This document shows, one piece after another, positions 1-64,000 of a DNA stretch of 64,000 bases. The position numbers were made by a program, and so were the translations under genes. The DNA is from Gimesia aquarii (lineage in GTDB: Bacteria > Planctomycetota > Planctomycetia > Planctomycetales > Planctomycetaceae). How positions within the stretch are numbered: position 1 is the first letter of the stretch; the number at the start of each line of letters is the position of its first letter. A model generated the notes under the pieces. It worked only from the letters and a program-made list of their open reading frames with translations. It was not told the origin of the DNA and did no database searches. Location: the NCBI RefSeq assembly GCF_007748175.1, contig NZ_CP037422.1, forward strand, positions 2,501,231-2,565,230. The letters are read 5' to 3'.

Positions 1-598
1 GACTTCGTCCTGGCGGGTCATACCGATAGAAAGCCACCGCCTGATAAGTCGTTGCAAAGGAGTAACAGAACGCATTCGGTTCTGCATTCACCAGTTCCGT
101 GTTGAACGGCCAATATTGCTCAGGGGGCACACCGAAAAAAGTCAAAGCCTGAAATGTCGTTCTATTGTAGGCACCTTTATCTTCAGGCTGGAAAAGTAAA
201 TTTCTGCTTGCCTTATAAAGAAACAAACGCGATGGAGAGACAATCTTATTATACGATTTCTTTTCGAAGTACATCACCAGTCCACAGGCGGCATTGGCCG
301 TGCAGGAATTCGTCTTGAGTTGATTATAAACTGGTGGGAAATGTTGGCGAAGATCGACCTGATTTGGGAGGTCAGAGGAATCCAGACCACTGGGTTTAGT
401 ATATTTGATGCCCGCTTTACCAAGCATCTGCTTGACTGAATTTGTCTCAGGAGTCGCATCGCTCTTACTGGATATGTCAGGAACCCAACCGAGTCCCTGC
501 ATCATAAACGGAACTTGCGGCGTGGAACTACTGGATTCATCCGTTGCATGAGTGGAATCGTCTTCAGGAATCCATCCTAGTGCTGTGTCGTTTGGCAT
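1..598 (-). CDS. C1 (papain-like) family cysteine peptidase, partial
   Basis: The frame is open from an ATG at 598 to the window edge, giving 199 residues with the C-terminus missing. The start follows a strong ribosome site (AAGGAGGAGACTG before ATG). The segment VDLRQHFPPVYNQ with SCTANAACGL is the papain oxyanion-hole glutamine (Gln93) and catalytic cysteine (Cys99) region in the form common in bacterial C1 peptidases. The catalytic His and Asn would lie beyond the edge. The N-terminus has two copies of an LGW-I/V-P motif (residues 7-11 and 36-40), a motif known from the front of bacterial C1 peptidases. There is no obvious signal peptide, so a cytoplasmic or self-processed enzyme is possible. 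It lies downstream of, and on the same strand as, the small gene at 906-1340, whose product starts with a similar motif. The family call is well supported; the substrate is unknown. Confidence 0.85.
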   Translation of the reverse strand, partial: MPNDTALGWIPEDDSTHATDESSSSTPQVPFMMQGLGWVPDISSKSDATPETNSVKQMLGKAGIKYTKPSGLDSSDLPNQVDLRQHFPPVYNQLKTNSCTANAACGLVMYFEKKSYNKIVSPSRLFLYKASRNLLFQPEDKGAYNRTTFQALTFFGVPPEQYWPFNTELVNAEPNAFCYSFATTYQAVAFYRYDPPGRS

Positions 599-905
599 CA
601 GTCTCCTCCTTATAGATATGGTGAGAAATCAGCAACCACTTCTAATTCAAAAAAATGTGTTTCAAAAGACAAAACATCACAGTCGTGGTTACCAACAAGG
701 GCAAAGTGCGCTCCATAAAAAATGGACAACAGGAAAAATTCGAAAACAGAATTGACTTATAAAGAAAACACTTTCAATCTAAAGCTCCTCCACGCTCGTG
801 GAACGGTTTCTGATGGAAGAGTCGAGACCATCATTTATGTAAAATCTGCCTGAAGTGAATTCTGAAGAAGGCTACTTTGTGATGGTCTCGAGGAGCTCAG
901 ACGAT
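599..905. other. Intergenic spacer with nested inverted repeats
   Basis: No convincing gene lies in these 307 bases. They contain a nested inverted repeat: AGCTCCTC at 783-790 pairs with 890-897, and CGAGACCATCA at 823-833 pairs with 880-890. The short hairpin CCACG-CT-CGTGG sits at 789-800. A structured transcript end or attenuator between the two minus-strand genes is possible, but there is no T-run that would mark a classic terminator. Confidence 0.4.
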
Positions 906-1340
906 CTACCAACTCACCAAAACGATTTCAAAACTTTTGCAAGTCTCAAACGCACATGCTTTCCCTGATAGAACAATTTTTGAGAGATCTACCAAGCACA
1001 ATTTCAACTCAGCTTTGGCCATATCGTTGCCTCCGGATAACATCACGCATGGATGTTCTTTCGAGATTGTTCCAGTCGCGATTGTTGCACCGAGTATTTT
1101 CAGCATGACTGTAGCTTGCATGTTGGATGTTGATAATTCCCAGCAAACCTGAAGGGGACCAATCAGACTAACACAGCCACTTAAGTCGGTTGCCGCCCCC
1201 AAAGGAATATTACTACCACCTGTAGATCCGAATTGCGGAGAAGGCGCGGAGGCAGTTGTTTGTGGAGAACCCATGAGGTTCTGTACTGGTTGTTTGCTAA
1301 TGTGTGGAAGTGGATCGTATCCCAGGTACTCAATCGGCAT
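906..1340 (-). CDS. Small hypothetical protein upstream of the C1 peptidase
   Basis: This encodes 144 residues. I chose the start at 1340 rather than the ATG two codons earlier because AGGAG sits 7 bases before it. I do not recognise the family. It opens with PIEYLGYDPLP, reminiscent of the LGW-V/I-P motifs at the front of the downstream C1 peptidase. A Ser/Pro/Gly-rich linker (about residues 20-50) follows, then a compact C-terminal domain containing several cysteines (about residues 55-144). There is no signal peptide or membrane segment. The same strand and order suggest co-expression with the peptidase. It could be a substrate, inhibitor or accessory protein, but this rests on position and motif similarity only. 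Confidence 0.6.
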   Translation of the reverse strand: MPIEYLGYDPLPHISKQPVQNLMGSPQTTASAPSPQFGSTGGSNIPLGAATDLSGCVSLIGPLQVCWELSTSNMQATVMLKILGATIATGTISKEHPCVMLSGGNDMAKAELKLCLVDLSKIVLSGKACAFETCKSFEIVLVSW

Positions 1341-1637
1341 CGTCATTCTCCTGATCTAAGACATAGATGAAAACACTCGTTCAGACTTGTGCTTGTTACT
1401 GAATCGATTCTATGAACTGACAATCAGAACACTACGGAATCTGTAGTGATGTAAACTAGTAGTAAACTGGAACAAAACATGGATTAAAGAGCACAAGATA
1501 AGTCTTTTGCTGAAGACAAAGGGTCACTTACGGAATCTTTGTAAAGAAGACAAATACTTATTGTGGACAGAACAGTATTCTGAAAGCATGTGTTAAAGAG
1601 AACGAAACGCATTTTTGTCTGCAAAAGAACGAACGTT

Positions 1638-2327
1638 TCAGGAAGTCGGAACTTCCCAGATGATACCTTCCCCCGTACCGTCACCACGAAATCTGATTAG
1701 CGGAGCAGCTTGGTTACGGTTCAAGCTCTTGATGGTATCGTTTAATCGTCGTTTCGTATCAACTTCTTCTTTGGGAGGTAGCGGGTCGTCAATTCGGGTT
1801 GGCCACCCTTCTTCGTGAAAAACCATCAGAATCATTTCCTGATTAATGGCTGGCCATTTGAAGCGTTTGACGAGTGATTGACCGAACCATAACTCTCGCC
1901 GAATATCATGCCATATTGGTTTGATTTCCGTGCGATGAAGCTCATCCAATGGTCTAGAGAATGCTTCCTCAGAAGCGTTTTGCGGAATTTGCAAATTCTC
2001 AGCGAACTCCAGACCTTCGTCAGTCAATACAAAACAAGTACGCCGACCGAACGTCATGTTCCCGGATGGACGAAAATCACGTCCATCGTCTTCCTGAATA
2101 GTGACTTCTTTGGCATGTTTCAAATAGCCCTGGCATGAGAGCCAACGAAGGTCGTTGTACGTTAATCCCGCCTTTTGCAAACAGGACAATTCGACGGCAT
2201 AATCCCAGATGGGTCGTTTCGTAGTCGACGAATAATAAGAGGCATCTAAGAGCAGTCGAAAAGCAGCCTCAAACTTTTTTCTTGTAGTCCCCATTTTGCT
2301 TTCAGGATGTTTGCCCCATAATACCAT
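1638..2327 (-). CDS. Hypothetical protein, probable winged-helix type
   Basis: This is 229 residues from the ATG at 2327, which has GGAG six bases upstream. The longer in-frame version from a TTG at 2414 lacks a ribosome site. The first half (FEAAFRLLLDASYYS, then LTYNDLRWLSCQGYLKHA and RRTCFVLTDEGLEFA) reads like a winged-helix domain: helix-helix followed by a beta-wing ending in LTDEG. The second half (about residues 135-229) contains WHDIRRELWFG, a basic KRRLNDTIKSLNRNQ helix and a closing strand, as in a second wHTH-like module. I infer a nucleic-acid-binding role and know of no defined function. No partner gene is evident. Confidence 0.65.
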   Translation of the reverse strand: MVLWGKHPESKMGTTRKKFEAAFRLLLDASYYSSTTKRPIWDYAVELSCLQKAGLTYNDLRWLSCQGYLKHAKEVTIQEDDGRDFRPSGNMTFGRRTCFVLTDEGLEFAENLQIPQNASEEAFSRPLDELHRTEIKPIWHDIRRELWFGQSLVKRFKWPAINQEMILMVFHEEGWPTRIDDPLPPKEEVDTKRRLNDTIKSLNRNQAAPLIRFRGDGTGEGIIWEVPTS

Positions 2328-2696
2328 AGGTATCTCCCCAATTAAGTTCAACAAAACGATTACTAAATGAATGTCCAAGTCCAGCTGTGTCAAAGCAAGA
2401 CGGTTTGAAGCCAATCGTTAGTAAAAGAAATGGAATGTAATTGAGTCACCGTAATTCACTAGTAAGTAAGATTAGTATTTTGTCTACCACTATCGTATTA
2501 ATCTGTTTACTACTGTTATTACAAAGAGATCAATACGTTCTGATTAGCGTAAGATCAATTTTCAAGCTTGAAATAGTGATTGCATTTAAAAAATTCGCAA
2601 TCATCCTATTTTAACTTTACCTATTTTCGCAAAAGAATTCGCGGCTCTTACTATGGGTAATCGATTTAGCTCCTTGAAGTAAAACTGCGCTAACCC
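2328..2696. other. Gene-free AT-rich spacer
   Basis: No supported coding region. The sequence is AT-rich and carries the likely promoter region of the minus-strand gene ending at 1638. The decayed element that starts near 2697 follows directly. Confidence 0.4.
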
Positions 2697-3180
2697 TCCG
2701 GTTCCGAAGACCGTAGTAGCTTTAACCACGCTTTGCTTTTGCTTTGATAACGCGTATTAGTGGGGGGATAAGTAGGGGGAATTCTCGAGCGGACTGACTA
2801 AAGGTTCGAAGGCTCCTCCAAAGTTCTAGTCAGGCAATCTATGGTATTTGAACAGGTCATCTGGAAGTGGTTTAAATTTCACATTCACAGGTCGACTTTT
2901 TTTGCCAGCTGCCCAGCGGAGTAAAACTAATGTGTAACTGCTCTTACTACTGATAACGAACTGGCAAAATATGTCGAATATCTGAAACACGAGACTGCTG
3001 AGGCAATTCCTTACGACTCACGAAGAACGACCGACCCTATTGAAATTTGGCAAAGTATTGAGTCGAGCGATTAAAGAATAAATTTCGGTTATCAGTCTAA
3101 CAACACCTTCCCGATGGTGTCGTGGCAAACAGAATGGCAAACGGAAGTTCCAAAGAATATAAACGAAAATTTCTAGAGAC
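2697..3180 (+). pseudogene. Decayed transposable element, copy 1
   Basis: From 2697 the sequence matches the element at 23081-23969 closely. The shared parts are the leader beginning CCGGTTCCGAAGACCGTAG, the G-rich TTAGTGGGGGG tract, the GCGGACTGACTAAAGGTTCG block and CAGGCAATCTATGGTATTTG. A degraded transposase N-terminus follows, with TGGCAAAATATGTCGAATA matching the KYVEYLKHE coding part of copy 3. Deletions and stops (for example TAA near 3080) destroy the frame, and the catalytic core is gone. The right end fades out by about 3180, close to the end of the opposite-strand gene at 3238. Confidence 0.75.
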
Positions 3181-3237
3181 TTATGCGCTAAGGACCGGGC
3201 ATCCTAACTCAGCAATGATATTGGTGATATCCAGCCT

Positions 3238-4020
3238 CTATCGATTCGTTGGGAGAGAAGCGTTCGCACCTATGTTTCGTTCAACTGCTTTCTGTAATTT
3301 CCTGTTTCTTGCTTTTAAATCCAACTCTGATTCGTCCTTAGCAATCAAGCCAGAAAGGGGGGTATTCGCGAGCAGTTGTTTTGATTTATCTACGACAAAC
3401 TTTCCTGCATCATAAGTATATCCACCGAATGTTCTTGCCACTCGTGAAGTTGCTTTAGGCACGCCTGTTTTACTTATGAGACCTACGGTTGCTTTAGTAG
3501 TACCAGCAGTTACATTTTTAAAAGTAGCTCCAATGGGTAAATGGTTTTTATAAGCGACCTTTGCCCCTCCATCATGGGCAAACGAAATCAGGATCCGACT
3601 TTTACCATAACGGTATTCAATCATACTGGCCCAGTAGTGAACTTCAGGAGCACCAGGTAAAAGTTGGACATCAACATAAACTCGGCATTTCGTTTTGGGA
3701 TGATTCGCTACAATAATCGAGGGGCCACCCGGTAGGTAAGGTCCTTGAAATTTTCTGTTTCCAGTATAATAGTACCTATGGACAAGCACTGTAGGAGGGA
3801 TTTCGATGTTGGTGGTCTCACCCTCCGGCTGTACTAGGACTGCAGGGATCCCATCTGTACTGACACCAGGAAGAATGACCTCAATTTCCTGCGTTGCTGG
3901 TACAACTGCCTTTTTTTCTGCGTATGCCAAAGTTGTCGCAAGGCATATTGTCAAGAGGAAGGCCGTTGTCAAAATCAGATTTAATTTCATGCTATGAGTG
4001 AACTTGAGCTTAAGAAACAT
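3238..4020 (-). CDS. Exported hypothetical protein
   Basis: This is 260 residues from the ATG at 4020, which has GAGG seven bases upstream. The next ATG at 3990 would also leave a full signal peptide. A typical Sec signal follows (MKLNLILTTAFLLTICLATTL, with AYA before the cleavage site). The mature part begins with a beta-rich stretch (EIEVILPGV, VLVHRYYYTG, PSIIVANHP, CRVYVDVQLLPGAPEVHYWA). A Gly/Ala/Lys-rich region and a charged C-terminal helix (KARNRKLQKAVERN) follow. I do not recognise the family. It is the last gene of a same-strand run of exported proteins (3238-13483) that includes the giant secretin-like protein, so a role in the same envelope structure is possible but unproven. Confidence 0.7.
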   Translation of the reverse strand: MFLKLKFTHSMKLNLILTTAFLLTICLATTLAYAEKKAVVPATQEIEVILPGVSTDGIPAVLVQPEGETTNIEIPPTVLVHRYYYTGNRKFQGPYLPGGPSIIVANHPKTKCRVYVDVQLLPGAPEVHYWASMIEYRYGKSRILISFAHDGGAKVAYKNHLPIGATFKNVTAGTTKATVGLISKTGVPKATSRVARTFGGYTYDAGKFVVDKSKQLLANTPLSGLIAKDESELDLKARNRKLQKAVERNIGANASLPTNR

Positions 4021-4073
4021 CCTTTTTCCTCGATCTATGTATAAGAAGTAGTTCATATTGGATCTAACAGCGG

Positions 4074-4754
4074 CTATTCCTCGTAGAAAAATTCAATTTC
4101 TACTAAATTGATTTGGTCATAAAATTGGTAAAGGTTTTGTTGGAATTTTGAATTCCTGTTCCTCGTTTCATCGAATTGTTTGCTGAGAGGTTTTCCACTT
4201 TTAACCCAGAATACTGGAAGTGAATGCGAGGCCAATAAAGACTTTCGTTTTTGGTTTTTTGAATCACGTACATAACAATTGATGCTGACATGAAATCGAC
4301 TTCCCTTTAAATATTGTAAGTTATTTCTTTGATTGCCCAATGCTTGCTGAATCGCAGTCAATGCTTCCCCTCGCTTGGGGTTAATGTGAGCATTGAGAGA
4401 CACATTCCAGGCACCCGATTTCTGAAAGCGAAAATCGGTTTCTGTCAACACTGCCGGGATGACCAAGGGCATTTGATCTGACCGATGAAAAAAACGAATG
4501 TTTCCTTTCTGTTTAATCCCATTTTTTGCTTCATTGAGTTCATCTGTTTCAATCACTTCCTGTTCCGTGAGTTCAACAACACTGATTGCGGAATATGATC
4601 GCGTTTGATAATCGTAATTCTTTGGGAATCCACAGGTACGAGTCGGAACCCGTTTAGGGAACAATTCGCTGAAAGCCGTTCCCGTAATGATAGCTGCTGT
4701 TCCGAGAAAGCAGACAGCTAAGAATAGCTTCTTTAAATTCGTTTTGACTTCCAT
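4074..4754 (-). CDS. Exported or membrane-anchored hypothetical protein
   Basis: This encodes 226 residues. The N-terminus (KTNLKKLFLAVCFLGTAAIITGTAF) is a basic stretch followed by a hydrophobic segment, so it is either a signal peptide or a single membrane anchor. The rest is beta-rich, with VELTEQEVIETDELNE, IRFFHRSDQMPLVIPAVLTETDF and FHVSINCYVRDS. The family is not recognised. The gene lies 53 bases upstream of the 3238-4020 gene and 68 bases downstream of the giant protein gene, which suggests one transcript for all three. A periplasmic accessory protein is the simplest guess. Confidence 0.7.
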   Translation of the reverse strand: MEVKTNLKKLFLAVCFLGTAAIITGTAFSELFPKRVPTRTCGFPKNYDYQTRSYSAISVVELTEQEVIETDELNEAKNGIKQKGNIRFFHRSDQMPLVIPAVLTETDFRFQKSGAWNVSLNAHINPKRGEALTAIQQALGNQRNNLQYLKGSRFHVSINCYVRDSKNQKRKSLLASHSLPVFWVKSGKPLSKQFDETRNRNSKFQQNLYQFYDQINLVEIEFFYEE

Positions 4755-4822
4755 TGTGATCTCTTATTTTTTTCATTAAGGATAGAAGGATTGCTTGGAT
4801 TCGAAGCGATACATGAGCCGAA

Positions 4823-7800
4823 TCATTTTTTCTTGAAATACGATTTGATTCGGGATGCAGATCTCTTATAGAAACTGGATCGTTTTGGGGCAGGTGGTTG
4901 CTGTCTATTCTTAGTATTAATGATTGCTTTTACTTCATTCGCCTTTGAAGGGATTCGTCTAGGTGAGGAAATCCCGTTTGTTTTGAGATATTGCGAACTT
5001 CTTCCTTTTGTCGCTGGCAACGATTTCGGTTCTGTGGGACTCCAGGAAGCCGGTTTGAGGTTTAAGTCTTTCATCGGAAGAGCGGAACTGGGGGGCACAG
5101 TTGGTGGGATTTCAGGTAGTGGCTTGAAACGAGGTGATGAAGGAATCACAGGTACGGCATGATTTGGATCGGTCACTCCATTGCGAATCGACTCAGGAGC
5201 ATATTTTTCAGGTGGATTTTGCCACTCGGCATCATAGTTTTCCTGAATTCTGCTCCGCTTAAGATTTAAGCCAGGTCCCATATATCCATTGGGATGTACG
5301 TCCGGAATGGTTTGCTGTGTACGATATAAGTCTGATCTTCTCTCCGTTTCCTGAATTCGTAAAAATTCATCGACTTTTGAACCGGCATAATCATAAACAC
5401 GATTTTTCAAGTAACGATCACGGCCTTTCGAGATAAACTCACGATTCATTAATTGCAGCGGTCCGACATCGGCAACTGCGGGGGCCCAGCGTAAACCCAT
5501 CAGGTCAAACAGTGTCGGAAAAATCACCGCCTGACTCATGATTTGACTTTGTTGTAATGAACTTTCAGCACTAGGAGTAGGTCGGAACAGGACTCCCACA
5601 CCTGGTACATCCGAAAGTAATGGAACCCCATTTCCGGTACGAGTTGCTTTCAGAGAGATCACAAAGCGGCTGATTTCGCGTAATTCATAATTTCCTAATT
5701 GCACATCGGTATCAATAAAGTGTTCTTTGATGCGTCCGAGGTGTTTTTCATCAGCGCGAACTGGCTCTCGTACATTGGTACGATAAAGGTAATTTAAATC
5801 AAAGATTACAGATTGACCATCGGGCTGAATGACAGGTCGTACAGTGAATCCGGTACCGGTTTCAAATTTGAAGACAGCCGGGTCGGGGATCAGATTTTCA
5901 AACGCAGAACCAAATGTTTGTCCCTGTGATCCCGGTTGGCCTAAGACCTGTTTTTCTAATGAATCAGGGGGAATAGTAAATCCACCCTGGACATTTTCCC
6001 CTCCATTCATGGATGTGATTGCCAGGAATGTAGGGTCATTCACAAGTGCGCCGTATTCTTTCACTGCGGCTTGCGCGATATTCATGCCTTCAATAATTGC
6101 CAACTGCCGTTTCGGTAAGTCGAACTCCATTGTCGCCTTGGGAGCGACTTTACCGAGCGAACGATTATTGGTCAGAATACTGGAAGTTTCTATTGACCCA
6201 AACGAGACATTCCAATACCGGCTGGCATCACGCGCCGCACGGAACGCAGGAGTGTAGAACTGAGTGTTAAAGTCATCTTCGAGCGCGGTTGCAATGCGTT
6301 GTAGGTAATTATCAATATTCGCAGTATGAGATCTGGTACCTTCAACCAGTTCGATATAGCGATCCTCGGTCTGGTCGATTTGCATATCGAGAAACTTTTT
6401 GTGGTCGAGATCCTGACGGGAGTCTAGTGCATTTTGTTTTGCAAATCGAAGTTGGAGAGCAGATCCGGCCAGTGTGTTGAAGGAACTATCTACAGATTGA
6501 AAATGTTCTTTCGTTTTTTTATAGATTGGATTAGCAGACTTCAATAATGAAAATAGTTTATTACTTACTTCTCTCCACTTTATAATCGCAGCTTGAATCT
6601 CTTTTGAATCTATTCCCACTTTGCTTAGTACTTCAATGACTTCTTGAACATTCCATGCAATCTTTTGGAATTCCTCAGCGATGTTTTGGCTTACCTCTTG
6701 GATGCTGAAAAATGAGTAGGCCACGCGATGAATGTCCCTTAATGGAGTCGGTTGATCAGGATTAATATATTTCTGGTATTTTGTCGAATTGTTTAGATTC
6801 GATTTCATGTTAGGGGTCAGATTAAATAGCTCAAGTTTCTTAATCGCCTCATTTGCTTGATTTATATATTGATTCGTAATTTGATCGAAAAGTGCATATT
6901 CAGATTGGTCGGCTAAAACGAATTTGTTACCTTCTATTTTGAATTTAAAAGTTTGACCTCCATATACAAAACTACCATTAGCTTTTTTTAAAGCATCAAA
7001 TAATTCATCGTTGTTACGTTGCCCACTCATACCAGATCGCATTCGATGGTCGTTGATTTCTGACTCAAACAATTTCTTAAGAAGATTGAGAAGTTGAACG
7101 TCAAATATTGTGTCGTCGTTACCTGGAGGAAAAAATTTATTTAAAAGTGATCTCCTTTCTTTAGATGTTAATTTTGAGAGATCAATATTAATCTCTGGAT
7201 AAGCTGCATTGAGAACTGCTGTAATAATCTCATCAAAAGCCTTTTGAAATGAATCGAATTCCGTACTGATTTTCTGGTATTCATTAATAATTTGAGAAAC
7301 GCTGGCCTGTAATCCAGTGCTGGCTTTAATGACATCCAGCTGACTCTTTTGGATAGATTCCTGTACATTTTTCAGTTTTTCTTCTGCCGCTTTTTCTTTG
7401 GCTTTGGCATCAAGCAGTTCTTGCTGATTATCATCCATTGTTTGTTCGATCACCGCGCGCTCCATGACGTGTAGCCTGAGTTCGCGCTCTGTGGTAAGTT
7501 TGGCTTTGAAGATCTGAGCCAGTCGTACAAATTCACGCTGGATGGGCGTCATGGTGTCGGTGCCGATGACATTATGGTCGAAGAAACCTTTGAAGGATTG
7601 GAAGTGGGCGAACTGAGATAACAGTTTTACCTTATGTTTGGTTGCTTTTGTGGGGCCGCCTTGATAGAGAAACTGGTATTCCGCGTTGGGTAACTCCGTT
7701 TCAATCGAAGCATAAAATTGTGCCAGGATTTGTTGTCGAATTTCATTCTTGGCCAGCGCTAACACGAACAGGGCAGACGACAGACTCGTCGTATCCATGG

Positions 7801-10800
7801 AATGAATTGACAGCATTTTGTTTCCCGACTGCAGGAACTCGGAATCCATGTCTTCCAGGGCTTGGATGAAGTCTCGTCCGAAAAAGGCGTATAAGTATTT
7901 CTGGTCTCGCTGCTCCTGAGTAAACCCAATTCCTTCGTCCTGACAAGTGGAAATCGCAACTTCAGAAGCGACAGAGATGACTGCCTTTCTCAACATCTGG
8001 GCTGATTGTACGGTTAAAAAGCGACTTTGATCGATTGATTTTTGAATACGATCAGCGACGTTTTCCATGCGTTTGCCATCTTCACCATTGATTTGGATTG
8101 TATGCATCGCGATACGTACCTGCCCCACGGGAGAATCAATCTGGTTGATCATGGTGCGGATGATGTTCACCCCTTTGATCGGACCACGTAGATGAATGAG
8201 ACCTTCACCGATGACTTTAATCGTGACCTGTCGAACTGCGTCGTAAGAATCAGGGTGACCATTGGCGATCGTATAGAGATCGGTTTTTTCCGCTTGTACC
8301 TCACGCTGAAACAGTGTGGCACTTAATTGGTCTTCCTCCAACTTGAGTGACTTCAGTTTGTCATCTTCCGTATTCATGATTCCTGATAGACGACTGATAT
8401 CAGTCCGGAGACTTGTCAATTGTCCTTGAGCCGCTGTAATGGCATTGTCCAGTTGATCTTTCTTGCCTGTGCTGTCATCTTCTTTCAGTATAGCGCGCTC
8501 TCGCACCAAGCCGCCAAGAATTTGCTGCTGATTGCGATAATCGTTTTCTTTTTCACGCAGATCTTTCGCAGCACGTATCGATTTCTCTTCTTGAATGCGT
8601 CGTTGTTTGACGGTCGTTTCGTAAGTGTTACGGGCTTTATCTGCCAGGATTTGTGCCTGATGATATCCTTTGTGATTCAGAGACTGCACTTCTGAATTCA
8701 GAATCTGAGCCACACGATGGGCGTCTCGGTAGTAATACAACCGTGCGACACGGGTGACCACTCTGTCAGACGGATTAAATCCCGGGGGCGTTGGCTCACG
8801 CTTTTCATAATCGCGATATTCAACAAAATCACTGACGCCGACTTCAGGAGGGATTGAGCCTGAAGAACCTGCATCTGGTTTGTTGAGAACACGTACATAG
8901 TTAGTGCCTGGTTCACCTTTGGTACCCTCGAGGAAATTACCAAATATATCCGACACTTTATTCCCAGTAATGATTAGTTGATAGATATCAGCAGGTAAAG
9001 TAGGAAATGTAAGTACAACAGAATTGTCATGTTCTAGATAAACACCACCAGTGGCCGGTATCGCTGTGCTAGAAAGAAAAATACCAGTTCCCTTGCTCGG
9101 AATAAGTTGGAATGCGTTATAGAGCGTAGGACTGAGTGTATTAGCTGTTTTAAGTTGATTCTTGACTGAGAATTTGATCTTTAGTTTTACAACTCCTGGG
9201 GCAGTGCCAAAATTAGGGGGCTGGATGTCAATCACTTCTAAACCATTTTTTTGAATGTTAAGATTGAATGTATCAGATTGTTTTTCGGATAGCTGATTTC
9301 CCTGCGCATACTTGATATATAGCTTATGTTGTCCGTTAGGGATTGGAGCAAGGAGTTTAGCTCTTTTATTGTTAGTAAAGTCTCCATAACCTAACGGAGT
9401 ATTTGATGTGTGTGTAAAGATGACATATTGAATATTATCTAAGTTACCTTTTATGGTCTCAAAGATTGGAGTATTAGTATTTAGGAAAACAGGAGTATCT
9501 TTATCGATGGGGGTAGGCGTTTTTATTGTAGAACCTATTTTGAATTGATTTAATGGAATATTATTTGAATTGTTAGCTAATGTGCTAGTTGCTTTTTGAA
9601 TATTGATCGGCGCTGAAAAAGCAAATTGAGTTTCATCATCTATTCTTAGAGCATAGATCGTACTGTTAAGATCTTGGCTGCTGATTTTTAAAGTAGCATT
9701 CCATTCACCATTTTGATCTGCTTGATAGGATGTTACCTCTAATTGATCTGAAGGCGCGAGTGTGAGGTGGCCATTCACATTATTGAAGAGCATGAATTTT
9801 AAAGACTGCTTAGGATTAGCGTTAGTTCCAGATAATTTTAAATTCCCACCAAAGATAGCTATTGTAGATTTGACATTTGTATTTGGTTTCGCATATTTGT
9901 GGTTTTGATAAGACAAGATAGATGGCTTTAAGGGATTGGAACTCTCAGGTTTTGGGATAATTATAGTGACTGTTTTCGACAAACCTTCTCCTTGCTCAGA
10001 TAACCAACTATCTTTAAACCTGAATTGATAAATACCATCTGCGAGACCAGTTAGAGAGAATGATTCACTTGTATCCGAAAGATTCACTGGAGTTATGTTT
10101 GAAAGATCTTTGAAGTTATTGGAAGTTGATGGGATTGTGCCAATTTTTTGAAATTGAAGAAGTGTGGTTCTATCTTTACTTTTTGAGATCGTGAACTTCA
10201 AACTCGAACTCCGAAGCAGAAAACTGGAAATTCCATTGACTGTTGTATTTGACGATATCGAGCTAAGCGGTGAATAGAGAATATTGGGGGATGCTGTATC
10301 GGTGAGCGATGTAATCACAGGGTATTCAGGTTGACCTTGAGTAAGCTTATTAATCTTAAAGTTAAATCTTTGTAGTTCTTGAGAGTTTTCATCTTTACTT
10401 AAAACAATTTTATAATCCCCTGTTTTTTTAATAACAGATTGATATACATTCGAATTTGATCCACTCTGTATTAAATCTAATTTTTCACTACCAGATCCGA
10501 ATTTGAGTGAATATCCATTCGGAACATCTTCATTTATTGTAACTTTGAGTTTTACACGGGGGCCTTTGCGTTCGATGGTGGCATCACTAGTGATAGTGTC
10601 ATAGTCATTTGGTAAATCATCTTTGCTGATTTCAACTTTTTTAATAGATGGTTCATTCGTTGACTGTAGAAGAGACACTTGCTTAATTTCTGCTGCGATT
10701 TCTGTAACTGGTAGGGCGACCTTTGGTGTAGTCGGTGTCAGATGATTTACTGGTGGATTGATTAAATCAGGTGTTTGCTGAACAGACTGGGTACCGGTTC

Positions 10801-10942
10801 CTTCGACTTGCTGAATGATAGGAGCAGGTGAAGAATTTGTGCCTTGTGTAGTTTGTATCCAGTACATACCGGCTCCGATGCCGATGGCAGAGCAGAGACA
10901 GAGGGCAGTGCAGTTCAGGAGCAAGCCGAGTAATTTTTTCAT
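4823..10942 (-). CDS. Giant exported secretin-like protein with Ig-like and coiled-coil regions
   Basis: This encodes 2039 residues. A short signal peptide (KKLLGLLLNCTALCLCSAIGIGAGM) precedes a Thr/Pro/Gln-rich linker. Residues of about 100-690 are beta-strand-rich and resemble bacterial Ig-like modules. About 740-880 and 1140-1250 are charged coiled coils. Near 905-950 the run KVIGEGLIHLRGPIKGVNII and INQIDSPVGQVRIAM resembles a secretin N-domain (NolW type). Near 1700-1800 the protein shows TGFTVRPVIQPDGQSVIFDL, then an ISLKATR strand and GVPLLSDVPGVGVLFRPTP. This closely follows the end of a secretin beta-barrel domain (consensus like GVPxLSDIPxLGxLF). The C-terminus (about 1880-2039) is Pro/Lys/Arg-rich and probably disordered. 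A function as an oversized outer-membrane pore or envelope assembly is an inference; the secretin resemblance comes from motif reading only. Confidence 0.75.
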   Translation of the reverse strand: MKKLLGLLLNCTALCLCSAIGIGAGMYWIQTTQGTNSSPAPIIQQVEGTGTQSVQQTPDLINPPVNHLTPTTPKVALPVTEIAAEIKQVSLLQSTNEPSIKKVEISKDDLPNDYDTITSDATIERKGPRVKLKVTINEDVPNGYSLKFGSGSEKLDLIQSGSNSNVYQSVIKKTGDYKIVLSKDENSQELQRFNFKINKLTQGQPEYPVITSLTDTASPNILYSPLSSISSNTTVNGISSFLLRSSSLKFTISKSKDRTTLLQFQKIGTIPSTSNNFKDLSNITPVNLSDTSESFSLTGLADGIYQFRFKDSWLSEQGEGLSKTVTIIIPKPESSNPLKPSILSYQNHKYAKPNTNVKSTIAIFGGNLKLSGTNANPKQSLKFMLFNNVNGHLTLAPSDQLEVTSYQADQNGEWNATLKISSQDLNSTIYALRIDDETQFAFSAPINIQKATSTLANNSNNIPLNQFKIGSTIKTPTPIDKDTPVFLNTNTPIFETIKGNLDNIQYVIFTHTSNTPLGYGDFTNNKRAKLLAPIPNGQHKLYIKYAQGNQLSEKQSDTFNLNIQKNGLEVIDIQPPNFGTAPGVVKLKIKFSVKNQLKTANTLSPTLYNAFQLIPSKGTGIFLSSTAIPATGGVYLEHDNSVVLTFPTLPADIYQLIITGNKVSDIFGNFLEGTKGEPGTNYVRVLNKPDAGSSGSIPPEVGVSDFVEYRDYEKREPTPPGFNPSDRVVTRVARLYYYRDAHRVAQILNSEVQSLNHKGYHQAQILADKARNTYETTVKQRRIQEEKSIRAAKDLREKENDYRNQQQILGGLVRERAILKEDDSTGKKDQLDNAITAAQGQLTSLRTDISRLSGIMNTEDDKLKSLKLEEDQLSATLFQREVQAEKTDLYTIANGHPDSYDAVRQVTIKVIGEGLIHLRGPIKGVNIIRTMINQIDSPVGQVRIAMHTIQINGEDGKRMENVADRIQKSIDQSRFLTVQSAQMLRKAVISVASEVAISTCQDEGIGFTQEQRDQKYLYAFFGRDFIQALEDMDSEFLQSGNKMLSIHSMDTTSLSSALFVLALAKNEIRQQILAQFYASIETELPNAEYQFLYQGGPTKATKHKVKLLSQFAHFQSFKGFFDHNVIGTDTMTPIQREFVRLAQIFKAKLTTERELRLHVMERAVIEQTMDDNQQELLDAKAKEKAAEEKLKNVQESIQKSQLDVIKASTGLQASVSQIINEYQKISTEFDSFQKAFDEIITAVLNAAYPEINIDLSKLTSKERRSLLNKFFPPGNDDTIFDVQLLNLLKKLFESEINDHRMRSGMSGQRNNDELFDALKKANGSFVYGGQTFKFKIEGNKFVLADQSEYALFDQITNQYINQANEAIKKLELFNLTPNMKSNLNNSTKYQKYINPDQPTPLRDIHRVAYSFFSIQEVSQNIAEEFQKIAWNVQEVIEVLSKVGIDSKEIQAAIIKWREVSNKLFSLLKSANPIYKKTKEHFQSVDSSFNTLAGSALQLRFAKQNALDSRQDLDHKKFLDMQIDQTEDRYIELVEGTRSHTANIDNYLQRIATALEDDFNTQFYTPAFRAARDASRYWNVSFGSIETSSILTNNRSLGKVAPKATMEFDLPKRQLAIIEGMNIAQAAVKEYGALVNDPTFLAITSMNGGENVQGGFTIPPDSLEKQVLGQPGSQGQTFGSAFENLIPDPAVFKFETGTGFTVRPVIQPDGQSVIFDLNYLYRTNVREPVRADEKHLGRIKEHFIDTDVQLGNYELREISRFVISLKATRTGNGVPLLSDVPGVGVLFRPTPSAESSLQQSQIMSQAVIFPTLFDLMGLRWAPAVADVGPLQLMNREFISKGRDRYLKNRVYDYAGSKVDEFLRIQETERRSDLYRTQQTIPDVHPNGYMGPGLNLKRSRIQENYDAEWQNPPEKYAPESIRNGVTDPNHAVPVIPSSPRFKPLPEIPPTVPPSSALPMKDLNLKPASWSPTEPKSLPATKGRSSQYLKTNGISSPRRIPSKANEVKAIINTKNRQQPPAPKRSSFYKRSASRIKSYFKKK

Positions 10943-11272
10943 GATACATCCATGTATTGAGCGAAAAGACAGTGTTTACATGTGGTTACAAATACACTAT
11001 GCCTGAGGTAGAATCGTTCTACACGCTTGTTTATCGACTAGTGCCAAATTTTCACCCATTAGTTGTTCCGATTTTTCCGGTAATAATGATTATCCCGTTG
11101 ATTTGAGGTCCGGTTATTTAAAATGGGAATTATGGGAAGATTTTAGGCCGGTTTGTACATATATGTGAACATGCTGAAAAAGAAAAGCTATTTCCTCAAT
11201 CTGAATCGACTGAATAGATGGCCTTATTTTCATACAAAATGTACTGAATTAGCTTATCTTGTTTCAAGAATA
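10943..11272. other. Spacer between two large exported-protein genes
   Basis: 330 bases without a supported gene. It lies between the end of the 736-residue gene and the start of the giant gene, both on the minus strand, so it probably holds the giant gene's own promoter. The part near 11100-11270 is AT-rich. No clear terminator was found. Confidence 0.35.
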
Positions 11273-13483
11273 TTAATAAGGGCGTGTCCCAAATACAGCA
11301 CTACCACGCCGGCGAATTTCGGTGATATCATCTCGCCGATTCACAAAAATGGCTGAGTACCCGGTTACTGTAAAAGCATGTGGTTTTGTACTAGTAATCG
11401 AAGTGAGATTAAACCGATTCCTCTCTGAGGGAGTAATCGTTTGTTTGGGCAAGGTGATTGGAAACCAACCTTCACCATCCAGCTTTACCATTAACTGCAG
11501 GTTGATCTCGGCACGCATCGTGGTCTGGGCTTCAAAATTGAGTTTGAATCTTCCATCTTTGGCAATTGCCAAATGCATTTGATCCAAAACGACTCCTTCC
11601 GTTTCAATTGTATTTCCTGACGGATGAAAACGAGAAATCGGAAATGAAGCAGGGTGGGGAAACGCAAACTCTTTGATGGAGATTTTACTCTCTGAATCAC
11701 TTGTTGGATTCTGAGACGGCTTACTTGTTGTATTTTGACTTGCTGCTACTGTAGCAGCACTACCTGCTTTTGCAGCAGACGGCGTAGACGTAGTTTGTAT
11801 CGTAGATAAAAATTCCATACATTCCGAATCAGGTTTAGGTAAGGTTACTCCTGTATCACGAATTGAGAAGGAGTGGAGTTTGCCCTTCCATAGTCGGTCA
11901 TTTTGCCCATAGGGTTGTCCCAGTTCGTTACCTAGAATCAAATGACAGTCTTTTGACCATATTATGGATTTAGGAGCGTACTTCGCTTTCGGGACTGGAA
12001 CTTCTTTATGGTTGACCCAAAAGCGTAGTTTTTGACCCTCATAACTGATGACAACATTATATATTTCATCTTTTTTTAACGCGTCATAAAAGTGAATTCC
12101 TTGGTTTCCATTATGTGTAACGCTCATTCCGTTATTATTCTGGGGGTGATTATTAGCAGCCCTGAAACGAAACACCAGATGGGTGTCAAATTGCCCCAGC
12201 GTAAAATTACGCTCACCAGTGCTCTTAGACAATGAAATAATTCTTCTTAGTTGAGTTGTAGCTTTTGCTGGATCCATCGCCTGAAATGTGATATCCAGTG
12301 TAAATTCTTGTGACTTATTAAAGTCCTCTACAATTTTATCGCTGATTTTTTTTGGAAAAACTTTCATTCCCACATCAATAATGGGAGATTTAGGTGTGAT
12401 CAGCTTGTGCGATGCTGCTACCGTTTCTTTATTTGGCCAAACAAAAGTGGGAGCTTTATCCCAACCTGAGTTTTGAAACTGAAGACACTTTTTTATTTTT
12501 TTTAGTTCAGCTTCAACCGAGGTAAATTCAGTCGAGGAAGTAGGAGCAGATCCTGTGTTGTTCAAAAAATCAAATTTGTTATCTAGCTTTCTTTGTGAGT
12601 TTTCTGAAGTGGTTGTTGTGTTATTTGTGAACTCGTCTCGATTAAAATCGACCGTTCTATGTAGCAATACTGTTGTGCGAGAGACAGCTTCGATTGGGCT
12701 GGAATAACCACTTATTTTTTTATTACGCGACAAGTAAGCGGTAATAGTTGATTTACCGGGGGGAAGTACTTTGCCAAATCGATGAACTGAATTGAGGTCC
12801 AATTCTTTTGCAATGACTTTTTGACCTGCTGGCTGGCCATTCACAAAGAGTTTGATCTGATCCCTGACAACCACATTTTTAAATTTTAAACTTAAAATTC
12901 CGTCCTCTTTAGCAAGACGTTCATCAATCGAGCATAGAATCGGTGGCTCTGGTGAGGATGCAGAGACTTTGAGCCACATTAAACTGTTTTCACCATTCAA
13001 CTCTTTAATTTGAATAGAGTATACGCCAGAATTTAACCTGGGGATTACAACGGAAGAGAGGTCGTTCAATTTGTAACTCGTCTTGGGGAGATCATATTGT
13101 TTAGGCTTAAAAGCAGAAGCTCTACTTTTTATGTTCTCACTTTTGAGGACTAAGTTATCAAGATATTTCTCAAGCTGCAGTGTTATTGCCACTCGTTTTA
13201 TTGGTCGTTTTAGGGATATATAAGAGATTTTTAACGGTTGATTTGTTGACTCTATAATGGAACCTGATGAATGGAGGGGCACCCATTGTCCGCCGGTGAG
13301 CGTTTCGAATTTCAAGCGATTTTTGATTTGAGATCTTACTGTATCTTCTTCTGCAATGTTTTTTTCTACTGCTCTTAACTTCCTGTGCTTCTTAGCATGT
13401 ACATAATTTGGTAACATACTAAACAGCAGCAGTAGACTGGCTAGACCAGTGATCAATGGCTTTAAAAAACGTTGGTGTTTCAT
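11273..13483 (-). CDS. Exported protein with LamG/concanavalin-like domain
   Basis: This is 736 residues from the ATG at 13483, which has GGGAG nine bases upstream; the longer frame upstream lacks a site. The signal peptide (HQRFLKPLITGLASLLLLF) ends near VHA. Residues of about 50-290 are beta-rich and similar in style to the Ig-like front of the giant protein downstream. About 385-560 form a LamG/concanavalin-A-like domain: EFTLDITFQAM, ISLSKSTGERNFTLGQFDTH, DEIYNVVISYEGQKLRFWVNH and WKGKLHSFSIRD. An Ala/Thr/Ser linker and a further beta-rich domain close the protein. Such domains usually bind glycans or proteins. It precedes the giant secretin-like gene on the same strand, so it may be part of the same surface structure (inference). 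Confidence 0.75.
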   Translation of the reverse strand: MKHQRFLKPLITGLASLLLLFSMLPNYVHAKKHRKLRAVEKNIAEEDTVRSQIKNRLKFETLTGGQWVPLHSSGSIIESTNQPLKISYISLKRPIKRVAITLQLEKYLDNLVLKSENIKSRASAFKPKQYDLPKTSYKLNDLSSVVIPRLNSGVYSIQIKELNGENSLMWLKVSASSPEPPILCSIDERLAKEDGILSLKFKNVVVRDQIKLFVNGQPAGQKVIAKELDLNSVHRFGKVLPPGKSTITAYLSRNKKISGYSSPIEAVSRTTVLLHRTVDFNRDEFTNNTTTTSENSQRKLDNKFDFLNNTGSAPTSSTEFTSVEAELKKIKKCLQFQNSGWDKAPTFVWPNKETVAASHKLITPKSPIIDVGMKVFPKKISDKIVEDFNKSQEFTLDITFQAMDPAKATTQLRRIISLSKSTGERNFTLGQFDTHLVFRFRAANNHPQNNNGMSVTHNGNQGIHFYDALKKDEIYNVVISYEGQKLRFWVNHKEVPVPKAKYAPKSIIWSKDCHLILGNELGQPYGQNDRLWKGKLHSFSIRDTGVTLPKPDSECMEFLSTIQTTSTPSAAKAGSAATVAASQNTTSKPSQNPTSDSESKISIKEFAFPHPASFPISRFHPSGNTIETEGVVLDQMHLAIAKDGRFKLNFEAQTTMRAEINLQLMVKLDGEGWFPITLPKQTITPSERNRFNLTSITSTKPHAFTVTGYSAIFVNRRDDITEIRRRGSAVFGTRPY

Positions 13484-13983
13484 TGGCTCACTCTCCCAAA
13501 GAAGGTGTAAATTATCACTATTCAAGATAGGACTTGTCCACGTTTAAATCGTTTGTGCACATGTGTATTTACTCTAACCAGATTTTTGCGCAAAAATCAA
13601 CATGGAATTATTAAAAATAGGATGTATGGGGAATTTAAACTGAAAGAGATATTAAACCAATTCTAAAGAGGAAACTCGTAATTCAAGGTGTGCAGTATCC
13701 ACGCGGCTACCATTTTCGTAAGCCACTAATGTGAACAAAAAACATATCTAAACTGGGTGAAGTACAAAAATTGTGACAGTTTGGTCCAATTAGTTCAGCG
13801 TTAGCTAATGTTTATGCTCTCTTACACCAGATTGTTACAGTCATTGCTAAAGAGATTGTGCGCGTTTTATCTTTTATCACGCACGATAACAATTCTTTCG
13901 AAAGTGACAAAGCAAATGAGCAACTCGGGAGAAGTCAGCGTAATTTTGACGCTGTAATATAATTGGTGAAAGTAAGGTCATCC
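13484..13983. other. Gene-free spacer before transposon remnant
   Basis: 500 bases with no supported gene. It should contain the promoter of the minus-strand exported-protein run ending at 3238. Short frames here lack ribosome sites and recognisable content. Confidence 0.35.
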
Positions 13984-14285
13984 TCCCCAGTTCTGAAGAC
14001 CGTAGTTGCGGTAACCTAGCTTTGCTTTTGCTTGCAAAACGCATGTTAGTGGGGCGGGAATTCTCGAACAGGTTAGTTGTTGAATCTGGCCCAGATCGCA
14101 CTTCTGCTTTCTTGAGCGAGTATCTCAAACGACAAGGTGAGATACTCTGGGGTCACGATTTCAGTTCAGTCAAATCGTTGACAACCAAAGGCATCCGTAA
14201 CTTGTATGTAATAGTGTTTCTGTGCTTGAAAACACGGGAAGCAACCGTCACTCAATCTACCGAACATCCCAATTCAGATTGAGTT
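13984..14285 (+). pseudogene. Decayed transposable element, copy 2 (internally deleted)
   Basis: The left part (CCAGTTCTGAAGACCGTAG, then GCTTTGCTTTTGCTTG and TTAGTGGGGCGGG) is the leader shared with copies 1 and 3. It is joined directly to the middle of the transposase frame: SGPDRTSAFLSEYLKRQGE, ILWGHDFSSVKSLTTKGI, and on to TREATVTQSTEHPNSD and a stop near 14283. That core resembles the integrase/DDE-type transposases common in planctomycetes. The N-terminal third present in copy 3 is missing, so the copy is dead. It keeps more of the 3' coding part than copy 3 does. Confidence 0.75.
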
Positions 14286-14290
14286 TTGTT

Positions 14291-15739
14291 TTACTCTTCT
14301 TCAGTGCGTATTCGCTTTTCAATACTAATTCCCAAATCTTCGATCCTACTACGTAATGTGCTTCGTGCAATACCCAGGATCTGTGCCGCTTGAACCTGGC
14401 TACCATCAACGTAATTTAGAACACTCGGGAGTAGTATACGATCGATTCCGGCATGTACTTTTCGGTGCAGATCCTCTTCACCGGATGATAGAAGTTCTTC
14501 AACATGCTGATGGATCTCTGAAAGAGACTTAGAAGTCAATTCACTATTTGCCTTCTCAGCCTCATTTACCAGGTTATTCAAGCAGCTTGAGGGGAGACTT
14601 TCTCGTGTGATTAATTCTCCCACAGTTTGTATGAGACAATGTTTAATGACACTTTGAAGTTCTCGCACATTTCCAGGCCAATCATGTTGAATCAGCGCTG
14701 CTAAAGCATCATCACTTATCCCGCGAACGGAGTTCACAACGTGATTACCTGCCGTTTTAATAAAATGTTCGACCAGAGCAGGTATATCTTCAATCCGTTT
14801 CCTGAGCGGAGGTAATTCGATTGAGAACACATTTAATCGATAGTAGAGATCCTGGCGAAACTCGCCTGATTCAACCATCTCATCAAGATCACGATTGGTC
14901 GCAGAGATGATTCGCACATCAGCTCGTATTGTTTCATTGCTACCAACACGCTCAAAGCTTCCATCTTGAAGCAACCGTAAGACTTTAGCTTGTGTGGAGG
15001 GAGACATGTCTCCGATTTCATCTAGAAACAGCGTCCCACCATCGACTTGCTCATACTTTCCTATACGTTGCCGATCCGCACCAGTGTATGCGCCGCGTTC
15101 ATGGCCAAATAGTTCGCTTTCTAATAATGAATCTGGAATCGATGCACAATTGATAGCCATAAAAGGCCCATCTTTGCGCTGGCTATGGTGATAGATTGCC
15201 TTGGCTACCATTTCTTTTCCTGTTCCACTTTCTCCTTGAATGAGCACAGCGACATCTTGGGGAGCTGCGCGTCCAATTGCTTTATACACTTTTTGCATCG
15301 CTGGTGAGCGACCGATGATGGTATCTGTAGTTGAATCATAATCAACTTCGCCAAAGGTGGTTGGAAAATGGCTCATGCGACTGATTTTGATGGCACGATT
15401 AATAATATCCTGTAGCTGATCGAATTGAACTGGCTTGAGTAAATATTCATACGCTCCGCGTTTTGTAGCTTCAATAGCAGTCTCAGTTGTAGAGTGTGCT
15501 GTGAATATGATTACTGGTAACTTGGTATCAATTCCTCGAATTTCATTAAAAACATCGAGCCCCGACATATCAGGCAGACGAACATCCAAAATGACGGCAT
15601 CTGGCTGGAATTCTTTAACTAAATCAATTCCAGCACAACCTGTTTCTGCAGTGATGATTTCAAGCTCTTCACTCTGTAAAGTCTTCTGCAACGAGTAAAG
15701 TAGATTTGGTTCATCATCAATAATGAGTAGCCTTGCCAC
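14291..15739 (-). CDS. NtrC-family sigma-54-dependent response regulator
   Basis: This is 482 residues from a GTG at 15739. A receiver domain (residues 3-115) has the acidic pair DDE near residue 8, phospho-acceptor Asp52 (VILDVRLPD) and Lys102. A sigma-54 AAA+ domain has a Walker A (GESGTGKE, 169-176), the sigma-54 contact loop as GAYTGA (216-221) and the GDMSPSTQAKVLRLLQ region. A Fis-type helix-turn-helix ends the protein (QAAQILGIARSTLRSRIEDLGI). It activates sigma-54 promoters when phosphorylated. It starts 3 bases after the histidine kinase gene ends, so the two form a cognate pair. A good sigma-54 promoter lies at 20455 in this window, a plausible target. Confidence 0.93.
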   Translation of the reverse strand: MARLLIIDDEPNLLYSLQKTLQSEELEIITAETGCAGIDLVKEFQPDAVILDVRLPDMSGLDVFNEIRGIDTKLPVIIFTAHSTTETAIEATKRGAYEYLLKPVQFDQLQDIINRAIKISRMSHFPTTFGEVDYDSTTDTIIGRSPAMQKVYKAIGRAAPQDVAVLIQGESGTGKEMVAKAIYHHSQRKDGPFMAINCASIPDSLLESELFGHERGAYTGADRQRIGKYEQVDGGTLFLDEIGDMSPSTQAKVLRLLQDGSFERVGSNETIRADVRIISATNRDLDEMVESGEFRQDLYYRLNVFSIELPPLRKRIEDIPALVEHFIKTAGNHVVNSVRGISDDALAALIQHDWPGNVRELQSVIKHCLIQTVGELITRESLPSSCLNNLVNEAEKANSELTSKSLSEIHQHVEELLSSGEEDLHRKVHAGIDRILLPSVLNYVDGSQVQAAQILGIARSTLRSRIEDLGISIEKRIRTEEE

Positions 15740-15742
15740 GAT

Positions 15743-17278
15743 TCATTTTCCATTCGTAATCAATTTATCAAGTTCGGGTCGATCCTCTCCTACGGAGATT
15801 CTATCATTAGTCATTATAGGTAAACGAACAGTTATAATTGCCCCTTTCTCGAGTCCATTAGCAATAGTCAGCTCTCCCTGGTGTGCTTCAACAATTCGTT
15901 TACAAGTAACGAGCCCCATTCCGAGTCCCTCATTCTTGGTACTAAAAAACGGCTCAAACGCGCGATTGAGTGCTTCCGGTCCTAAACCGTTTCCTTCATC
16001 TCGTATGATGAGCAGACAGTATCGTTCATCATGAGGATCGATTGATAAATCCAATTCGATAGTACCTTGCGTGAAGGTAGCATCAATTGAATTGAGTAAC
16101 AGATTGAGAATCAGTTGCCGTAATTGTTTGTCATCGGCCAGAACGTTAACAGGAGCATTCGTAGTGATTACTTTGATCTCAATGCCGACCTGAGTCGCTT
16201 TTGCCAGCAGAAAGTCGGCTGTTTGTTCTGCAAGTTTACGGAGGTCAATTCTTGAAAATTCCATTTTTGCAGGACGCGCAAAGTTTAGAAACTCTTGTAG
16301 GAGTCGATCGAGTCTCTGCATTTCATCGTTGAGTACGTGCAGGTCACTCTCATCCAATGTTCGAGTTTGATCAGTTAATGCCGATTGCACGAGTACCGTC
16401 ATACACATCAAAGGATTTCTCAGTTCGTGCGCCAAGCCAGCTGACAGCTGACCCAAGGCTGCTAATTGATCAGCACGAATCACTTCACTCTGCCGGTCTT
16501 GCAATTGCTGAATTACTGATGCAACTTCATCAGATACAGTATTAAGTGCATTTTCAAGATCTTCGATCTCCGGATTGGCGGACATAGTCACTGGTCCAAC
16601 AACTTCGTTCAATTGGCCTGCAACATCCTTCAATGGCAAACTGAGTTTTACAATGGATCGACTGATAGTACTTGCCACGCCATAGCCGGTAACCAGCCCG
16701 GCAATGGCACCACATGTTCCTAATAGAAGTAGTGCCAGGACTAGACGATCAGCAAACTCTTGATTTTCACGATTGCTTGCTTCCAACTTTTGCTCATTAA
16801 TATTGAGATAATTTGTTGCAGAAGGCAAGATATTCTTTGACAACTCTTCTTCAACAAGAAATTCGACCTCTTTTCTAAGCTCTTGTGAATCAGATGATTG
16901 AGAGAGTTGGTTCAATTTCGCGAATAGTCGCATCAGACCCTCTCTGATTGCTGCAAGTGATTCCTGTTCTTCAGACGAATTTGCCAACTCACTAGCTTTG
17001 CTAAGCCATTCGTTGATTTTAGGTTTTATTTCCTTAGCGTGACCTATTCTGTGGTATTTACCCTCGATCAGAAATTGATTTAATTCAAAACGGACCTGCA
17101 ATAAATACAAATTCAGTTCTTCTGCCGCACGAATGCTGGCAACATTCTGGTTCAAGACTTTAGAAGTTTGTCGCTGTAATCTCTGTACGTACCATGCTCC
17201 CGACACACCAACAATCAGCAGTAGCAAACTGATGCAAATAATAGGAGCTGCGATTCGGATAGTTGTCCTGAATTTCAA
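15743..17278 (-). CDS. Membrane sensor histidine kinase
   Basis: This is 511 residues from a TTG at 17278 (AGGA seven bases upstream). Transmembrane segments at about 10-30 and 178-202 flank a helical periplasmic sensor region of about 145 residues. A HAMP-like linker follows, then the dimerisation/phospho-acceptor domain with His284 (GLAHELRNPLMCM). The ATPase domain carries the N box (LILNLLLNSIDAT), the DEGNGLG G1 box and GLGMGLVTCKRIVEAHQG. It phosphorylates the adjoining NtrC-type regulator. The stimulus is unknown. The SulP-carbonic anhydrase gene 216 bases upstream on the same strand suggests a link to bicarbonate or anion status (inference). Confidence 0.92.
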   Translation of the reverse strand: MKFRTTIRIAAPIICISLLLLIVGVSGAWYVQRLQRQTSKVLNQNVASIRAAEELNLYLLQVRFELNQFLIEGKYHRIGHAKEIKPKINEWLSKASELANSSEEQESLAAIREGLMRLFAKLNQLSQSSDSQELRKEVEFLVEEELSKNILPSATNYLNINEQKLEASNRENQEFADRLVLALLLLGTCGAIAGLVTGYGVASTISRSIVKLSLPLKDVAGQLNEVVGPVTMSANPEIEDLENALNTVSDEVASVIQQLQDRQSEVIRADQLAALGQLSAGLAHELRNPLMCMTVLVQSALTDQTRTLDESDLHVLNDEMQRLDRLLQEFLNFARPAKMEFSRIDLRKLAEQTADFLLAKATQVGIEIKVITTNAPVNVLADDKQLRQLILNLLLNSIDATFTQGTIELDLSIDPHDERYCLLIIRDEGNGLGPEALNRAFEPFFSTKNEGLGMGLVTCKRIVEAHQGELTIANGLEKGAIITVRLPIMTNDRISVGEDRPELDKLITNGK

Positions 17279-17494
17279 CCGATTTTCCTAAAATAAATGT
17301 AGGCAGAATATCTCAATACGAATGCTCAAATCTGATCCTTCAAAATAAATATGTCAGGAGTTCATTCTATTTTGGTGACTGGAATCTTACCAGTATCAGT
17401 TCTTATCCCTCTGAGACTAAGTGCTGAGATATTATATTATGAATGTCGAATGATATGAAAGTTCGATAATCCTTAAAGCAATAGTGTATCTGGG

Positions 17495-19789
17495 CTATCT
17501 CTGAAATCTTGACTTGGAATTATTACGTGGAGAGCCATTGATACGGCGGTGTTCTTCTAAAAAATTGATACAGCCTGTAGTCGTATCATACATTGCACCG
17601 ACGATCGCTAGTTTTCCTGAATGGACTCGTTCTCTGATTGCCTTACTTGATTGCAGTACAGATTCTACGGATAGCAGCACATTTTGGTGACTGACCGCAT
17701 CAACGAATTCGTATCGATCTCTGTCTGATGAGATTTGGGAAGCATGACAATAACCTGGGTTGAGCGACTGTGCGATTTTGTCAACAACTTGTTTGAGATG
17801 TGCACAGTCACAATTGTTGTTCGCTGGACTATTTGAACAGATACTATCAATTGTCGCACTAATCGCTCCGCACCGTGTGTGTCCCATTATGACAAGCAAC
17901 GGAGCACCCTCAATAACACAACCATATTCAAGGCTTGCCAGAACCTCGGGAGTTATTGCGTTTCCTGAAATTCGAACACTGAATGCATCGCCCAAATCGA
18001 GGTCAAAAATTAACTCAACCGAGGCACGAGGATCAATACAGCTGAGTACCACAGCTAATGGAGGGTGGGTATTGATTGTGGTATTAAGCTGCTGTTTCAG
18101 ATCACGTCTGAGTATTGAGCCTGTACGAAACCTCTCATTCCCTTCACGAAGTAGACTCAAAACCTTCTGCGGTGTGAGTTGTTCTTGTAGGTCTCGTGCC
18201 GAGTAATCGACATACTGTATTTCATTCTTCAATTGATAATTCAGTTGATATTTCTCGCTAAACCCACGAAGACTTAAGTTGATACCACGAGCAGGAGCCG
18301 TGGTACTTTCGAATTCACGTAACATGCTGAGAACATCTGGATCAATGTAGAAAGTGTTACGGCCGTCGATCAGAGCAAAACTACCTCTTGGGATTTCCTG
18401 TAATGCCTGCTTGATCACAGCACGATTAAGAAAACAGATTTGGTTGGCAAGTTCAATTTTCATAACTTTGCCACCGATGTGCTTTTCCCAAATGCGAGAG
18501 AGTGGGCGTTTCATATTGTTATACAAAATGAAAATGGTGCTGATAACGATGCCAATTAAGAGACCTACCACGACATCTATAAAAACAATGGCTATTACCG
18601 TAATGATATAAGGCGCGAACTGATACGGTCCCTCACGGTATGTTTTTTTTATCAAGGTTGGACTGGCAAGTTTAAAGCCGGCAATCAGCAGAATCCCTGC
18701 TATGCAGGAAAGTGGAATCAGATTCAATATTTGGGGCACCAGCAAGAAACAGCTGAATAACAGAAAACCATTTAATATTGTTGAAAGCTTTGTTTGCCCA
18801 CTTGCATTGATATTAACTGAACTGCGAACAATAGTAGAAGCAACTGGAAGTCCTCCAAACATGCCGGCAACGATATTGCCGATTCCCTGCGCAAAGAGTT
18901 CACGATTAGGAGGCGATTGTCTCTGCTGTGGATCAATTCGGTCTGCTGCTTCCAGGCTGAACAGCGTTTCCAATGAACTGACCATGGCAATCAATAAAGC
19001 TGCCGTATAGATTTGCGGGTTAGACCATAGCGAGAAATCCGGAAATACGAGAAATTGCTGGAATCCTTGGAGGCCGTTCGCTACCGGAACCTGAACCAGA
19101 TGCGATGTTTGTATGGACCAGTCGCCTCCAAGGCGTTCAAAAAACTGACTCAGCGCGGTTCCTAGAATAACTACGATCAATGGTGCTGGGATGGATGAAC
19201 GTTTCAAAAAAGATATTTGCTCCCATAAAATTAAAAGCATGATTGAGAGCAATCCAATCATTGCTGCACCCAGATGCCATTGTCCCTCAAACAGCATGAG
19301 CAACTCTGAAAATAGTTTTTGACTGTCAGTCTGCACAAAAGATACTTTGCCTTCTGGATTAGTATCATGCCCAAGAAGATGTGGAAGTTGATTCAGTATG
19401 AGAATCACACCGATTGCCGTCAAAAACGCTTTTACCACAATCGTGGGGATAAACATTGCAATAAATCCTGCCCGGCAAAGGCCAATAGCTACCTGAACCA
19501 GACCGGCAATAATGACCACCAGCAAAAAGGCTTCAAACGAGCCAAAATGAGCGATCTGTGCCGCCACGATAACGGTTAAGCCAAATGCTGGCCCAGTTAC
19601 ACTTGAGTGTGAATGACTAAGCACCCCCACTACGATACCACCCACAATTCCCGAAATGATTCCTGAAACGAGAGGGGCATTCGAGGCCAGCGCGATTCCT
19701 AAGCAAAGGGGTAAGGTTACCAGAAACAGAACCAGACTAGCTTTTACATCATGGCCTACTGTTTCTCGCTTCAGCTTTTGCCGATTCAT
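17495..19789 (-). CDS. SulP-family anion transporter fused to beta-carbonic anhydrase
   Basis: This encodes 764 residues. Residues of about 15-430 form the SulP/SLC26-type membrane domain: many hydrophobic helices, HSSVTGPAFGLTVIVAAQ near the substrate site, and the PVASTIVRSSVNINASGQTK signature. About 435-525 look like a STAS domain (GSFALIDGRNTFYIDPDVL). The C-terminal domain (about 535-755) is a beta-carbonic anhydrase. It has a zinc-ligand Cys with the Asp-Arg dyad in SCIDPRAS (about residue 584) and the His and Cys ligands in GHTRCGA (about residue 637). The fusion couples anion, probably bicarbonate, movement to CO2/HCO3- interconversion at the inner membrane. It lies upstream of the two-component genes on the same strand. 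Confidence 0.93.
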   Translation of the reverse strand: MNRQKLKRETVGHDVKASLVLFLVTLPLCLGIALASNAPLVSGIISGIVGGIVVGVLSHSHSSVTGPAFGLTVIVAAQIAHFGSFEAFLLVVIIAGLVQVAIGLCRAGFIAMFIPTIVVKAFLTAIGVILILNQLPHLLGHDTNPEGKVSFVQTDSQKLFSELLMLFEGQWHLGAAMIGLLSIMLLILWEQISFLKRSSIPAPLIVVILGTALSQFFERLGGDWSIQTSHLVQVPVANGLQGFQQFLVFPDFSLWSNPQIYTAALLIAMVSSLETLFSLEAADRIDPQQRQSPPNRELFAQGIGNIVAGMFGGLPVASTIVRSSVNINASGQTKLSTILNGFLLFSCFLLVPQILNLIPLSCIAGILLIAGFKLASPTLIKKTYREGPYQFAPYIITVIAIVFIDVVVGLLIGIVISTIFILYNNMKRPLSRIWEKHIGGKVMKIELANQICFLNRAVIKQALQEIPRGSFALIDGRNTFYIDPDVLSMLREFESTTAPARGINLSLRGFSEKYQLNYQLKNEIQYVDYSARDLQEQLTPQKVLSLLREGNERFRTGSILRRDLKQQLNTTINTHPPLAVVLSCIDPRASVELIFDLDLGDAFSVRISGNAITPEVLASLEYGCVIEGAPLLVIMGHTRCGAISATIDSICSNSPANNNCDCAHLKQVVDKIAQSLNPGYCHASQISSDRDRYEFVDAVSHQNVLLSVESVLQSSKAIRERVHSGKLAIVGAMYDTTTGCINFLEEHRRINGSPRNNSKSRFQR

Positions 19790-20454
19790 GATTTAATTCA
19801 TCTTTTAGTCAAGCAACATTGAAAGAATGAAGGGTTAATCCGAACTGAGAAGCGCTCGCCAAGCCACGTTGTCTGACTGTATATTTCAGTAAAACAGTAT
19901 CGAGGCCTGTCTAGAACTCGCCAGGATGGCTGATTTTCGACAACCTTATCGCAAAGATTTCGAACATTTCTCTAAGTCTTCCTCTAGAAGTGGATAACTA
20001 GCAAACTCCATGCCCTGGAATTTCAATTACGATCATGTTTCCAAAGATGTTGTCAAACACTATGAGTTAGCTAGCGATGATTGATCTTCTATGCATGTTT
20101 TCACAACCTGATTCTCTGATCATATTTGCTGAGAAACGTAAAATTCGTTAGCAGATGCTTTCGTATTGCTGGGAGCTGACTTATCACTTGGAACCATCGC
20201 ACAAACACTGCGGCAAAAAGCAATTTCGAAGATATTGCAGTGGGAACACTTATTGGCTCTATTCTGCAAGATTGAGAAGTCTATTTGTTGGCGATTATTT
20301 CGCAGTTTGGCTGAATATTAAACAGTGAATAGGTTGGAATCAGAAAACAAAGGGATCCTGATTAAAAAATCTCAAGAAAGCCAAAACATAACTTACCTCA
20401 AAAATGACGCTTAAGTTCTCAATGTATTGAGCGATTCACGGGAACATGGAATTC
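19790..20454. other. Intergenic region with a possible gene fragment
   Basis: 665 bases between the divergent SulP gene and the small membrane-protein gene. A short frame at about 20151-20322 (starting LADAFVLLGADLSLGTIAQ on the plus strand) reads like a protein fragment but has no start and is stopped upstream, so it may be a gene remnant. A weak reverse-strand GG-N10-GC near 19851-19866 could be a second sigma-54 site for the SulP gene. I would not rely on either. Confidence 0.3.
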
Positions 20455-20468
20455 GGCACACGCTTTGC
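20455..20468 (+). promoter_or_regulatory. Sigma-54 (-24/-12) promoter
   Basis: GGCACACGCTTTGC matches the sigma-54 consensus (TGGCAC-N5-TTGC) except for the leading T. The GG and GC dinucleotides are exactly 10 bases apart. It points at the gene starting at 20524, with the expected transcript start near 20480. The only sigma-54 activator gene in this window, at 14291-15739, lies about 5 kb away and could act here. Confidence 0.75.
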
Positions 20469-20523
20469 ATTTGCAAGCATGAGAGTCATCTAATCAAAAC
20501 GCGTCATGTTCGGAGTCACTAGT

Positions 20524-20775
20524 ATGATTGCCCCAGAGTCTAATGGAAATACCGTCAATCAACAGATTGTCTTACGAAGTTCTCAGCGAACATGTGATTT
20601 GTCTGGAATCGCAAAATTCTCAATGCAGAGCAAGGAAAGACAATTTGATATGCCAGATCAACTTCAGATAACTGGCATAGACACGAAGGCAGATCGCCTC
20701 ATTCATAACTTGTTGATGATGCTCATCGGAGCTTGTCTTACTTCCTCAGTTTTTGTTTGGTCGCAGTTACTGTGA
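20524..20775 (+). CDS. Small membrane protein behind a sigma-54 promoter
   Basis: This is 83 residues from the ATG at 20524, which has GGAG eight bases upstream. An in-frame ATG at 20506 has no site. The first 55 residues are polar with no recognisable domain. The C-terminus is a single hydrophobic helix (LLMMLIGACLTSSVFVW) that would act as a tail anchor. I do not recognise it. The case for a real gene rests on the ribosome site, the well-placed sigma-54 promoter 55 bases upstream, and a position between the SulP and hemerythrin-like genes. A small regulatory or accessory membrane peptide is possible. Confidence 0.55.
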   Translation: MIAPESNGNTVNQQIVLRSSQRTCDLSGIAKFSMQSKERQFDMPDQLQITGIDTKADRLIHNLLMMLIGACLTSSVFVWSQLL

Positions 20776-21091
20776 AATCAACAGAACACCATTATTTGAT
20801 TGTGTTACATAAATTATCGTCTGCATAATAACCATGCCAGTTCTCGTCTATCAAAATTGTGAAAGTAGTGTGCTGGCTGAGATTCAAATGGTTTTCACGA
20901 TCATCTAGGTTAGTAGGGACTATTGTGCCTGGGAAAACAGATCGGAACTCTTCCTAGCTCTTCCCCATTTCGACTAAAGGAAACAAGTGAAGTGGAATCC
21001 CATTCTGGATCCCACGTACAGATCATTTTTTTGTATGGGATCCAAAAAGAAATTTTAAAATCGTTTGTTCGACTCAGAAGGACACGAGAAC
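20776..21091. other. Spacer upstream of the hemerythrin-like gene
   Basis: 316 bases without a supported gene, presumably carrying the hemerythrin-like gene's promoter. No clear sigma-54 or sigma-70 consensus stood out. Confidence 0.3.
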
Positions 21092-21586
21092 ATGAGCATC
21101 AACGGATCTAATATCACAATCAACGCCGCTTTTCTTCAGGAAATTAAGGATAATAATTTACGACTCGTTGAATTATTGAAAACTCTTTGGAAACTCTGCT
21201 CAGTCGAAGACAAAAGAAACCTTGAGCCTGCGCGGTTTAGCGAATTGATTAACAAATTACGAGACATACTAGAAATGCATTTCACGCTTGAGGACACACT
21301 GGGATATTTTGACGACCCTTTACAAATCATTCCTGTGCTCTGTAAGGAAGCAAAGCGTTTGAATGAACAACACGTAGAACTGTATTTAGAAATCAACGCG
21401 ATTGCAGATCAGGCTGAAGAGAGTATGCATTTACAAGTCAATGGAATTATTTATACAAAACTCATCAAGCGATTTCGAAAATTTCATGAAGCGCTGCTAA
21501 AGCATGAATCAGAAGAATATGATTTGATTATGATTGCCTATTATGAAGATGCCGGATTCAATGCGGACTCTCTATTTATTTCTTAG
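21092..21586 (+). CDS. Hemerythrin-like protein
   Basis: This is 164 residues from the ATG at 21092 (AAGGA upstream). It is all alpha-helical. The pattern fits a divergent hemerythrin HHE four-helix bundle that binds a di-iron centre: LEMHFTLEDTLGYF, LNEQHVELYLEINAI and FRKFHEALLKHESEEYDLIM place His and Glu residues at the expected helix faces. Such proteins sense or carry O2, or handle NO or iron. It is cytoplasmic, with no signal. It sits between a sigma-54-driven small gene and an outer-membrane protein gene on the same strand. The His spacing is not canonical, so the metal type is uncertain. Confidence 0.7.
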   Translation: MSINGSNITINAAFLQEIKDNNLRLVELLKTLWKLCSVEDKRNLEPARFSELINKLRDILEMHFTLEDTLGYFDDPLQIIPVLCKEAKRLNEQHVELYLEINAIADQAEESMHLQVNGIIYTKLIKRFRKFHEALLKHESEEYDLIMIAYYEDAGFNADSLFIS

Positions 21587-21989
21587 GAGCCAATCTATTT
21601 GAGTTTCACCAATCGTTTACTGTGAAACCAGGCAGGCTATCGAACTCAATCCTTTTTGCAGGAAGGAAGTAGCTCGACCAAAGTATTGTTAGACAATCCT
21701 ATACCGCAGAATACTCACTAGCAGCTTCTTAAATTCACTTTATTCGCAGAGGAGGAAATAATGCGAACCTAAATTTGAATTCATCGCTTCGCAAATTGAA
21801 TGTAGTAGTGAGTTATCCCCGATTGCAACCTACAAAGTTTAATAAATTGACTTACTGACTGATGTGAGATCTAACACTTCTATTAATCAATCTATGGAAT
21901 CACAAAACTTTCGGAGAAATCTGTAGCTTTGTAACCAATGGAAGCTGCTTCTTCAGACGCTAATTACGAAAAGGAAACTGGAAATCTAT
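21587..21989. other. Gene-free spacer
   Basis: 403 bases between the hemerythrin-like gene and the barrel gene. No supported gene. It should carry the promoter for the barrel gene. No terminator with a T-run was identified. Confidence 0.3.
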
Positions 21990-22910
21990 ATGATAAACGA
22001 ACGATTTATCAGACTCGCATGGCTAGTAAGTTGTGGTATCTTTCTAGCCGGAATCATGGACAGCAAACCAGTCTGTGGGTCCGATCTGAATTTGAATGAT
22101 TTTAGACCGACTAACCCGGACTACCTTGCGGATACAGTTCCGCTCTTGAAAGATTCACTAGCTTTAGGAGGATACGCAGCACCTGAAGTACATGAACATG
22201 ATATAGCTCATGTAGAGGTTCCGGAGCCACTACTGTTTGATTTAGTCCGGCCATTAGGGGCTCGTAAAGGCGAAGTGGAGATCAATACACTTTCTATCTT
22301 TCCATGGGCACAATCAAATACCCAGCCAGAAAATGACGACCCTTTTGGCCCCGGTCCAACAACACTTGACAAAAAAGGGATTGAGTGGGCACCGGAATTG
22401 GAATATGCCATCGTTGATAATTTTGCAATCGAGTTTGAATTTCCTTTCGAAAATTCATCACTGGAGGAATATAAGCTGGGTCTTCAGTGGACAATAGGAA
22501 CTGCTTTTGACAATCACTATATCCATGGTATTCAGATGCTCGTTGAGCCAACGGTGGCCTGGGAGCAATGGAATACCACATTATTGTACCTGGGTGGTAT
22601 TCGATTCAATGAAACCTGGAGTGCACTCTTTATGATCGGAGGCCGCATGGATCTAGAGGGAGCTCAAAACTCACAAACATTTGAACGAATTCTGAATATC
22701 TCACTTTTTGCAGACGTGGCCCCAAATACAAAACTGGGTGTGGAAACTAACGGCACCTCAAAACTCAATGGAGAGTCTAGCTTCATCGTTGTACCCCAGA
22801 TACATTATGACTTGACTGAATCGTTGCAAGTTCAATCCGGGCTTGGCTTGGGAACATTTTCCGGAGGTTATGAGCAGTCATTCATAATACGAGCCATCGC
22901 CAGCTGGTGA
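21990..22910 (+). CDS. Outer-membrane beta-barrel protein
   Basis: This is 306 residues with an N-terminal signal (RLAWLVSCGIFLAGIM, cut near VCG). From about residue 90 the sequence alternates hydrophobic and polar residues in short strands: IEWAPELEYAIVDNFAIEFEF, YKLGLQWTIGTAF, TTLLYLGGIRF, LQVQSGLGLGTF. It ends in a terminal Trp (FIIRAIASW). This is the pattern of a small outer-membrane barrel with an aromatic C-terminal residue for BAM recognition. The substrate is unknown. As the last gene of the SulP/sigma-54/hemerythrin region it could be the matching outer-membrane channel (inference). Confidence 0.75.
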   Translation: MINERFIRLAWLVSCGIFLAGIMDSKPVCGSDLNLNDFRPTNPDYLADTVPLLKDSLALGGYAAPEVHEHDIAHVEVPEPLLFDLVRPLGARKGEVEINTLSIFPWAQSNTQPENDDPFGPGPTTLDKKGIEWAPELEYAIVDNFAIEFEFPFENSSLEEYKLGLQWTIGTAFDNHYIHGIQMLVEPTVAWEQWNTTLLYLGGIRFNETWSALFMIGGRMDLEGAQNSQTFERILNISLFADVAPNTKLGVETNGTSKLNGESSFIVVPQIHYDLTESLQVQSGLGLGTFSGGYEQSFIIRAIASW

Positions 22911-23080
22911 TATATTTTGTTTGTGTTACTTGGCCCGCATGGTCAATTCATTGAGTTGACTTGTAATTAGAATCATCAAAACAAATTACAATCGATCATT
23001 GATTGACAGCTTTAGCTAATATTGAAAGCCACAGCTAATTCTGTTCTGCATATAAAATGATAAATACAGCGCTGGTGTTA
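22911..23080. other. Short spacer before transposon remnant
   Basis: 170 bases with nothing recognisable, ending where the shared leader of copy 3 begins. Confidence 0.3.
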
Positions 23081-23969
23081 CCCCGGTTCCGAAGACCGTA
23101 GTAGCTTTAACCATGCTTTGCTTTTGCTCGGATAGCGTGTATTAGTGGGGGGGGGGGGGATAAGTAGGGGGAATTCACAAGCGGACTGACTAAAGGTTCG
23201 AGGGTTTGAATGGTTCCCAAAAATCTGACCAGGCAATCTATGGTATTTGAACAGGTCATCTAGAAGTGGTTTCAAATCTCACATTGATTTTTTGTTTTCT
23301 TTCAGCTGCCCAGCAGGGTAAAACAAATGTGTATCGGCTTCCACAATTATCGCATACTGACAATATACCCATGAGCCGAATTTTCCACCAACTACTGTCT
23401 TTATTGCCTTAGCTACCCATAATGAATTGGCTAAATATGTCGAATACCTCAAACATGAGAATGCGATTCTGCGTTCAAGACTCCCGAAGCAAATCCATAC
23501 AACTTATGAAGAACGCCAAACTCTGTTGAAATATGGAAAGATTCTTGGTCGAGCCATCGAGGAACTGATTTCGATAGTCAGTCCAGCGACCTTTACCCGA
23601 TGGGCTAGTGACGAGAAGAATGGCAGGTCCAAGCCCAAAAATCCTAAAGGTGGTAAACGGAAACCTCAGCAGATTCGTGAGTTAGTCATCAAAATCGCCA
23701 TTGAAACTGGTTTCGGTTACACCCGCTTTATTGGAGAGCTTCGGAAATTGGGTATCAAAAAGATTAGCCGACAGACTGCACAGAATATATTGAAGGAAGA
23801 ACGTATTGAACCTGGTCCAGATCGCACCTCCGATTCGTGGAATGAATTTCTCAAGAGGCACGGTGAAACACTTTGGGGTTGTGATTTCTTTTCCGTGAAA
23901 TCAGTAACGACTAAGGGAGTCTGTGATGGTCTTTCTCTGTTTGCAAACACGAGAAGCGCGAGTGTCTAA
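23081..23969 (+). pseudogene. Decayed transposable element, copy 3 (longest)
   Basis: The leader (from CCCCGGTTCCGAAGACCGTAG) includes a run of 13 G at 23147-23159 followed by ATAAGTAGGGGG. A transposase frame of 180 codons runs from a TTG at 23427 to 23969. It has an N-terminal leucine/charged helix (YVEYLKHENAILRSRL), a helix-turn-helix-like region (SRQTAQNILKEERIEPGPD) and the start of a DDE/integrase core (GETLWGCDFFSVKS, the first Asp). It breaks off after LSLFANTRSASV, whereas copy 2 continues with TREATVTQSTEHPNS. The 3' two thirds of the catalytic domain are missing, so it is a truncated, non-functional copy. Confidence 0.8.
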
Positions 23970-23972
23970 TTT

Positions 23973-24962
23973 TTATCGAGGAATGGTAATTTTATTCACC
24001 GTATAAGTTATAACTTTGCCGTCGGCATCCCGTTTACGGGAATCCCAGACACGGGCTCCCTGGGGAAACTTTACCTGAAACTCTTCTGCTGGAATGCTTG
24101 CTTTGGCATGTAGGATATCGAAAAAATATTTGTAGCTGTTTCGCAGTAAATCTTCATTTCCGTAAAAAGATTTCAGATCGCAAGTCGTGGGGACCTGCCC
24201 CCAGTCTTTATCAATTTTGTATTGAATTTGACTCGAGACCAATAACTTATCTGCATTATGATACTCATATTTCAGCACCGTACAATCGTGTGATTTGGGA
24301 GCGACCCAGAGACGAGCTGTACCCTCTGTATCTGTTCGTTCCAAAACGGTACAGTCGAGATCCAAAATGGGTTCCGTTTCGCTTCGGACTGTAAAACCCT
24401 CCAGGGTTTCTCCCAAGTCGCGATCTCCTGCCAGGAGTGCCCAGCGGAGTGGAAGTTGTGATAGGGCAGAAAACACATCACTCGTCTCAGTTTTTTTGAA
24501 TATATGGATCCAGGGTGTTCCTTGTGACTGCTGCAGTCTGGTCACTGTCAGCCCATTGCTGAAGCAGTTATTATCAAATGAGATGGTCTCTTTCAGGCGG
24601 TCAGAAGGAAAACGTCCCCAGTGGCGGTAATGAATCCTGGGGGAATCAAGCAGTATTGAGTACCTGGCATGATTGATCACCAGTTCTTTTTTGAGACTCT
24701 CCATATCTGCTTTAGTCAGAGGAGAATAGGTGCTGGGGGGATTGATGGGTTCTTCTTCTTCAGGATAAAAGAGCAGCTTACTGGTCGCTATTTCTAGAGA
24801 CAGCTCGACCCGCATTGCCTGCAGACGTTCGCGGCGCTGTTGCCAGGTTTGGTTGATCTCTTTAATTGTAAGAGGCTGTGTTTCTGCAGCTTCAGTAGTG
24901 GAACTAGCAGCTATACTGAAAACGAGTTGGGTCAGAATGAGGAGCGAAAGACAGCGATTCAT
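23973..24962 (-). CDS. Exported hypothetical protein (LolA-like fold possible)
   Basis: This is 329 residues from the ATG at 24962. The longer frame starts at a TTG with no advantage. The signal peptide (NRCLSLLILTQLVFSIAAS) ends near EAAE. The mature part opens with a helix (IKEINQTWQQRRERLQAMRVE) and continues as a long antiparallel beta-sheet pattern, with LWVAPKSHDCTVLKYEYHNADKLLVSSQIQY and WGQVPTTCDLKSFY. This layout resembles planctomycete exported proteins with a LolA/LolB-like fold, judged from pattern alone. It ends 3 bases from the opposite-strand transposon remnant, so the element probably inserted beside its 3' end. Confidence 0.65.
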   Translation of the reverse strand: MNRCLSLLILTQLVFSIAASSTTEAAETQPLTIKEINQTWQQRRERLQAMRVELSLEIATSKLLFYPEEEEPINPPSTYSPLTKADMESLKKELVINHARYSILLDSPRIHYRHWGRFPSDRLKETISFDNNCFSNGLTVTRLQQSQGTPWIHIFKKTETSDVFSALSQLPLRWALLAGDRDLGETLEGFTVRSETEPILDLDCTVLERTDTEGTARLWVAPKSHDCTVLKYEYHNADKLLVSSQIQYKIDKDWGQVPTTCDLKSFYGNEDLLRNSYKYFFDILHAKASIPAEEFQVKFPQGARVWDSRKRDADGKVITYTVNKITIPR

Positions 24963-25325
24963 GCCGGGACCTTTCTGTTCGAGTGACAAAGTCCATTTCG
25001 TCGAGCGAGCCCAATATAGAACATTTCCAGCTGAAAGACCAGAGCGGATTAAACGCCCGAGGAGACGGCTACACCCACTAGCTATGATGTGGTCTCCTGC
25101 AAGTATAGGATGAAGCGATTCAGCAGTAAGTTCAAATTGTGATTATAGTTTCGGCCTGATTTTGGTGAGAATGTTTGACAAGACACACTCATGTTCATCG
25201 AAGAATGCTGTTATCTGGGATTTCCCATTTGGGTTGAGCCTGGAACTGATCCAGGTTCGCAATCCTTGCCGTATAACAACGCGCCCCTCCGTGTCTAACT
25301 ACTAGCGAATTTTCTTTCATTTTTT
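24963..25325. other. Gene-free spacer
   Basis: 363 bases with no gene I can support. It lies between an exported-protein gene and the tRNA fragment. The part just left of 25326 does not resemble the 5' half of any tRNA, which is what marks the tRNA piece as a fragment. Confidence 0.35.
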
Positions 25326-25358
25326 GCCGCTGTGGAGGTTCGAGTCCTCTCTTGGGCA
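25326..25358 (+). tRNA. tRNA 3' fragment (Leu-like), probable att site
   Basis: GGAGG-TTCGAGT-CCTCT (25334-25350) is a complete T arm. It is followed by CTTGGGC plus the discriminator A (25351-25358), the 3' half of an acceptor stem. The acceptor sequence matches tRNA-Leu types that begin GCCCAAG. No matching 5' acceptor, D arm or anticodon arm lies upstream, and no CCA follows. A 3' tRNA end standing alone is what tyrosine-recombinase integration leaves behind. Confidence 0.6.
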
Positions 25359-25368
25359 TTTTGATATC

Positions 25369-25403
25369 AAACGACTCAAAGCAAAATGCTCTGAGTCGTT
25401 TTT
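25369..25403 (+). terminator. Rho-independent terminator
   Basis: A 10-base-pair stem (AAACGACTCA at 25369-25378 with TGAGTCGTTT at 25392-25401) continues inward with AGCA/TGCT. It is followed by a T-rich tail. It stands 10 bases after the tRNA fragment, as a tRNA terminator would. Confidence 0.75.
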
Positions 25404-25834
25404 CGTTTATAGAGATCAGACGGAGGGGTTAATTCAGGACACAAGTATAAGTGGAGCGATGGCCAGTATGAGTGATCGTTAATAAACGACTCTGTTCTGA
25501 CATATCCAAAAAGCAACTATTTTATTCACTAGAACTAATTGACAAATGAAACGCCGGCCGCTGATACCTTCTTTACTTTCCTCATTTTCACCTATTCCAG
25601 AGTTATACCTCCACGCACGTTACCAGAATGCAACCTATTTTTAATATAGATTAAATCTATTAAAAAATAGGAACAGATCGCCAGAAAAGCCTCGATCCGG
25701 GGTGCCATAACGAGACCGCCAAAAGCCTTCCATCAAAAAGCTGATGGAGTTGGTGACGAGCTATGCCAAGCACATGCATGTGATGAAACATCACCTCTCT
25801 CTGATCCGGTGTTTAAAATAGGAAAGAGCGAACG
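25404..25834. other. Upstream region of the GAF gene with AT-rich palindrome
   Basis: A near-perfect AT-rich palindrome lies at 25634-25671 (CCTATTTTTAATATAGAT facing ATCTATTAAAAAATAGG). The 160 bases between it and the start at 25835 contain no supported gene. They probably form the promoter and a leader of the GAF-domain gene. Confidence 0.45.
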
Positions 25835-27136
25835 ATGACTGAAACTGAATCAATATCTAATTTAGATGAACCTTCAAAAGATATGCTCGCAAACTTGTTT
25901 TCCGGGTTAACAGAACAAGTCTTGCAAGGGGAATCGCTGGATGCAGTGTTGAATTCCATTTACGAAAGTTTCCAGCCTGTATTGCCATTCAATCGAATTG
26001 GTTGTGCTCTGCTCGACGAAACGGGAGAACTCGTCGTTTCACGTTGGTGCCGCTCCGATAGTAACGTGATGCTCGGCAAAAATTTTAGTGCTCCACTCAA
26101 AGGATCTTCACTTCAATTTGTTTTGGAGCAGAAACGGCCTAGAATACTAAATAATCTTGAAGAGTACCTTCAAAAACACCCCCACTCTGAATCAACACGT
26201 TTGATAGTAAATGAAGGTATTCGGTCTTCGTTCACATTTCCACTGACTGTCGAAGGACATAGTGTTGGGTTCTTGTTTTTTTCGAGTATCGAGATTGATG
26301 CATACTCCGAAGCCCACCTTGCGTTGTTCAATGAAATCGCTGGCTTGCTTTCACTGGCAATTCTCACCGCTTCACAGCGGGACCGGTTTGCCAGGTCAAA
26401 TAGCAAATATCTCTATTTACTCAATCGACTTGTCAGATCTGTCTGTCCACGCTCGGAACATGTTGTCCAGTTAGTTTGCGATTTAGCACAAATACTAAGT
26501 CCTGAACATATCAAAGACTGTGAAACGGCAGCCATACTGATTGAAGCTCGTGATATCATTTCCACAAATGATGACCAAGAACACAGGGCAATCACAGATC
26601 TCATTAATAAGATCTGTAATTTGGAAACGGTTTCCACGATAATCAATCATTACGACAAGCAGAGTGACCTTGTGCCCTTAATCAAAGGCAATATTCGAAA
26701 CGAGTCACTCGCACTTGCCGCAAATCTAATCAGAATCGTACGTCAATACAAATTTCTCGAAAATGTCCACTCCTCGAATCATTTGCCCCTGGAGCACTTG
26801 CGTAGAGAACCAGAGACATTTGCTTCCTTCATTATCGATGAACTGGAACGAGCTATCGTTGAGTCTGTCAGTGATACTACCCGACGTGTCATGATTAAAG
26901 AGCTAGTAGATGGCATGATCTTTAAAGAGCATGTCGTTGCTTCAGATGGTGCCATTCTCGTTTCATCGAATCATATCGTTGACAAACACACCAGACGACG
27001 CCTGAAGAATTTCGGCAACTATGGTATTCGAGTAATGGAACCCTTGGTAGTAAGCTGCGAACCAAACAATTCTAATAAGAGCAAGACGCGCGGAGCTAAA
27101 ATCGACCACGAAAGGTTGTGTACTACGGCGCGTTGA
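25835..27136 (+). CDS. GAF-domain signalling protein
   Basis: This is 433 residues from the ATG at 25835 (AGGAAAGAG upstream). Residues of about 15-185 form a GAF domain: LDAVLNSIYESFQPVLPFNRIGCALLD, then SSFTFPLTVEGHSVGFLFFSS and HLALFNEIAGLLSLAI. The middle (about 200-340) is helical and unrecognised. The end (LVDGMIFKEHVVASDGAILVSSNH, then RRRLKNFGNYGI) resembles the small C-terminal module that follows HD or receiver domains in c-di-GMP-type regulators (GMVLAEDV...LLLAKG...). No catalytic HD or GGDEF motif is visible. A cytoplasmic small-molecule or redox sensor is likely; its output is unknown. Confidence 0.75.
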   Translation: MTETESISNLDEPSKDMLANLFSGLTEQVLQGESLDAVLNSIYESFQPVLPFNRIGCALLDETGELVVSRWCRSDSNVMLGKNFSAPLKGSSLQFVLEQKRPRILNNLEEYLQKHPHSESTRLIVNEGIRSSFTFPLTVEGHSVGFLFFSSIEIDAYSEAHLALFNEIAGLLSLAILTASQRDRFARSNSKYLYLLNRLVRSVCPRSEHVVQLVCDLAQILSPEHIKDCETAAILIEARDIISTNDDQEHRAITDLINKICNLETVSTIINHYDKQSDLVPLIKGNIRNESLALAANLIRIVRQYKFLENVHSSNHLPLEHLRREPETFASFIIDELERAIVESVSDTTRRVMIKELVDGMIFKEHVVASDGAILVSSNHIVDKHTRRRLKNFGNYGIRVMEPLVVSCEPNNSNKSKTRGAKIDHERLCTTAR

Positions 27137-27209
27137 TTAGATTGAGAACAACGGCAGGTAAAAGCAACCTGAAGCCAATGGCCCCAAAGCAAGAAGCGAC
27201 CAGAGAGTG

Positions 27210-28547
27210 TCAAATGACTTCGGCCAGCGGTAGATAACCGCTGTCGACCAGATATTGAGGTCGCCCGGCGTGATCAGGTAATGTTAATTGCTGCACGTCG
27301 ATTCCCATATTGTGATAGAGTGTCGCGAAGACTTCCTGAAAATGTACGGGACGATCTTTCGCTTCGCCACCCAGGCGATCTGTGGTGCCAATGACCTGAC
27401 CTGTTTTCATCCCACCACCGGCGAGCAACGCATTGCAAACGCGCGGCCAGTGATCACGGCCCCCCTGTTTGTTAATCATGGGAGTACGTCCAAACTCGCC
27501 CCAGGCGATGACTGTCGTGTCTTCAGCCATGCCACGTTGGTGCAAGTCCTCGATGAGGGCGGTCATGGCCTGATCGAAGTCAGGAAAATTTTCTTTCGCC
27601 CGTTTGAAGTTACGACTATGCCAGTCCCAGAAACTGTAACTCAGAGTCACAACGCGCGCCCCGGCTTCGACAAGACGCCGCGCAAGAAGAAATTGTTCGT
27701 TCAGTCGTGGTGCGGCGTCCCCTTGCTTTTTTTCCGTTCCTGTACCGTAGCGTTCACGAACTGCCGGGTCTTCTTTCGAAAGATCGAGCGCATCAACCAG
27801 GCCTCCTGAAGTGAGAACACCGAAAGCCTGCTCGTTGAACGAATCAAGCCCCTGCATCACCCCGCTACTGTCGGCATCACGCCGAAACTGATCAAAACTA
27901 TTTAGCAGACTTTTCCGGTCATGCAAACGATCTAATGTAATGCCGTTGAGTGTCATGTCGCCTTTCATTTCGCCGTTCGGATTGAAGGGGGTGTGAGCCA
28001 TGCCCAGGAAACTATTCTTCCCAAAGTTGTAAGGAGTGTGCTGCATCCGAGGCGAAAGATTGACATAAGCGGGTGAAATCGCCCGAGGATTCCCTTTCAA
28101 GTGTGACAACGCGGACCCCAATTCAGGCCAACCGCCCGCGGGTTGGTTGACCGAGTTGTGTCCGGTCATACATTGGAACGATGCGTGCTGACCTACCGAA
28201 CCGACGAGCGAATTCACAAACACACATTGGTCCGCAATCCGGGCCAGCCTGGGAAGATGTTCACAAATGCGAATGTCAGGTACATTGGTCGAAATAGCTT
28301 TGAATTCGCCACGCACTTCAGCAGGTGCATCCGTTTTGAGATCATACATATCCTGATGCGGCGGCCCACCTGGCAGATAGATCATGATGATGGATTTGTG
28401 AGAGCTGCTTTTGCCCGACTGCTTCTCAGCTTTGAGTACCTGAGGCAAGCTAAGACCGCCCAGACCAAGTGCCCCTACTTTAATGAAATTCCGACGCGAT
28501 ATTTGATTACAGAATTTGCTGGCAGACTGATCAAAAATATTCAGCAT
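27210..28547 (-). CDS. DUF1501 Tat-exported sulfatase-like protein
   Basis: This is 445 residues with a twin-arginine signal ([20 protein letters not shown]). It shows the DUF1501 pattern: a metal-site-like start ([18 protein letters not shown]), [58 protein letters not shown] and a closing [21 protein letters not shown]1501 proteins are related to the alkaline-phosphatase/sulfatase fold. In planctomycetes they are usually paired with a DUF1549/DUF1553 cytochrome protein, but here it stands alone. It ends convergently with the GAF-protein gene. Confidence 0.9.
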
Positions 28548-28899
28548 AATCGATTCCAGGGTGGCAGATCTACAACGTTTGACAACGATGTATATGGGGA
28601 AAATATAGAGCGAGGGTAAGAATATTTTATTGATCTGATTTTAACTCTGGAAATCGGTTATGTCTACGTCAACCCTGAAAAACATTCTTCCTGCAAAGTC
28701 GATTAAAAGTAGCATATCAATTTCAAGCTCCTGAGATTTCTTTCTTCGTGATACACTCAAGAGGAAACAGTAGTTCTGTTCGGGTGAGAAAACTTTAATA
28801 ATCACATTATGATCGAAACAATATCAACATCTGCCAACTGGGACGCCATTTATCCACCGACTCACGAGGATTGCATTAAATCCTACGAATGACTAGCAA
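28548..28899. other. Gene-free spacer
   Basis: 352 bases without a supported gene, between the start of the DUF1501 gene and the end of the DinB-like gene (both minus). It should hold the DUF1501 gene's promoter. Confidence 0.3.
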
Positions 28900-29391
28900 T
28901 CACCATGATTGATCATCTAGATGAATTCCATGTGCATGTAGCAGATAGACAATTTGACCGACATGATTATTCATATGTGCTGCGGAAACGAGGAAAAGTC
29001 CAAATTGGTTTCTGACTGGTTCTCCGCCAAATGTGACAGGTGCACCTAAATCAATCTTTTCCGGATAGTGAAGCGTCTGAATAACCATGTCAATTGCCTC
29101 TTGAAATTGCGACAAAACTTCGTCAACGTTTCTTCCTGACTTATCGTTAAATTCTCCATCACGATCGCGTTCGTATTCGATTCCCGCACAGCGAACTCCA
29201 ATGAAGTGGCGGACACTCCCGGTGAGATGTACGATGATGTGACCGATACTATTACCAAATGGAAATGGATTGATCCAGAATTTCTCAGGCGGAAGCACTC
29301 TCGTTAAGCGTTCGATGCGGTTTGCGAGATACTCGAAGTAATCTATGAGCTGCTGCTTCACAGCATGTGAAATATTTTCATCTTGAGACAT
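28900..29391 (-). CDS. DinB-like metal-binding family protein
   Basis: This is 163 residues, all helical, with the layout of a DinB/DUF664-type four-helix bundle. LIDYFEYLANRIERL opens it, GHIIVHLTGSVRHFI carries the first His residues, and the C-terminal AAHMNNHVGQIVYLLHAHGI is the classic third metal-ligand helix (H-x-x-H-x-x-Q type). Members bind a divalent metal and include thiol-transferases using bacillithiol or mycothiol; many are uncharacterised. It is cytoplasmic. It is followed on the same strand by a GNAT acetyltransferase gene with a 52-base gap. The specific reaction is unknown. Confidence 0.8.
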   Translation of the reverse strand: MSQDENISHAVKQQLIDYFEYLANRIERLTRVLPPEKFWINPFPFGNSIGHIIVHLTGSVRHFIGVRCAGIEYERDRDGEFNDKSGRNVDEVLSQFQEAIDMVIQTLHYPEKIDLGAPVTFGGEPVRNQFGLFLVSAAHMNNHVGQIVYLLHAHGIHLDDQSW

Positions 29392-29443
29392 GGCTGTGTG
29401 GTTCTTTCATGAGAGTAAAAACTGAAGTTGTCGAAGTTTCACG

Positions 29444-29917
29444 TTAATCTGTCTGGAGGATCTTTTCAAAACAAGGAATCGAGCGGCCTGGTATGCTTGA
29501 AGAAATTTTTTTCACCAATGGAATACCCAATTTTTCGTAAAAACCGGAAGCGTTAGGATCACTTTGAATCACTAAGCGAGAAAACCCCTTGGATTTAATT
29601 ACCTCCATCGCGTGATGAAACATCTGCGAACCATAACCACGTTTCAAGTAATCAGGGTCGACGAACAAGTGTTCGAGCTCAATGGCTTTCGAGTCGATCT
29701 CACGCAGTGAATAGTAGCCAACAATAGTATTGTCGATTGTTACCACATAAACGCGTCGCTTCTGGATATCTTCGGCTAACAGGGTAAGTTCGCTGCGAAA
29801 CGTTGCCATCATTTGTGACGAATAATTCCAGTGGGATTTAGATCGTATGCCTAAGGCGCTGATCGTTGTACATTCTTGTGGTTGAGCGCGTCGAATATGG
29901 GGAACTACATCTGGCAT
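29444..29917 (-). CDS. GNAT-family N-acetyltransferase
   Basis: This is 157 residues with the GNAT core. A first helix and strand are followed by RRVYVVTIDNTIVGYYSLREID, then ELEHLFVDPDYLKRGYGSQMFHHAMEV. The latter contains the acetyl-CoA pyrophosphate loop (R-G-x-G-S-x-M pattern) and the alpha-3 helix. GFSRLVIQSDPNASGFYEKLGI is the beta-5 and Tyr motif. It transfers an acetyl group from acetyl-CoA to an amine; the acceptor cannot be told. It is cytoplasmic, full-length for the family, and just upstream of the DinB-like gene. Confidence 0.85.
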   Translation of the reverse strand: MPDVVPHIRRAQPQECTTISALGIRSKSHWNYSSQMMATFRSELTLLAEDIQKRRVYVVTIDNTIVGYYSLREIDSKAIELEHLFVDPDYLKRGYGSQMFHHAMEVIKSKGFSRLVIQSDPNASGFYEKLGIPLVKKISSSIPGRSIPCFEKILQTD

Positions 29918-30359
29918 GGTTTAGACTCAATGAGTTTCGGATTATCGAGAAGTGGCCTCTCACAGATTAGACCTCTGTGCTGAATGAAAGGTTCATCATA
30001 TTTTTCTGTGTCCTATGGAGCGATGTCCTACAAAGAAGATTAAAACGTTTACCATCCTCATTAAAAGATGACAGCTAGCTGCATGTTGAACTACACGAGA
30101 TAAACGAAAACCGTTCATCATCAAACTCTGCCTAACGAACTAAATACGAAGTTCATCAATGGGATCTGCGCCGTTTTTACTCTCGCAATTCCAGGAGGTT
30201 TTCAGCGATTCCAAATGGGAGGTAAATCTGGTTGAATTCTCATCCAGAGACAATTACAGGGATACAACTCAACCATCGGTTATTCGGCGATTTCACTCTC
30301 TATTCTAAGAACGAAACTCTCAGCATTCATTTTATTTATGGTGTTTCGCCTGGATTGAG
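29918..30359. other. Gene-free spacer
   Basis: About 440 bases upstream of the hairpin at 30360. A 74-codon frame (30232-30456) crosses it, but only its last 29 codons have a ribosome site. I see no other feature. Confidence 0.3.
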
Positions 30360-30392
30360 GGAGGTTTTTATGCGGTTCATAGGAAAACCTCC
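30360..30392 (+). promoter_or_regulatory. Hairpin covering a ribosome binding site
   Basis: GGAGGTTTT (30360-30368) and AAAACCTCC (30384-30392) form a perfect 9-base-pair stem. The left arm is a strong Shine-Dalgarno sequence placed five bases before an ATG at 30370, so folding would hide the site. It may act as a translational switch or a thermosensor-like element, or merely form a hairpin. Confidence 0.4.
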
Positions 30393-30456
30393 TCAGTTTC
30401 TTTTACTTTTACCGGTTATGAAGCCTCTCCACGTTCCGTTCTTGATTCACACCTGA
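30370..30456 (+). CDS. Possible small peptide (28 residues)
   Basis: The ATG at 30370 with GGGAGG five bases upstream opens a 28-residue frame (RFIGKPPQFLLLLPVMKPLH and a short tail) with a hydrophobic middle, ending in TGA at 30456. The ribosome site lies in a hairpin arm. It could be a leader peptide or a small membrane peptide upstream of the thioredoxin-like/histidine-kinase pair. The case is weak and rests on the ribosome site alone. Confidence 0.25.
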   Translation: MRFIGKPPQFLLLLPVMKPLHVPFLIHT

Positions 30457-30679
30457 ATCGCGCTTTTTTGCAAATAATTCGCCACCGCGTTGTACAAACG
30501 CAACTTATGTTTTCTTCACAGTGAACATCATGTTTGTAAGTCTCTTAACTTGAGAGGAACGGGGATATCCAAAATCGAATTTGCAGTGCGCTCGCTTTTT
30601 TCAAACAATCATTGATCGACAAACAGATTTAATAAATGGTCCAAAAAACAAACTCCTCAGACTATTTACGGTAAAGACA

Positions 30680-31354
30680 ATGAATCCACTAGGGACAAGT
30701 ACATCCAACGGCGACGATCAAGTCATCCGTAATCATAGACGGAAGCTTCGATGGTTTACCTTACCCGCTCTGACAGCCCTCTGGCTTGGTCTGGTGGGAA
30801 TCGGTATGTCAGCCATGTGGAAATATCAGACGACTCCAGGCGAATTCACTCAACCTCCACGACAATGGCCTGCCAATAGTCAAATTGAGCGAAACACAAA
30901 TCGCGCAACCCTCGTGATGTTTGCTCATCCTCACTGCCCCTGTACTCGGGCCAGCATTAATGAGCTGGCACTGATCATGGCACATTGTGCTGGAAAGTTA
31001 GATGCTAGGGTACTGTTCTTTAAGCCAACTGACTTCCCCAAAAATTGGGAGCAGACAGACCTCTGGTTTTCCGCAGAGGACATACCCGACGTCAAAGTTT
31101 TTGGTGATCGCGATGGTTCTGAAGCAAAGCGATTTCATGCAAAGACATCAGGGTACACGCTGTTGTTTGACTCAGAGGGGCAACTGTTGTTCCGTGGCGG
31201 TATTACAGGATCACGCGGACATGCTGGCGAAAATGTTGGCAGGAGTGCAATTGAGTCGATCTTGATAAGTGGTGCGTCAGGAGCCGGTCAGACTTTCACT
31301 TTCGGCTGCCCCTTATTGGGAAAAAAAGACACTTGCGATAAGGAGCATCAATAA
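30680..31354 (+). CDS. Membrane-anchored thioredoxin-fold protein (RedB-like)
   Basis: This is 224 residues from the ATG at 30680; the frame upstream to 30581 lacks a site. One transmembrane helix (residues of about 25-46, [19 protein letters not shown]) places the rest in the periplasm. [19 protein letters not shown] (about residues 78-96) is a thioredoxin-like strand and CxC active site (Cys86 and Cys88) in an HPHCPC context seen in proteins annotated RedB in planctomycetes. Later [19 protein letters not shown] is the cis-Pro/beta-4 region of the fold. Its stop codon overlaps the hybrid kinase start (TAATG). That coupling suggests a redox protein working with the kinase. Confidence 0.75.
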
Positions 31355-34056
31355 TGTCGACCACAATAGAATCTATCATTCATGATGATGCCATTTCGGA
31401 ACGAGCAGAAACACTCTTTCAGAAGAATCGTTTAGAGATCTTTAAGCGTACCGACCGCTTGTTTGCCTGCCTGATGGTCTTACAGTGGATTGCCAGTATT
31501 ATTGCCATGTTCTGGCTTTCTCCCCGTACCTGGGCGGGAACGGAAAGTGAAATACACCTTCATATCTGGGCCTCAATTCTCTTGGGTGGCTTGATCTCCT
31601 TCTTTCCCATTTATCTGGCGATAACGCGCTCAGGATCCACACTCACCCGGCATGTTGTTGCTATCAGCCAAATGTTGATGGCCTCTCTCTTAATACACTT
31701 GAGTGGCGGACGGATTGAAACGCATTTTCACATCTTTGGTTCCCTGGCGTTTTTGGCCTTTTATCGAGACTGGCGTGTGCTCATTTCAGCGACAGTAGTG
31801 GTGGTAGTCGACCATTTAGCCTTTGGCCTGTTTTATCCGCAAGCCATCTTTGGTGTGCTCACGGCAAGTCCCTGGCGGGTGGTAGAGCATGGTGCCTGGG
31901 TTGTTTTTGAAGATGTCTTCTTATTCATTGCCATTCATCAAAGCCTTAGAGAAATGCGTGCGATGGCTCAACAGCAGGCCGAACTGGAAGCAACAAATGA
32001 GTCTGTAGAATCTCAAGTAAAAAGTCGAACTCGAGATTTGCATAGCGCCAACCAGATGATTTTGGACGCCAATCACAAACTGGAGCACCAAACAGATGAA
32101 CTGCGAAGACAGGCAAAAGATCTGGTAGTAGCGAACCGAAAGGCTGAACAACTGAGTGCCTTTGGCCAAATTCTTGATCGATCCCAGAATGAAATTTACA
32201 TATTTGATCAGGAGACGCTGAAATTTGTGCATGTCAGTAAAGGCGCCTGCCGCAATATTGGCTATAGCATGGAAGAGCTTCGCGAACTCACACCCGTCGA
32301 AATTAAACCAGAACACACACAGCAATCTTTTCAAGAAATTGTTGCGCCGCTTGTGGAAGGTCTTCAAAGTAATCTTGAATTTACGACCGTGCACCGCCGA
32401 AAAGATGGTTCCGAATATCCTGTGACAGTCAACCTGGAACTATCAACACTGGAGGAAAGAGCGGTTTTTGTTGCCGTTATTCTTGATATTACCGAACAAC
32501 AACGTGCATCTCAGAAAATTGAGATGATTTCACGCATTCCTGAGGAAAATAATAATCCTGTTCTGCGCGTCTCAGGCGAGGGTGAACTGCTTTATGCTAA
32601 CCCTGCCAGTAAAGAATTACTCACTCATTGGGGAATTCGAGTGAATGATTCACTTCCTTATGAGATCAGTGAGGCTTGTCAACAGGCACTGGATCTTGGC
32701 GATTCTGTAGGCATCGAAGTCGACACAAGTCAATTATGCTACTCGCTAAATCTAGCTCCCGTTGTCAAAGAGAACTATGTTAATCTCTATGGGACTGATA
32801 TCACATCGCGCAAACAGGCGGAACAAGCATTACTTCAGGCGAAAGAAGCAGCAGAAGCCGCGAACCAGTCCAAAAGCGAATTTCTCGCCAACATGAGCCA
32901 TGAAATTCGCACACCCATGACGGCAATCTTAGGATTCTCGGAAATTCTGCTAGGGACGATTGAAGACCCCGAACATGTTGAAGGCTTAAAAACCATTCGC
33001 CGTAATGGAAAATATCTGCTGCAAATCATCAATAACATTCTTGATCTCTCCAAAGTAGAATCGGGTAAACTGGAAGTGGAACAGATCCAATGCTCACCTT
33101 GTCAGATTCTCTCGGAAGTCACTTCACTCATGCGAGTGCCCACAAATGCGAAAGGACTTCAACTGGAGCTTGAATATGATGGTCCAGTTCCGAAACAGAT
33201 TCAATCAGACCCCACACGGATCCGCCAGATTCTCATCAATCTGATTGGGAACGCCACCAAGTTCACTGAAATCGGTAAAATTCGTGTCGTGGCGCGGCTA
33301 AAAGATATTGAGACTAACGATCCTCAAATGCAGTTTGATGTCATCGACACCGGTATCGGGATGACGAAAGATCAAATGAGCCATCTTTTCCAACCCTTTG
33401 TCCAAGCCGATACATCCACGACACGCAAATTTGGAGGAACAGGGCTGGGGCTCACTATCAGTAAGCGGCTTGCAAAAATGATGGGTGGGAACATCGAAGT
33501 CAGTAGTATTCCAGAAAAAGGGAGTACATTCTCGCTTAGTATTTCAACGGGATCCCTCCAGGATGTCGAACTCGTTACGGAAGTTTCTGAGGCAGAATTC
33601 CCTGTGAATCGTTCGGAAGAAAAGCAGGAACAAAAAACAAATCAACTCAATTGCCACGTACTGCTGGCAGAAGATGGCCCTGATAACCAACGGCTGATCT
33701 CTTTCATTTTGAAAAAATCAGGTGCTCAAGTCACCACTGCGGATAATGGAAAAGTCGCTCTGGAGCTTGCTTTGCAAGCACGTGATGAGGGCAATCCCTT
33801 CGATGTCATTCTCATGGACATGCAAATGCCCGTGCTGGATGGCTATAGCGCATCAACGAAGCTACGGGAAGCGGAATATACCGGCCCCATTATTGCACTC
33901 ACAGCACATGCGATGAGTCATGATCGCAAAAAATGTATCGATGCCGGCTGTGATGATTACACGACCAAACCGGTAGATCGAGAACAACTCATCGCCTTAG
34001 TCGATCAATACACTTCGCAACAAAAACACAGAGAACTCGCGGAAATTCAAATCTAA
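31354..34056 (+). CDS. Hybrid sensor histidine kinase with PAS and receiver domains
   Basis: This is 900 residues; its ATG shares a base with the preceding stop and has AAGGAG upstream. About six membrane helices (30-200) contain a conserved-looking His cluster ([13 protein letters not shown], about 115-127). A coiled coil, a PAS domain (about 265-385, [21 protein letters not shown]) and a second PAS-like region follow. The phospho-acceptor domain has [13 protein letters not shown] (His near 515). The ATPase domain has [16 protein letters not shown] and [13 protein letters not shown]. The receiver domain has [14 protein letters not shown] (Asp near 823). A further His-phosphotransfer partner must exist elsewhere. 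Coupling to the thioredoxin-like gene points to redox or metal sensing (inference). Confidence 0.9.
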
Positions 34057-34161
34057 GTGGGCTCTTTGTTATCGAATCAAATATGGCTTCTGGAGCGCAT
34101 AGGTCGCGTTTTCAAACTGACTTAGTGACCCAAAATACCTTTCGTTTAGGTTAAGCACAGA

Positions 34162-35064
34162 TTATTCGCGAACGGCGCGAAAACCAAAACTGGGAGAGCC
34201 AATGGCTTTGGGCTTGGCATAGACGCCGCCATGATACATGACAATCCAAGCCTGTTTCTCGTCTGCTTCCTCTGCCGTCCAAAGATAAATCAGCGGTGCC
34301 AAGGAATCCCACAACGGCGATTCCTTATCCGGTTTGCGTTCGTAGCGAGGCTGCTCAAGTGCTTTGTCCCATTTTCCGCCTGCGTTACGATTGCCCCGAG
34401 TCAGAGAACAAACAACTTCTTCGCGCGTTGGAAGTCGCCAGAAACCCTGAGGCTCTTTTGCCAATGACATCCCATCTTTGGTTAAATATCGTACCCGATC
34501 TTTAGCATCGCTCCAACTCACACCTCCCTCTCGACTCCACCCGGGTCCGGCTGGTGCCCACAGCAAAGTCACACCCTGCCCCTTCACAATACGTTCACCT
34601 CGATCGCCGTCATCAATACGAGTGCTCACTCGGATCACGGGCTCCGCACCAGATACGATTAGTGTCAGAACCGGAATTCCCAAAGCGACGAGATAGGCAG
34701 CTTTTTTAGGTTTGGGTCGACCCCATAAAAACAGGCACCCCACTAGTATCGGCAGGGCAGTCAGACACAACACAATCGCAAGTGAAATGCGCGACTGATC
34801 GATCACAATGAGGGTCGCAATGGTAATTCCGAGCAATGTAAATAACACAGCTCCCGCGCGAGGCCAACGAATACCGATGACGGCGAATCCACAGAAAAAC
34901 ATTGCCGGACTTAGATAGGCTGCTGTCTGAAGTAGTCGCATCCACAACAGTGGCTTGCACCAGCCTTCGTGAAAGGCTTCAATGATTCCCCAGAAAGCCC
35001 AGAAACTGCCAGCAAGAGTGACAAGTACCACGCCAAGCCAACCGACAAAGTTCGTAGCGCGCAA
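34162..35064 (-). CDS. Membrane protein with Lcl/DUF1566-like C-terminal domain
   Basis: This is 300 residues. The start is a TTG at 35064 with AAGGAG about six bases upstream, a case where the rare start codon is well supported. About five transmembrane helices fill residues 8-165. The periplasmic part (about 170-300) has LLWAPAGPGWSREGGVSWSDA, FWRLPTREEVVCSL and the end IVMYHGGVYAKPKAIGSPSFGFRAVRE. This is the DUF1566 (Lcl) layout, related to C-type-lectin/FGE-like folds. The role is unknown; protein or sugar recognition at the membrane is possible. It is 43 bases upstream of the PVC dehydrogenase gene's end. Confidence 0.75.
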   Translation of the reverse strand: MRATNFVGWLGVVLVTLAGSFWAFWGIIEAFHEGWCKPLLWMRLLQTAAYLSPAMFFCGFAVIGIRWPRAGAVLFTLLGITIATLIVIDQSRISLAIVLCLTALPILVGCLFLWGRPKPKKAAYLVALGIPVLTLIVSGAEPVIRVSTRIDDGDRGERIVKGQGVTLLWAPAGPGWSREGGVSWSDAKDRVRYLTKDGMSLAKEPQGFWRLPTREEVVCSLTRGNRNAGGKWDKALEQPRYERKPDKESPLWDSLAPLIYLWTAEEADEKQAWIVMYHGGVYAKPKAIGSPSFGFRAVRE

Positions 35065-35106
35065 CGAATGCTCCTTAGAAGATACGATTCAAACCACACC
35101 TTCGAG

Positions 35107-38100
35107 TTACCGGCTCGCCTTTTCTATTTTCTTGGCTTTTTTGAGCGTGGTCATGTACTCGACAATGTTGACTAGTTCCTCTTGCGTCAACACTTTTTGT
35201 AAGTCGGCCGGCATTAATGAGATCTTTTGAGGAATGATTTCTTCGATGTCATCCATCTTGAACGTCCTTGAGATCGCTTCGGCATCTTTAATCGTGATTG
35301 CATCATCGGTCTTGTTGACCATAAGACCATTGACGACATTCCCCGAAGCTAAAATGATCGTGTACGACTCAAAGTTATGACTGATGCCGGCACTGGGGTA
35401 GAGAATGGACTCAAACAGTGCTTCGCGGCTCAGCTTTTTACCGATTTCTGACAGATCCGGACCGACCTCTTTTCCCATGCCATTGATCACATGGCATTTG
35501 GCGCATGTCCCTTTGGTGTTAAACATGACACGGCCATCGAGGATATCCCCTTTCATACTGGCCAAGACGTTAATCGGAGGCAGAGGCTTATTATCTTTAG
35601 TCGGAGGCGCTGGGAATAGTTTGGCTGCCCGCTCTTTCACATCTTTCATGATCGTTGACGACATAGCGGCTGCGGCTGTCGGCTTCAGCTGCGAATGGAA
35701 ATTCGCTTTTTCTGCAAGATCCAACAACGCATGGGCACCCGATCGGGACTTGGCAATAGCCCTTACCGCTTCACGTCGATCGACCAAAGGTTCCTGATCA
35801 TCCTTAATGATATTGAGCAGGAGTGCGTTGGCTCCCTTGTGACCGGAAGTGCCCAGTGCCCAAATCAAATCGAGTTTCTGATGTCGTTCTTTCTCAGAAC
35901 CACCTTTCTTTTTCAAGGTTTTCTGAATCAATACTTTTTGTTTCAAACTTAAGGCAGCGCGAATTGCATCAACGGCGGTCTGCGATTTACCCGATTGACC
36001 AGCAATGGCAATCAACTCAGGGTAGTAGGCAGAAGCGTGAAATTTTTCAACAAGCTTCGTGAACTCCGGCGTACCTCGACTACTGTTAATAACTTGTGCG
36101 AGTGCATGCTGATATTTTTGATCTTTCATGACAACATTCGCAGGCATCCGCGAAATGGCTTCTGCAATAATGTAGGTTTCGCGTTTTTTATCTCCCGGCT
36201 CTTTGATCAAAGCCAATTCTGCAACAGCAGCATTTTTTTCCTTCCCGGGAATGAAATCTAAAGCACGGAAATAGCGCGGCAGTGCATCCAATTTTGTTTC
36301 AGGATTTTCAATGATTTTTACCAGATAAGGAACTGTCAGCGGAATTTTCGATCGCCAGAGGAGATCACGACCAACGGCAGTATCCCATTTGTCACCTGCT
36401 TGCTTGAGCCAAGCCGACATAAATTCTTGTTCCTGCCCATCCATGCCAATACCCAGGGCTTCCAGATACCAACGATCTTTACCATCGTATTGATCGGCCA
36501 GCGTCACCCACAACCCGGCTGCTTGTGGTGATTGATTGTGATGCAAGGCAATCAAACATTCACGGCGGACCTGCGGTGAGGAATCGTGTACCAGCTGTTT
36601 TACATAAGGAATGACATCCAACTTATAACGACGTGCGGCACGCAAGCCGGTGATGCGAATATCGGGATTGGAATCTTTGAGGGCGTGTGAAACATAGTGC
36701 TTGGTCTTACCCTTGATGCCTGCCAACAGCCAGAGGGCGCGAGCGCGAAACCTCTGGTTGTCAGATTGATATAATTCCTCTAACTGAGGAAGTGCCTGTT
36801 CCTGCAGGGCATGCAGTTTTTCCCATGCTAAATAACGTGTGGCCAGATTGGGGTTTTTGATTCCGGCTATGGCTCCTTCCACCGAACTCAGATCGAGTTT
36901 GTTGAACTGATACTTGTTTGCATTGGGTGGTGCGATACGGAAAATACGTCCCCGTTTCTGATCACCAATACGGTGACCGCCAACTCCGGGGTCATACCAG
37001 TCAGCCACAAACAAAGAACCATCAGGTGCGATACAGACGTCAGACGGACGAAACCATTTATCTTTTTCGCTCGTAATGATATTTGCAATTTCAGCTTGAT
37101 ACCCTGCTCCGTCCTTCTCAACAGGATAAGCACGAACCACATTCGGACCGGCATCAGCGTGAATCACTTCACCCCAATATTTTTCAGGTAACAACGAACC
37201 TTCATAAACCAGAATTCCCGTAGGAGAACCGGCACCAGTCTGGAGCAAGTTCGGCACAACACCCGGATCTCTAAGGTGCCAGTGTCTGAGCGGAATTTCG
37301 TCGTGCATACCTGTGCGAGGTGTCCTCCAACGTGCACCCGTCAATTGATCCAGGTAACCGTAATTGCCATACTCCATCACATAATTGATGCGCACGCCAC
37401 GGTTACCATCATCGTCGTTATCTGATTGCCAAAGTGTGCCGAAGGAATCAACGGTAACTTCATAGTTGTTTCGAAAATTGTGTCCCAAGACTTCAAAGTC
37501 GCTTCCGTCCAGATTACAGCGGAAGACCATTCCACCCCAATACGGCTTGCCATTATCGAGTACTGGTTTACCATTTCTTTCGAGAATCGGTTTGCCATTT
37601 TTGTCGAAGACTTGTTTGCCCGAATTCCCAAAGTTCCAGTATAGTTTGCCATCAGGACCAAAGATCGCCGCATGTGCTGAATGGTCGTGCTCGCCACCAG
37701 TTACTTTGAAGAGCAGTTCTTTCTCGTCTGCTTTGCCATCGTTGTTGTCATCAGTAAAGAGAAACACATTTGGCGGAGCGGCAACAATCACTTTATTCCC
37801 CAGGACACAAATTCCCTGTGAACCATCCAGTTCAGGTCCCTGATAAAAGACTGTCGTTTTATCGGCCCGACCATCTTTGTTTGTATCTTCCAGAACCAAG
37901 ATGCGATCGCCGGCTTTGCGCGTCGGAATCGGACGCATTTTCGCACGGTAGTTAACAATTTCGCAAATCCAGACTCGGCCCTGTGAATCGACGTCCATAC
38001 TGGAGGGACTGCTGATACTGGGTTCCGAAGCAAACAGAGTTGCCTTTAAACCGGGCGCCACCGTTAAATTGGTCACCGCCTCTTTGGGGTCACGTTCCGT

Positions 38101-38178
38101 CTGAGCGGCCAGCGTTGAGATATCGAAAGTCACGTTGAGCAACAGAGCTGGTATGAGAACAAGACAACGATACTTCAT
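35107..38178 (-). CDS. PVC-type haem-binding dehydrogenase with HEAT repeats
   Basis: This is 1023 residues with a signal peptide (LVLIPALLLNVTFDISTLAA). Residues of about 35-420 form a beta-propeller like the soluble glucose/sorbosone dehydrogenases typical of the PVC superphylum (GLKATLFASEPSISSPSSMD, GRVWICEIVNYRAK, FRPSDVCIAPDGSLFVADWYDPGVGGH). About 430-840 are HEAT-type helical repeats (NPDIRITGLRAARRY, SPQVRRECLIALHHN). Near residue 893 CAKCHVINGMGKEVGPDL is a c-type cytochrome haem site with a downstream Met-type region. It is a periplasmic enzyme that probably oxidises a sugar or polyol and passes electrons on. The DUF1080-ThuA gene upstream on the same strand fits carbohydrate breakdown. 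Confidence 0.9.
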   Translation of the reverse strand: MKYRCLVLIPALLLNVTFDISTLAAQTERDPKEAVTNLTVAPGLKATLFASEPSISSPSSMDVDSQGRVWICEIVNYRAKMRPIPTRKAGDRILVLEDTNKDGRADKTTVFYQGPELDGSQGICVLGNKVIVAAPPNVFLFTDDNNDGKADEKELLFKVTGGEHDHSAHAAIFGPDGKLYWNFGNSGKQVFDKNGKPILERNGKPVLDNGKPYWGGMVFRCNLDGSDFEVLGHNFRNNYEVTVDSFGTLWQSDNDDDGNRGVRINYVMEYGNYGYLDQLTGARWRTPRTGMHDEIPLRHWHLRDPGVVPNLLQTGAGSPTGILVYEGSLLPEKYWGEVIHADAGPNVVRAYPVEKDGAGYQAEIANIITSEKDKWFRPSDVCIAPDGSLFVADWYDPGVGGHRIGDQKRGRIFRIAPPNANKYQFNKLDLSSVEGAIAGIKNPNLATRYLAWEKLHALQEQALPQLEELYQSDNQRFRARALWLLAGIKGKTKHYVSHALKDSNPDIRITGLRAARRYKLDVIPYVKQLVHDSSPQVRRECLIALHHNQSPQAAGLWVTLADQYDGKDRWYLEALGIGMDGQEQEFMSAWLKQAGDKWDTAVGRDLLWRSKIPLTVPYLVKIIENPETKLDALPRYFRALDFIPGKEKNAAVAELALIKEPGDKKRETYIIAEAISRMPANVVMKDQKYQHALAQVINSSRGTPEFTKLVEKFHASAYYPELIAIAGQSGKSQTAVDAIRAALSLKQKVLIQKTLKKKGGSEKERHQKLDLIWALGTSGHKGANALLLNIIKDDQEPLVDRREAVRAIAKSRSGAHALLDLAEKANFHSQLKPTAAAAMSSTIMKDVKERAAKLFPAPPTKDNKPLPPINVLASMKGDILDGRVMFNTKGTCAKCHVINGMGKEVGPDLSEIGKKLSREALFESILYPSAGISHNFESYTIILASGNVVNGLMVNKTDDAITIKDAEAISRTFKMDDIEEIIPQKISLMPADLQKVLTQEELVNIVEYMTTLKKAKKIEKASR

Positions 38179-38246
38179 TGAGTCGGTTTCCTTCTGATGT
38201 TGAATTGATGTCGCAAGTGATCTAACTCATTCTAATCGATTGACGC

Positions 38247-39860
38247 TTATTGATTCCACTCTGCCAACAATGCTTTGATACGGGCGGGATTGTGTTTATT
38301 CGATTTGGGATAGTCCTGGTTGGCTTCGAGATCCTCAATGGTTAATGGTTTTGATGTCACTCCTTGAGGCGGTACATCCACATTCGCAGACCAGGCAATG
38401 GCATTCAATACCAGCTTGCGAAAGTCATTATGTCCCCAGTTCCAGTGAAAGTGACCACCAGTGAAACCAAAGCCACGCCCGCCATTGGGGCGCTCATAAG
38501 CCCACGCCATATGTTGTGGCTGCCCCACGGTTTTACGCACTGCGGGATTCCCACTGTGAGCACCATCGGGACGGCTGAGTGTTGATTTGGGAGGCACCGC
38601 CGTCAAAATGGGTTGTACGTTTTTCATTTCAGGCTGAAAACGCATGTGATAATACCATTCATCGTTGATGGCAAACGGTTCGACTCCATTGGAGATCGGG
38701 TGATCGGGCAGGCTTTTGTAATCGGCGGTCCAATGGGGATTCACAGACCACCACGCTTCAAAATAACCACCGATCCACCGCAAAAACGCGTCGCCTGAAT
38801 CTCCCTTGGGCACTTCAACACCGTAATGGATATTGACCATACCGACACCCTGCTCGGCCAGCTTGTTTAATTCTTCCAGATGCTGATTATAAGGATGACG
38901 TGTTCCCCCATCACAATAGATGACAATCGAGTCGGCTTCATGCAGCACCCTGGAATCCTGAGGCCAGCCCTCTGTCACCACAGTGGCTTCAATGCCCAGA
39001 CCACTGTTATTCAATGCGTCCGCCAAAATGATGCAACCGGCTCGATGTTCGTGTGAACCATAGCCATGGCTCTTTTTACCGGCGATCAGAACTACTTTTT
39101 TTTTAGCGCCTTCGGTCGAAGAGGTTTCGCTTGCTTTCGGGAGTTCTTTTAATTGAATGTCGCGAAACTGCACTACCATCGGAGGTCCCTGATGAAGTTG
39201 TAGTGCGATAATTCCATCGGCACGTCGCTTTTCCACATCATTGTCAGTAACATCAACGGTTGTTACGCCATTGATTTTATGAACGAAGTGATTCCCGCGA
39301 GCGATAATATGATAGTCGTTCCAATCTTCCTTTTTGATTTTTTTCTGTATCTCATTTGTATCACCAACTGAACCAACCACCTTGGGTTTGTGATTCTTGC
39401 CGATGACAGTTTTCTCTCCGCGTAAGCCTAAAATTCCACGAAATCTTTCACCATATAAAATGCCTGAATATTTATCGCCGGCTTCGAAGTCAGCCTGGTA
39501 ACCACCCACACGCCATTTGTCGGCACCAGGAACCGAGAAACTACGGTATTGGATTCCTGAATTGCCATCGATGATTTTATATTGCAGCTTCAACTCAAAA
39601 TCGGCGGGCTTTCCTCCTTGCCAGATAATAAACGTATTGCCTTTGGTAGGATTTTCTTTAGTGGTTCTGCCCGTGATAGCACCATCTTCTACCGACCAGA
39701 AACGAGGATCACCGTCCCAGTTTTTGAGTGTCTTACCATCAAAAATTGGCTTAAACCCTTTGTCACCTGCTTCTGTTGTTTGAAAAGTTAAAAAGAAACT
39801 GAGACAGAACAGAGACAAAAAAAATGAGGTTTGAATGTGGAGCAAGCGCGGTGATGTCAT
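38247..39860 (-). CDS. DUF1080 (3-keto-glycoside hydrolase-like) and ThuA fusion
   Basis: This is 537 residues from the ATG at 39860 (GGAGG upstream). A signal peptide is followed by a DUF1080 jelly-roll (about 30-240, KPIFDGKTLKNWDGDPRFWSV, SGIQYRSFSVPGADKW, IIALQLHQGPPMVVQFRDI). This family includes 3-keto-disaccharide hydrolases. About 265-500 form a ThuA-like domain (KVVLIAGKKSHGYGSHEHRAG, GVGMVNIHYGVEV, GRGFGFTGGHFHWNWGHNDF). ThuA acts in trehalose and related disaccharide use by 3-keto intermediates. Together with the neighbouring haem dehydrogenase, this suggests a periplasmic oxidise-then-hydrolyse path for glycosides (inference). Confidence 0.9.
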   Translation of the reverse strand: MTSPRLLHIQTSFFLSLFCLSFFLTFQTTEAGDKGFKPIFDGKTLKNWDGDPRFWSVEDGAITGRTTKENPTKGNTFIIWQGGKPADFELKLQYKIIDGNSGIQYRSFSVPGADKWRVGGYQADFEAGDKYSGILYGERFRGILGLRGEKTVIGKNHKPKVVGSVGDTNEIQKKIKKEDWNDYHIIARGNHFVHKINGVTTVDVTDNDVEKRRADGIIALQLHQGPPMVVQFRDIQLKELPKASETSSTEGAKKKVVLIAGKKSHGYGSHEHRAGCIILADALNNSGLGIEATVVTEGWPQDSRVLHEADSIVIYCDGGTRHPYNQHLEELNKLAEQGVGMVNIHYGVEVPKGDSGDAFLRWIGGYFEAWWSVNPHWTADYKSLPDHPISNGVEPFAINDEWYYHMRFQPEMKNVQPILTAVPPKSTLSRPDGAHSGNPAVRKTVGQPQHMAWAYERPNGGRGFGFTGGHFHWNWGHNDFRKLVLNAIAWSANVDVPPQGVTSKPLTIEDLEANQDYPKSNKHNPARIKALLAEWNQ

Positions 39861-40092
39861 TAGTCCCTCCGGGAAGAAAATTGAAATCATTGAGAACCGT
39901 GGGATCTCAATTTGGTAGGCGAAAGCAATTATGCAGGTATGTGTCAGTCTTACTATCTTAAACAGGGTCAGGGATGATTATCCAGCGTGAAAACCGAGAA
40001 TGCCCAATAGATAACATTGTTTAGTAATTCATTCTGCGGATGCGGGAATGACAGTTCAACCTTTGTTGTTCAGAGCACTCTGAATATGACAT
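39861..40092. other. Gene-free spacer
   Basis: Upstream region of the DUF1080-ThuA gene, ending at the pfk terminator hairpin near 40093. No gene is seen here, nor in 40118-40256. Confidence 0.3.
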
Positions 40093-40117
40093 AAAAAAAG
40101 GCGCTGTTTCCAGCGCC
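40093..40117 (-). terminator. Rho-independent terminator on the minus strand
   Basis: GGCGCTG (40100-40106) and CAGCGCC (40111-40117) form a tight stem with a TTTC loop. On the minus strand it is followed by seven T (40099-40093). It lies 140 bases after the phosphofructokinase stop codon and would end that transcript. Confidence 0.8.
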
Positions 40118-40256
40118 GGGTGCTTTGTCAAGCTTGAAATTGAGGGCTGGGAGTGTTGGTTACGTGCTCCGTTGTCGCACTCCCGTGATCTCCATCACCC
40201 CAAAATTCAAAAATGACACTCCATTAGTTTCTTTGATTTGTATCGAACCGAAACGA

Positions 40257-41291
40257 TTATTGCAGGAAGACTTCTGCTTCTTCGAGGAAATTCGGTTCCA
40301 GAGCGCGCATTTCGCCGACTGCGTCTGCCAGTGCAACGGGCACAACCTGAGTCCCGCGCAAAGCAACCATGTAACCGAAATGATGCTTCAATGCCAGCCA
40401 GCCCGCGTGCACACCACAGCGTGTTCCAAGCACACGGTCATAGGCACTGGGTGAACCACCACGTTGCAGGTGTCCCAGTGTCACATGACGGGTTTCGAAA
40501 CCGGTCCGTTCTTCGATCAGCTTGGCAACGGTTTCGCCAATGCCTCCCAGTTTCACATGACCGAAATCATCGACTTCACCATCCTGTGTGGTGACACCTT
40601 CTTCGGCACTAAACTGTGCACCTTCACTGACAATCACGATGCCATACATTTTTCCGTTGGCACGACGTCTTTTCAAAACTTCAATCATACGGTCCATGTC
40701 GATTTCGACTTCCGGGACCAGAGTATAGTCAGCGGCTGTTGCCAAGCCAGAGAACAGAGCGATCCAGCCGGCATGGCGTCCCATAGTTTCTACCACCATG
40801 ACACGTCGATGTGATTCTGCAGTTGTACGCAAACGGTCAACTGCTTCCATCACAATATTGATCGAAGTATCAAAACCGAACGTCACATCGGTTGAACTGA
40901 GGTCGTTATCGATGGTCTTTGGACAGCCAATCACGGGCAGTTTGTGTTCACTCCAAAGCTTGCTGGCGACGCCCAACGTGTCATCGCCCCCGATGGCAAT
41001 CAGACAATCGAGCCCCAGGTTCTCAAAAGTCGCTCTCACTTTGGGAACATCAACTTCCGCATTTTTGTAAGGATTGGTGCGGGAGGACCCCAGAATCGTT
41101 CCCCCTTTGAAGATGATGTCATCTGTATTTTCTGAAGTGAGTTCGATGTAGTTTCCTTCAATGGCACCCCGCCAGCCTTCCAGTAAGCCGTACACTTCGC
41201 CACCTGCATTGCAGATTACGCGTACCGCGCCACGGATCACGGGATTCAATCCGGGACAGTCTCCGCCACCTGTTAAAATACCTACTTTCAT
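40257..41291 (-). CDS. pfk: 6-phosphofructokinase, PPi-type residues
   Basis: This is 344 residues, the full PfkA-family fold, phosphorylating fructose 6-phosphate at C1 in the cytoplasm. Motifs in order are [21 protein letters not shown] (nucleotide loop), [39 protein letters not shown] (catalytic Asp region), [13 protein letters not shown] (as [10 protein letters not shown]) and [17 protein letters not shown]. At two positions that mark the phosphate donor, Asp104 (GGDD instead of GGDG) and Lys125 (PKTIDND instead of PGTIDND) are the residues of PPi-dependent enzymes. So PPi rather than ATP may be the donor. It sits alone with a terminator downstream. Confidence 0.9.
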
Positions 41292-41516
41292 TAGTCTACC
41301 TGTACCTGTTTCGTTAAAAAGTAAAGCCGCTTCTTAAGGGAATGGCTTATAAAATGTACCTTACAACACAACATTGAAATGAGCGAACTTTCGCCTTTGG
41401 AACCAATTTGTTTTGCCGGCAGGGGGCTCGATTCAGACCCGCGAACGTCAGATCTTGAGAGCCTGTTACAATACAAAACGATTGGTTTTTATATCGCTTT
41501 CATCATTCGACATTTT

Positions 41517-42854
41517 TTACCAGGTACGTTCGATAAACGTAGTATCGACTTTACCTTCAATAAAGGCCGAGTGATTAAAGATTTTTTTCGCCAGGGGGAT
41601 CGTCGTTTTGATTCCTTCAATGACGAACTCATCCAGACAACGCCTCATACACGCTAAAGACTCTTCGCGAGTCGGTCGATGTACAATGAGTTTTCCAACC
41701 AGAGAATCATAATAAGGGCCGACAGTGTACCCCTCATAAATATGTGAGTCAAACCGGACACCTGGCCCAGCCGGCACTCGCAGCTTTGTAATTTTTCCGG
41801 GTGACCCGCGAAAATCATTATCAGGATCTTCTGCATTAATACGCAATTCAATGGCCGAACCATTACACGAAATGTTCTTCTGTTTGAGATCGAGTTTTTC
41901 ACCGGCGGCAACACGAATCTGCTGTTGAATTAAGTCGACACCAGAAATCAATTCACTGACTGGATGCTCAACCTGAATCCGGGCATTGACTTCAATAAAA
42001 TAAAACTGATTATCAGGACCAACGAGAAACTCAACAGTACCCGCATTGGTATATCCGGCTGACTCAATCAAACGACAGGCAGCTTTACAAATGTCTTCAC
42101 GCACCGAATGCGGTAAGTTGGGAGCGGGGCTCTCTTCTACCAGCTTTTGGTGACGCCGTTGTAAACTGCAATCACGCTCCCAGATGTGGACGACATTCCC
42201 ATGGTTGTCCGCCATAATCTGCACTTCGACGTGCCTGGGATTCTCGATATATTTTTCGATGTAAACGCCGCCATTTTTGAAAGCCGCTTCTGCTTCAGCT
42301 GCCGCTGCTTTCAAGCCCGCTTTCAAAGAAATATCATTGCGGGCTACCCGCATCCCTTTACCACCACCGCCAGCAGTCGCCTTGATCAACACCGGATAAC
42401 CGATTTCCTTTGCGACTTGAAGCGCTTCGGATTCATCGGTCACCAGCCCTTCCGTTCCCGGCGATAAATGCACGTTGGCCGCTTTTGCAATTTCCCGGGC
42501 AGAAACTTTATCTCCCAGCTTCGCCATGGCTTCATGAGGCGGGCCAATAAATTCAATGTTGCAACTACGACAGACTTCAGCAAAGTGCGCATTCTCTGCT
42601 AAAAAACCATATCCGGGATGAATTGCCTGAACGTTACCAATTTCAGCGGCACTGATAATTCGATTAATCATCAGATAACTGTCTGTTGCGGCAGGAGGGC
42701 CTATGCAAATCGCTTCATCCGCAAGGGAAAGATAGTGGGCATCCCGATCTGCTTCACTAAAAACCGCGACAGTCTCAATACCCATCTCGCGACAGGCACG
42801 AATGACCCTGAGTGCGATCTCTCCTCGGTTGGCTACCAGTATTCTTTGAAACAT
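41517..42854 (-). CDS. accC: Acetyl-CoA carboxylase biotin carboxylase subunit
   Basis: This is 445 residues, the usual AccC length. It carries [31 protein letters not shown], the ATP-grasp glycine loop ([15 protein letters not shown]), the metal-binding region ([21 protein letters not shown]) and the C-terminal [16 protein letters not shown]. It carboxylates biotin on AccB with ATP and bicarbonate, the first step of malonyl-CoA synthesis for fatty acids. It is cytoplasmic. It lies 91 bases downstream of accB on the same strand, the classic accBC order. Confidence 0.96.
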
Positions 42855-42945
42855 GTTTTATGACTTGGTAAAAGGACTCTACTTCTGATTTTCGATGTGT
42901 CATCATTTTTGACAACGACATTACAACCATTTGATAAAACAGGCA

Positions 42946-43467
42946 TCAGCCTTGAGAGACTCGGAATAGAGGCTGGCCGAATTCGACGGCTTCCCCATCC
43001 TTCACCAAAATCTCAGTAATGGTCCCATTCATCTCTGCTGGAATTTGATTAAACACTTTCATCGCTTCCACAATACAGACAATCGTCTCTGCATTTACCT
43101 TTGATCCAATGCTTACAAAAGCGGGATCATCGGGAGTAGGCGATGCATAGAATGTTCCCACGGTCGGACTCTTAATCACAGGTCCTGATTCAGCAGAAGG
43201 AGTTGCTTCCTGTGGCTGAGGTTGGGCCTGCGGAGCTGATGGAGCAGCCGGTGCGGGCGCCGCAATTGGTTGTTGAGGAATCTGATGTTGCATTGCTGCG
43301 GCAGGAACCATTGAAATTGTCTCCTGCGGACCGCGACGTAGTTTCCAGTTTTCATCGCCACGCTTCAGATTGACTTCAGTCAGCCCATGTTTTTCCATCA
43401 TTTCAAACAGAGATTGAAGTTTTTCCAGATCGAAAGGCTCGCCTTTCGGGACCTCGTTTTTTGCCAT
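42946..43467 (-). CDS. accB: Biotin carboxyl carrier protein of acetyl-CoA carboxylase
   Basis: This is 173 residues. An N-terminal helical part ([21 protein letters not shown]) is followed by a Pro/Ala/Gln linker (about 60-95) and the biotinyl domain (100-173). The biotin-accepting lysine is Lys137 in [15 protein letters not shown], and the thumb region [16 protein letters not shown] typical of AccB is present. It carries the carboxyl group between the biotin carboxylase (next gene) and the carboxyltransferase, whose genes are not in this window. The region upstream to 44111 is non-coding, so its promoter lies there. Confidence 0.96.
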
Positions 43468-44111
43468 TGCCCTACCTTATTTCATATTCTCAAGCTGCGT
43501 TTGCAATGCCTGTTACCCTGCTGTTACCTCAACACAAACTATCGTCAACTTAGTGCTTCAGTTTCAAATTCAGGGTGTCTAATATTTAGGTTACGAAAGA
43601 GTTCGAACACACAAATTGCGCGCACGCTCTACCCGTTTGACTTACTTAGTGAGAGATTCTAAGCCAATTCCCACTCGAAAACCAAGTGAAACAGGGGAGT
43701 TTCTCCAATAAAATCAAGCACAACAGGCACTTAGTCCTTATTTACGAATTGCGTTACCGCGCTCTATAGCTGTTGCCTATAAAGACCCCTTAAAACAAGC
43801 AACCTGACCCGTTTCATGTCAAACAGTAAGAGGAAATCATAGGAGAATCACTGCTATCATAATCCAAATAATCATTAAAGAATGACCTGTTCGATTTCGT
43901 CTTGATCGTACCAGTCTATTCGAAGGGACAAGCAGATACTCTCGAGGCTTTAAAAGAGTTCTCTCAGCTCAGAACAAAAAATCGAGCCAACTTCATCCCT
44001 TTCTGCCAAGCAAAATTACTTTTTTGATCATAACTTAGTTAACTCCTTGGAAATGAATCATTCTTAACCACTACCAGGCACAGTAATCGTATGGGACTCT
44101 TAAATCATAAC
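43468..44111. other. Divergent intergenic region accB / GntR regulator
   Basis: About 640 bases with no supported gene. It must contain the accBC promoter on the minus strand and the upstream part of the GntR regulator promoter on the plus strand. AT-rich stretches near 43790-44100 fit promoters, but no strict consensus stands out. Confidence 0.35.
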
Positions 44112-44158
44112 ATAAACAAACAATTATTTGTTTATTAGTTGACGGTCGACCGTCGACT
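44112..44158. promoter_or_regulatory. Two adjacent palindromes, probable GntR operator
   Basis: 44112-44135 is an AT-rich near-palindrome (ATAAACAAA facing TTTGTTTAT). 44137-44158 is a 22-base GC-rich near-palindrome, AGTTGACGGTC facing GACCGTCGACT, with one mismatched pair. Both end just before the regulator's ATG at 44174. A site this close to the start fits autorepression by the GntR protein. The second palindrome also contains the GTCGAC core seen three times in 20 bases. Confidence 0.6.
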
Positions 44159-44173
44159 ATTTAATCTAAAAAT

Positions 44174-44920
44174 ATGCTAAATCAACAATCCCCCCCATCA
44201 AATACCGAAATCCCCCTTCGCAAGATCCAAAAACAGTTGATTAGCGACGATGTCGAAAAGCAACTGCGAGAGGCGATCTTGTCAGGCACATTAGCGCCAG
44301 GAGCGGCATTGGCTGAGGCACAAGTGGCAACACAACTTGGCGTCAGCCGTGCCTCTGTGCGTAAGGCAAAATTCCAATTAGCAGGTGAAGGGCTGCTTGA
44401 ATTCGACGACCGAGGTACGGCCATTGTTCGGAAGCTGACCCTGGCCGATGCGCATGAAATTCTCGAATTTCGACAAGCACTCGAATTGGCTGCAATCAGA
44501 TTGGCTTGTCTGCGTCTCACAGAAGAAGCCGTTGCCGCCATTGAAGAGAACATTCGTCAAACCGAGCAAGAGAGCGACTTATTAAAACTGACACATCTCG
44601 ACATTGCCTTTCATGAAGAGATCATCCGGGCTGCTTGCAATTCCCGTTTGATGGCAGCCTGGCATACACTACGCCCGCAATTGGAGCTATGGCTCGCAGG
44701 CATGCATCGTCGACACAGCGCCATCACTGCGCAGACATCTGAAGTAACGACCGATGGTCACCGACTGCTGCTTGCTGCTTTACAATCTAGTGACCCTGAC
44801 CATGCGGAACAGGTGATGCGCCAGCATACCAGCGGGCTGCAAGCATACTTTTCACTAGACTCGGAAACGGAAGATGAATTCATCCAGACAGACGCTGAGA
44901 AAGAAGGGTTGCCATGCTGA
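44174..44920 (+). CDS. GntR-family (FCD) transcriptional regulator
   Basis: This is 248 residues. The N-terminal winged helix (about 20-85) has DDVEKQLREAILSGTLAPGA, LAEAQVATQLGVSRASVRKAKFQL and GLLEFDDRGTAIV, the GntR signature. About 95-230 form an all-helical FCD effector domain (LEFRQALELAAIRLA, LDIAFHEEIIRAACNSRL, GHRLLLAALQSSDP), where conserved His and Asp residues bind a metal and a small carboxylate ligand in relatives. Its last 7 bases overlap the start of the PSD1 gene, so regulator and pathway genes share one transcript. It probably represses that operon via the palindromes at 44112-44158. Confidence 0.92.
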   Translation: MLNQQSPPSNTEIPLRKIQKQLISDDVEKQLREAILSGTLAPGAALAEAQVATQLGVSRASVRKAKFQLAGEGLLEFDDRGTAIVRKLTLADAHEILEFRQALELAAIRLACLRLTEEAVAAIEENIRQTEQESDLLKLTHLDIAFHEEIIRAACNSRLMAAWHTLRPQLELWLAGMHRRHSAITAQTSEVTTDGHRLLLAALQSSDPDHAEQVMRQHTSGLQAYFSLDSETEDEFIQTDAEKEGLPC

Positions 44921-47721
44921 ATCAACGCAGACTGTCATTCACTGTACTCATCAGCTCTTTAACACTGGTCCTCTTCTTTCAGACATGCATCTGTTTTGCT
45001 ACAGAGGTGCGGTTCAATGAACACATTCGCCCCATTTTGGCCGAATACTGTTTGCACTGTCATGGACCAGATGCCGGTGATCGTCAAGCTGATTTGCGAC
45101 TGGATAGGGAATCAGCCGCAAAGGAGTCCGCGATCGTCCCAGAGAAGCCTCATGAAAGTGAACTGTTCCAGCGTATAATCTCAAAGGACCCCGACCTGCG
45201 TATGCCACCGACTGAGACAGGCAAATCGTTGAGTGCTGCGCAGATCAAACTTGTGGAACAATGGATTCAGGAAGGGGCTCCCTTCCAGGATCACTGGGCG
45301 TTTGAGCCCATTAAAAAGCCAAAACTTCCGCAAGCCGACAACAGAACGATCACAGACATTGATCGTTTCATTCTGGTGCGGTTGAAAGCTCAGGGACTGG
45401 AATTGTCCCCCCCCATCAACCGACGGCAACTGATTCGCCGCGCCACGTTTGACCTCATAGGACTTCCACCAACATGGGACGAAGTGACAGCCTTCGTGAA
45501 TGACAAGTCTCCACAGGCGTTTGAAAAAGTTATCGACCGGCTGCTTGACTCTCCCCAATATGGTGAACGATGGGGTCGACACTGGCTCGATATTGCACGA
45601 TATGCTGATACATACGGCGGAAGCGCCATTGGATTTAAGAAGTTCCCCTTTTCCTATACTTATCGTGACTATGTGATTCGTGCGTTGAACGCAGACATTC
45701 CCTATAACCGCTTTGTGACAGAGCAGCTTGCCGCTGACCAGTTAGGCCTGAAAGAAAATGATCCGGCTTTGGCAGCACTCGGGTTTCTGACAGTGGGCAT
45801 GCAGTTCCGGAACCCGCATGACACAATTGATGATCAGATCGACGTTGTGACACGCGGGCTGCTGGGTCTGACGGTTGCCTGCGCGCGATGTCATGACCAC
45901 AAATACGATTCGATTCCCACAGACGATTATTATTCGCTCTATGCCACATTGGGCAGCAGTCGTTTGCCACAAAGGCAGCCGATCATTGGTCAGGCACCCG
46001 ATACGAAAGCATATCGTGGTTACCAAGCTGCACTGTCTCAACGTCAGGAACAGCATGATGATATGGTTCGCGAGCAAAGTACCATTATGCGCGGCCGACT
46101 ACGAATGCAGGTCGGTCTCTATCTTCGTGAGCTCGCAAAACAAACTCCCGAGCAAGACTTATCGGCGGTTTTTCTCTCATACCGTACCGATGACCTGCGA
46201 CCACTTGTGTTGAATCGCTGGCGAAACTACCTGGAAAAACTGGCCGAAAATGATCCTGTGTTTGGGCCATGGCATCGGTTATCGCGTCTTGATTCAAAAA
46301 ACTTCCGTGATCAATGCTTGGCATTGATTGAGTCACTTTCTAAAGAGAATGGGGATCCGGCTAAACAACCGGCCATGCAGAAACTCACTGCGAACGCCCC
46401 CCGCTGGAATCCGCGCGTGTTAGATTCTGTTACCAGACAGAAACCAGAGTCTCTGCTCGAAGTTGCCGACGTGTATGGCAAACTCTTCGCTGAGGTACAT
46501 CAGCAATGGTTAAAAGTATTAACAGGAACTTCGCTTGAAGCAAGCACTGGTGCTAAAGTTGTTCCCGATGAAGATCCTCGTCACCTCACTGCGAACAGTC
46601 CGGTCAACCGACAACTAAGAAAACACTTATACGCACCAAATACTCCAACAGCAATGACAGATGAAATTGCAATGACTCTTCTCAATCGACCAATTCGAGA
46701 CAACGTGAGAGGACGCAAAGGCGCCATTGATAACCTGCATCTGACATCTCCCGGTTCACCGCCGCGAGCAATGACACTCCGTGAGAAAAAACTCACTGAC
46801 GAGTTTTATGTATTTCGCAGGGGAAATCCTATCGATCGGGGAAATCCGGTTCAGGCACGATTCCTGAGTGCATTATCGGCACCGAATTCTAATCCATTTC
46901 TCCCAGGGAAGCAGAGACTCGGACTGGCCCAATCGATAGTAGATCCGGCTAATCCGTTAACGCGACGCGTAATCGTGAATTGGGTCTGGCAACATCATTT
47001 TGGCCGTGGCCTCGTACGCACACCCGATGACTTTGGCACGCGCGGTCAGCAACCTACGCACCCTCAACTACTGGATTATCTGGCGACAAAATTTCTGGAA
47101 GAGGGCTGGTCAATAAAAAAACTACATCGACAGATCATGCTGACTGCCGTATATCAACAAGCGGCCATTGAAAATAGTGAAGCCCGCATCAAAGACCCCG
47201 AAAACAAACTACTCTGGAGAATGCCTCGACGCAGGCTTGAGATGGAAGCCATGCGGGATTCAATGTTACTGGTATCTGGCGAACTCGATACCCAAAGAGG
47301 TGGCCGCCCCTTCAACTTGCTCTCCAAACCAGTGGTTCCGCGTCGCAGTGTCTACGCATTCGTAAACCGCGATATTGTATCCAGCATGGCGAGCACCTTC
47401 GACGGAGCGAATCCTAATGCGTGTACTGCCAAGCGTCCGGAAACGAACGTTCCTCAGCAAACATTGTTCGCACTGAATTCCAGTTTTATTCAAGACCGTG
47501 CTGTGGCGCTCGCCTCTCTAAAGGAAATCGTATCCACAAAAACTGACGAGAAACGAGTACGATTACTCTATCAGCGCACTTACTCCCGATCCCCGGAACC
47601 GCAGGAAGTAGAACTCGCACTCAATTACATTCGATCTCAAAAAGAAAAGTCAAAAACCAACCCGTGGCAAAGACTGGCACATGTTTTGCTCGCTGCCAAC
47701 GAATTTGTTTTCGTGGATTAA
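44914..47721 (+). CDS. PSD1 / DUF1549-DUF1553 cytochrome-type protein
   Basis: This is 935 residues with a signal peptide (FTVLISSLTLVLFFQTCICFA). The N-terminal domain carries a c-type haem site (ILAEYCLHCHGPDAGDRQADL) of the PSCyt1 type, with DLRMPPTE as the likely axial Met. DUF1549 (about 145-350) has RQLIRRATFDLIGLPP, RWGRHWLDIARYADT and CARCHDHKYDSIP, a second CxxCH. DUF1553 fills the C-terminal third (NPLTRRVIVNWVWQHHFGRGL, WSIKKLHRQIMLTAVYQ). It is periplasmic. This family always accompanies DUF1501 proteins in planctomycetes; the pair's chemistry is thought to involve sugars or peptides but is undefined. Confidence 0.93.
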   Translation: MLNQRRLSFTVLISSLTLVLFFQTCICFATEVRFNEHIRPILAEYCLHCHGPDAGDRQADLRLDRESAAKESAIVPEKPHESELFQRIISKDPDLRMPPTETGKSLSAAQIKLVEQWIQEGAPFQDHWAFEPIKKPKLPQADNRTITDIDRFILVRLKAQGLELSPPINRRQLIRRATFDLIGLPPTWDEVTAFVNDKSPQAFEKVIDRLLDSPQYGERWGRHWLDIARYADTYGGSAIGFKKFPFSYTYRDYVIRALNADIPYNRFVTEQLAADQLGLKENDPALAALGFLTVGMQFRNPHDTIDDQIDVVTRGLLGLTVACARCHDHKYDSIPTDDYYSLYATLGSSRLPQRQPIIGQAPDTKAYRGYQAALSQRQEQHDDMVREQSTIMRGRLRMQVGLYLRELAKQTPEQDLSAVFLSYRTDDLRPLVLNRWRNYLEKLAENDPVFGPWHRLSRLDSKNFRDQCLALIESLSKENGDPAKQPAMQKLTANAPRWNPRVLDSVTRQKPESLLEVADVYGKLFAEVHQQWLKVLTGTSLEASTGAKVVPDEDPRHLTANSPVNRQLRKHLYAPNTPTAMTDEIAMTLLNRPIRDNVRGRKGAIDNLHLTSPGSPPRAMTLREKKLTDEFYVFRRGNPIDRGNPVQARFLSALSAPNSNPFLPGKQRLGLAQSIVDPANPLTRRVIVNWVWQHHFGRGLVRTPDDFGTRGQQPTHPQLLDYLATKFLEEGWSIKKLHRQIMLTAVYQQAAIENSEARIKDPENKLLWRMPRRRLEMEAMRDSMLLVSGELDTQRGGRPFNLLSKPVVPRRSVYAFVNRDIVSSMASTFDGANPNACTAKRPETNVPQQTLFALNSSFIQDRAVALASLKEIVSTKTDEKRVRLLYQRTYSRSPEPQEVELALNYIRSQKEKSKTNPWQRLAHVLLAANEFVFVD

Positions 47722-47725
47722 TCCT

Positions 47726-49117
47726 ATGTACGATCAACAACACTTTTCCCGTCGTCAATTTTTGCAACGTAGCGGAATGGGAATCGGCTCTTTGGCACTG
47801 GCTCATCTCCTCGGTCGAGATAGTCTTGCTGCTGGTTCAGCACCGCATTTTGTCGGTAAAGCCAAACATGTAATTCATGTTTTTCTCAATGGCGGCATGT
47901 CGCAAGTTGACACACTGGACCCGAAACCGGAACTGACAAAGCGTGGCGGACAGATGCTGCCTTTTGACAATCTGCAAACCGAACGAAAAACTGGTGTTGC
48001 CCTGCCTTCCCCGTTTCAATTTAAACAGCATGGAAAAAGTGGGATTCCCATCAGCGAGATCTTCCCTCATCTATCGAAATGCGTAGATGAAATGGCTGTG
48101 ATTAGATCGATGCACGTTGAACTGCCTAATCATGAGATGTCTCTCATGCTGATGAATACGGGCGACCAACGTCTGGTACGTCCGAGCTTCGGCTCGTGGC
48201 TGACCTGGGGCATGGGTTCGGAGAATCAGAATTTACCGGGATTCATCGCGCTCTGTCCCGGAGGGCTTCCCGTCGGTGGTGCCGGTAACTGGCGTTCGGC
48301 ATTTCTGCCTGGCGTTTATCAAGGCACTTATGTCGATACTTCGAAAACCGATCCAAAGCAACTGATTGAATACGTGCACAACGATCGTCTTACGCCACAA
48401 GAACAGAAATCTCAATTCGACTTATTACAAAAAATGAACGATCGTCATCTCGCGAATCGTCCCAATGAAGTGGCGCTGGAAGCCCGTATTCGGTCTTTTG
48501 AACTCGCATATCGCATGCAAATTGAAGCGACAGACGCCTTTGATGTCCAGCAGGAACCCAAACACGTTCTTGAGCTCTATGGAGAGGGCCCACAGAATCG
48601 CCAATTGCTGATGGCGCGACGACTAATTGAACGTGGCGTGCGCTTCGTACAAACCTGGCACGGCAACATGCAACCGTGGGACAGTCACTCGAATATCAAT
48701 GCCAGCCATCGCAAAGTGGCCGGCGAATGCGATCAAGGTCTGGCTGCCTTAATTATCGACCTTAAACAACGAGGACTCCTCGACGAAACACTCATTCTCT
48801 GTACGGGAGAATTTGGTCGAACCCCCTCGGTGGAAATGGGTACGAATGGTTCTGGGGCAGCACAAGGCCGCGACCATAATCACTGGGGCTTTTCTCTGTG
48901 GCTTGCCGGTGGTGGCATCAAAGGAGGTACGATCTACGGTGCCACTGATGACTTTGGATTCCGCGCTGTCGAAAACCCGGTCTCTGCACACGATCTGCAC
49001 GCCACGATGCTGCACCTGCTTGGTATCGATCATGAACGTTTGACTTATCGATTTGCGGGCCGTGACTTCCGACTGACCGACGTGCATGGTAAGGTCATTG
49101 ACAAAATCATTGCGTAA
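47726..49117 (+). CDS. DUF1501 Tat-exported sulfatase-like protein
   Basis: This is 463 residues from the ATG at 47726, four bases after the PSD1 stop; the frame upstream overlaps that gene. A twin-arginine signal (FSRRQFLQRSGMGIGSLALA) opens it. DUF1501 motifs follow: HVIHVFLNGGMSQVDTLDPK, LPNHEMSLMLMNTGDQR, VRFVQTWHGNMQPWDSHSN, LCTGEFGRTPSVEMGTNGSG, GRDHNHWGFSLWLAGGGIKGG. It forms the usual PSD1-DUF1501 pair in an operon led by the GntR regulator. It shares layout with the solitary DUF1501 gene at 27210. Confidence 0.93.
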   Translation: MYDQQHFSRRQFLQRSGMGIGSLALAHLLGRDSLAAGSAPHFVGKAKHVIHVFLNGGMSQVDTLDPKPELTKRGGQMLPFDNLQTERKTGVALPSPFQFKQHGKSGIPISEIFPHLSKCVDEMAVIRSMHVELPNHEMSLMLMNTGDQRLVRPSFGSWLTWGMGSENQNLPGFIALCPGGLPVGGAGNWRSAFLPGVYQGTYVDTSKTDPKQLIEYVHNDRLTPQEQKSQFDLLQKMNDRHLANRPNEVALEARIRSFELAYRMQIEATDAFDVQQEPKHVLELYGEGPQNRQLLMARRLIERGVRFVQTWHGNMQPWDSHSNINASHRKVAGECDQGLAALIIDLKQRGLLDETLILCTGEFGRTPSVEMGTNGSGAAQGRDHNHWGFSLWLAGGGIKGGTIYGATDDFGFRAVENPVSAHDLHATMLHLLGIDHERLTYRFAGRDFRLTDVHGKVIDKIIA

Positions 49118-49158
49118 TTGTCTTGTTTTCTAACCAAAGCAGTAAACCAAGAAAACAG

Positions 49159-49653
49159 TCAGCTTTTCGACTCTGCTTTAACGTAGAGTTCTTTCGGTGC
49201 GGTGGAATAGTACTTGAACATCGCCGGGCAGATCCACCCTTCCATAGGATCATCTTCGAACCGATAATAGTTCCCGCCAGAATCTCCACGTAACCAGACT
49301 AATTTTTTCTGATAGCCGGGAAACGCTTTCGCGGAAAATAAAAGTCGAAAACCATCATCGGCACTCGGAATATCTTTGACAATTACATCAATCATTTCTG
49401 GGACACCGGCCACAAACGGTTCACGTGCCAGGCCAACGGAAGCGTCATCAAACACCCATGTTCCCTGATACCGATAGGGTGCGATCACCATGATTGCGTT
49501 TTCCCGCGCACCAGGTTTTGATGAGGAAAGTAAGTCATACTTCCATACAATACTGAGTCCCAGTAATACCAGGATCAGTAGGATCGGAATGAGGCGTTTC
49601 CAGCGAAAGCGTGGTTGAGTTGTGTTGTCCTGGGGTGACGCTTCACTATTCAT
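49159..49653 (-). CDS. Membrane-anchored hypothetical protein
   Basis: This is 164 residues from the ATG at 49653 (GGGAG upstream; the ATG five codons earlier has none). A polar N-terminus is followed by one transmembrane helix (RLIPILLILVLLGLSIVW, about 22-40). The outer part has a compact domain with APYRYQGTWVFDDASVGLARE and LVWLRGDSGGNYYRFEDDPMEGWICPAMFKYY. I recall a planctomycete protein of this type given a DUF number (possibly DUF6717) but cannot confirm it. Function unknown. It converges with the DUF1501 gene, with 41 bases between them. Confidence 0.7.
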   Translation of the reverse strand: MNSEASPQDNTTQPRFRWKRLIPILLILVLLGLSIVWKYDLLSSSKPGARENAIMVIAPYRYQGTWVFDDASVGLAREPFVAGVPEMIDVIVKDIPSADDGFRLLFSAKAFPGYQKKLVWLRGDSGGNYYRFEDDPMEGWICPAMFKYYSTAPKELYVKAESKS

Positions 49654-49920
49654 ATTTATCACTCCCATTTAAGAAATTTAAGCATCGTTAACATGCGATT
49701 TAATCATGCTGATGCTTCCATATTAATCGATTTTGTAGAACGGACAAGTTTTTTATTTGACTGCTCGTTTTATGTCACAAAAAAAATTTACGGTTACTTC
49801 TTGTTTCTCTTGCGTAGTGCAAGGTACTTGTGAATCATGGTGCTATAGGATCGTGATCATTCCTTTTTAGTTGCCTGTTGTTGCCCAATCTCAAAATCCT
49901 CTAAACCAAAAGAGAACACC

Positions 49921-52101
49921 ATGAAATTGAAACGAGTCTCCCTGCTCGCTGTTACCTGCTTGACCCTGTTCTGCATCACAACGATGAGCCAGGCGGAAGT
50001 CCGTCTGCCACATATTTTTGGCAATCACATGGTCTTGCAACGCGATCAACCCATTCCTGTCTGGGGTTGGGCTGATCCGGGTGAAATGGTTACAGTGGAA
50101 CTGGGTGGTTCTATCAGTTCCGCAATCGCCGATGACAAAGGGAAGTGGATGGTCAAACTCCCCACACAGAAAGTCGGTGATCCGGTCACCTTAAATGTCA
50201 AAGGAATGAATACGATCACGCTTTCCGATGTGCTGATTGGTGAAGTGTGGCTTTGCTCGGGTCAGTCGAATATGGAATGGACGGTCTCCAGATCGAATGA
50301 CTTCGAAAAAGAAAAAGCAACAGCCAAATATGGAAAAATTCGTCACATCAAAATTCCCAAACGTCCCAACGGCTTCCCTCAAAATGATGTTGAAGCCGAA
50401 TGGACCGTTTGTTCGCCAGATACGGTGGGCAACTACACCGCAGTGGGCTATTTCTTTGGTCGCAAGTTACACAAAGATCTTGATGTCCCCATTGGACTGA
50501 TCAACTCTTCCTGGGGTGGGACGCGAATCGAACCCTGGACACCCCCCTGCGGTTTTGCGGCTGTGCCCAACCTCAGCGACATCCTGAAACAGGTACAATT
50601 GACGGACCCGGCCAACGCCTCGTATCAATCAACGCTAAGTACTTATCTTCAAGGTCTCGAAAAATGGCTGGCACAAGCAAACACGGCACTCAAAGATAAG
50701 ACGCCATTAACCCCTCCTCCTAAGTATCCCACCGCCATTCAGCCACTGACTAGTCCCGGCTCCCCAACCACACTTTATAACGGCATGATTCATCCCCTGG
50801 TTCCCTTCGCAATGCGAGGCGCTATCTGGTATCAGGGGGAATCGAACCATCGCGAGGGAATGCTTTACTACGATAAAATGAAAGCATTGATCGGTGGTTG
50901 GCGCGAAGTCTGGAATCAGGGCGAATTCCCTTTCCTCTATGTTCAAATTGCACCGTTTCAATATGGAAGCGAATCGCCCAGCATCCTCCCTGTCTTCTGG
51001 GAGGCGCAAAATAAAGCACTTGAGATTCCGAACACAGGTCAAGCGGTCATTCATGACATCGGTAACCTGCAGGATATCCATCCCAAAAACAAACAGGATG
51101 TCGGGAAACGCCTTGCGTTGATCGCGCTCGCCAAGACGTATGGCCACAAAGACGTGGTCCATTCAGGACCGGTATTTAAGTCGTTGAAGAAAGAAGGTGC
51201 GAAACTACGTGTGACCTTCGATCATGTGGGTAGCGGACTTGAGTCTCGCGATAATAAACCGCTTAGTTTGTTCGAGATCATTGGTGAAAACACCGACTTC
51301 GTCCCGGCCAAAGCGGTCATTGACGGCGACTCCGTCGTTCTTTCCTCACCCAAAGTCAAAAAAGCAGCTGCAATGCGATTCGCCTGGCACAAACTGGCTG
51401 AACCCAACTTAGCGAACAAGGAAGGTTTGCCGGCTGTTCCGTTCCGTGCAGGCAAGGTGCCGGAGCGCGATTGGTTATCTCTCAAGGTCGATGAAGCAAA
51501 GGAGTACAAACTGCTTTACGACCTCGATTTGAAAAACCTAGGTCAGCAGATCAAGTACACTCATGATGCAAGCCAGGACTTCAAGAGTCCGTTCGACAGG
51601 ATTGCCTACTTTCTGGAGCTGCAAAAAATCGGCAAGGAGACGCAGTACGTCTATGTCTCAATGGATGCCTTCACCGATGATGTTACCAAAATTGGTATCC
51701 CCACTTTCAGCAGCAAAGCAAATTTTCAAACAAAGGTGGACAACTTAAATATTATCTCCAATGTAAGCGGCATCAAGACAGGCACTGGTTTGACAGGCGG
51801 CAACATTGAATTCTGGCCTAACAACTATGGCCCCAACAATTCGATGAGCATTCCCAACGCCAGTTCCCGCCTCTGGGACTTCGGCGATGAAACAGGCCCA
51901 CCCGTTAATGGCTATGGTTGTATGCAGGTCCACAATTATGAAGCAAAGCAAACGATCTTCGCCATTAATCAATGGAAAAGAGGCCCCAATGCAGACATCG
52001 GCATCGGCAACAGTACCGGCAGAACACGCGACTGGACCTTCACCTCAAACGCATCGCAGTATGACGTAAAACGACTACGCGTTTTGGTACGGACCAAATA
52101 A
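49921..52101 (+). CDS. Sialate O-acetylesterase-like enzyme
   Basis: This is 726 residues with a signal peptide (RVSLLAVTCLTLFCITTMSQA). An Ig-like front (VRLPHIFGNHMVLQRDQPIP, about 28-95) precedes the SASA esterase domain: the catalytic Ser in EVWLCSGQSNMEW (about 108-120), INSSWGGTRIEPW, and the His region in a DIHPKNKQDVGKRLA block (about 388-402). It removes O-acetyl groups from sialic acids or other acetylated glycans in the periplasm. After about residue 510 there is an extra C-terminal domain (KEYKLLYDLDLKNLG, VYVSMDAFTDDVTKIGIPTF) typical of planctomycete versions. It lies on its own transcript. Confidence 0.9.
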   Translation: MKLKRVSLLAVTCLTLFCITTMSQAEVRLPHIFGNHMVLQRDQPIPVWGWADPGEMVTVELGGSISSAIADDKGKWMVKLPTQKVGDPVTLNVKGMNTITLSDVLIGEVWLCSGQSNMEWTVSRSNDFEKEKATAKYGKIRHIKIPKRPNGFPQNDVEAEWTVCSPDTVGNYTAVGYFFGRKLHKDLDVPIGLINSSWGGTRIEPWTPPCGFAAVPNLSDILKQVQLTDPANASYQSTLSTYLQGLEKWLAQANTALKDKTPLTPPPKYPTAIQPLTSPGSPTTLYNGMIHPLVPFAMRGAIWYQGESNHREGMLYYDKMKALIGGWREVWNQGEFPFLYVQIAPFQYGSESPSILPVFWEAQNKALEIPNTGQAVIHDIGNLQDIHPKNKQDVGKRLALIALAKTYGHKDVVHSGPVFKSLKKEGAKLRVTFDHVGSGLESRDNKPLSLFEIIGENTDFVPAKAVIDGDSVVLSSPKVKKAAAMRFAWHKLAEPNLANKEGLPAVPFRAGKVPERDWLSLKVDEAKEYKLLYDLDLKNLGQQIKYTHDASQDFKSPFDRIAYFLELQKIGKETQYVYVSMDAFTDDVTKIGIPTFSSKANFQTKVDNLNIISNVSGIKTGTGLTGGNIEFWPNNYGPNNSMSIPNASSRLWDFGDETGPPVNGYGCMQVHNYEAKQTIFAINQWKRGPNADIGIGNSTGRTRDWTFTSNASQYDVKRLRVLVRTK

Positions 52102-52141
52102 ACGTACGCTATCACCACTTCAGGGTTAAGATTTCTACAAC

Positions 52142-52166
52142 GCCCCTATTTTGGAGCAGGGGCTTT
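52142..52166 (+). terminator. Probable terminator after the esterase gene
   Basis: GCCCCT (52142-52147) pairs with AGGGGC (52158-52163), followed by TTT. The T tail is short, so this is a weak terminator call. Confidence 0.45.
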
Positions 52167-52394
52167 ACAGAGTTTGGGCTTCATCTCGCACTGGCAGCGA
52201 TCGCACCAACCTCATTGATGACACCAATAACATGATTTAGTGTTCGATGACTTTAGTATTGCACTAACAGATACCGAAGCAATCGAACTGAACCGTTTTC
52301 CCGTACGTTTTACGAACTATTTAAGCAATAGATCTATTTCGCCTGCGCGTCATCTCGGTCAGTTGAAACCATATTCGATTATCACTCATACGCT

Positions 52395-53066
52395 TTAGTT
52401 GTCTAGTCCACCATTAGGGGGTAAAGATTTCTTATTTTTGTGGAATAGTACAATACTGGTTGCCTGACAGATCCAACGCGTTCCTTTTTCAAGAGATTGC
52501 CTGGATGTCAAGCTACCTTTCACCAGAACTCGTTTCTGGTTGAACAGGGACATTTGTTTTGCAAGTTTTATGTTGCTGCCCGGATCAACTTCCCAGAAAA
52601 TTCCATTTGCTTTTATCAGCACACCCGTTGTTTCACCACCAATGGCAACGACTCCTGTTTGCAAAATTCCCAAAACCTCAACTTTGTTTTTTTTCGAATC
52701 AAACTGATTCGAAGTCTTCTTGAGAGAAATGAGAGTGCATTGCCATGTTTCTGGGACTTGAACTGTTTTATTGTCTTTTTGATTGGAGGAATCCGATGAA
52801 TGACCTTTGTGTTTGTTGTGAGGATGTTGTGAAGATTTTAATTCCACCACAACCTGAACCGGCATTTTTTCGAATTGAGTGATGAGCATCTTTAATTTGG
52901 TAGATTGAACCCGTAGCGGCCAGTCAAGTCCATTCGACTTGAAAACGTAAAGCTGGTTTTTCTTAGAAATCTGTCCTACCATTTCAATCCTGATATAATT
53001 TTGCTTTTCAGTAATATCCTGACAATGAAATGAGACGATTGCCCCACATAAGATGAATAAATTCAT
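52395..53066 (-). CDS. Exported hypothetical protein
   Basis: This is 223 residues from the ATG at 53066, with AGGAG nine bases upstream; the longer frame has no site. The N-terminus (NLFILCGAIVSFHCQD) is a short signal peptide. The body looks like two small beta-barrel (OB-like) halves: IRIEMVGQISKKNQLYVFKSNGLDWPLRVQ and KVEVLGILQTGVVAIGGETTGVLIKANGIFWEVDP with VLVKGSLTSRQSLEKGTRWICQA. A Lys/His/Ser-rich linker lies between (about 78-98, HPHNKHKGHSSDSSNQKDNK). Function unknown. It follows the Cys/His-tailed subtilase gene on the same strand with a 198-base gap and could be co-regulated. Confidence 0.65.
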   Translation of the reverse strand: MNLFILCGAIVSFHCQDITEKQNYIRIEMVGQISKKNQLYVFKSNGLDWPLRVQSTKLKMLITQFEKMPVQVVVELKSSQHPHNKHKGHSSDSSNQKDNKTVQVPETWQCTLISLKKTSNQFDSKKNKVEVLGILQTGVVAIGGETTGVLIKANGIFWEVDPGSNIKLAKQMSLFNQKRVLVKGSLTSRQSLEKGTRWICQATSIVLFHKNKKSLPPNGGLDN

Positions 53067-53264
53067 TCTTCGGAACTCCTGAAGAAAGATTCTGCCCTTA
53101 ACTTTTAGGTGTAGATAACAATTATTCAAATCTGACATTTTCAGACGGCGGACGATGTTGGTCTCACAGTACTTTTATTAACAGTTGAAAGACGGAGAGC
53201 ATTTACTCAGATAAAAAATATTCTTTTCGATACTTGTCCGTCATATCAACTATATGATGATTCG

Positions 53265-54725
53265 CTACCGACACAAATGGTGCCCGTGATTCTGATGGTA
53301 ACAATCGTAGTCATGGCAGTGGTAGTGCTTGTGACAATTCCAGTGATAGTGTTGATGACATGAGCAATGGCAAGGCGGACAGAGAAAACTAATATCCAGA
53401 GTCCCCTCTGTCAGACATTTGCCTTTTAAAGAGTCAAGTGGACGCGCATTACACATCAGTTTTTTCTTGATGACTTTCCAGGATGAACAGCGATAATCAG
53501 GGTGACACCACAGTAACGCAGCAGCTCCAGCAACATGAGGAGTTGCCATCGAAGTTCCACTTAGTCGGCCATATCTGTTCCCTGGTAATGTACTCAGAAT
53601 AGAACTACCGGGAGCAGCGATATCGACTGAATATTTACCGTAGTTGCTGAAATATGACAATCTATCCCAGCGATTAATCGAAGCAACTGAAATGATGTTT
53701 GGGTGCAAGTAAGAAGAAGGAAAATGTCGAAACCGATCGGTGTTGAGTCCCCAGTTACCTGCGGCTGCTACAAATAGCAAATGTGCTTTTTCAACTCTGG
53801 TGATTTCATCTGCCATTGCTTGATAATAGCCGCCGCCTCCCCAACTGTTGTTTAAAACCCAAGCTCCATTTTCTCGCGCATAAGCGATGGCTTTAATTGC
53901 ATCGGAAAGAAAACCTGACCCATTCTTATTTAGAAATTTCACTGCCATGATCTGGGCACACCAATTGACACCAACAACACCTTTGCCGTTGTTACCAACG
54001 GCCCCGATAGTCCCTGCTACATGAGTCCCATGGTCATTGTCATCCATTGGATCACCGTCATTATTAACGAAGTCATATCCGTGCACATCGTCAATAAATC
54101 CATTATTGTCATTGTCGATTCCATCGCCGGGAATTTCACCGGTATTGGTCCAAATATTTTTGGCGAGATCTTCGTGCTTGTAATCGACTCCTGTATCAAT
54201 GACAGCAACAATGACATTTGAATTTTGAACACAGCACCATGCTTGTGGTGCGTGGATATTTTTCATACCCCAGAGCTGGTCCATTTTAGGATCGTTGGGC
54301 TTACACTGATAAGGTTTGTGATAAGGGTGATGAGCTCCCTGTTTAGATTGCGCTGCCTGTTTTTCTGCGTCAGGAGGATCTAGAGAAATAATCGCGTTCG
54401 GTTCTACATAACGAATCGAAGGAGTGCTAACAAGATTTGCAATCGATTCACGCTTCATCTCTGCTGGACGCTTACAGACGAAAAAATTCCCATCAGTATA
54501 GTCTTCAATTATTTCCCAGTTTTGGGGAATCGCTGCACGAGCCTGTTCCGCCCTACCCGGTTGATAACCACATAAAACTTGCTCTTCTTTTTTATAAAGA
54601 TTGTAAAATTTGTCGACTTTAGTTTGTGTCTCAAGGTTTTCTTGAGCATAAGTCGGTGTAGATCCCAAAGGAGTACACATTAATGCTGCTACAGCAAACA
54701 AGGTACAGATACGAGTAAACTTCAT
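53265..54725 (-). CDS. Secreted subtilisin-like (S8) protease with Cys/His-rich tail
   Basis: This is 486 residues from the ATG at 54725 (AGGAGG upstream). A signal peptide (to about 27) is followed by an I9-like propeptide (about 48-118, ending SIRYVEPNAIISLDPP). The S8 catalytic domain has Asp177 (VIDTGVD), His232 (DHGTHVAGT), Asn297-type oxyanion region (LNNSWGGGG, about 291-299) and Ser392 (SGTSMATPHVAG). A calcium-binding DGIDNDNNGFIDD loop lies at 201-213. The last 38 residues (449-486) hold 8 Cys and 12 His in H-x-H and C-x-C arrays, an apparent metal-binding tail. The divergent ECF sigma factor gene may control it. Confidence 0.93.
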   Translation of the reverse strand: MKFTRICTLFAVAALMCTPLGSTPTYAQENLETQTKVDKFYNLYKKEEQVLCGYQPGRAEQARAAIPQNWEIIEDYTDGNFFVCKRPAEMKRESIANLVSTPSIRYVEPNAIISLDPPDAEKQAAQSKQGAHHPYHKPYQCKPNDPKMDQLWGMKNIHAPQAWCCVQNSNVIVAVIDTGVDYKHEDLAKNIWTNTGEIPGDGIDNDNNGFIDDVHGYDFVNNDGDPMDDNDHGTHVAGTIGAVGNNGKGVVGVNWCAQIMAVKFLNKNGSGFLSDAIKAIAYARENGAWVLNNSWGGGGYYQAMADEITRVEKAHLLFVAAAGNWGLNTDRFRHFPSSYLHPNIISVASINRWDRLSYFSNYGKYSVDIAAPGSSILSTLPGNRYGRLSGTSMATPHVAGAAALLWCHPDYRCSSWKVIKKKLMCNARPLDSLKGKCLTEGTLDISFLCPPCHCSCHQHYHWNCHKHYHCHDYDCYHQNHGHHLCR

Positions 54726-55039
54726 TAGTAAACCTCCTGGAACAGAACAATACTCAGAGTAAAAAAAGTCAAAGTCTTATCTCTTTGGAAATGGTTGCAT
54801 TCACCACTTATCAGGTGAACCGCAATTGAAGCTGCTTCTGAATCACAAACTTGAGGGAAAACAGTTCAATTTCTTTTTTTCAAAAGTTCTTCCAATAGAC
54901 GGCTCCTAAAGCTCGTAGAAAACCTCGTGTCATTTCGTGATAAAGCTGGAAATTGCCTTCAAAACTCGGGTAGGATAGGAGACTTGCGAGTGTAAGTTGC
55001 TTCAATGATTTAACTTCAATTGACATCAGACGGGCCATC
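54726..55039. other. Divergent promoter region, subtilase / ECF sigma factor
   Basis: 314 bases between divergent starts. TTCACC (54800-54805) and GGTGAA (54814-54819) form an inverted repeat that could be an operator or part of an ECF-type promoter. No gene is present. Confidence 0.4.
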
Positions 55040-55645
55040 ATGATGGAAGAACAGGAATCCTTATCTGTCACAGCTTGGATCAAAGCTTTGAAAAAAGGGG
55101 AGGCTGATGCCGCTCAGAAACTCTGGAAGCGGTACTTTACCAAGCTCGTAGATCAAGCCGAGGCGCGGATTCGAAATTGCCCACCAGGGAGCCTTGAAGC
55201 GGAAGACATTGCGGTTTCTGTCTTTGAAAGTCTCTGGCGTGGTGCCCAGGAAGGTCGCTTCCAGAATTTGCATGATCGAAGCGCACTGTGGTGGCTTTTT
55301 TTAGCACTCACAAAACAAAAAGTTGCCAGTCATATTCGTAGAGAAACCGCCCTCAAACGAGGTGGCAACAGTACTCCAAAGTCGATAAATAATGATGAGG
55401 ACTCTGGTTACACTTTTGAACAATTAATCTCTGAAGAGCCGACTCCTGAGTATCTGGCGATTCTTCAGGAAGAATACGAACATTTATTATCCATATTACG
55501 TGATGATCGATTACGCGAAATTGCGGTTCTTAGATTAGAAGGATATACAAGTCAGGAAATCAGCGAACAGTTGGAGATTTCTATTCCGACTGTCACGCGA
55601 AAATTGCGGCTGATCCGCGCTGCATGGTCGAAAGAGTTGGCGTAA
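55040..55645 (+). CDS. ECF RNA polymerase sigma factor (planctomycete type)
   Basis: This is 201 residues; the start could also be the next ATG at 55043. Region 2 (about 12-100) has AWIKALKKGEADAAQKLWKRYF, LEAEDIAVSVFESLWRGAQEG and SALWWLFLALTKQKVASHIRRE. Region 4 (about 140-195) has AILQEEYEHLLSILRDDRLREIAVLRLEGYTSQEISEQLEIS and TVTRKLRLIRAAW, the DNA-binding helix. This is the ECF subgroup that in planctomycetes lies next to Ser/Thr kinases and is thought to be switched by phosphorylation in place of an anti-sigma factor. Its stop overlaps the kinase start (TAATG), so both proteins are made together. Confidence 0.92.
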   Translation: MMEEQESLSVTAWIKALKKGEADAAQKLWKRYFTKLVDQAEARIRNCPPGSLEAEDIAVSVFESLWRGAQEGRFQNLHDRSALWWLFLALTKQKVASHIRRETALKRGGNSTPKSINNDEDSGYTFEQLISEEPTPEYLAILQEEYEHLLSILRDDRLREIAVLRLEGYTSQEISEQLEISIPTVTRKLRLIRAAWSKELA

Positions 55646-57984
55646 TGAATTCTCCCGATTCAGGCTGGCCACCAGATGAGGATTCGTTTACAGCAAATCA
55701 GATTGATTTGATTTGTGATGAGTTTGAGTCTGCCTGGAAATCAGAGGGCCATCCGAAAATCGCTGATTATTTATCTCGGATGGAAGAACAGTCCCGCTCA
55801 GCGCTGCTTGTTGAGTTGGTGCGGCTCGATTGTGCTTACCGGTTAAACCAGGGAGAAACACCCTCTGCGGAGGAATACGTTTCGTTATTCCCCGATTACT
55901 CCGATGTGCTATTAACACACGTGAATGATTTTTCTTCTATAGGAAAGGACTTTGCAGAAGTCCCCTCGAAAATCGGCGATATCGAATTACTCGAACGAGT
56001 GGGGTTCGGTGCTTTTGGTACGGTCTGGAAAGCCTGGGATCTGGAACTGAAACGCCAGGTCGCCGTGAAACTGCCTTCCAACAGATTGGAGGGGAAACAG
56101 CAGATTGAACTGTTTCTCCACGAAGCACAGGCGGCTGCGAAGCTACATCATCCGAATATTGTTCCCGTCTATAGTTCCGGGCAAATTGAGGGTCGCGGCT
56201 ATATTGTTTTCAAGTTTATTAAAGGAGAGACTCTACGCGTACTTTTAAACAAACAGACTCCGACCTTCGAACAAGCAGCCCAAATCTGCCTGGCATTAGC
56301 AGAGGGACTGGAACACGCCCATCAACAAGGAGTCGTTCATCGCGACCTCAAACCAAGCAATATTCTGATTGATGAAGCGGGCCAACCACATATTACCGAT
56401 TTTGGATTGGCGAAGCGCATCGACATCACCGCCAGCCTGGCTCATTCCGGCACCGTCCTCGGAACTTTGGCTTATATGAGCCCCGAACAGGCTAGAGGAA
56501 AATCTTCTGAAATCGAAGGGCATTCTGATATCTACTCGCTGGGTGCCATTCTTTACCGCATCTTGACAAGGCAGATCCCCTTTGAGGGAGAACCACATGA
56601 AGTCCTGCAGCAAATTCTGAATAAGGAACCGGTTGCTCCCCGAAAGATTGAAGCATCCATTCCCCACGATCTGGAGACCATCTGTCTCAAAGCCATTTCC
56701 AAACAAAAACGAGATCGCTATCAAACCGCGAGTGAGATGGCCGCGGATTTGAAACGCTTTCTCGATAATGAACCGATTCAGTCGCGGCGTGTTTCTGTGT
56801 TAGGACGACTCTGGCGAAAAATCAAACAGAGACCACTAGTTGCTGCTTTAGCTAGTTGCATTCTGTTTCTTTTAACACCCTCCGTTTTACAACTTATTTC
56901 TCCAGAGCCTGTTTTAGCAAAGCTTCCTCTTGTGACCATAAATACTAAACCTGAAGGTGCTAAGGTTGCTTTTATACCTCTTAGTAAAAAAACGGGGCAG
57001 CCTCTGCCCGAACAAATCATTCATGCAAAGATGACCTCACCTGTAATGCTGCCGCTAGAACCTGGTGATTATCTAGTAGTTGCTTATCTTGACCAAAATC
57101 GCTTTCAAGAGGTATACCGACACGTCCCTGAATCAAGTAAGAAATGGCTTCCAGGACTTAGAAAATATAACCACCTTTATTATGAGAGAGATAGAATAGA
57201 CCCAAACCGTATAAGACTTATTGAAATTGAAATACCTAATAAAACTGTTGACAGTGGAATGGCATGGGCTGGAATGGCATTTCTCAAAGGAAATGATCGA
57301 TTTCCAGTAGGTAATCTCACTGACAAACACTTCCATTATCGAAAGATACCTGATTTTTGGATTGATACGGCTGAGTTGACTGAAAAGGACTATCTTTATC
57401 TTTCAGACACAAAGCCTCTCCATCCGATTCGTAAAAGTAACGACCCACAAATGCCTGCTGTTCTAACTTTTGATATGGCGGTTCATCTCGCTGAAAAGGC
57501 GGGAAAGCGATTACTTTCGGAATATGAATTTGAATATGCGGCTACTTATAGGAGAGCTAAAGAATTCCCATGGGATATCAACCTGACTGATCAGGAGCAA
57601 GCTAGCCTAAAAATGTTTCATCCAGTGGGTCAACCAAGCGTTGATCAGCTCTCAACGACACCCCCTGTTTTTGGCCTCTGTTCCAACGTAGCGGAATGGA
57701 CTATCAGCCAAGTACCCGGCTCTCCTAAATCTTTTCCCTATCCGTATCAAACTTTTCAATCGATTAATAATGTAGTTAAAGTTTTTGAACTACCTCATGG
57801 TATTGTTCGAGGTGGAAGTTATGAGGTAATTAAAGGTGAATTTGGTATCACCAAAGAATTGCGAGATCCTCGTAAACGAACTTTCATTTCTCGCATAAAA
57901 TCATATTCAGGTTTGGGGGTTCGATTTGCCAGAAGTCATAAACCAAGGCTCAAACCAAAAGATTTTATTCAGATTGTTGAGTAG
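55645..57984 (+). CDS. Ser/Thr protein kinase fused to FGE/sulfatase-modifying domain
   Basis: This is 779 residues from the ATG at 55645; the frame upstream overlaps the sigma gene. The Hanks-type kinase (about 112-375) has the glycine loop VGFGAFGTVWKAWD, Lys142 (VAVKLP), catalytic Asp234 (HRDLKPSNIL), DFG at 252-254, and GTLAYMSPEQARG. One transmembrane helix (about 385-405, VAALASCILFLLTPSVLQL) places the C-terminus in the periplasm. Residues of about 520-775 form an FGE-sulfatase domain (MAWAGMAFLKGNDRFPVGN, AGKRLLSEYEFEYAA, VRGGSYEVIKG, GVRFARS). It may act as the sensor, signalling inward to the kinase, which then controls the partner ECF sigma factor (inference). Confidence 0.92.
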   Translation: MNSPDSGWPPDEDSFTANQIDLICDEFESAWKSEGHPKIADYLSRMEEQSRSALLVELVRLDCAYRLNQGETPSAEEYVSLFPDYSDVLLTHVNDFSSIGKDFAEVPSKIGDIELLERVGFGAFGTVWKAWDLELKRQVAVKLPSNRLEGKQQIELFLHEAQAAAKLHHPNIVPVYSSGQIEGRGYIVFKFIKGETLRVLLNKQTPTFEQAAQICLALAEGLEHAHQQGVVHRDLKPSNILIDEAGQPHITDFGLAKRIDITASLAHSGTVLGTLAYMSPEQARGKSSEIEGHSDIYSLGAILYRILTRQIPFEGEPHEVLQQILNKEPVAPRKIEASIPHDLETICLKAISKQKRDRYQTASEMAADLKRFLDNEPIQSRRVSVLGRLWRKIKQRPLVAALASCILFLLTPSVLQLISPEPVLAKLPLVTINTKPEGAKVAFIPLSKKTGQPLPEQIIHAKMTSPVMLPLEPGDYLVVAYLDQNRFQEVYRHVPESSKKWLPGLRKYNHLYYERDRIDPNRIRLIEIEIPNKTVDSGMAWAGMAFLKGNDRFPVGNLTDKHFHYRKIPDFWIDTAELTEKDYLYLSDTKPLHPIRKSNDPQMPAVLTFDMAVHLAEKAGKRLLSEYEFEYAATYRRAKEFPWDINLTDQEQASLKMFHPVGQPSVDQLSTTPPVFGLCSNVAEWTISQVPGSPKSFPYPYQTFQSINNVVKVFELPHGIVRGGSYEVIKGEFGITKELRDPRKRTFISRIKSYSGLGVRFARSHKPRLKPKDFIQIVE

Positions 57985-58028
57985 AGTCATTCTATATTAT
58001 TGAATCTCTTCTGACTTATTGATTATTG

Positions 58029-58045
58029 TAGACCTTAAAGGTCTA
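58029..58045. repeat. 17-base perfect palindrome
   Basis: TAGACCTTAAAGGTCTA is symmetric about 58037. It lies 45 bases after the kinase stop, in the spacer before the nitrilase gene. With no T-run it is a poor terminator; an operator for the nitrilase promoter is possible. Confidence 0.4.
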
Positions 58046-58220
58046 AAGGATTCAGTTAACCCATACAATTTCTACATTCAGTTGAACCTTTCAGAACTCC
58101 ATGCGTTTGTATATTCTTGATTATGTCTGGTTATGTCTTACTGAAACTTGCGAGATCTCGGATGTAGAATTTGCGGGTGCAACATAAACTATCGCTGTAG
58201 CGGCGTGTGGAGGACTCTCG

Positions 58221-59264
58221 ATGGGTGATCATTATCCGACGGTGCGTTTGGCTGCAGCGCAGGCTTCACCGGTTTTCTTAGACCGTGAGCGGTCCACTGA
58301 GAAGGCCGTGGCCCTCATTGCCGAGGCAGCTCAACAGAAGGCGCAACTCATTGCATTCGGCGAGGCCTGGTTACCTGGCTATCCATGGTGGATCTATCTG
58401 GGATCACCCATGTATTCAGCCCCATTTACACAGCAGCTCTATGCCAACGCAGTGAAGATTCCGAGCAACACGATCACGCAATTGTGCGACGCTGCCCGCG
58501 AGAATCAGATTTACGTCGTGATGGGTCTGACCGAACTCTCCGGCGGGAGTCTCTACCTGGCCCAGATCACCATTGCACCGTCGGGAGAATTGATCGGCCA
58601 CCGCAGAAAGCTGAAGCCGACGCATGCGGAGCGTACCATCTGGGGAGAGGGTGATGGCAGCGATCTGTTCGTCTTGCCCACGGACCTGGGCCAGGTTGGC
58701 TCGCTGAATTGCTGGGAGCACTTGCAGCCACTCACTCGGTACGCGATGAACTGCTTCAACGAGCAAATCCACATCGCCGCCTGGCCCGCCTTCTGTCTTT
58801 ATACAGGAAGCTTGTACTCGTTTAGCGGCGAAGCCAGCGTTGCTATCTCGCGCAGCTACGCATTGGAAACGCAGACGTTTGTGATTCATGTGGGCGGGCT
58901 ATGTGATCAGGCGACGCTCGACCTGCTCGCCGACGACGATGAGAAACGCAGGCTGCTGCGCGTCGGCGGAGGGATCTCTCAGGTGATCGATCCCAACGGA
59001 GAAACGATTGTAGGTCCGCTGGGTGATAACGAAGAGGGAATCCTCATCGCCGATTGCGAAATGTCGAAAATTCCTGCCGCCAAGATGGCAAACGACCCGG
59101 CCGGCCATTACGCGCGTGCCGATGTCACGCAGCTACTGCTGAACCGAGGCCCCCGCCGACCGGTGGTTTTCAAGGACCCAGAATTTCAATCGCTCGCCCC
59201 GGATAGATTGCATGGCAACATTGCTGACGATGATGACTCTGCCGAGGTCCAACAAAGTAATTAA
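58221..59264 (+). CDS. Nitrilase / carbon-nitrogen hydrolase
   Basis: This is 347 residues from the ATG at 58221 (GGAGGACTCTCG upstream). The nitrilase triad is visible: Glu48 (FGEAWLPGYPWW), the Lys in RRKLKPTHAERTIWGEG (about 128-144) and Cys164 (GSLNCWEHLQPL). The ERTIWGEGDGSDLFV stretch and the length match true nitrilase-branch enzymes that hydrolyse nitriles to acids and ammonia, rather than amidases. It is cytoplasmic. The gene is visibly richer in GC (about 58% in a sampled line) than its neighbours, and a REP-like palindrome follows its stop by one base. Both suggest recent transfer. Confidence 0.9.
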   Translation: MGDHYPTVRLAAAQASPVFLDRERSTEKAVALIAEAAQQKAQLIAFGEAWLPGYPWWIYLGSPMYSAPFTQQLYANAVKIPSNTITQLCDAARENQIYVVMGLTELSGGSLYLAQITIAPSGELIGHRRKLKPTHAERTIWGEGDGSDLFVLPTDLGQVGSLNCWEHLQPLTRYAMNCFNEQIHIAAWPAFCLYTGSLYSFSGEASVAISRSYALETQTFVIHVGGLCDQATLDLLADDDEKRRLLRVGGGISQVIDPNGETIVGPLGDNEEGILIADCEMSKIPAAKMANDPAGHYARADVTQLLLNRGPRRPVVFKDPEFQSLAPDRLHGNIADDDDSAEVQQSN

Positions 59265-59265
59265 A

Positions 59266-59278
59266 GGGGTCAGACCCC
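59266..59278. repeat. REP-like palindrome
   Basis: GGGGTCAGACCCC forms a 6-base-pair hairpin directly after the nitrilase stop. A broken version, GGGGTCAGCCC, occurs at 61406-61416, and a related GTGTCTGACAC at 63423-63433. Confidence 0.55.
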
Positions 59279-59322
59279 ATACCGTTTTGACTAATAATGT
59301 ACTATTGAAAAAGGATGCTCTG

Positions 59323-60591
59323 ATGCCTACTCTGCTGCAAAAAAGTCTCTGCGGCTTTGCATTTCCCGTGTTGATAGTTCTAGCTGGCTGCAGCTCTGAA
59401 AAGAATGCTGATTCCTCAAGCAGTGAGTCGAAGCAGGAAACTGTCATTACGAAAACAGCGAGTTCAAAATCGGTGACCTCTGATGCGGTATCGCAGGCGA
59501 AGTCGCGTGAAACAGCCTCCCAGGCCCCGGAATTTACACTCACTGCTGCCGACTTTTCCCAGGAATACCAGACCGACAAAGAAACAACAACGAAAAAATA
59601 TGCGGGTAAGCAAATTCGCCTCACGGGTAAAGTGAACTCATTTCACCGCGCGTTTACGGGAGGAGGTCTGATGTTTTTAGATGGCCTCTCCAGTGGATCA
59701 AATTCAAAGCGGGTCAAGTTGGACATGCACGAACTGGAGCGCAATCCCTGGACTCGGGCAGTGATTGGCCAGCAGGTCATCGTCCAGGGGATCTTCCCGA
59801 AATATTTTTCGTTCGGTCCTGAATTACAAGAGTGTCGGATCATTGAGGTCACCGGTGAGATGAAACCAGATTACATTTCTGCGGAGCAACTGTCAAAAGC
59901 ACTGTCAACGAAACCTCAACAGGTAGATGAAAAGCACGAAGGTAAACTGATCTATCTGTTGGGGACCATCAAAGACCTCGATCTGGAAAACAGTCGCATC
60001 GAATTGGGAACGGACCAAAAAACCTCAGCCTTACTCCGGTCAGAATTCACAAATGATTTCGCACATCTCAAGCCGGGACAGAAAATCAAAGTTCTGGGAG
60101 AATATGTCACCGACCGTTCAGACGATGAGCTACCTGAGTTGAAAGAGGTTATGCTCATTACCCCCCAGTGGCCTGACGGGGATCTGTCACCGACCAAGAT
60201 GTATGGCAGAGTTCCTCATTTTTCCCCCGACCGTCTGGTTGAAGCCTATCGATCTAATCCACGCCAGTTCATCTACCGTTATCGAAATCTGGGAAAACCC
60301 CGTAAGGAAAAGTTAACTCTTGCAGACCTCTATTCGGAATCAACGAACGAGCTTCAAATTGAAGGTGTGATCGAGAAAGCAGTCAAAGAAGAGGGAGGCT
60401 GGTCCGTTTACTTTAAGAATTCCTACAAGCACGAGATCATCTGTGGTTTCCTACTTCCAACTAATAAAGAAGTGGAAGTCTTCAAACCCGGCTACAAGGT
60501 TATCATCCGGGGAGGACTGACACAACTACTCGATTCCGGTCCCGATGATGCCATTCTTTTGATGGTCTGTCAGGTGATCCCCCAATGGTAA
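59323..60591 (+). CDS. Lipoprotein with OB-fold (tRNA_anti-like) repeats
   Basis: This is 422 residues from the ATG at 59323 (AAGGA upstream; the longer frame overlaps the nitrilase gene). The signal ends in a lipobox, VLAGC, so the mature Cys is lipidated. A Ser/Lys/Thr linker (about 25-65) follows. Three OB-fold-like modules come next: YAGKQIRLTGKVNSFHRAF with VKLDMHE and GQQVIVQGIFPKYF; HEGKLIYLLGTIKDLDLENSR with GQKIKVLGEYV; and a third near TNELQIEGVIEKAVKEEGGW with GYKVIIRGGL. Similar OB-fold putative lipoproteins occur in planctomycetes. Function unknown; it probably sits in the periplasm. A terminator follows directly. Confidence 0.8.
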   Translation: MPTLLQKSLCGFAFPVLIVLAGCSSEKNADSSSSESKQETVITKTASSKSVTSDAVSQAKSRETASQAPEFTLTAADFSQEYQTDKETTTKKYAGKQIRLTGKVNSFHRAFTGGGLMFLDGLSSGSNSKRVKLDMHELERNPWTRAVIGQQVIVQGIFPKYFSFGPELQECRIIEVTGEMKPDYISAEQLSKALSTKPQQVDEKHEGKLIYLLGTIKDLDLENSRIELGTDQKTSALLRSEFTNDFAHLKPGQKIKVLGEYVTDRSDDELPELKEVMLITPQWPDGDLSPTKMYGRVPHFSPDRLVEAYRSNPRQFIYRYRNLGKPRKEKLTLADLYSESTNELQIEGVIEKAVKEEGGWSVYFKNSYKHEIICGFLLPTNKEVEVFKPGYKVIIRGGLTQLLDSGPDDAILLMVCQVIPQW

Positions 60592-60597
60592 TTGATT

Positions 60598-60638
60598 AAA
60601 GGGGGCAGGAATCGATTTTCTGTCCCTGCCCCCTTTTT
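60598..60638 (+). terminator. Rho-independent terminator
   Basis: A 12-base-pair stem (AAAGGGGGCAGG with CCTGCCCCCTTT, 60598-60609 and 60625-60636) ends in a run of five T. It starts 7 bases after the lipoprotein stop. The CCCC/GGGG arms recall the REP-like palindromes nearby. Confidence 0.85.
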
Positions 60639-60682
60639 GTCCTCTTCGGTACCGAGCTACATTTTCTGACCGGTATTAATCA

Positions 60683-60916
60683 CTATTTCAGTGCATTAAG
60701 ATCAGCACCAAAATTTATATGGAACGGAATCCCGTCAAGGACAAGAGCGGGTACAGACTTAACTCCTGCCTTTTCTGCACTGCTGATTTGGTCTTTGTTC
60801 TCTCCAAGATGAACAACCTCAACAGTGTACCTGGATTGATCAATGGCGTCCGCTACTTTTTGCTCGGCTTCGACACAAACAGGACATCCGGCGTGGTAGA
60901 ATAATGCAGTACTCAT
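60683..60916 (-). CDS. Small thioredoxin/glutaredoxin-like protein
   Basis: This is 77 residues from the ATG at 60916 (AAGGA eight bases upstream); the longer frame is spurious. STALFYHAGCPVCVEAEQKV holds a CxxC active site (Cys11 and Cys14), and GVKSVPALVLDGIPFHINFG contains the cis-Pro loop of the thioredoxin fold. It is cytoplasmic and probably a thiol-disulfide reductant. It is transcribed divergently from the HxlR gene at 61060, with an inverted repeat between them, so the regulator probably controls it. Confidence 0.85.
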   Translation of the reverse strand: MSTALFYHAGCPVCVEAEQKVADAIDQSRYTVEVVHLGENKDQISSAEKAGVKSVPALVLDGIPFHINFGADLNALK

Positions 60917-60947
60917 TGTAATGTTCCTTTTCTCATGATAAATTTTA

Positions 60948-60971
60948 TTCCAGTGGACCACCCAACTGGAA
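60948..60971. promoter_or_regulatory. Candidate HxlR operator
   Basis: TTCCAGT (60948-60954) and ACTGGAA (60965-60971) form a perfect 7-base inverted repeat with a 10-base spacer, in the 143-base gap between the thioredoxin-like gene and the divergent HxlR gene. Confidence 0.5.
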
Positions 60972-61059
60972 CACTGGCAAGATATGGTTCCTTGCAGGCG
61001 ATGAAAAGCAGGCACTTTTTGGTGGGGTAGGCACAAAATGGTGTAAATTGCAGGTTATC

Positions 61060-61386
61060 ATGAGTAAAAAAATTCTCAAAAAATCTAGAGAGTCTTATGA
61101 GCGGCTTGAGCAGGTGATCGGCTGCAAATGGTCTGTTTCCGTCTTAGAAGCAATTCGGATGGGCATCAATCGACCTGGAGCACTGGAAAGAAGTATTGAA
61201 GGAATTTCCGCAAAAATTCTTTCAGAACGACTTCGTAAATTGACTGCCTATGGTTTGTTGGACAAACATGCTTTTGCTGAAGTTCCTCCAAGAACTGAAT
61301 ATGTTCTCACCAAAACAGGTGAATCGCTTGTTGAAATCATTTCAAGGATTCAGGAACTAGACAAGGAAATTCACGAAGCGCAATAA
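61060..61386 (+). CDS. HxlR-family transcriptional regulator
   Basis: This is 108 residues from the ATG at 61060; an in-frame TTG at 61048 is less likely. It carries the HxlR winged helix: YERLEQVIGCKWSVSVLEAI (normally GGKW; here GCKW brings in a cysteine), RPGALERSIEGISAKILSERLRKL (recognition helix), GLLDKHAFAEVPPRTEYVLT (wing) and a C-terminal dimerisation helix. Such regulators often sense oxidants or electrophiles by cysteine. Its divergent neighbour is a thioredoxin-like protein, which fits a thiol-stress switch (inference). The usual N-terminal CPV cysteine is absent. Confidence 0.88.
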   Translation: MSKKILKKSRESYERLEQVIGCKWSVSVLEAIRMGINRPGALERSIEGISAKILSERLRKLTAYGLLDKHAFAEVPPRTEYVLTKTGESLVEIISRIQELDKEIHEAQ

Positions 61387-61513
61387 GAATCGTAAGGACA
61401 GTAAAGGGGTCAGCCCATCCTGTTTCCGAATGCTGTTGAACATTTCAAAACACAAAGCCCTTGTGTATTATTGATTATATCCGGTAAAAACTCATGGAAG
61501 CGATAAGAGTTTT

Positions 61514-62017
61514 GTGAGCAAAAATAGTATGAGCCGAACCCGATATACTCTGTTAACCTGCCTGGCGATGGCCTTGTTTGGCTTCATACTCGTAGGCTGG
61601 AGAATTTTTTCTCCTCAATCTCCTGTCAAGTTGAATCTTCCGATTCAAATTATCAACCAGTCTGACGTTGCGATTGAACAGATTGAACTTATTGGAGTGC
61701 AAGGAAATACGACTTGCGAGTTTGAGGATATCGGATCTGATTCCTCTCGACAGACGTCCGCCCCCTTAGATTTTATGTATCAAGATCAGCAGATTATTGT
61801 CAGTGATTCAACGGGAATCATTTCGAAAGGCAAATACACGGCACCTGATGTGAATGACTCAGCAAGCATTGAGTACCTGGCAAAGGATGATGAAGGAAAC
61901 ATATTAGTCCAATCAAGTTCGACCATACCAAGTCAGGTTCACCCCAAAGGATTCATCATCAAGATCACCGATGATTTTAAGGTACACGTCAAATCCGAAT
62001 GGCAAGTCAATTGGTGA
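61514..62017 (+). CDS. Membrane-anchored hypothetical protein
   Basis: This is 167 residues from a GTG at 61514; the ATG at 61529 is an equally good choice, as neither has a strong site. One hydrophobic helix (LLTCLAMALFGFILVGW, about 13-30) is followed by a beta-rich outer domain (LPIQIINQSDVAIEQIELIGVQG, FIIKITDDFKVHVKSEWQVNW) with an immunoglobulin-like feel. I do not recognise it. It stands alone between the HxlR gene and the convergent short-chain dehydrogenase gene. Confidence 0.6.
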   Translation: MSKNSMSRTRYTLLTCLAMALFGFILVGWRIFSPQSPVKLNLPIQIINQSDVAIEQIELIGVQGNTTCEFEDIGSDSSRQTSAPLDFMYQDQQIIVSDSTGIISKGKYTAPDVNDSASIEYLAKDDEGNILVQSSSTIPSQVHPKGFIIKITDDFKVHVKSEWQVNW

Positions 62018-62096
62018 ACCGCCTACTCTAGACTTTTTGTCAACGATTATTTTAACGCGATTCGCGTTGCCGTAGCTCTTAAGGCTATGGTGTGTG

Positions 62097-62936
62097 CTAA
62101 GTGACATCATCAGCAATTGGCTCCGATTTCGTTTTCGTATTGGCAATCGTGCTGGCCATGCCATGCATCACATGGCCCATGATCTTTACTTTTGCCCACC
62201 TCGGCAAACCGGTCATGATATAGACCAGAAGTTTTGAAAGAAAACCAGGCAATACGGTGTGCCGCCGACCAAGTTTCCTAAGCGTGTTGATGGCCACTGA
62301 TTCCGCAGTCATTGCCATTCCCATTTTCATTTTCGCGCGATCGGCAAACCCGCTTGAGGTGGGGCCGGGAGCGGTAGTCAAGACATCGATTCCGTGCGGG
62401 CTTAATTCAACGCTTAACGCTTCCCCCAAATTTTGAATGTATGCCTTCGTTGCCGAATAGTGTGCCGCGTTTGGTGTCCCTTGAAATCCAACAATTGAGC
62501 TGAACAGGATGATGCCGCTCTTAGTGCGCTCTTGAAATCGGATCGCGAAATGATGAACCTGTTTCAAGACTGCCAGACAGTTGACGTCAGCCATGTTCAA
62601 TTCTTCGTCTAGGTGAGACTCGATAAACTTCCCCGAAGTCCCAAAACCCGCGGCGGCAACAAACAGCCCCACTTCCAAGTCTTGTGTTTGTGCTATGAGG
62701 CGCTGAAACGATTCCGGATCGGATAGATCGGTGGCGATAAAACGAACCTCGATCTTAAATTCATTCTCGAGGTCACGACACATCTTCGACAGGATCGACT
62801 CTTGTCGGGCAACAAGCACAAGATTCAGACCTGCTTCAGCCAGGCAGACTGCCATGGCTCGTCCAATTCCCGACGAGGCACCTGTGATAACAGCCCATGG
62901 TCCGTAAACGTGTAGCGAATTGTTTCTTGAAGACAT
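62097..62936 (-). CDS. Short-chain dehydrogenase/reductase
   Basis: This is 279 residues from the ATG at 62936 (GGAG just upstream; the longer frame is unlikely). A Rossmann NAD(P) site TGASSGIGRAMA lies near the start. VARQ after the second strand and IATDLSDPESF suggest NADP(H). The catalytic Ser is in ILFSSIVGFQG, and Tyr-Lys in YSATKAYIQN. The C-terminus (LLVYIMTGLPRWAKVKIMGHVMHG) is hydrophobic-basic. It reduces a carbonyl substrate that cannot be named. It is divergent from the HxlR gene at 63064, with two operators between, and is probably its target. Confidence 0.9.
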   Translation of the reverse strand: MSSRNNSLHVYGPWAVITGASSGIGRAMAVCLAEAGLNLVLVARQESILSKMCRDLENEFKIEVRFIATDLSDPESFQRLIAQTQDLEVGLFVAAAGFGTSGKFIESHLDEELNMADVNCLAVLKQVHHFAIRFQERTKSGIILFSSIVGFQGTPNAAHYSATKAYIQNLGEALSVELSPHGIDVLTTAPGPTSSGFADRAKMKMGMAMTAESVAINTLRKLGRRHTVLPGFLSKLLVYIMTGLPRWAKVKIMGHVMHGMASTIANTKTKSEPIADDVT

Positions 62937-62969
62937 GGCAACTCCCCCCCAATATGACTCGACTTGACA

Positions 62970-63006
62970 CTTGCAATTTGCAAGTATTAATAGTTGCATT
63001 ATGCAA
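62970..63006. promoter_or_regulatory. Paired HxlR operator palindromes
   Basis: CTTGCAATTTGCAAG (62970-62984) and TTGCATTATGCAA (62994-63006) are perfect palindromes. Their centres are 23 bases apart, about two helical turns, in the gap between the divergent dehydrogenase and HxlR genes. Two dimers bound on one face of the DNA would block both promoters. Confidence 0.7.
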
Positions 63007-63063
63007 GTATACAGATTATAGTCAATAGAGCTTCAGAGAATTTTTCGAGACAAAGGGGAAATC

Positions 63064-63402
63064 ATGAAAGAGAAAAGGTCTTGCTGTCCCGTTGCCTGTT
63101 CGCTTGACCTGATTGGTGACAAGTGGACGCTGCTGATTGTTCGAGACCTCTTGTTAGGACGATCACATTTCAAGGAATTCGTGAGTTCTCCGGAAAAAAT
63201 TGCCACCAATATTTTGACGGATCGGCTCACCAAGCTTGTCAAACATGGCCTCGCCGAAAAATTTCCTTCGCCGTCAGTTTCAGGAAAGGACGCGTATCGG
63301 CTCACAAAAAAAGGCAAGTCACTGCGGCCCGTCATAGAAGCGATCGCGAATTGGGGTTTAAAAAATCTAGAAGGTACGGAAATGCGATTAACGGAGAAGT
63401 GA
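63064..63402 (+). CDS. HxlR-family transcriptional regulator
   Basis: This is 112 residues. The classic HxlR start is present: KRSCCPVACSLDLIGDKWTLLIVRDLL, with the CCPV cysteines that act as redox sensors in relatives. The recognition helix is HFKEFVSSPEKIATNILTDRL, and the wing runs GLAEKFPSPSVSGKDAYRLT. A C-terminal helix (LRPVIEAIANWGLKNL) dimerises. It probably represses the divergent short-chain dehydrogenase gene and itself through the palindromes at 62970-63006. It is a second HxlR gene within 2.1 kb of the first, but the two proteins differ at the N-terminus and are not a recent duplication. Confidence 0.92.
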   Translation: MKEKRSCCPVACSLDLIGDKWTLLIVRDLLLGRSHFKEFVSSPEKIATNILTDRLTKLVKHGLAEKFPSPSVSGKDAYRLTKKGKSLRPVIEAIANWGLKNLEGTEMRLTEK

Positions 63403-63422
63403 GCTTCTATGCGCAAATAAAG

Positions 63423-63433
63423 GTGTCTGACAC
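63423..63433. repeat. REP-like short palindrome
   Basis: GTGTCTGACAC lies 20 bases after the HxlR stop. It has the same TC-x-GA centre as GGGGTCAGACCCC at 59266. It may be a single repeat unit rather than a terminator, though a T-rich stretch follows. Confidence 0.45.
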
Positions 63434-63585
63434 TTTTATTATCCCGATTATTTTTTAAATCATGCGGAATAAATCGGCTTGAGAAGCACTCTTAATAATA
63501 GTGACTTACTTACAGGCAATTTCGTGTCATTCGTAGTTGAAACATCAAGTCAGTCCCAACAGCACCTACCGGGAGGAAGAATTCC

Positions 63586-64000
63586 ATGTCCCGCATCTCC
63601 TGCATTGTAATGATAGTGACACTTCTGCTGTTAACAGGTTGTCCAACCGGTGGTATAGCCATTCCAATGGGTCCAAAAATCGATCTTCCTGACTCACGCT
63701 ACTATCTCCATCTATATGGCTCCACTTCCGAAGGTGAATACTTCTACGGACTCTTTGCGGATAATCCATTTCAGAGATATGAAACTCGCACACTCGGTCC
63801 TCTAAACATCGACGTCACAACAAATCCCACAGTTAAAGAAGAGGCTGATGAAGTCTACCGCATCACTTGGGGCAGCAAGCTCGATGCCCCCTTCACCGTC
63901 ATCGACGTCAAACATCGAAAATACGTGGAAGATTCCAACCCGGACAACAAACGCAATCAGCCATTCGAACCTTACCACTTTGAAAATCCTAACTGCCAGA
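63586..64000 (+). CDS. Lipoprotein, partial at window end
   Basis: The frame is open from the ATG at 63586 to the window edge (138 codons, no stop). GGGAGG sits about 10 bases upstream. The signal peptide (RISCIVMIVTLLLLTGC) ends in an LTGC lipobox, so the protein is lipidated at Cys19. The mature part is beta-rich, with YYLHLYGSTSEGEYFYGLF and EVYRITWGSKLDAPFTVIDV. The family is not recognised. The C-terminus lies outside the window. Confidence 0.75.
   Translation, partial: MSRISCIVMIVTLLLLTGCPTGGIAIPMGPKIDLPDSRYYLHLYGSTSEGEYFYGLFADNPFQRYETRTLGPLNIDVTTNPTVKEEADEVYRITWGSKLDAPFTVIDVKHRKYVEDSNPDNKRNQPFEPYHFENPNCQ

Follow-up and report, generated by a model that had tools for sequence, protein, structure and literature searches.

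The secretin question

The stretch of Gimesia aquarii DNA analysed here (64,000 nucleotides, the window) encodes a protein of 2039 amino acids that ends like a secretin. Secretins form ring-shaped pores in the outer membrane of bacteria. Is it a secretin, and what could it serve? To our knowledge, the secretins described so far serve as outlets for four kinds of machine: type II, type III, type IV-pilus and filamentous-phage. The giant protein does belong with these secretins, as a very unusual relative; together with two small partner genes it makes up a set that resembles no known secretion system. Its translated reading frame was intact and real, and relatives in other genomes were between 1950 amino acids (in a gene truncated by the end of its contig) and 2230 amino acids long. 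The most hydrophobic 19-residue stretch (mean hydropathy 2.15) began at residue 4; judging from its sequence, the protein is probably exported. Promoter and terminator scans found fewer sites than in shuffled sequence. The features of the locus are collected in Table 1.

Table 1. Features of the giant split secretin and its neighbours. Positions refer to the window; model residues are numbered as in the predicted structure.
Feature	Residues	Positions	Strand	Basis or remark
Giant split secretin, 2039 aa		4823..10942	(-)	Reading frame, Pfam, predicted model, profile comparison
Hydrophobic N-terminal segment, putative signal peptide or membrane anchor	4-28	10859..10933	(-)	Hydropathy
Ig-like (Big_5-type) module, directly before the N-domain	563-682	8897..9256	(-)	Iterated profile
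Split N-domain (NolW/N3-like), runs into the first secretin strand	728-953	8084..8761	(-)	Model, structural alignments, profile-profile comparison
Coiled-coil hairpin inside the N-domain	757-886	8285..8674	(-)	Model helices 43-106 and 111-172
Secretin domain, first strand	941-953	8084..8122	(-)	Model, profile-profile comparison
Mainly helical insert separating the first strand from the remaining barrel	956-1573	6224..8077	(-)	Model, spacing measurement
Remaining secretin barrel strands	1579-1808	5519..6208	(-)	Pfam, model, PDB fold matches, profile-profile comparison
Gate position: enlarged, partly helical region of low confidence	1615-1687	5882..6100	(-)	Model pLDDT largely <50
Motif GVPLLSDVPGVGVLF, the conserved secretin element P-x-L-x-D-x-P-x-x-G-x-L-F	1772-1786	5585..5629	(-)	
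C-terminal tail; proline-rich and basic close to the terminus	1861-2039	4826..5362	(-)	Translation
A226, 226 aa, hydrophobic N-terminus		4074..4754	(-)	68 bases after the secretin gene; 24/48 loci
B272, 272 aa, signal-like N-terminus, beta-rich domain		3238..4056	(-)	17 bases after A226
Upstream protein (750 aa) with a weak match to LamG		11273..13525	(-)	13/48 loci

The C-terminal barrel core

The Pfam Secretin profile (PF00263) matched residues 1692-1790 of the window protein (profile positions 54-151 of 169, E = 6.9e-6). The score was slightly below the cut-off in hmmscan (26.2 against 27.5 bits) and above it in a six-frame search (30.1 bits). Among family members, PF00263 was matched by 9 of 13 at E<=0.1 and by 31 of 49 at E<=0.01. 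Residues 1670-1840 were aligned with nine other planctomycete secretins in a profile-profile comparison with a probability of 93.6% (E = 2e-7), a score equalled in none of 200 column shuffles. The P-x-L-x-D-x-P-x-x-G-x-L-F element was strongly conserved across the family. When the C-terminal profile was compared with PDB sequences, the best natural matches were to GspD (E = 0.0075 and weaker). Designed repeat proteins ('Cake') topped the rows of that search; they were taken as artefacts since one 31-column stretch was repeated many times. An NCBIfam search of the protein returned nothing relevant.

The predicted monomer model (mean pLDDT 76.3, pTM 0.58) gave 25 Foldseek matches in the PDB at E<=1e-3, and every entry was described as a secretin or a secretin-bearing complex. 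The TM-scores, 0.06-0.10 on the model and 0.14-0.26 on the secretins, were low and the rmsd was large. In structural alignment, where unrelated coiled-coil proteins score the same Z as secretins, the best secretin row was pIV of the filamentous phage f1 (7ofh; Z 12.9, 197 of 231 residues, rmsd 5.3). The secretin-like barrel signature that the earlier note had claimed for the C-terminus was thus borne out by Pfam, by the profile-profile comparison and by the fold matches.

A split barrel domain and an unusual N-terminal half

Computation shows a secretin-type barrel core preceded by a probable N-domain; a coiled-coil hairpin is inserted into the N-domain, and about 630 mainly helical residues follow the first secretin strand. 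In the window protein, 634 mainly helical residues lay between the first strand and the barrel. The same spacing was 312-679 residues in the family, a range for genes not cut by a contig end that omits the short values of the truncated L067, L073, L079 and L083. In ordinary planctomycete secretins it was 56-102 residues (seven of nine were measurable by pattern, L050 and L001 being the two without a value). Model confidence was mostly above a pLDDT of 85 up to model residue 520 and about 45-80 at model residues 520-700. The long coiled coils already noticed in the middle of the sequence were present in the model. Both the split of the secretin domain and the conserved partner genes had escaped the earlier note.

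In ordinary secretins, the membrane lip and cap are located after the first secretin strand. Lip strands were not visible at that place in the monomer model, where the mainly helical insert is found, and membrane insertion of the giant secretin is therefore putative. The sole strands within the insert (model residues 609-629, corresponding to residues 1323-1343) belong to a segment missing from short members of the family.

Upstream of the barrel, a NolW-like segment had been proposed. Residues 880-965 aligned to the expected place in other secretins (E = 0.0011, with a probability of only 20.8%), and this score was equalled in none of 200 shuffles. Alignments of the model with the structures of pIV, GspD and InvG started at model residues 7-15 and ended at 1095-1102, and thus included the N-domain. 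On the other hand, the segment had no Pfam match to Secretin_N (PF03958), and a profile search of the N region against PDB sequences found no secretin. The proposal of about 600 residues of Ig-like modules at the N-terminus was upheld for a single module through its relatives: a profile built by iteration from the parts of two relatives that match Big_5 recognised it with an i-E of 6.6e-50. Big_5 itself gave weak matches, in relatives only, and the window protein's own first 714 residues gave no match at E 0.1; the rest of the proposed Ig-like region was left without support.

Distribution of the family

Of 393 Planctomycetota genomes, 12 had strong matches to the giant split secretin; within the genus of the window, 4 of 17 genomes had them. 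A total of 48 loci came from an alignment-based profile scan of genome contigs; a scan of the contigs with the window protein as single query found no relatives, and none was found on viral contigs. No record titled as P. limnophila was among the 48 loci (the searched contigs may not include the species). Short solo forms without B272 exist (L100, 820 aa); because the tree has long branches, we do not claim that they are ancestral. No description of the family was found in titles and text of the open-access literature (subscription journals and preprints were outside the scope of the search).

Partner genes

The secretin gene, A226 and B272 followed each other at operon-like distances (Table 1). 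Strong B272 matches were found in 11 genomes, all among the 12 with a strong secretin match and none among the other 381, a count that takes no account of shared ancestry. Three weak B272 matches occurred in those 381 genomes. B272 was present in 23 of the 25 loci having at least 2 kb on both sides. At L070 (same contig as G051:C53), one of the two misses, the genome scan does find an adjoining B272, which had been removed by the ORF filter in this count. The giant secretin is co-inherited with B272, and often with A226.

The window copy of B272 had no match in a Pfam search. Since its model had no Foldseek match in the PDB at E<=0.001 and a best VIA Z of 4.6 among the matches listed, no fold is claimed for it. 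The upstream protein scored 22.3 bits against LamG (cut-off 27.6 bits), and its C-terminal approximately 110 residues are the part common to other loci. A common origin of A226 and this C-terminal domain was considered and dropped (hhalign probability 9%). No other neighbour family recurred at a fixed place near the secretin in the 48 loci.

Secretion-system context

The statement that no type II or type III secretion genes adjoin the gene held for the window proteins scanned. No T2SSE ATPase was encoded within the window, the nearest being about 474 kb away, and neither secretion-platform proteins nor injectisome genes were found among the 20 of 52 listed window ORFs scanned with Pfam. No gsp or platform family recurred beside the 48 loci. 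Across the whole genome there were 16 matches to the T2SSE family, so secretion platforms do exist in this organism, and T2SSE genes were present within about 6 kb of one of its other secretins and within about 13 kb of another.

Comparison with known secretins

With GspD, PulD and XcpQ of type II systems, the giant secretin has in common the C-terminal barrel core, the P-x-L-x-D-x-P-x-x-G-x-L-F element and a probable N-domain ahead of the first strand. It differs from them in having a single N-domain that a coiled coil interrupts, the long insert in the barrel domain and the Ig-like N-terminal part, and no gsp genes nearby. PilQ and InvG share the barrel fold (Foldseek ranks 1 and 6) but have dedicated pilus or injectisome genes, none of which was found at this locus. 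The phage protein pIV, which is likewise not known to be tied to a dedicated bacterial secretion platform, is small and without helical inserts.

Large size by itself is not striking among Planctomycetota secretins. Frames of 1123, 1353 and 1713 amino acids in the same genome had Secretin matches, and 14 frames of 3858-5073 amino acids in other Planctomycetota weakly matched the family profile; the two of these that were checked were secretins with many N-domains. L104, L105, L048 and L050 are very large secretins of the phylum with multiple N-domains, matched by the family profile at E = 1e-4 or weaker (L104, L105) and 3.4e-6 (L048 locus). They owe their length to repeated N-domains (29 and 37 Secretin_N stretches in L104 and L105, respectively), and their Secretin domain is uninterrupted, unlike that of the giant split secretin.

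Proposed role and alternatives

We propose, with a probability of roughly 0.6, that the protein, as a highly derived secretin, forms a homo-oligomeric outer-membrane ring within its own small cassette and is not the exit port of a type II, type III or type IV-pilus system. The protein would be exported through its hydrophobic N-terminus, and its N-domain and barrel would mediate ring assembly, as they do in other secretins. Because the helical insert occupies the place of the ordinary lip and cap, it would be expected to crown the ring, or surround it as a collar, at the membrane end. The Ig-like N-terminal arm might extend into the wide planctomycete periplasm or be tethered to the inner membrane. 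B272 and A226 would be partners of the ring or of its assembly, and the upstream protein may be a surface partner or cargo. Since the cassette has no ATPase or pilin gene, the ring would be expected to act as a passive conduit or anchor for a large surface molecule rather than in motor-driven secretion.

A secretin without a lip could instead make no pore, its ring serving only to oligomerise the coiled coils and Ig modules of a periplasmic or surface scaffold. This would agree with a model in which no pair of strands is seen from the first secretin strand to the terminal helix, the place of the lip in other secretins, and with the absence of the insert's only strands from short members. We nevertheless consider it unlikely given the strong conservation of the P-x-L-x-D-x-P-x-x-G-x-L-F element, which is taken as an outer-membrane contact in other secretins and which we presume to be their amphipathic membrane-contacting loop. 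An amphipathic loop of secretins that contacts the outer membrane is described in section 7 of PMC6532946. It is improbable that the protein is the conventional exit port of a type II or type IV-pilus platform whose genes lie at another place in the genome: the genome has such platforms, to judge from its T2SSE matches and the T2SSE genes near two other secretins, but those two secretins already serve them, the giant secretin lacks the multiple N-domains that dock other secretins, and platform genes never recur in the family neighbourhoods.

The earlier note had also linked a self-contained pore or surface structure to the pits seen on planctomycete cells. The conserved private cassette strengthens the first part of that reading, while the link to the pits was not supported. 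The large size, the envelope-spanning architecture and the restriction to Planctomycetota-type records would suit a component of these crateriform structures, which passages of PMC5394234, a study of Planctopirus limnophila, describe as outer-membrane complexes linked with the inner membrane. Yet crateriform structures are described as a general planctomycete feature in passages of PMC11131199, whereas the secretin family is rare, and too patchy in the phylum and in the genus (genomes being counted regardless of pit status) to support this assignment; the word 'secretin' is also absent from the main text of PMC5394234. We regard it as very improbable that the protein forms the pits. That the secretin resemblance is a chance motif is scarcely credible: the window protein's own Pfam score fell below threshold, but 31 of 49 members matched independently, no profile shuffle reached the observed score and the fold matches agree.

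Our preferred reading, a derived secretin ring with a private cassette, can be carried further, with more doubt than confidence, to a self-contained planctomycete envelope channel of a new type. In such a channel, a helical crown would replace the lip and cap, a coiled-coil corona would sit on the ring domain, and two dedicated small proteins would accompany a ring that passes or anchors a large surface molecule without known platforms. The planctomycete envelope is still poorly explained, and the giant secretin is a concrete candidate, open to gene deletion, for a protein that moves macromolecules or anchors material at the surface in these bacteria. If the proposal is true, it would add a further use of the secretin fold, in a conserved protein that has an interrupted barrel domain and a private cassette and lacks platform genes, and would test how much rebuilding the barrel tolerates without loss of ring assembly.

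Gene group and domain architecture

Four genes on one strand form a group: they encode an upstream protein, the giant secretin (2039 aa; second in order) and the two partners A226 (226 aa) and B272 (272 aa). The intergenic gaps, in gene order, are 330, 68 and 17 bases.

Genes of the same-strand group (window coordinates)
Gene	Coordinates	Strand	Place in group
Upstream protein	11273-13525	-	first
Giant secretin	4823-10942	-	second
A226	4074-4754	-	third
B272	3238-4056	-	fourth

Besides a hydrophobic N-terminal segment, an Ig-like module (residues 563–682) was the only assigned part of the first 700 residues. A split N-domain follows (728–953), with a coiled-coil hairpin (757–886) within it and the first secretin strand at its end. 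Between this strand and the rest of the barrel strands lies a largely helical insert of some 620 residues (956–1573); the remaining strands extend to residue 1808 and are followed by a tail. The first strand's end and the SSILTNN motif are 634 residues apart in the giant secretin and 312–679 in family genes uncut by contig ends, compared with 56–102 in the seven of nine comparison secretins in which this distance was measurable. At the position of the gate the giant secretin has 84 residues (69–108 across 47 members), against about 17–22, by manual count, in two comparison secretins.

Secretin homology

The core of the giant secretin belongs to a known superfamily. Residues 1692–1790 matched Pfam Secretin (PF00263) with an E-value of 6.9e-6 and 26.2 bits, just below the cut-off of 27.5; in a six-frame search of the own genome, in which ten places matched, the giant secretin scored 30.1 bits. 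Among wider-family members, 9/13 matched at E ≤ 0.1 and 31/49 at E ≤ 0.01. When residues 1670–1840 were compared as a profile with nine further secretins from planctomycetes, the alignment had a probability of 93.6% and an E-value of 2e-7; none of 200 column-shuffled profiles reached its score. The second half of the N-domain, which had no Pfam match, aligned where such a domain would be expected in other secretins (E 0.0011, 0/200 shuffles as high), with a probability of only 20.8%.

The predicted monomer covered residues 715–1880 (49 sequences, mean pLDDT 76.3, pTM 0.58). Foldseek gave 25 PDB matches at E ≤ 1e-3, every one to an entry described as a secretin or secretin-bearing complex; the size of the model and the spread of its strands keep the TM-scores low. 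In a second structural alignment pIV gave a Z of 12.9 (197/231 residues, rmsd 5.3), and unrelated coiled-coil proteins tied with secretins.

Long frames with a Secretin match also occur elsewhere in the own genome (contig C1: 2012622, 1353 aa; 1877714, 1713 aa; 479772, 1123 aa). Near a T2SSE gene (2025768) lies a 1248-aa frame (C1:2027844-2029742) that has several Secretin_N (PF03958) matches and none to Secretin. In the 393-genome search, 14 frames of 3858–5073 aa weakly matched the family profile, and L104, L105 and L106 were inspected. The secretins L104:3-12590 and L105:2-12601, from other Planctomycetota, exceed 4195 aa (both are cut at the locus edge) and carry 29 and 37 Secretin_N stretches, respectively, before a single normal Secretin domain.

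Conservation of the cassette

Profile searches of 48 family loci detected B272 in 32, A226 in 24 and the C-terminal domain of the upstream protein in 13. This C-terminal part is the conserved portion of the upstream protein, whose family showed a weak LamG match in 2/13 members. Where a locus extended 2 kb or more to each side (25 loci), B272 was found in 23. A genome search located it in one of the two misses as well (L070; G051:C53), so that the sole remaining locus lacking B272 is the short solo form L100. B272 occurs in two arrangements: downstream of the secretin, behind A226, or upstream and adjoining the secretin. The other neighbours that recurred were genes common in planctomycetes, whose distances varied from locus to locus, and a small A226-like group.

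Strong B272 matches occurred in 11/393 genomes, all among the 12 secretin genomes; the twelfth (G054) carries a short secretin form. The hypergeometric probability of this co-occurrence (1.6e-20) overstates it, because genomes that share ancestry do not count as independent observations. Weak B272 matches (1e-8, 7e-5, 7e-4) turned up in another three genomes that lack a strong secretin match; two of these matches contained internal stop codons. The B272 of the window had no Pfam match, and its family members matched five unrelated Pfam families, one member each (E 0.01–0.1). Its model (pLDDT 77.7) contained a confident beta-rich domain without a PDB match at E ≤ 0.001.

The cassette is immediately preceded, on the same strand, by a histidine kinase paired with a sigma-54 response regulator (14291-17278), a possible regulator of the cassette; no matching neighbour was present in the 13 relative loci compared. 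The window also encodes a Sulfate permease family transporter that carries a fused carbonic anhydrase domain (17495-19789, minus strand) and an FGE-sulfatase domain fused with a protein kinase (55624-57984, plus strand).

Distribution and proposed role

The family was matched in 13 of 59 close relatives (own genome included, one match weak) and in 4/17 genomes of the genus. Across the phylum, strong matches (E below 1e-100) were confined to 12/393 genomes, all assigned to the same genus, family or class. Another 58 genomes matched weakly at best (4e-7 to 1e-3), for the most part at positions common to ordinary secretins. Of the 48 loci, all but five bore titles of Planctomycetota type: four were recorded as 'bacterium', and L064 was labelled Candidatus Nealsonbacteria. 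L064 has both the family and A226 and groups with planctomycete sequences in the tree; the contig was probably misbinned. The 34 genes not starting at a contig edge encoded 446–2229 aa (median 1664.5); the shortest may be fragments. This restricted distribution makes it unlikely that the protein forms the surface pits of planctomycete cells, as the earlier note had speculated.

As far as our searches of the open-access literature show, the interrupted barrel domain with its private cassette is undescribed. In ordinary secretins, lip strands come after the first strand and cap hairpins lie on top. On this basis the helical insert should sit at the ring's membrane end; section 7 of PMC6532946 gives the lip strands as the major membrane-spanning region of secretins. 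Computation shows the secretin homology, the split domain and the cassette; we infer that the protein would form an outer-membrane ring of the secretin type, bearing a helical crown and a coiled-coil corona. With B272 and A226 as putative ring partners, this ring may serve a large surface molecule as a passive conduit or anchor.
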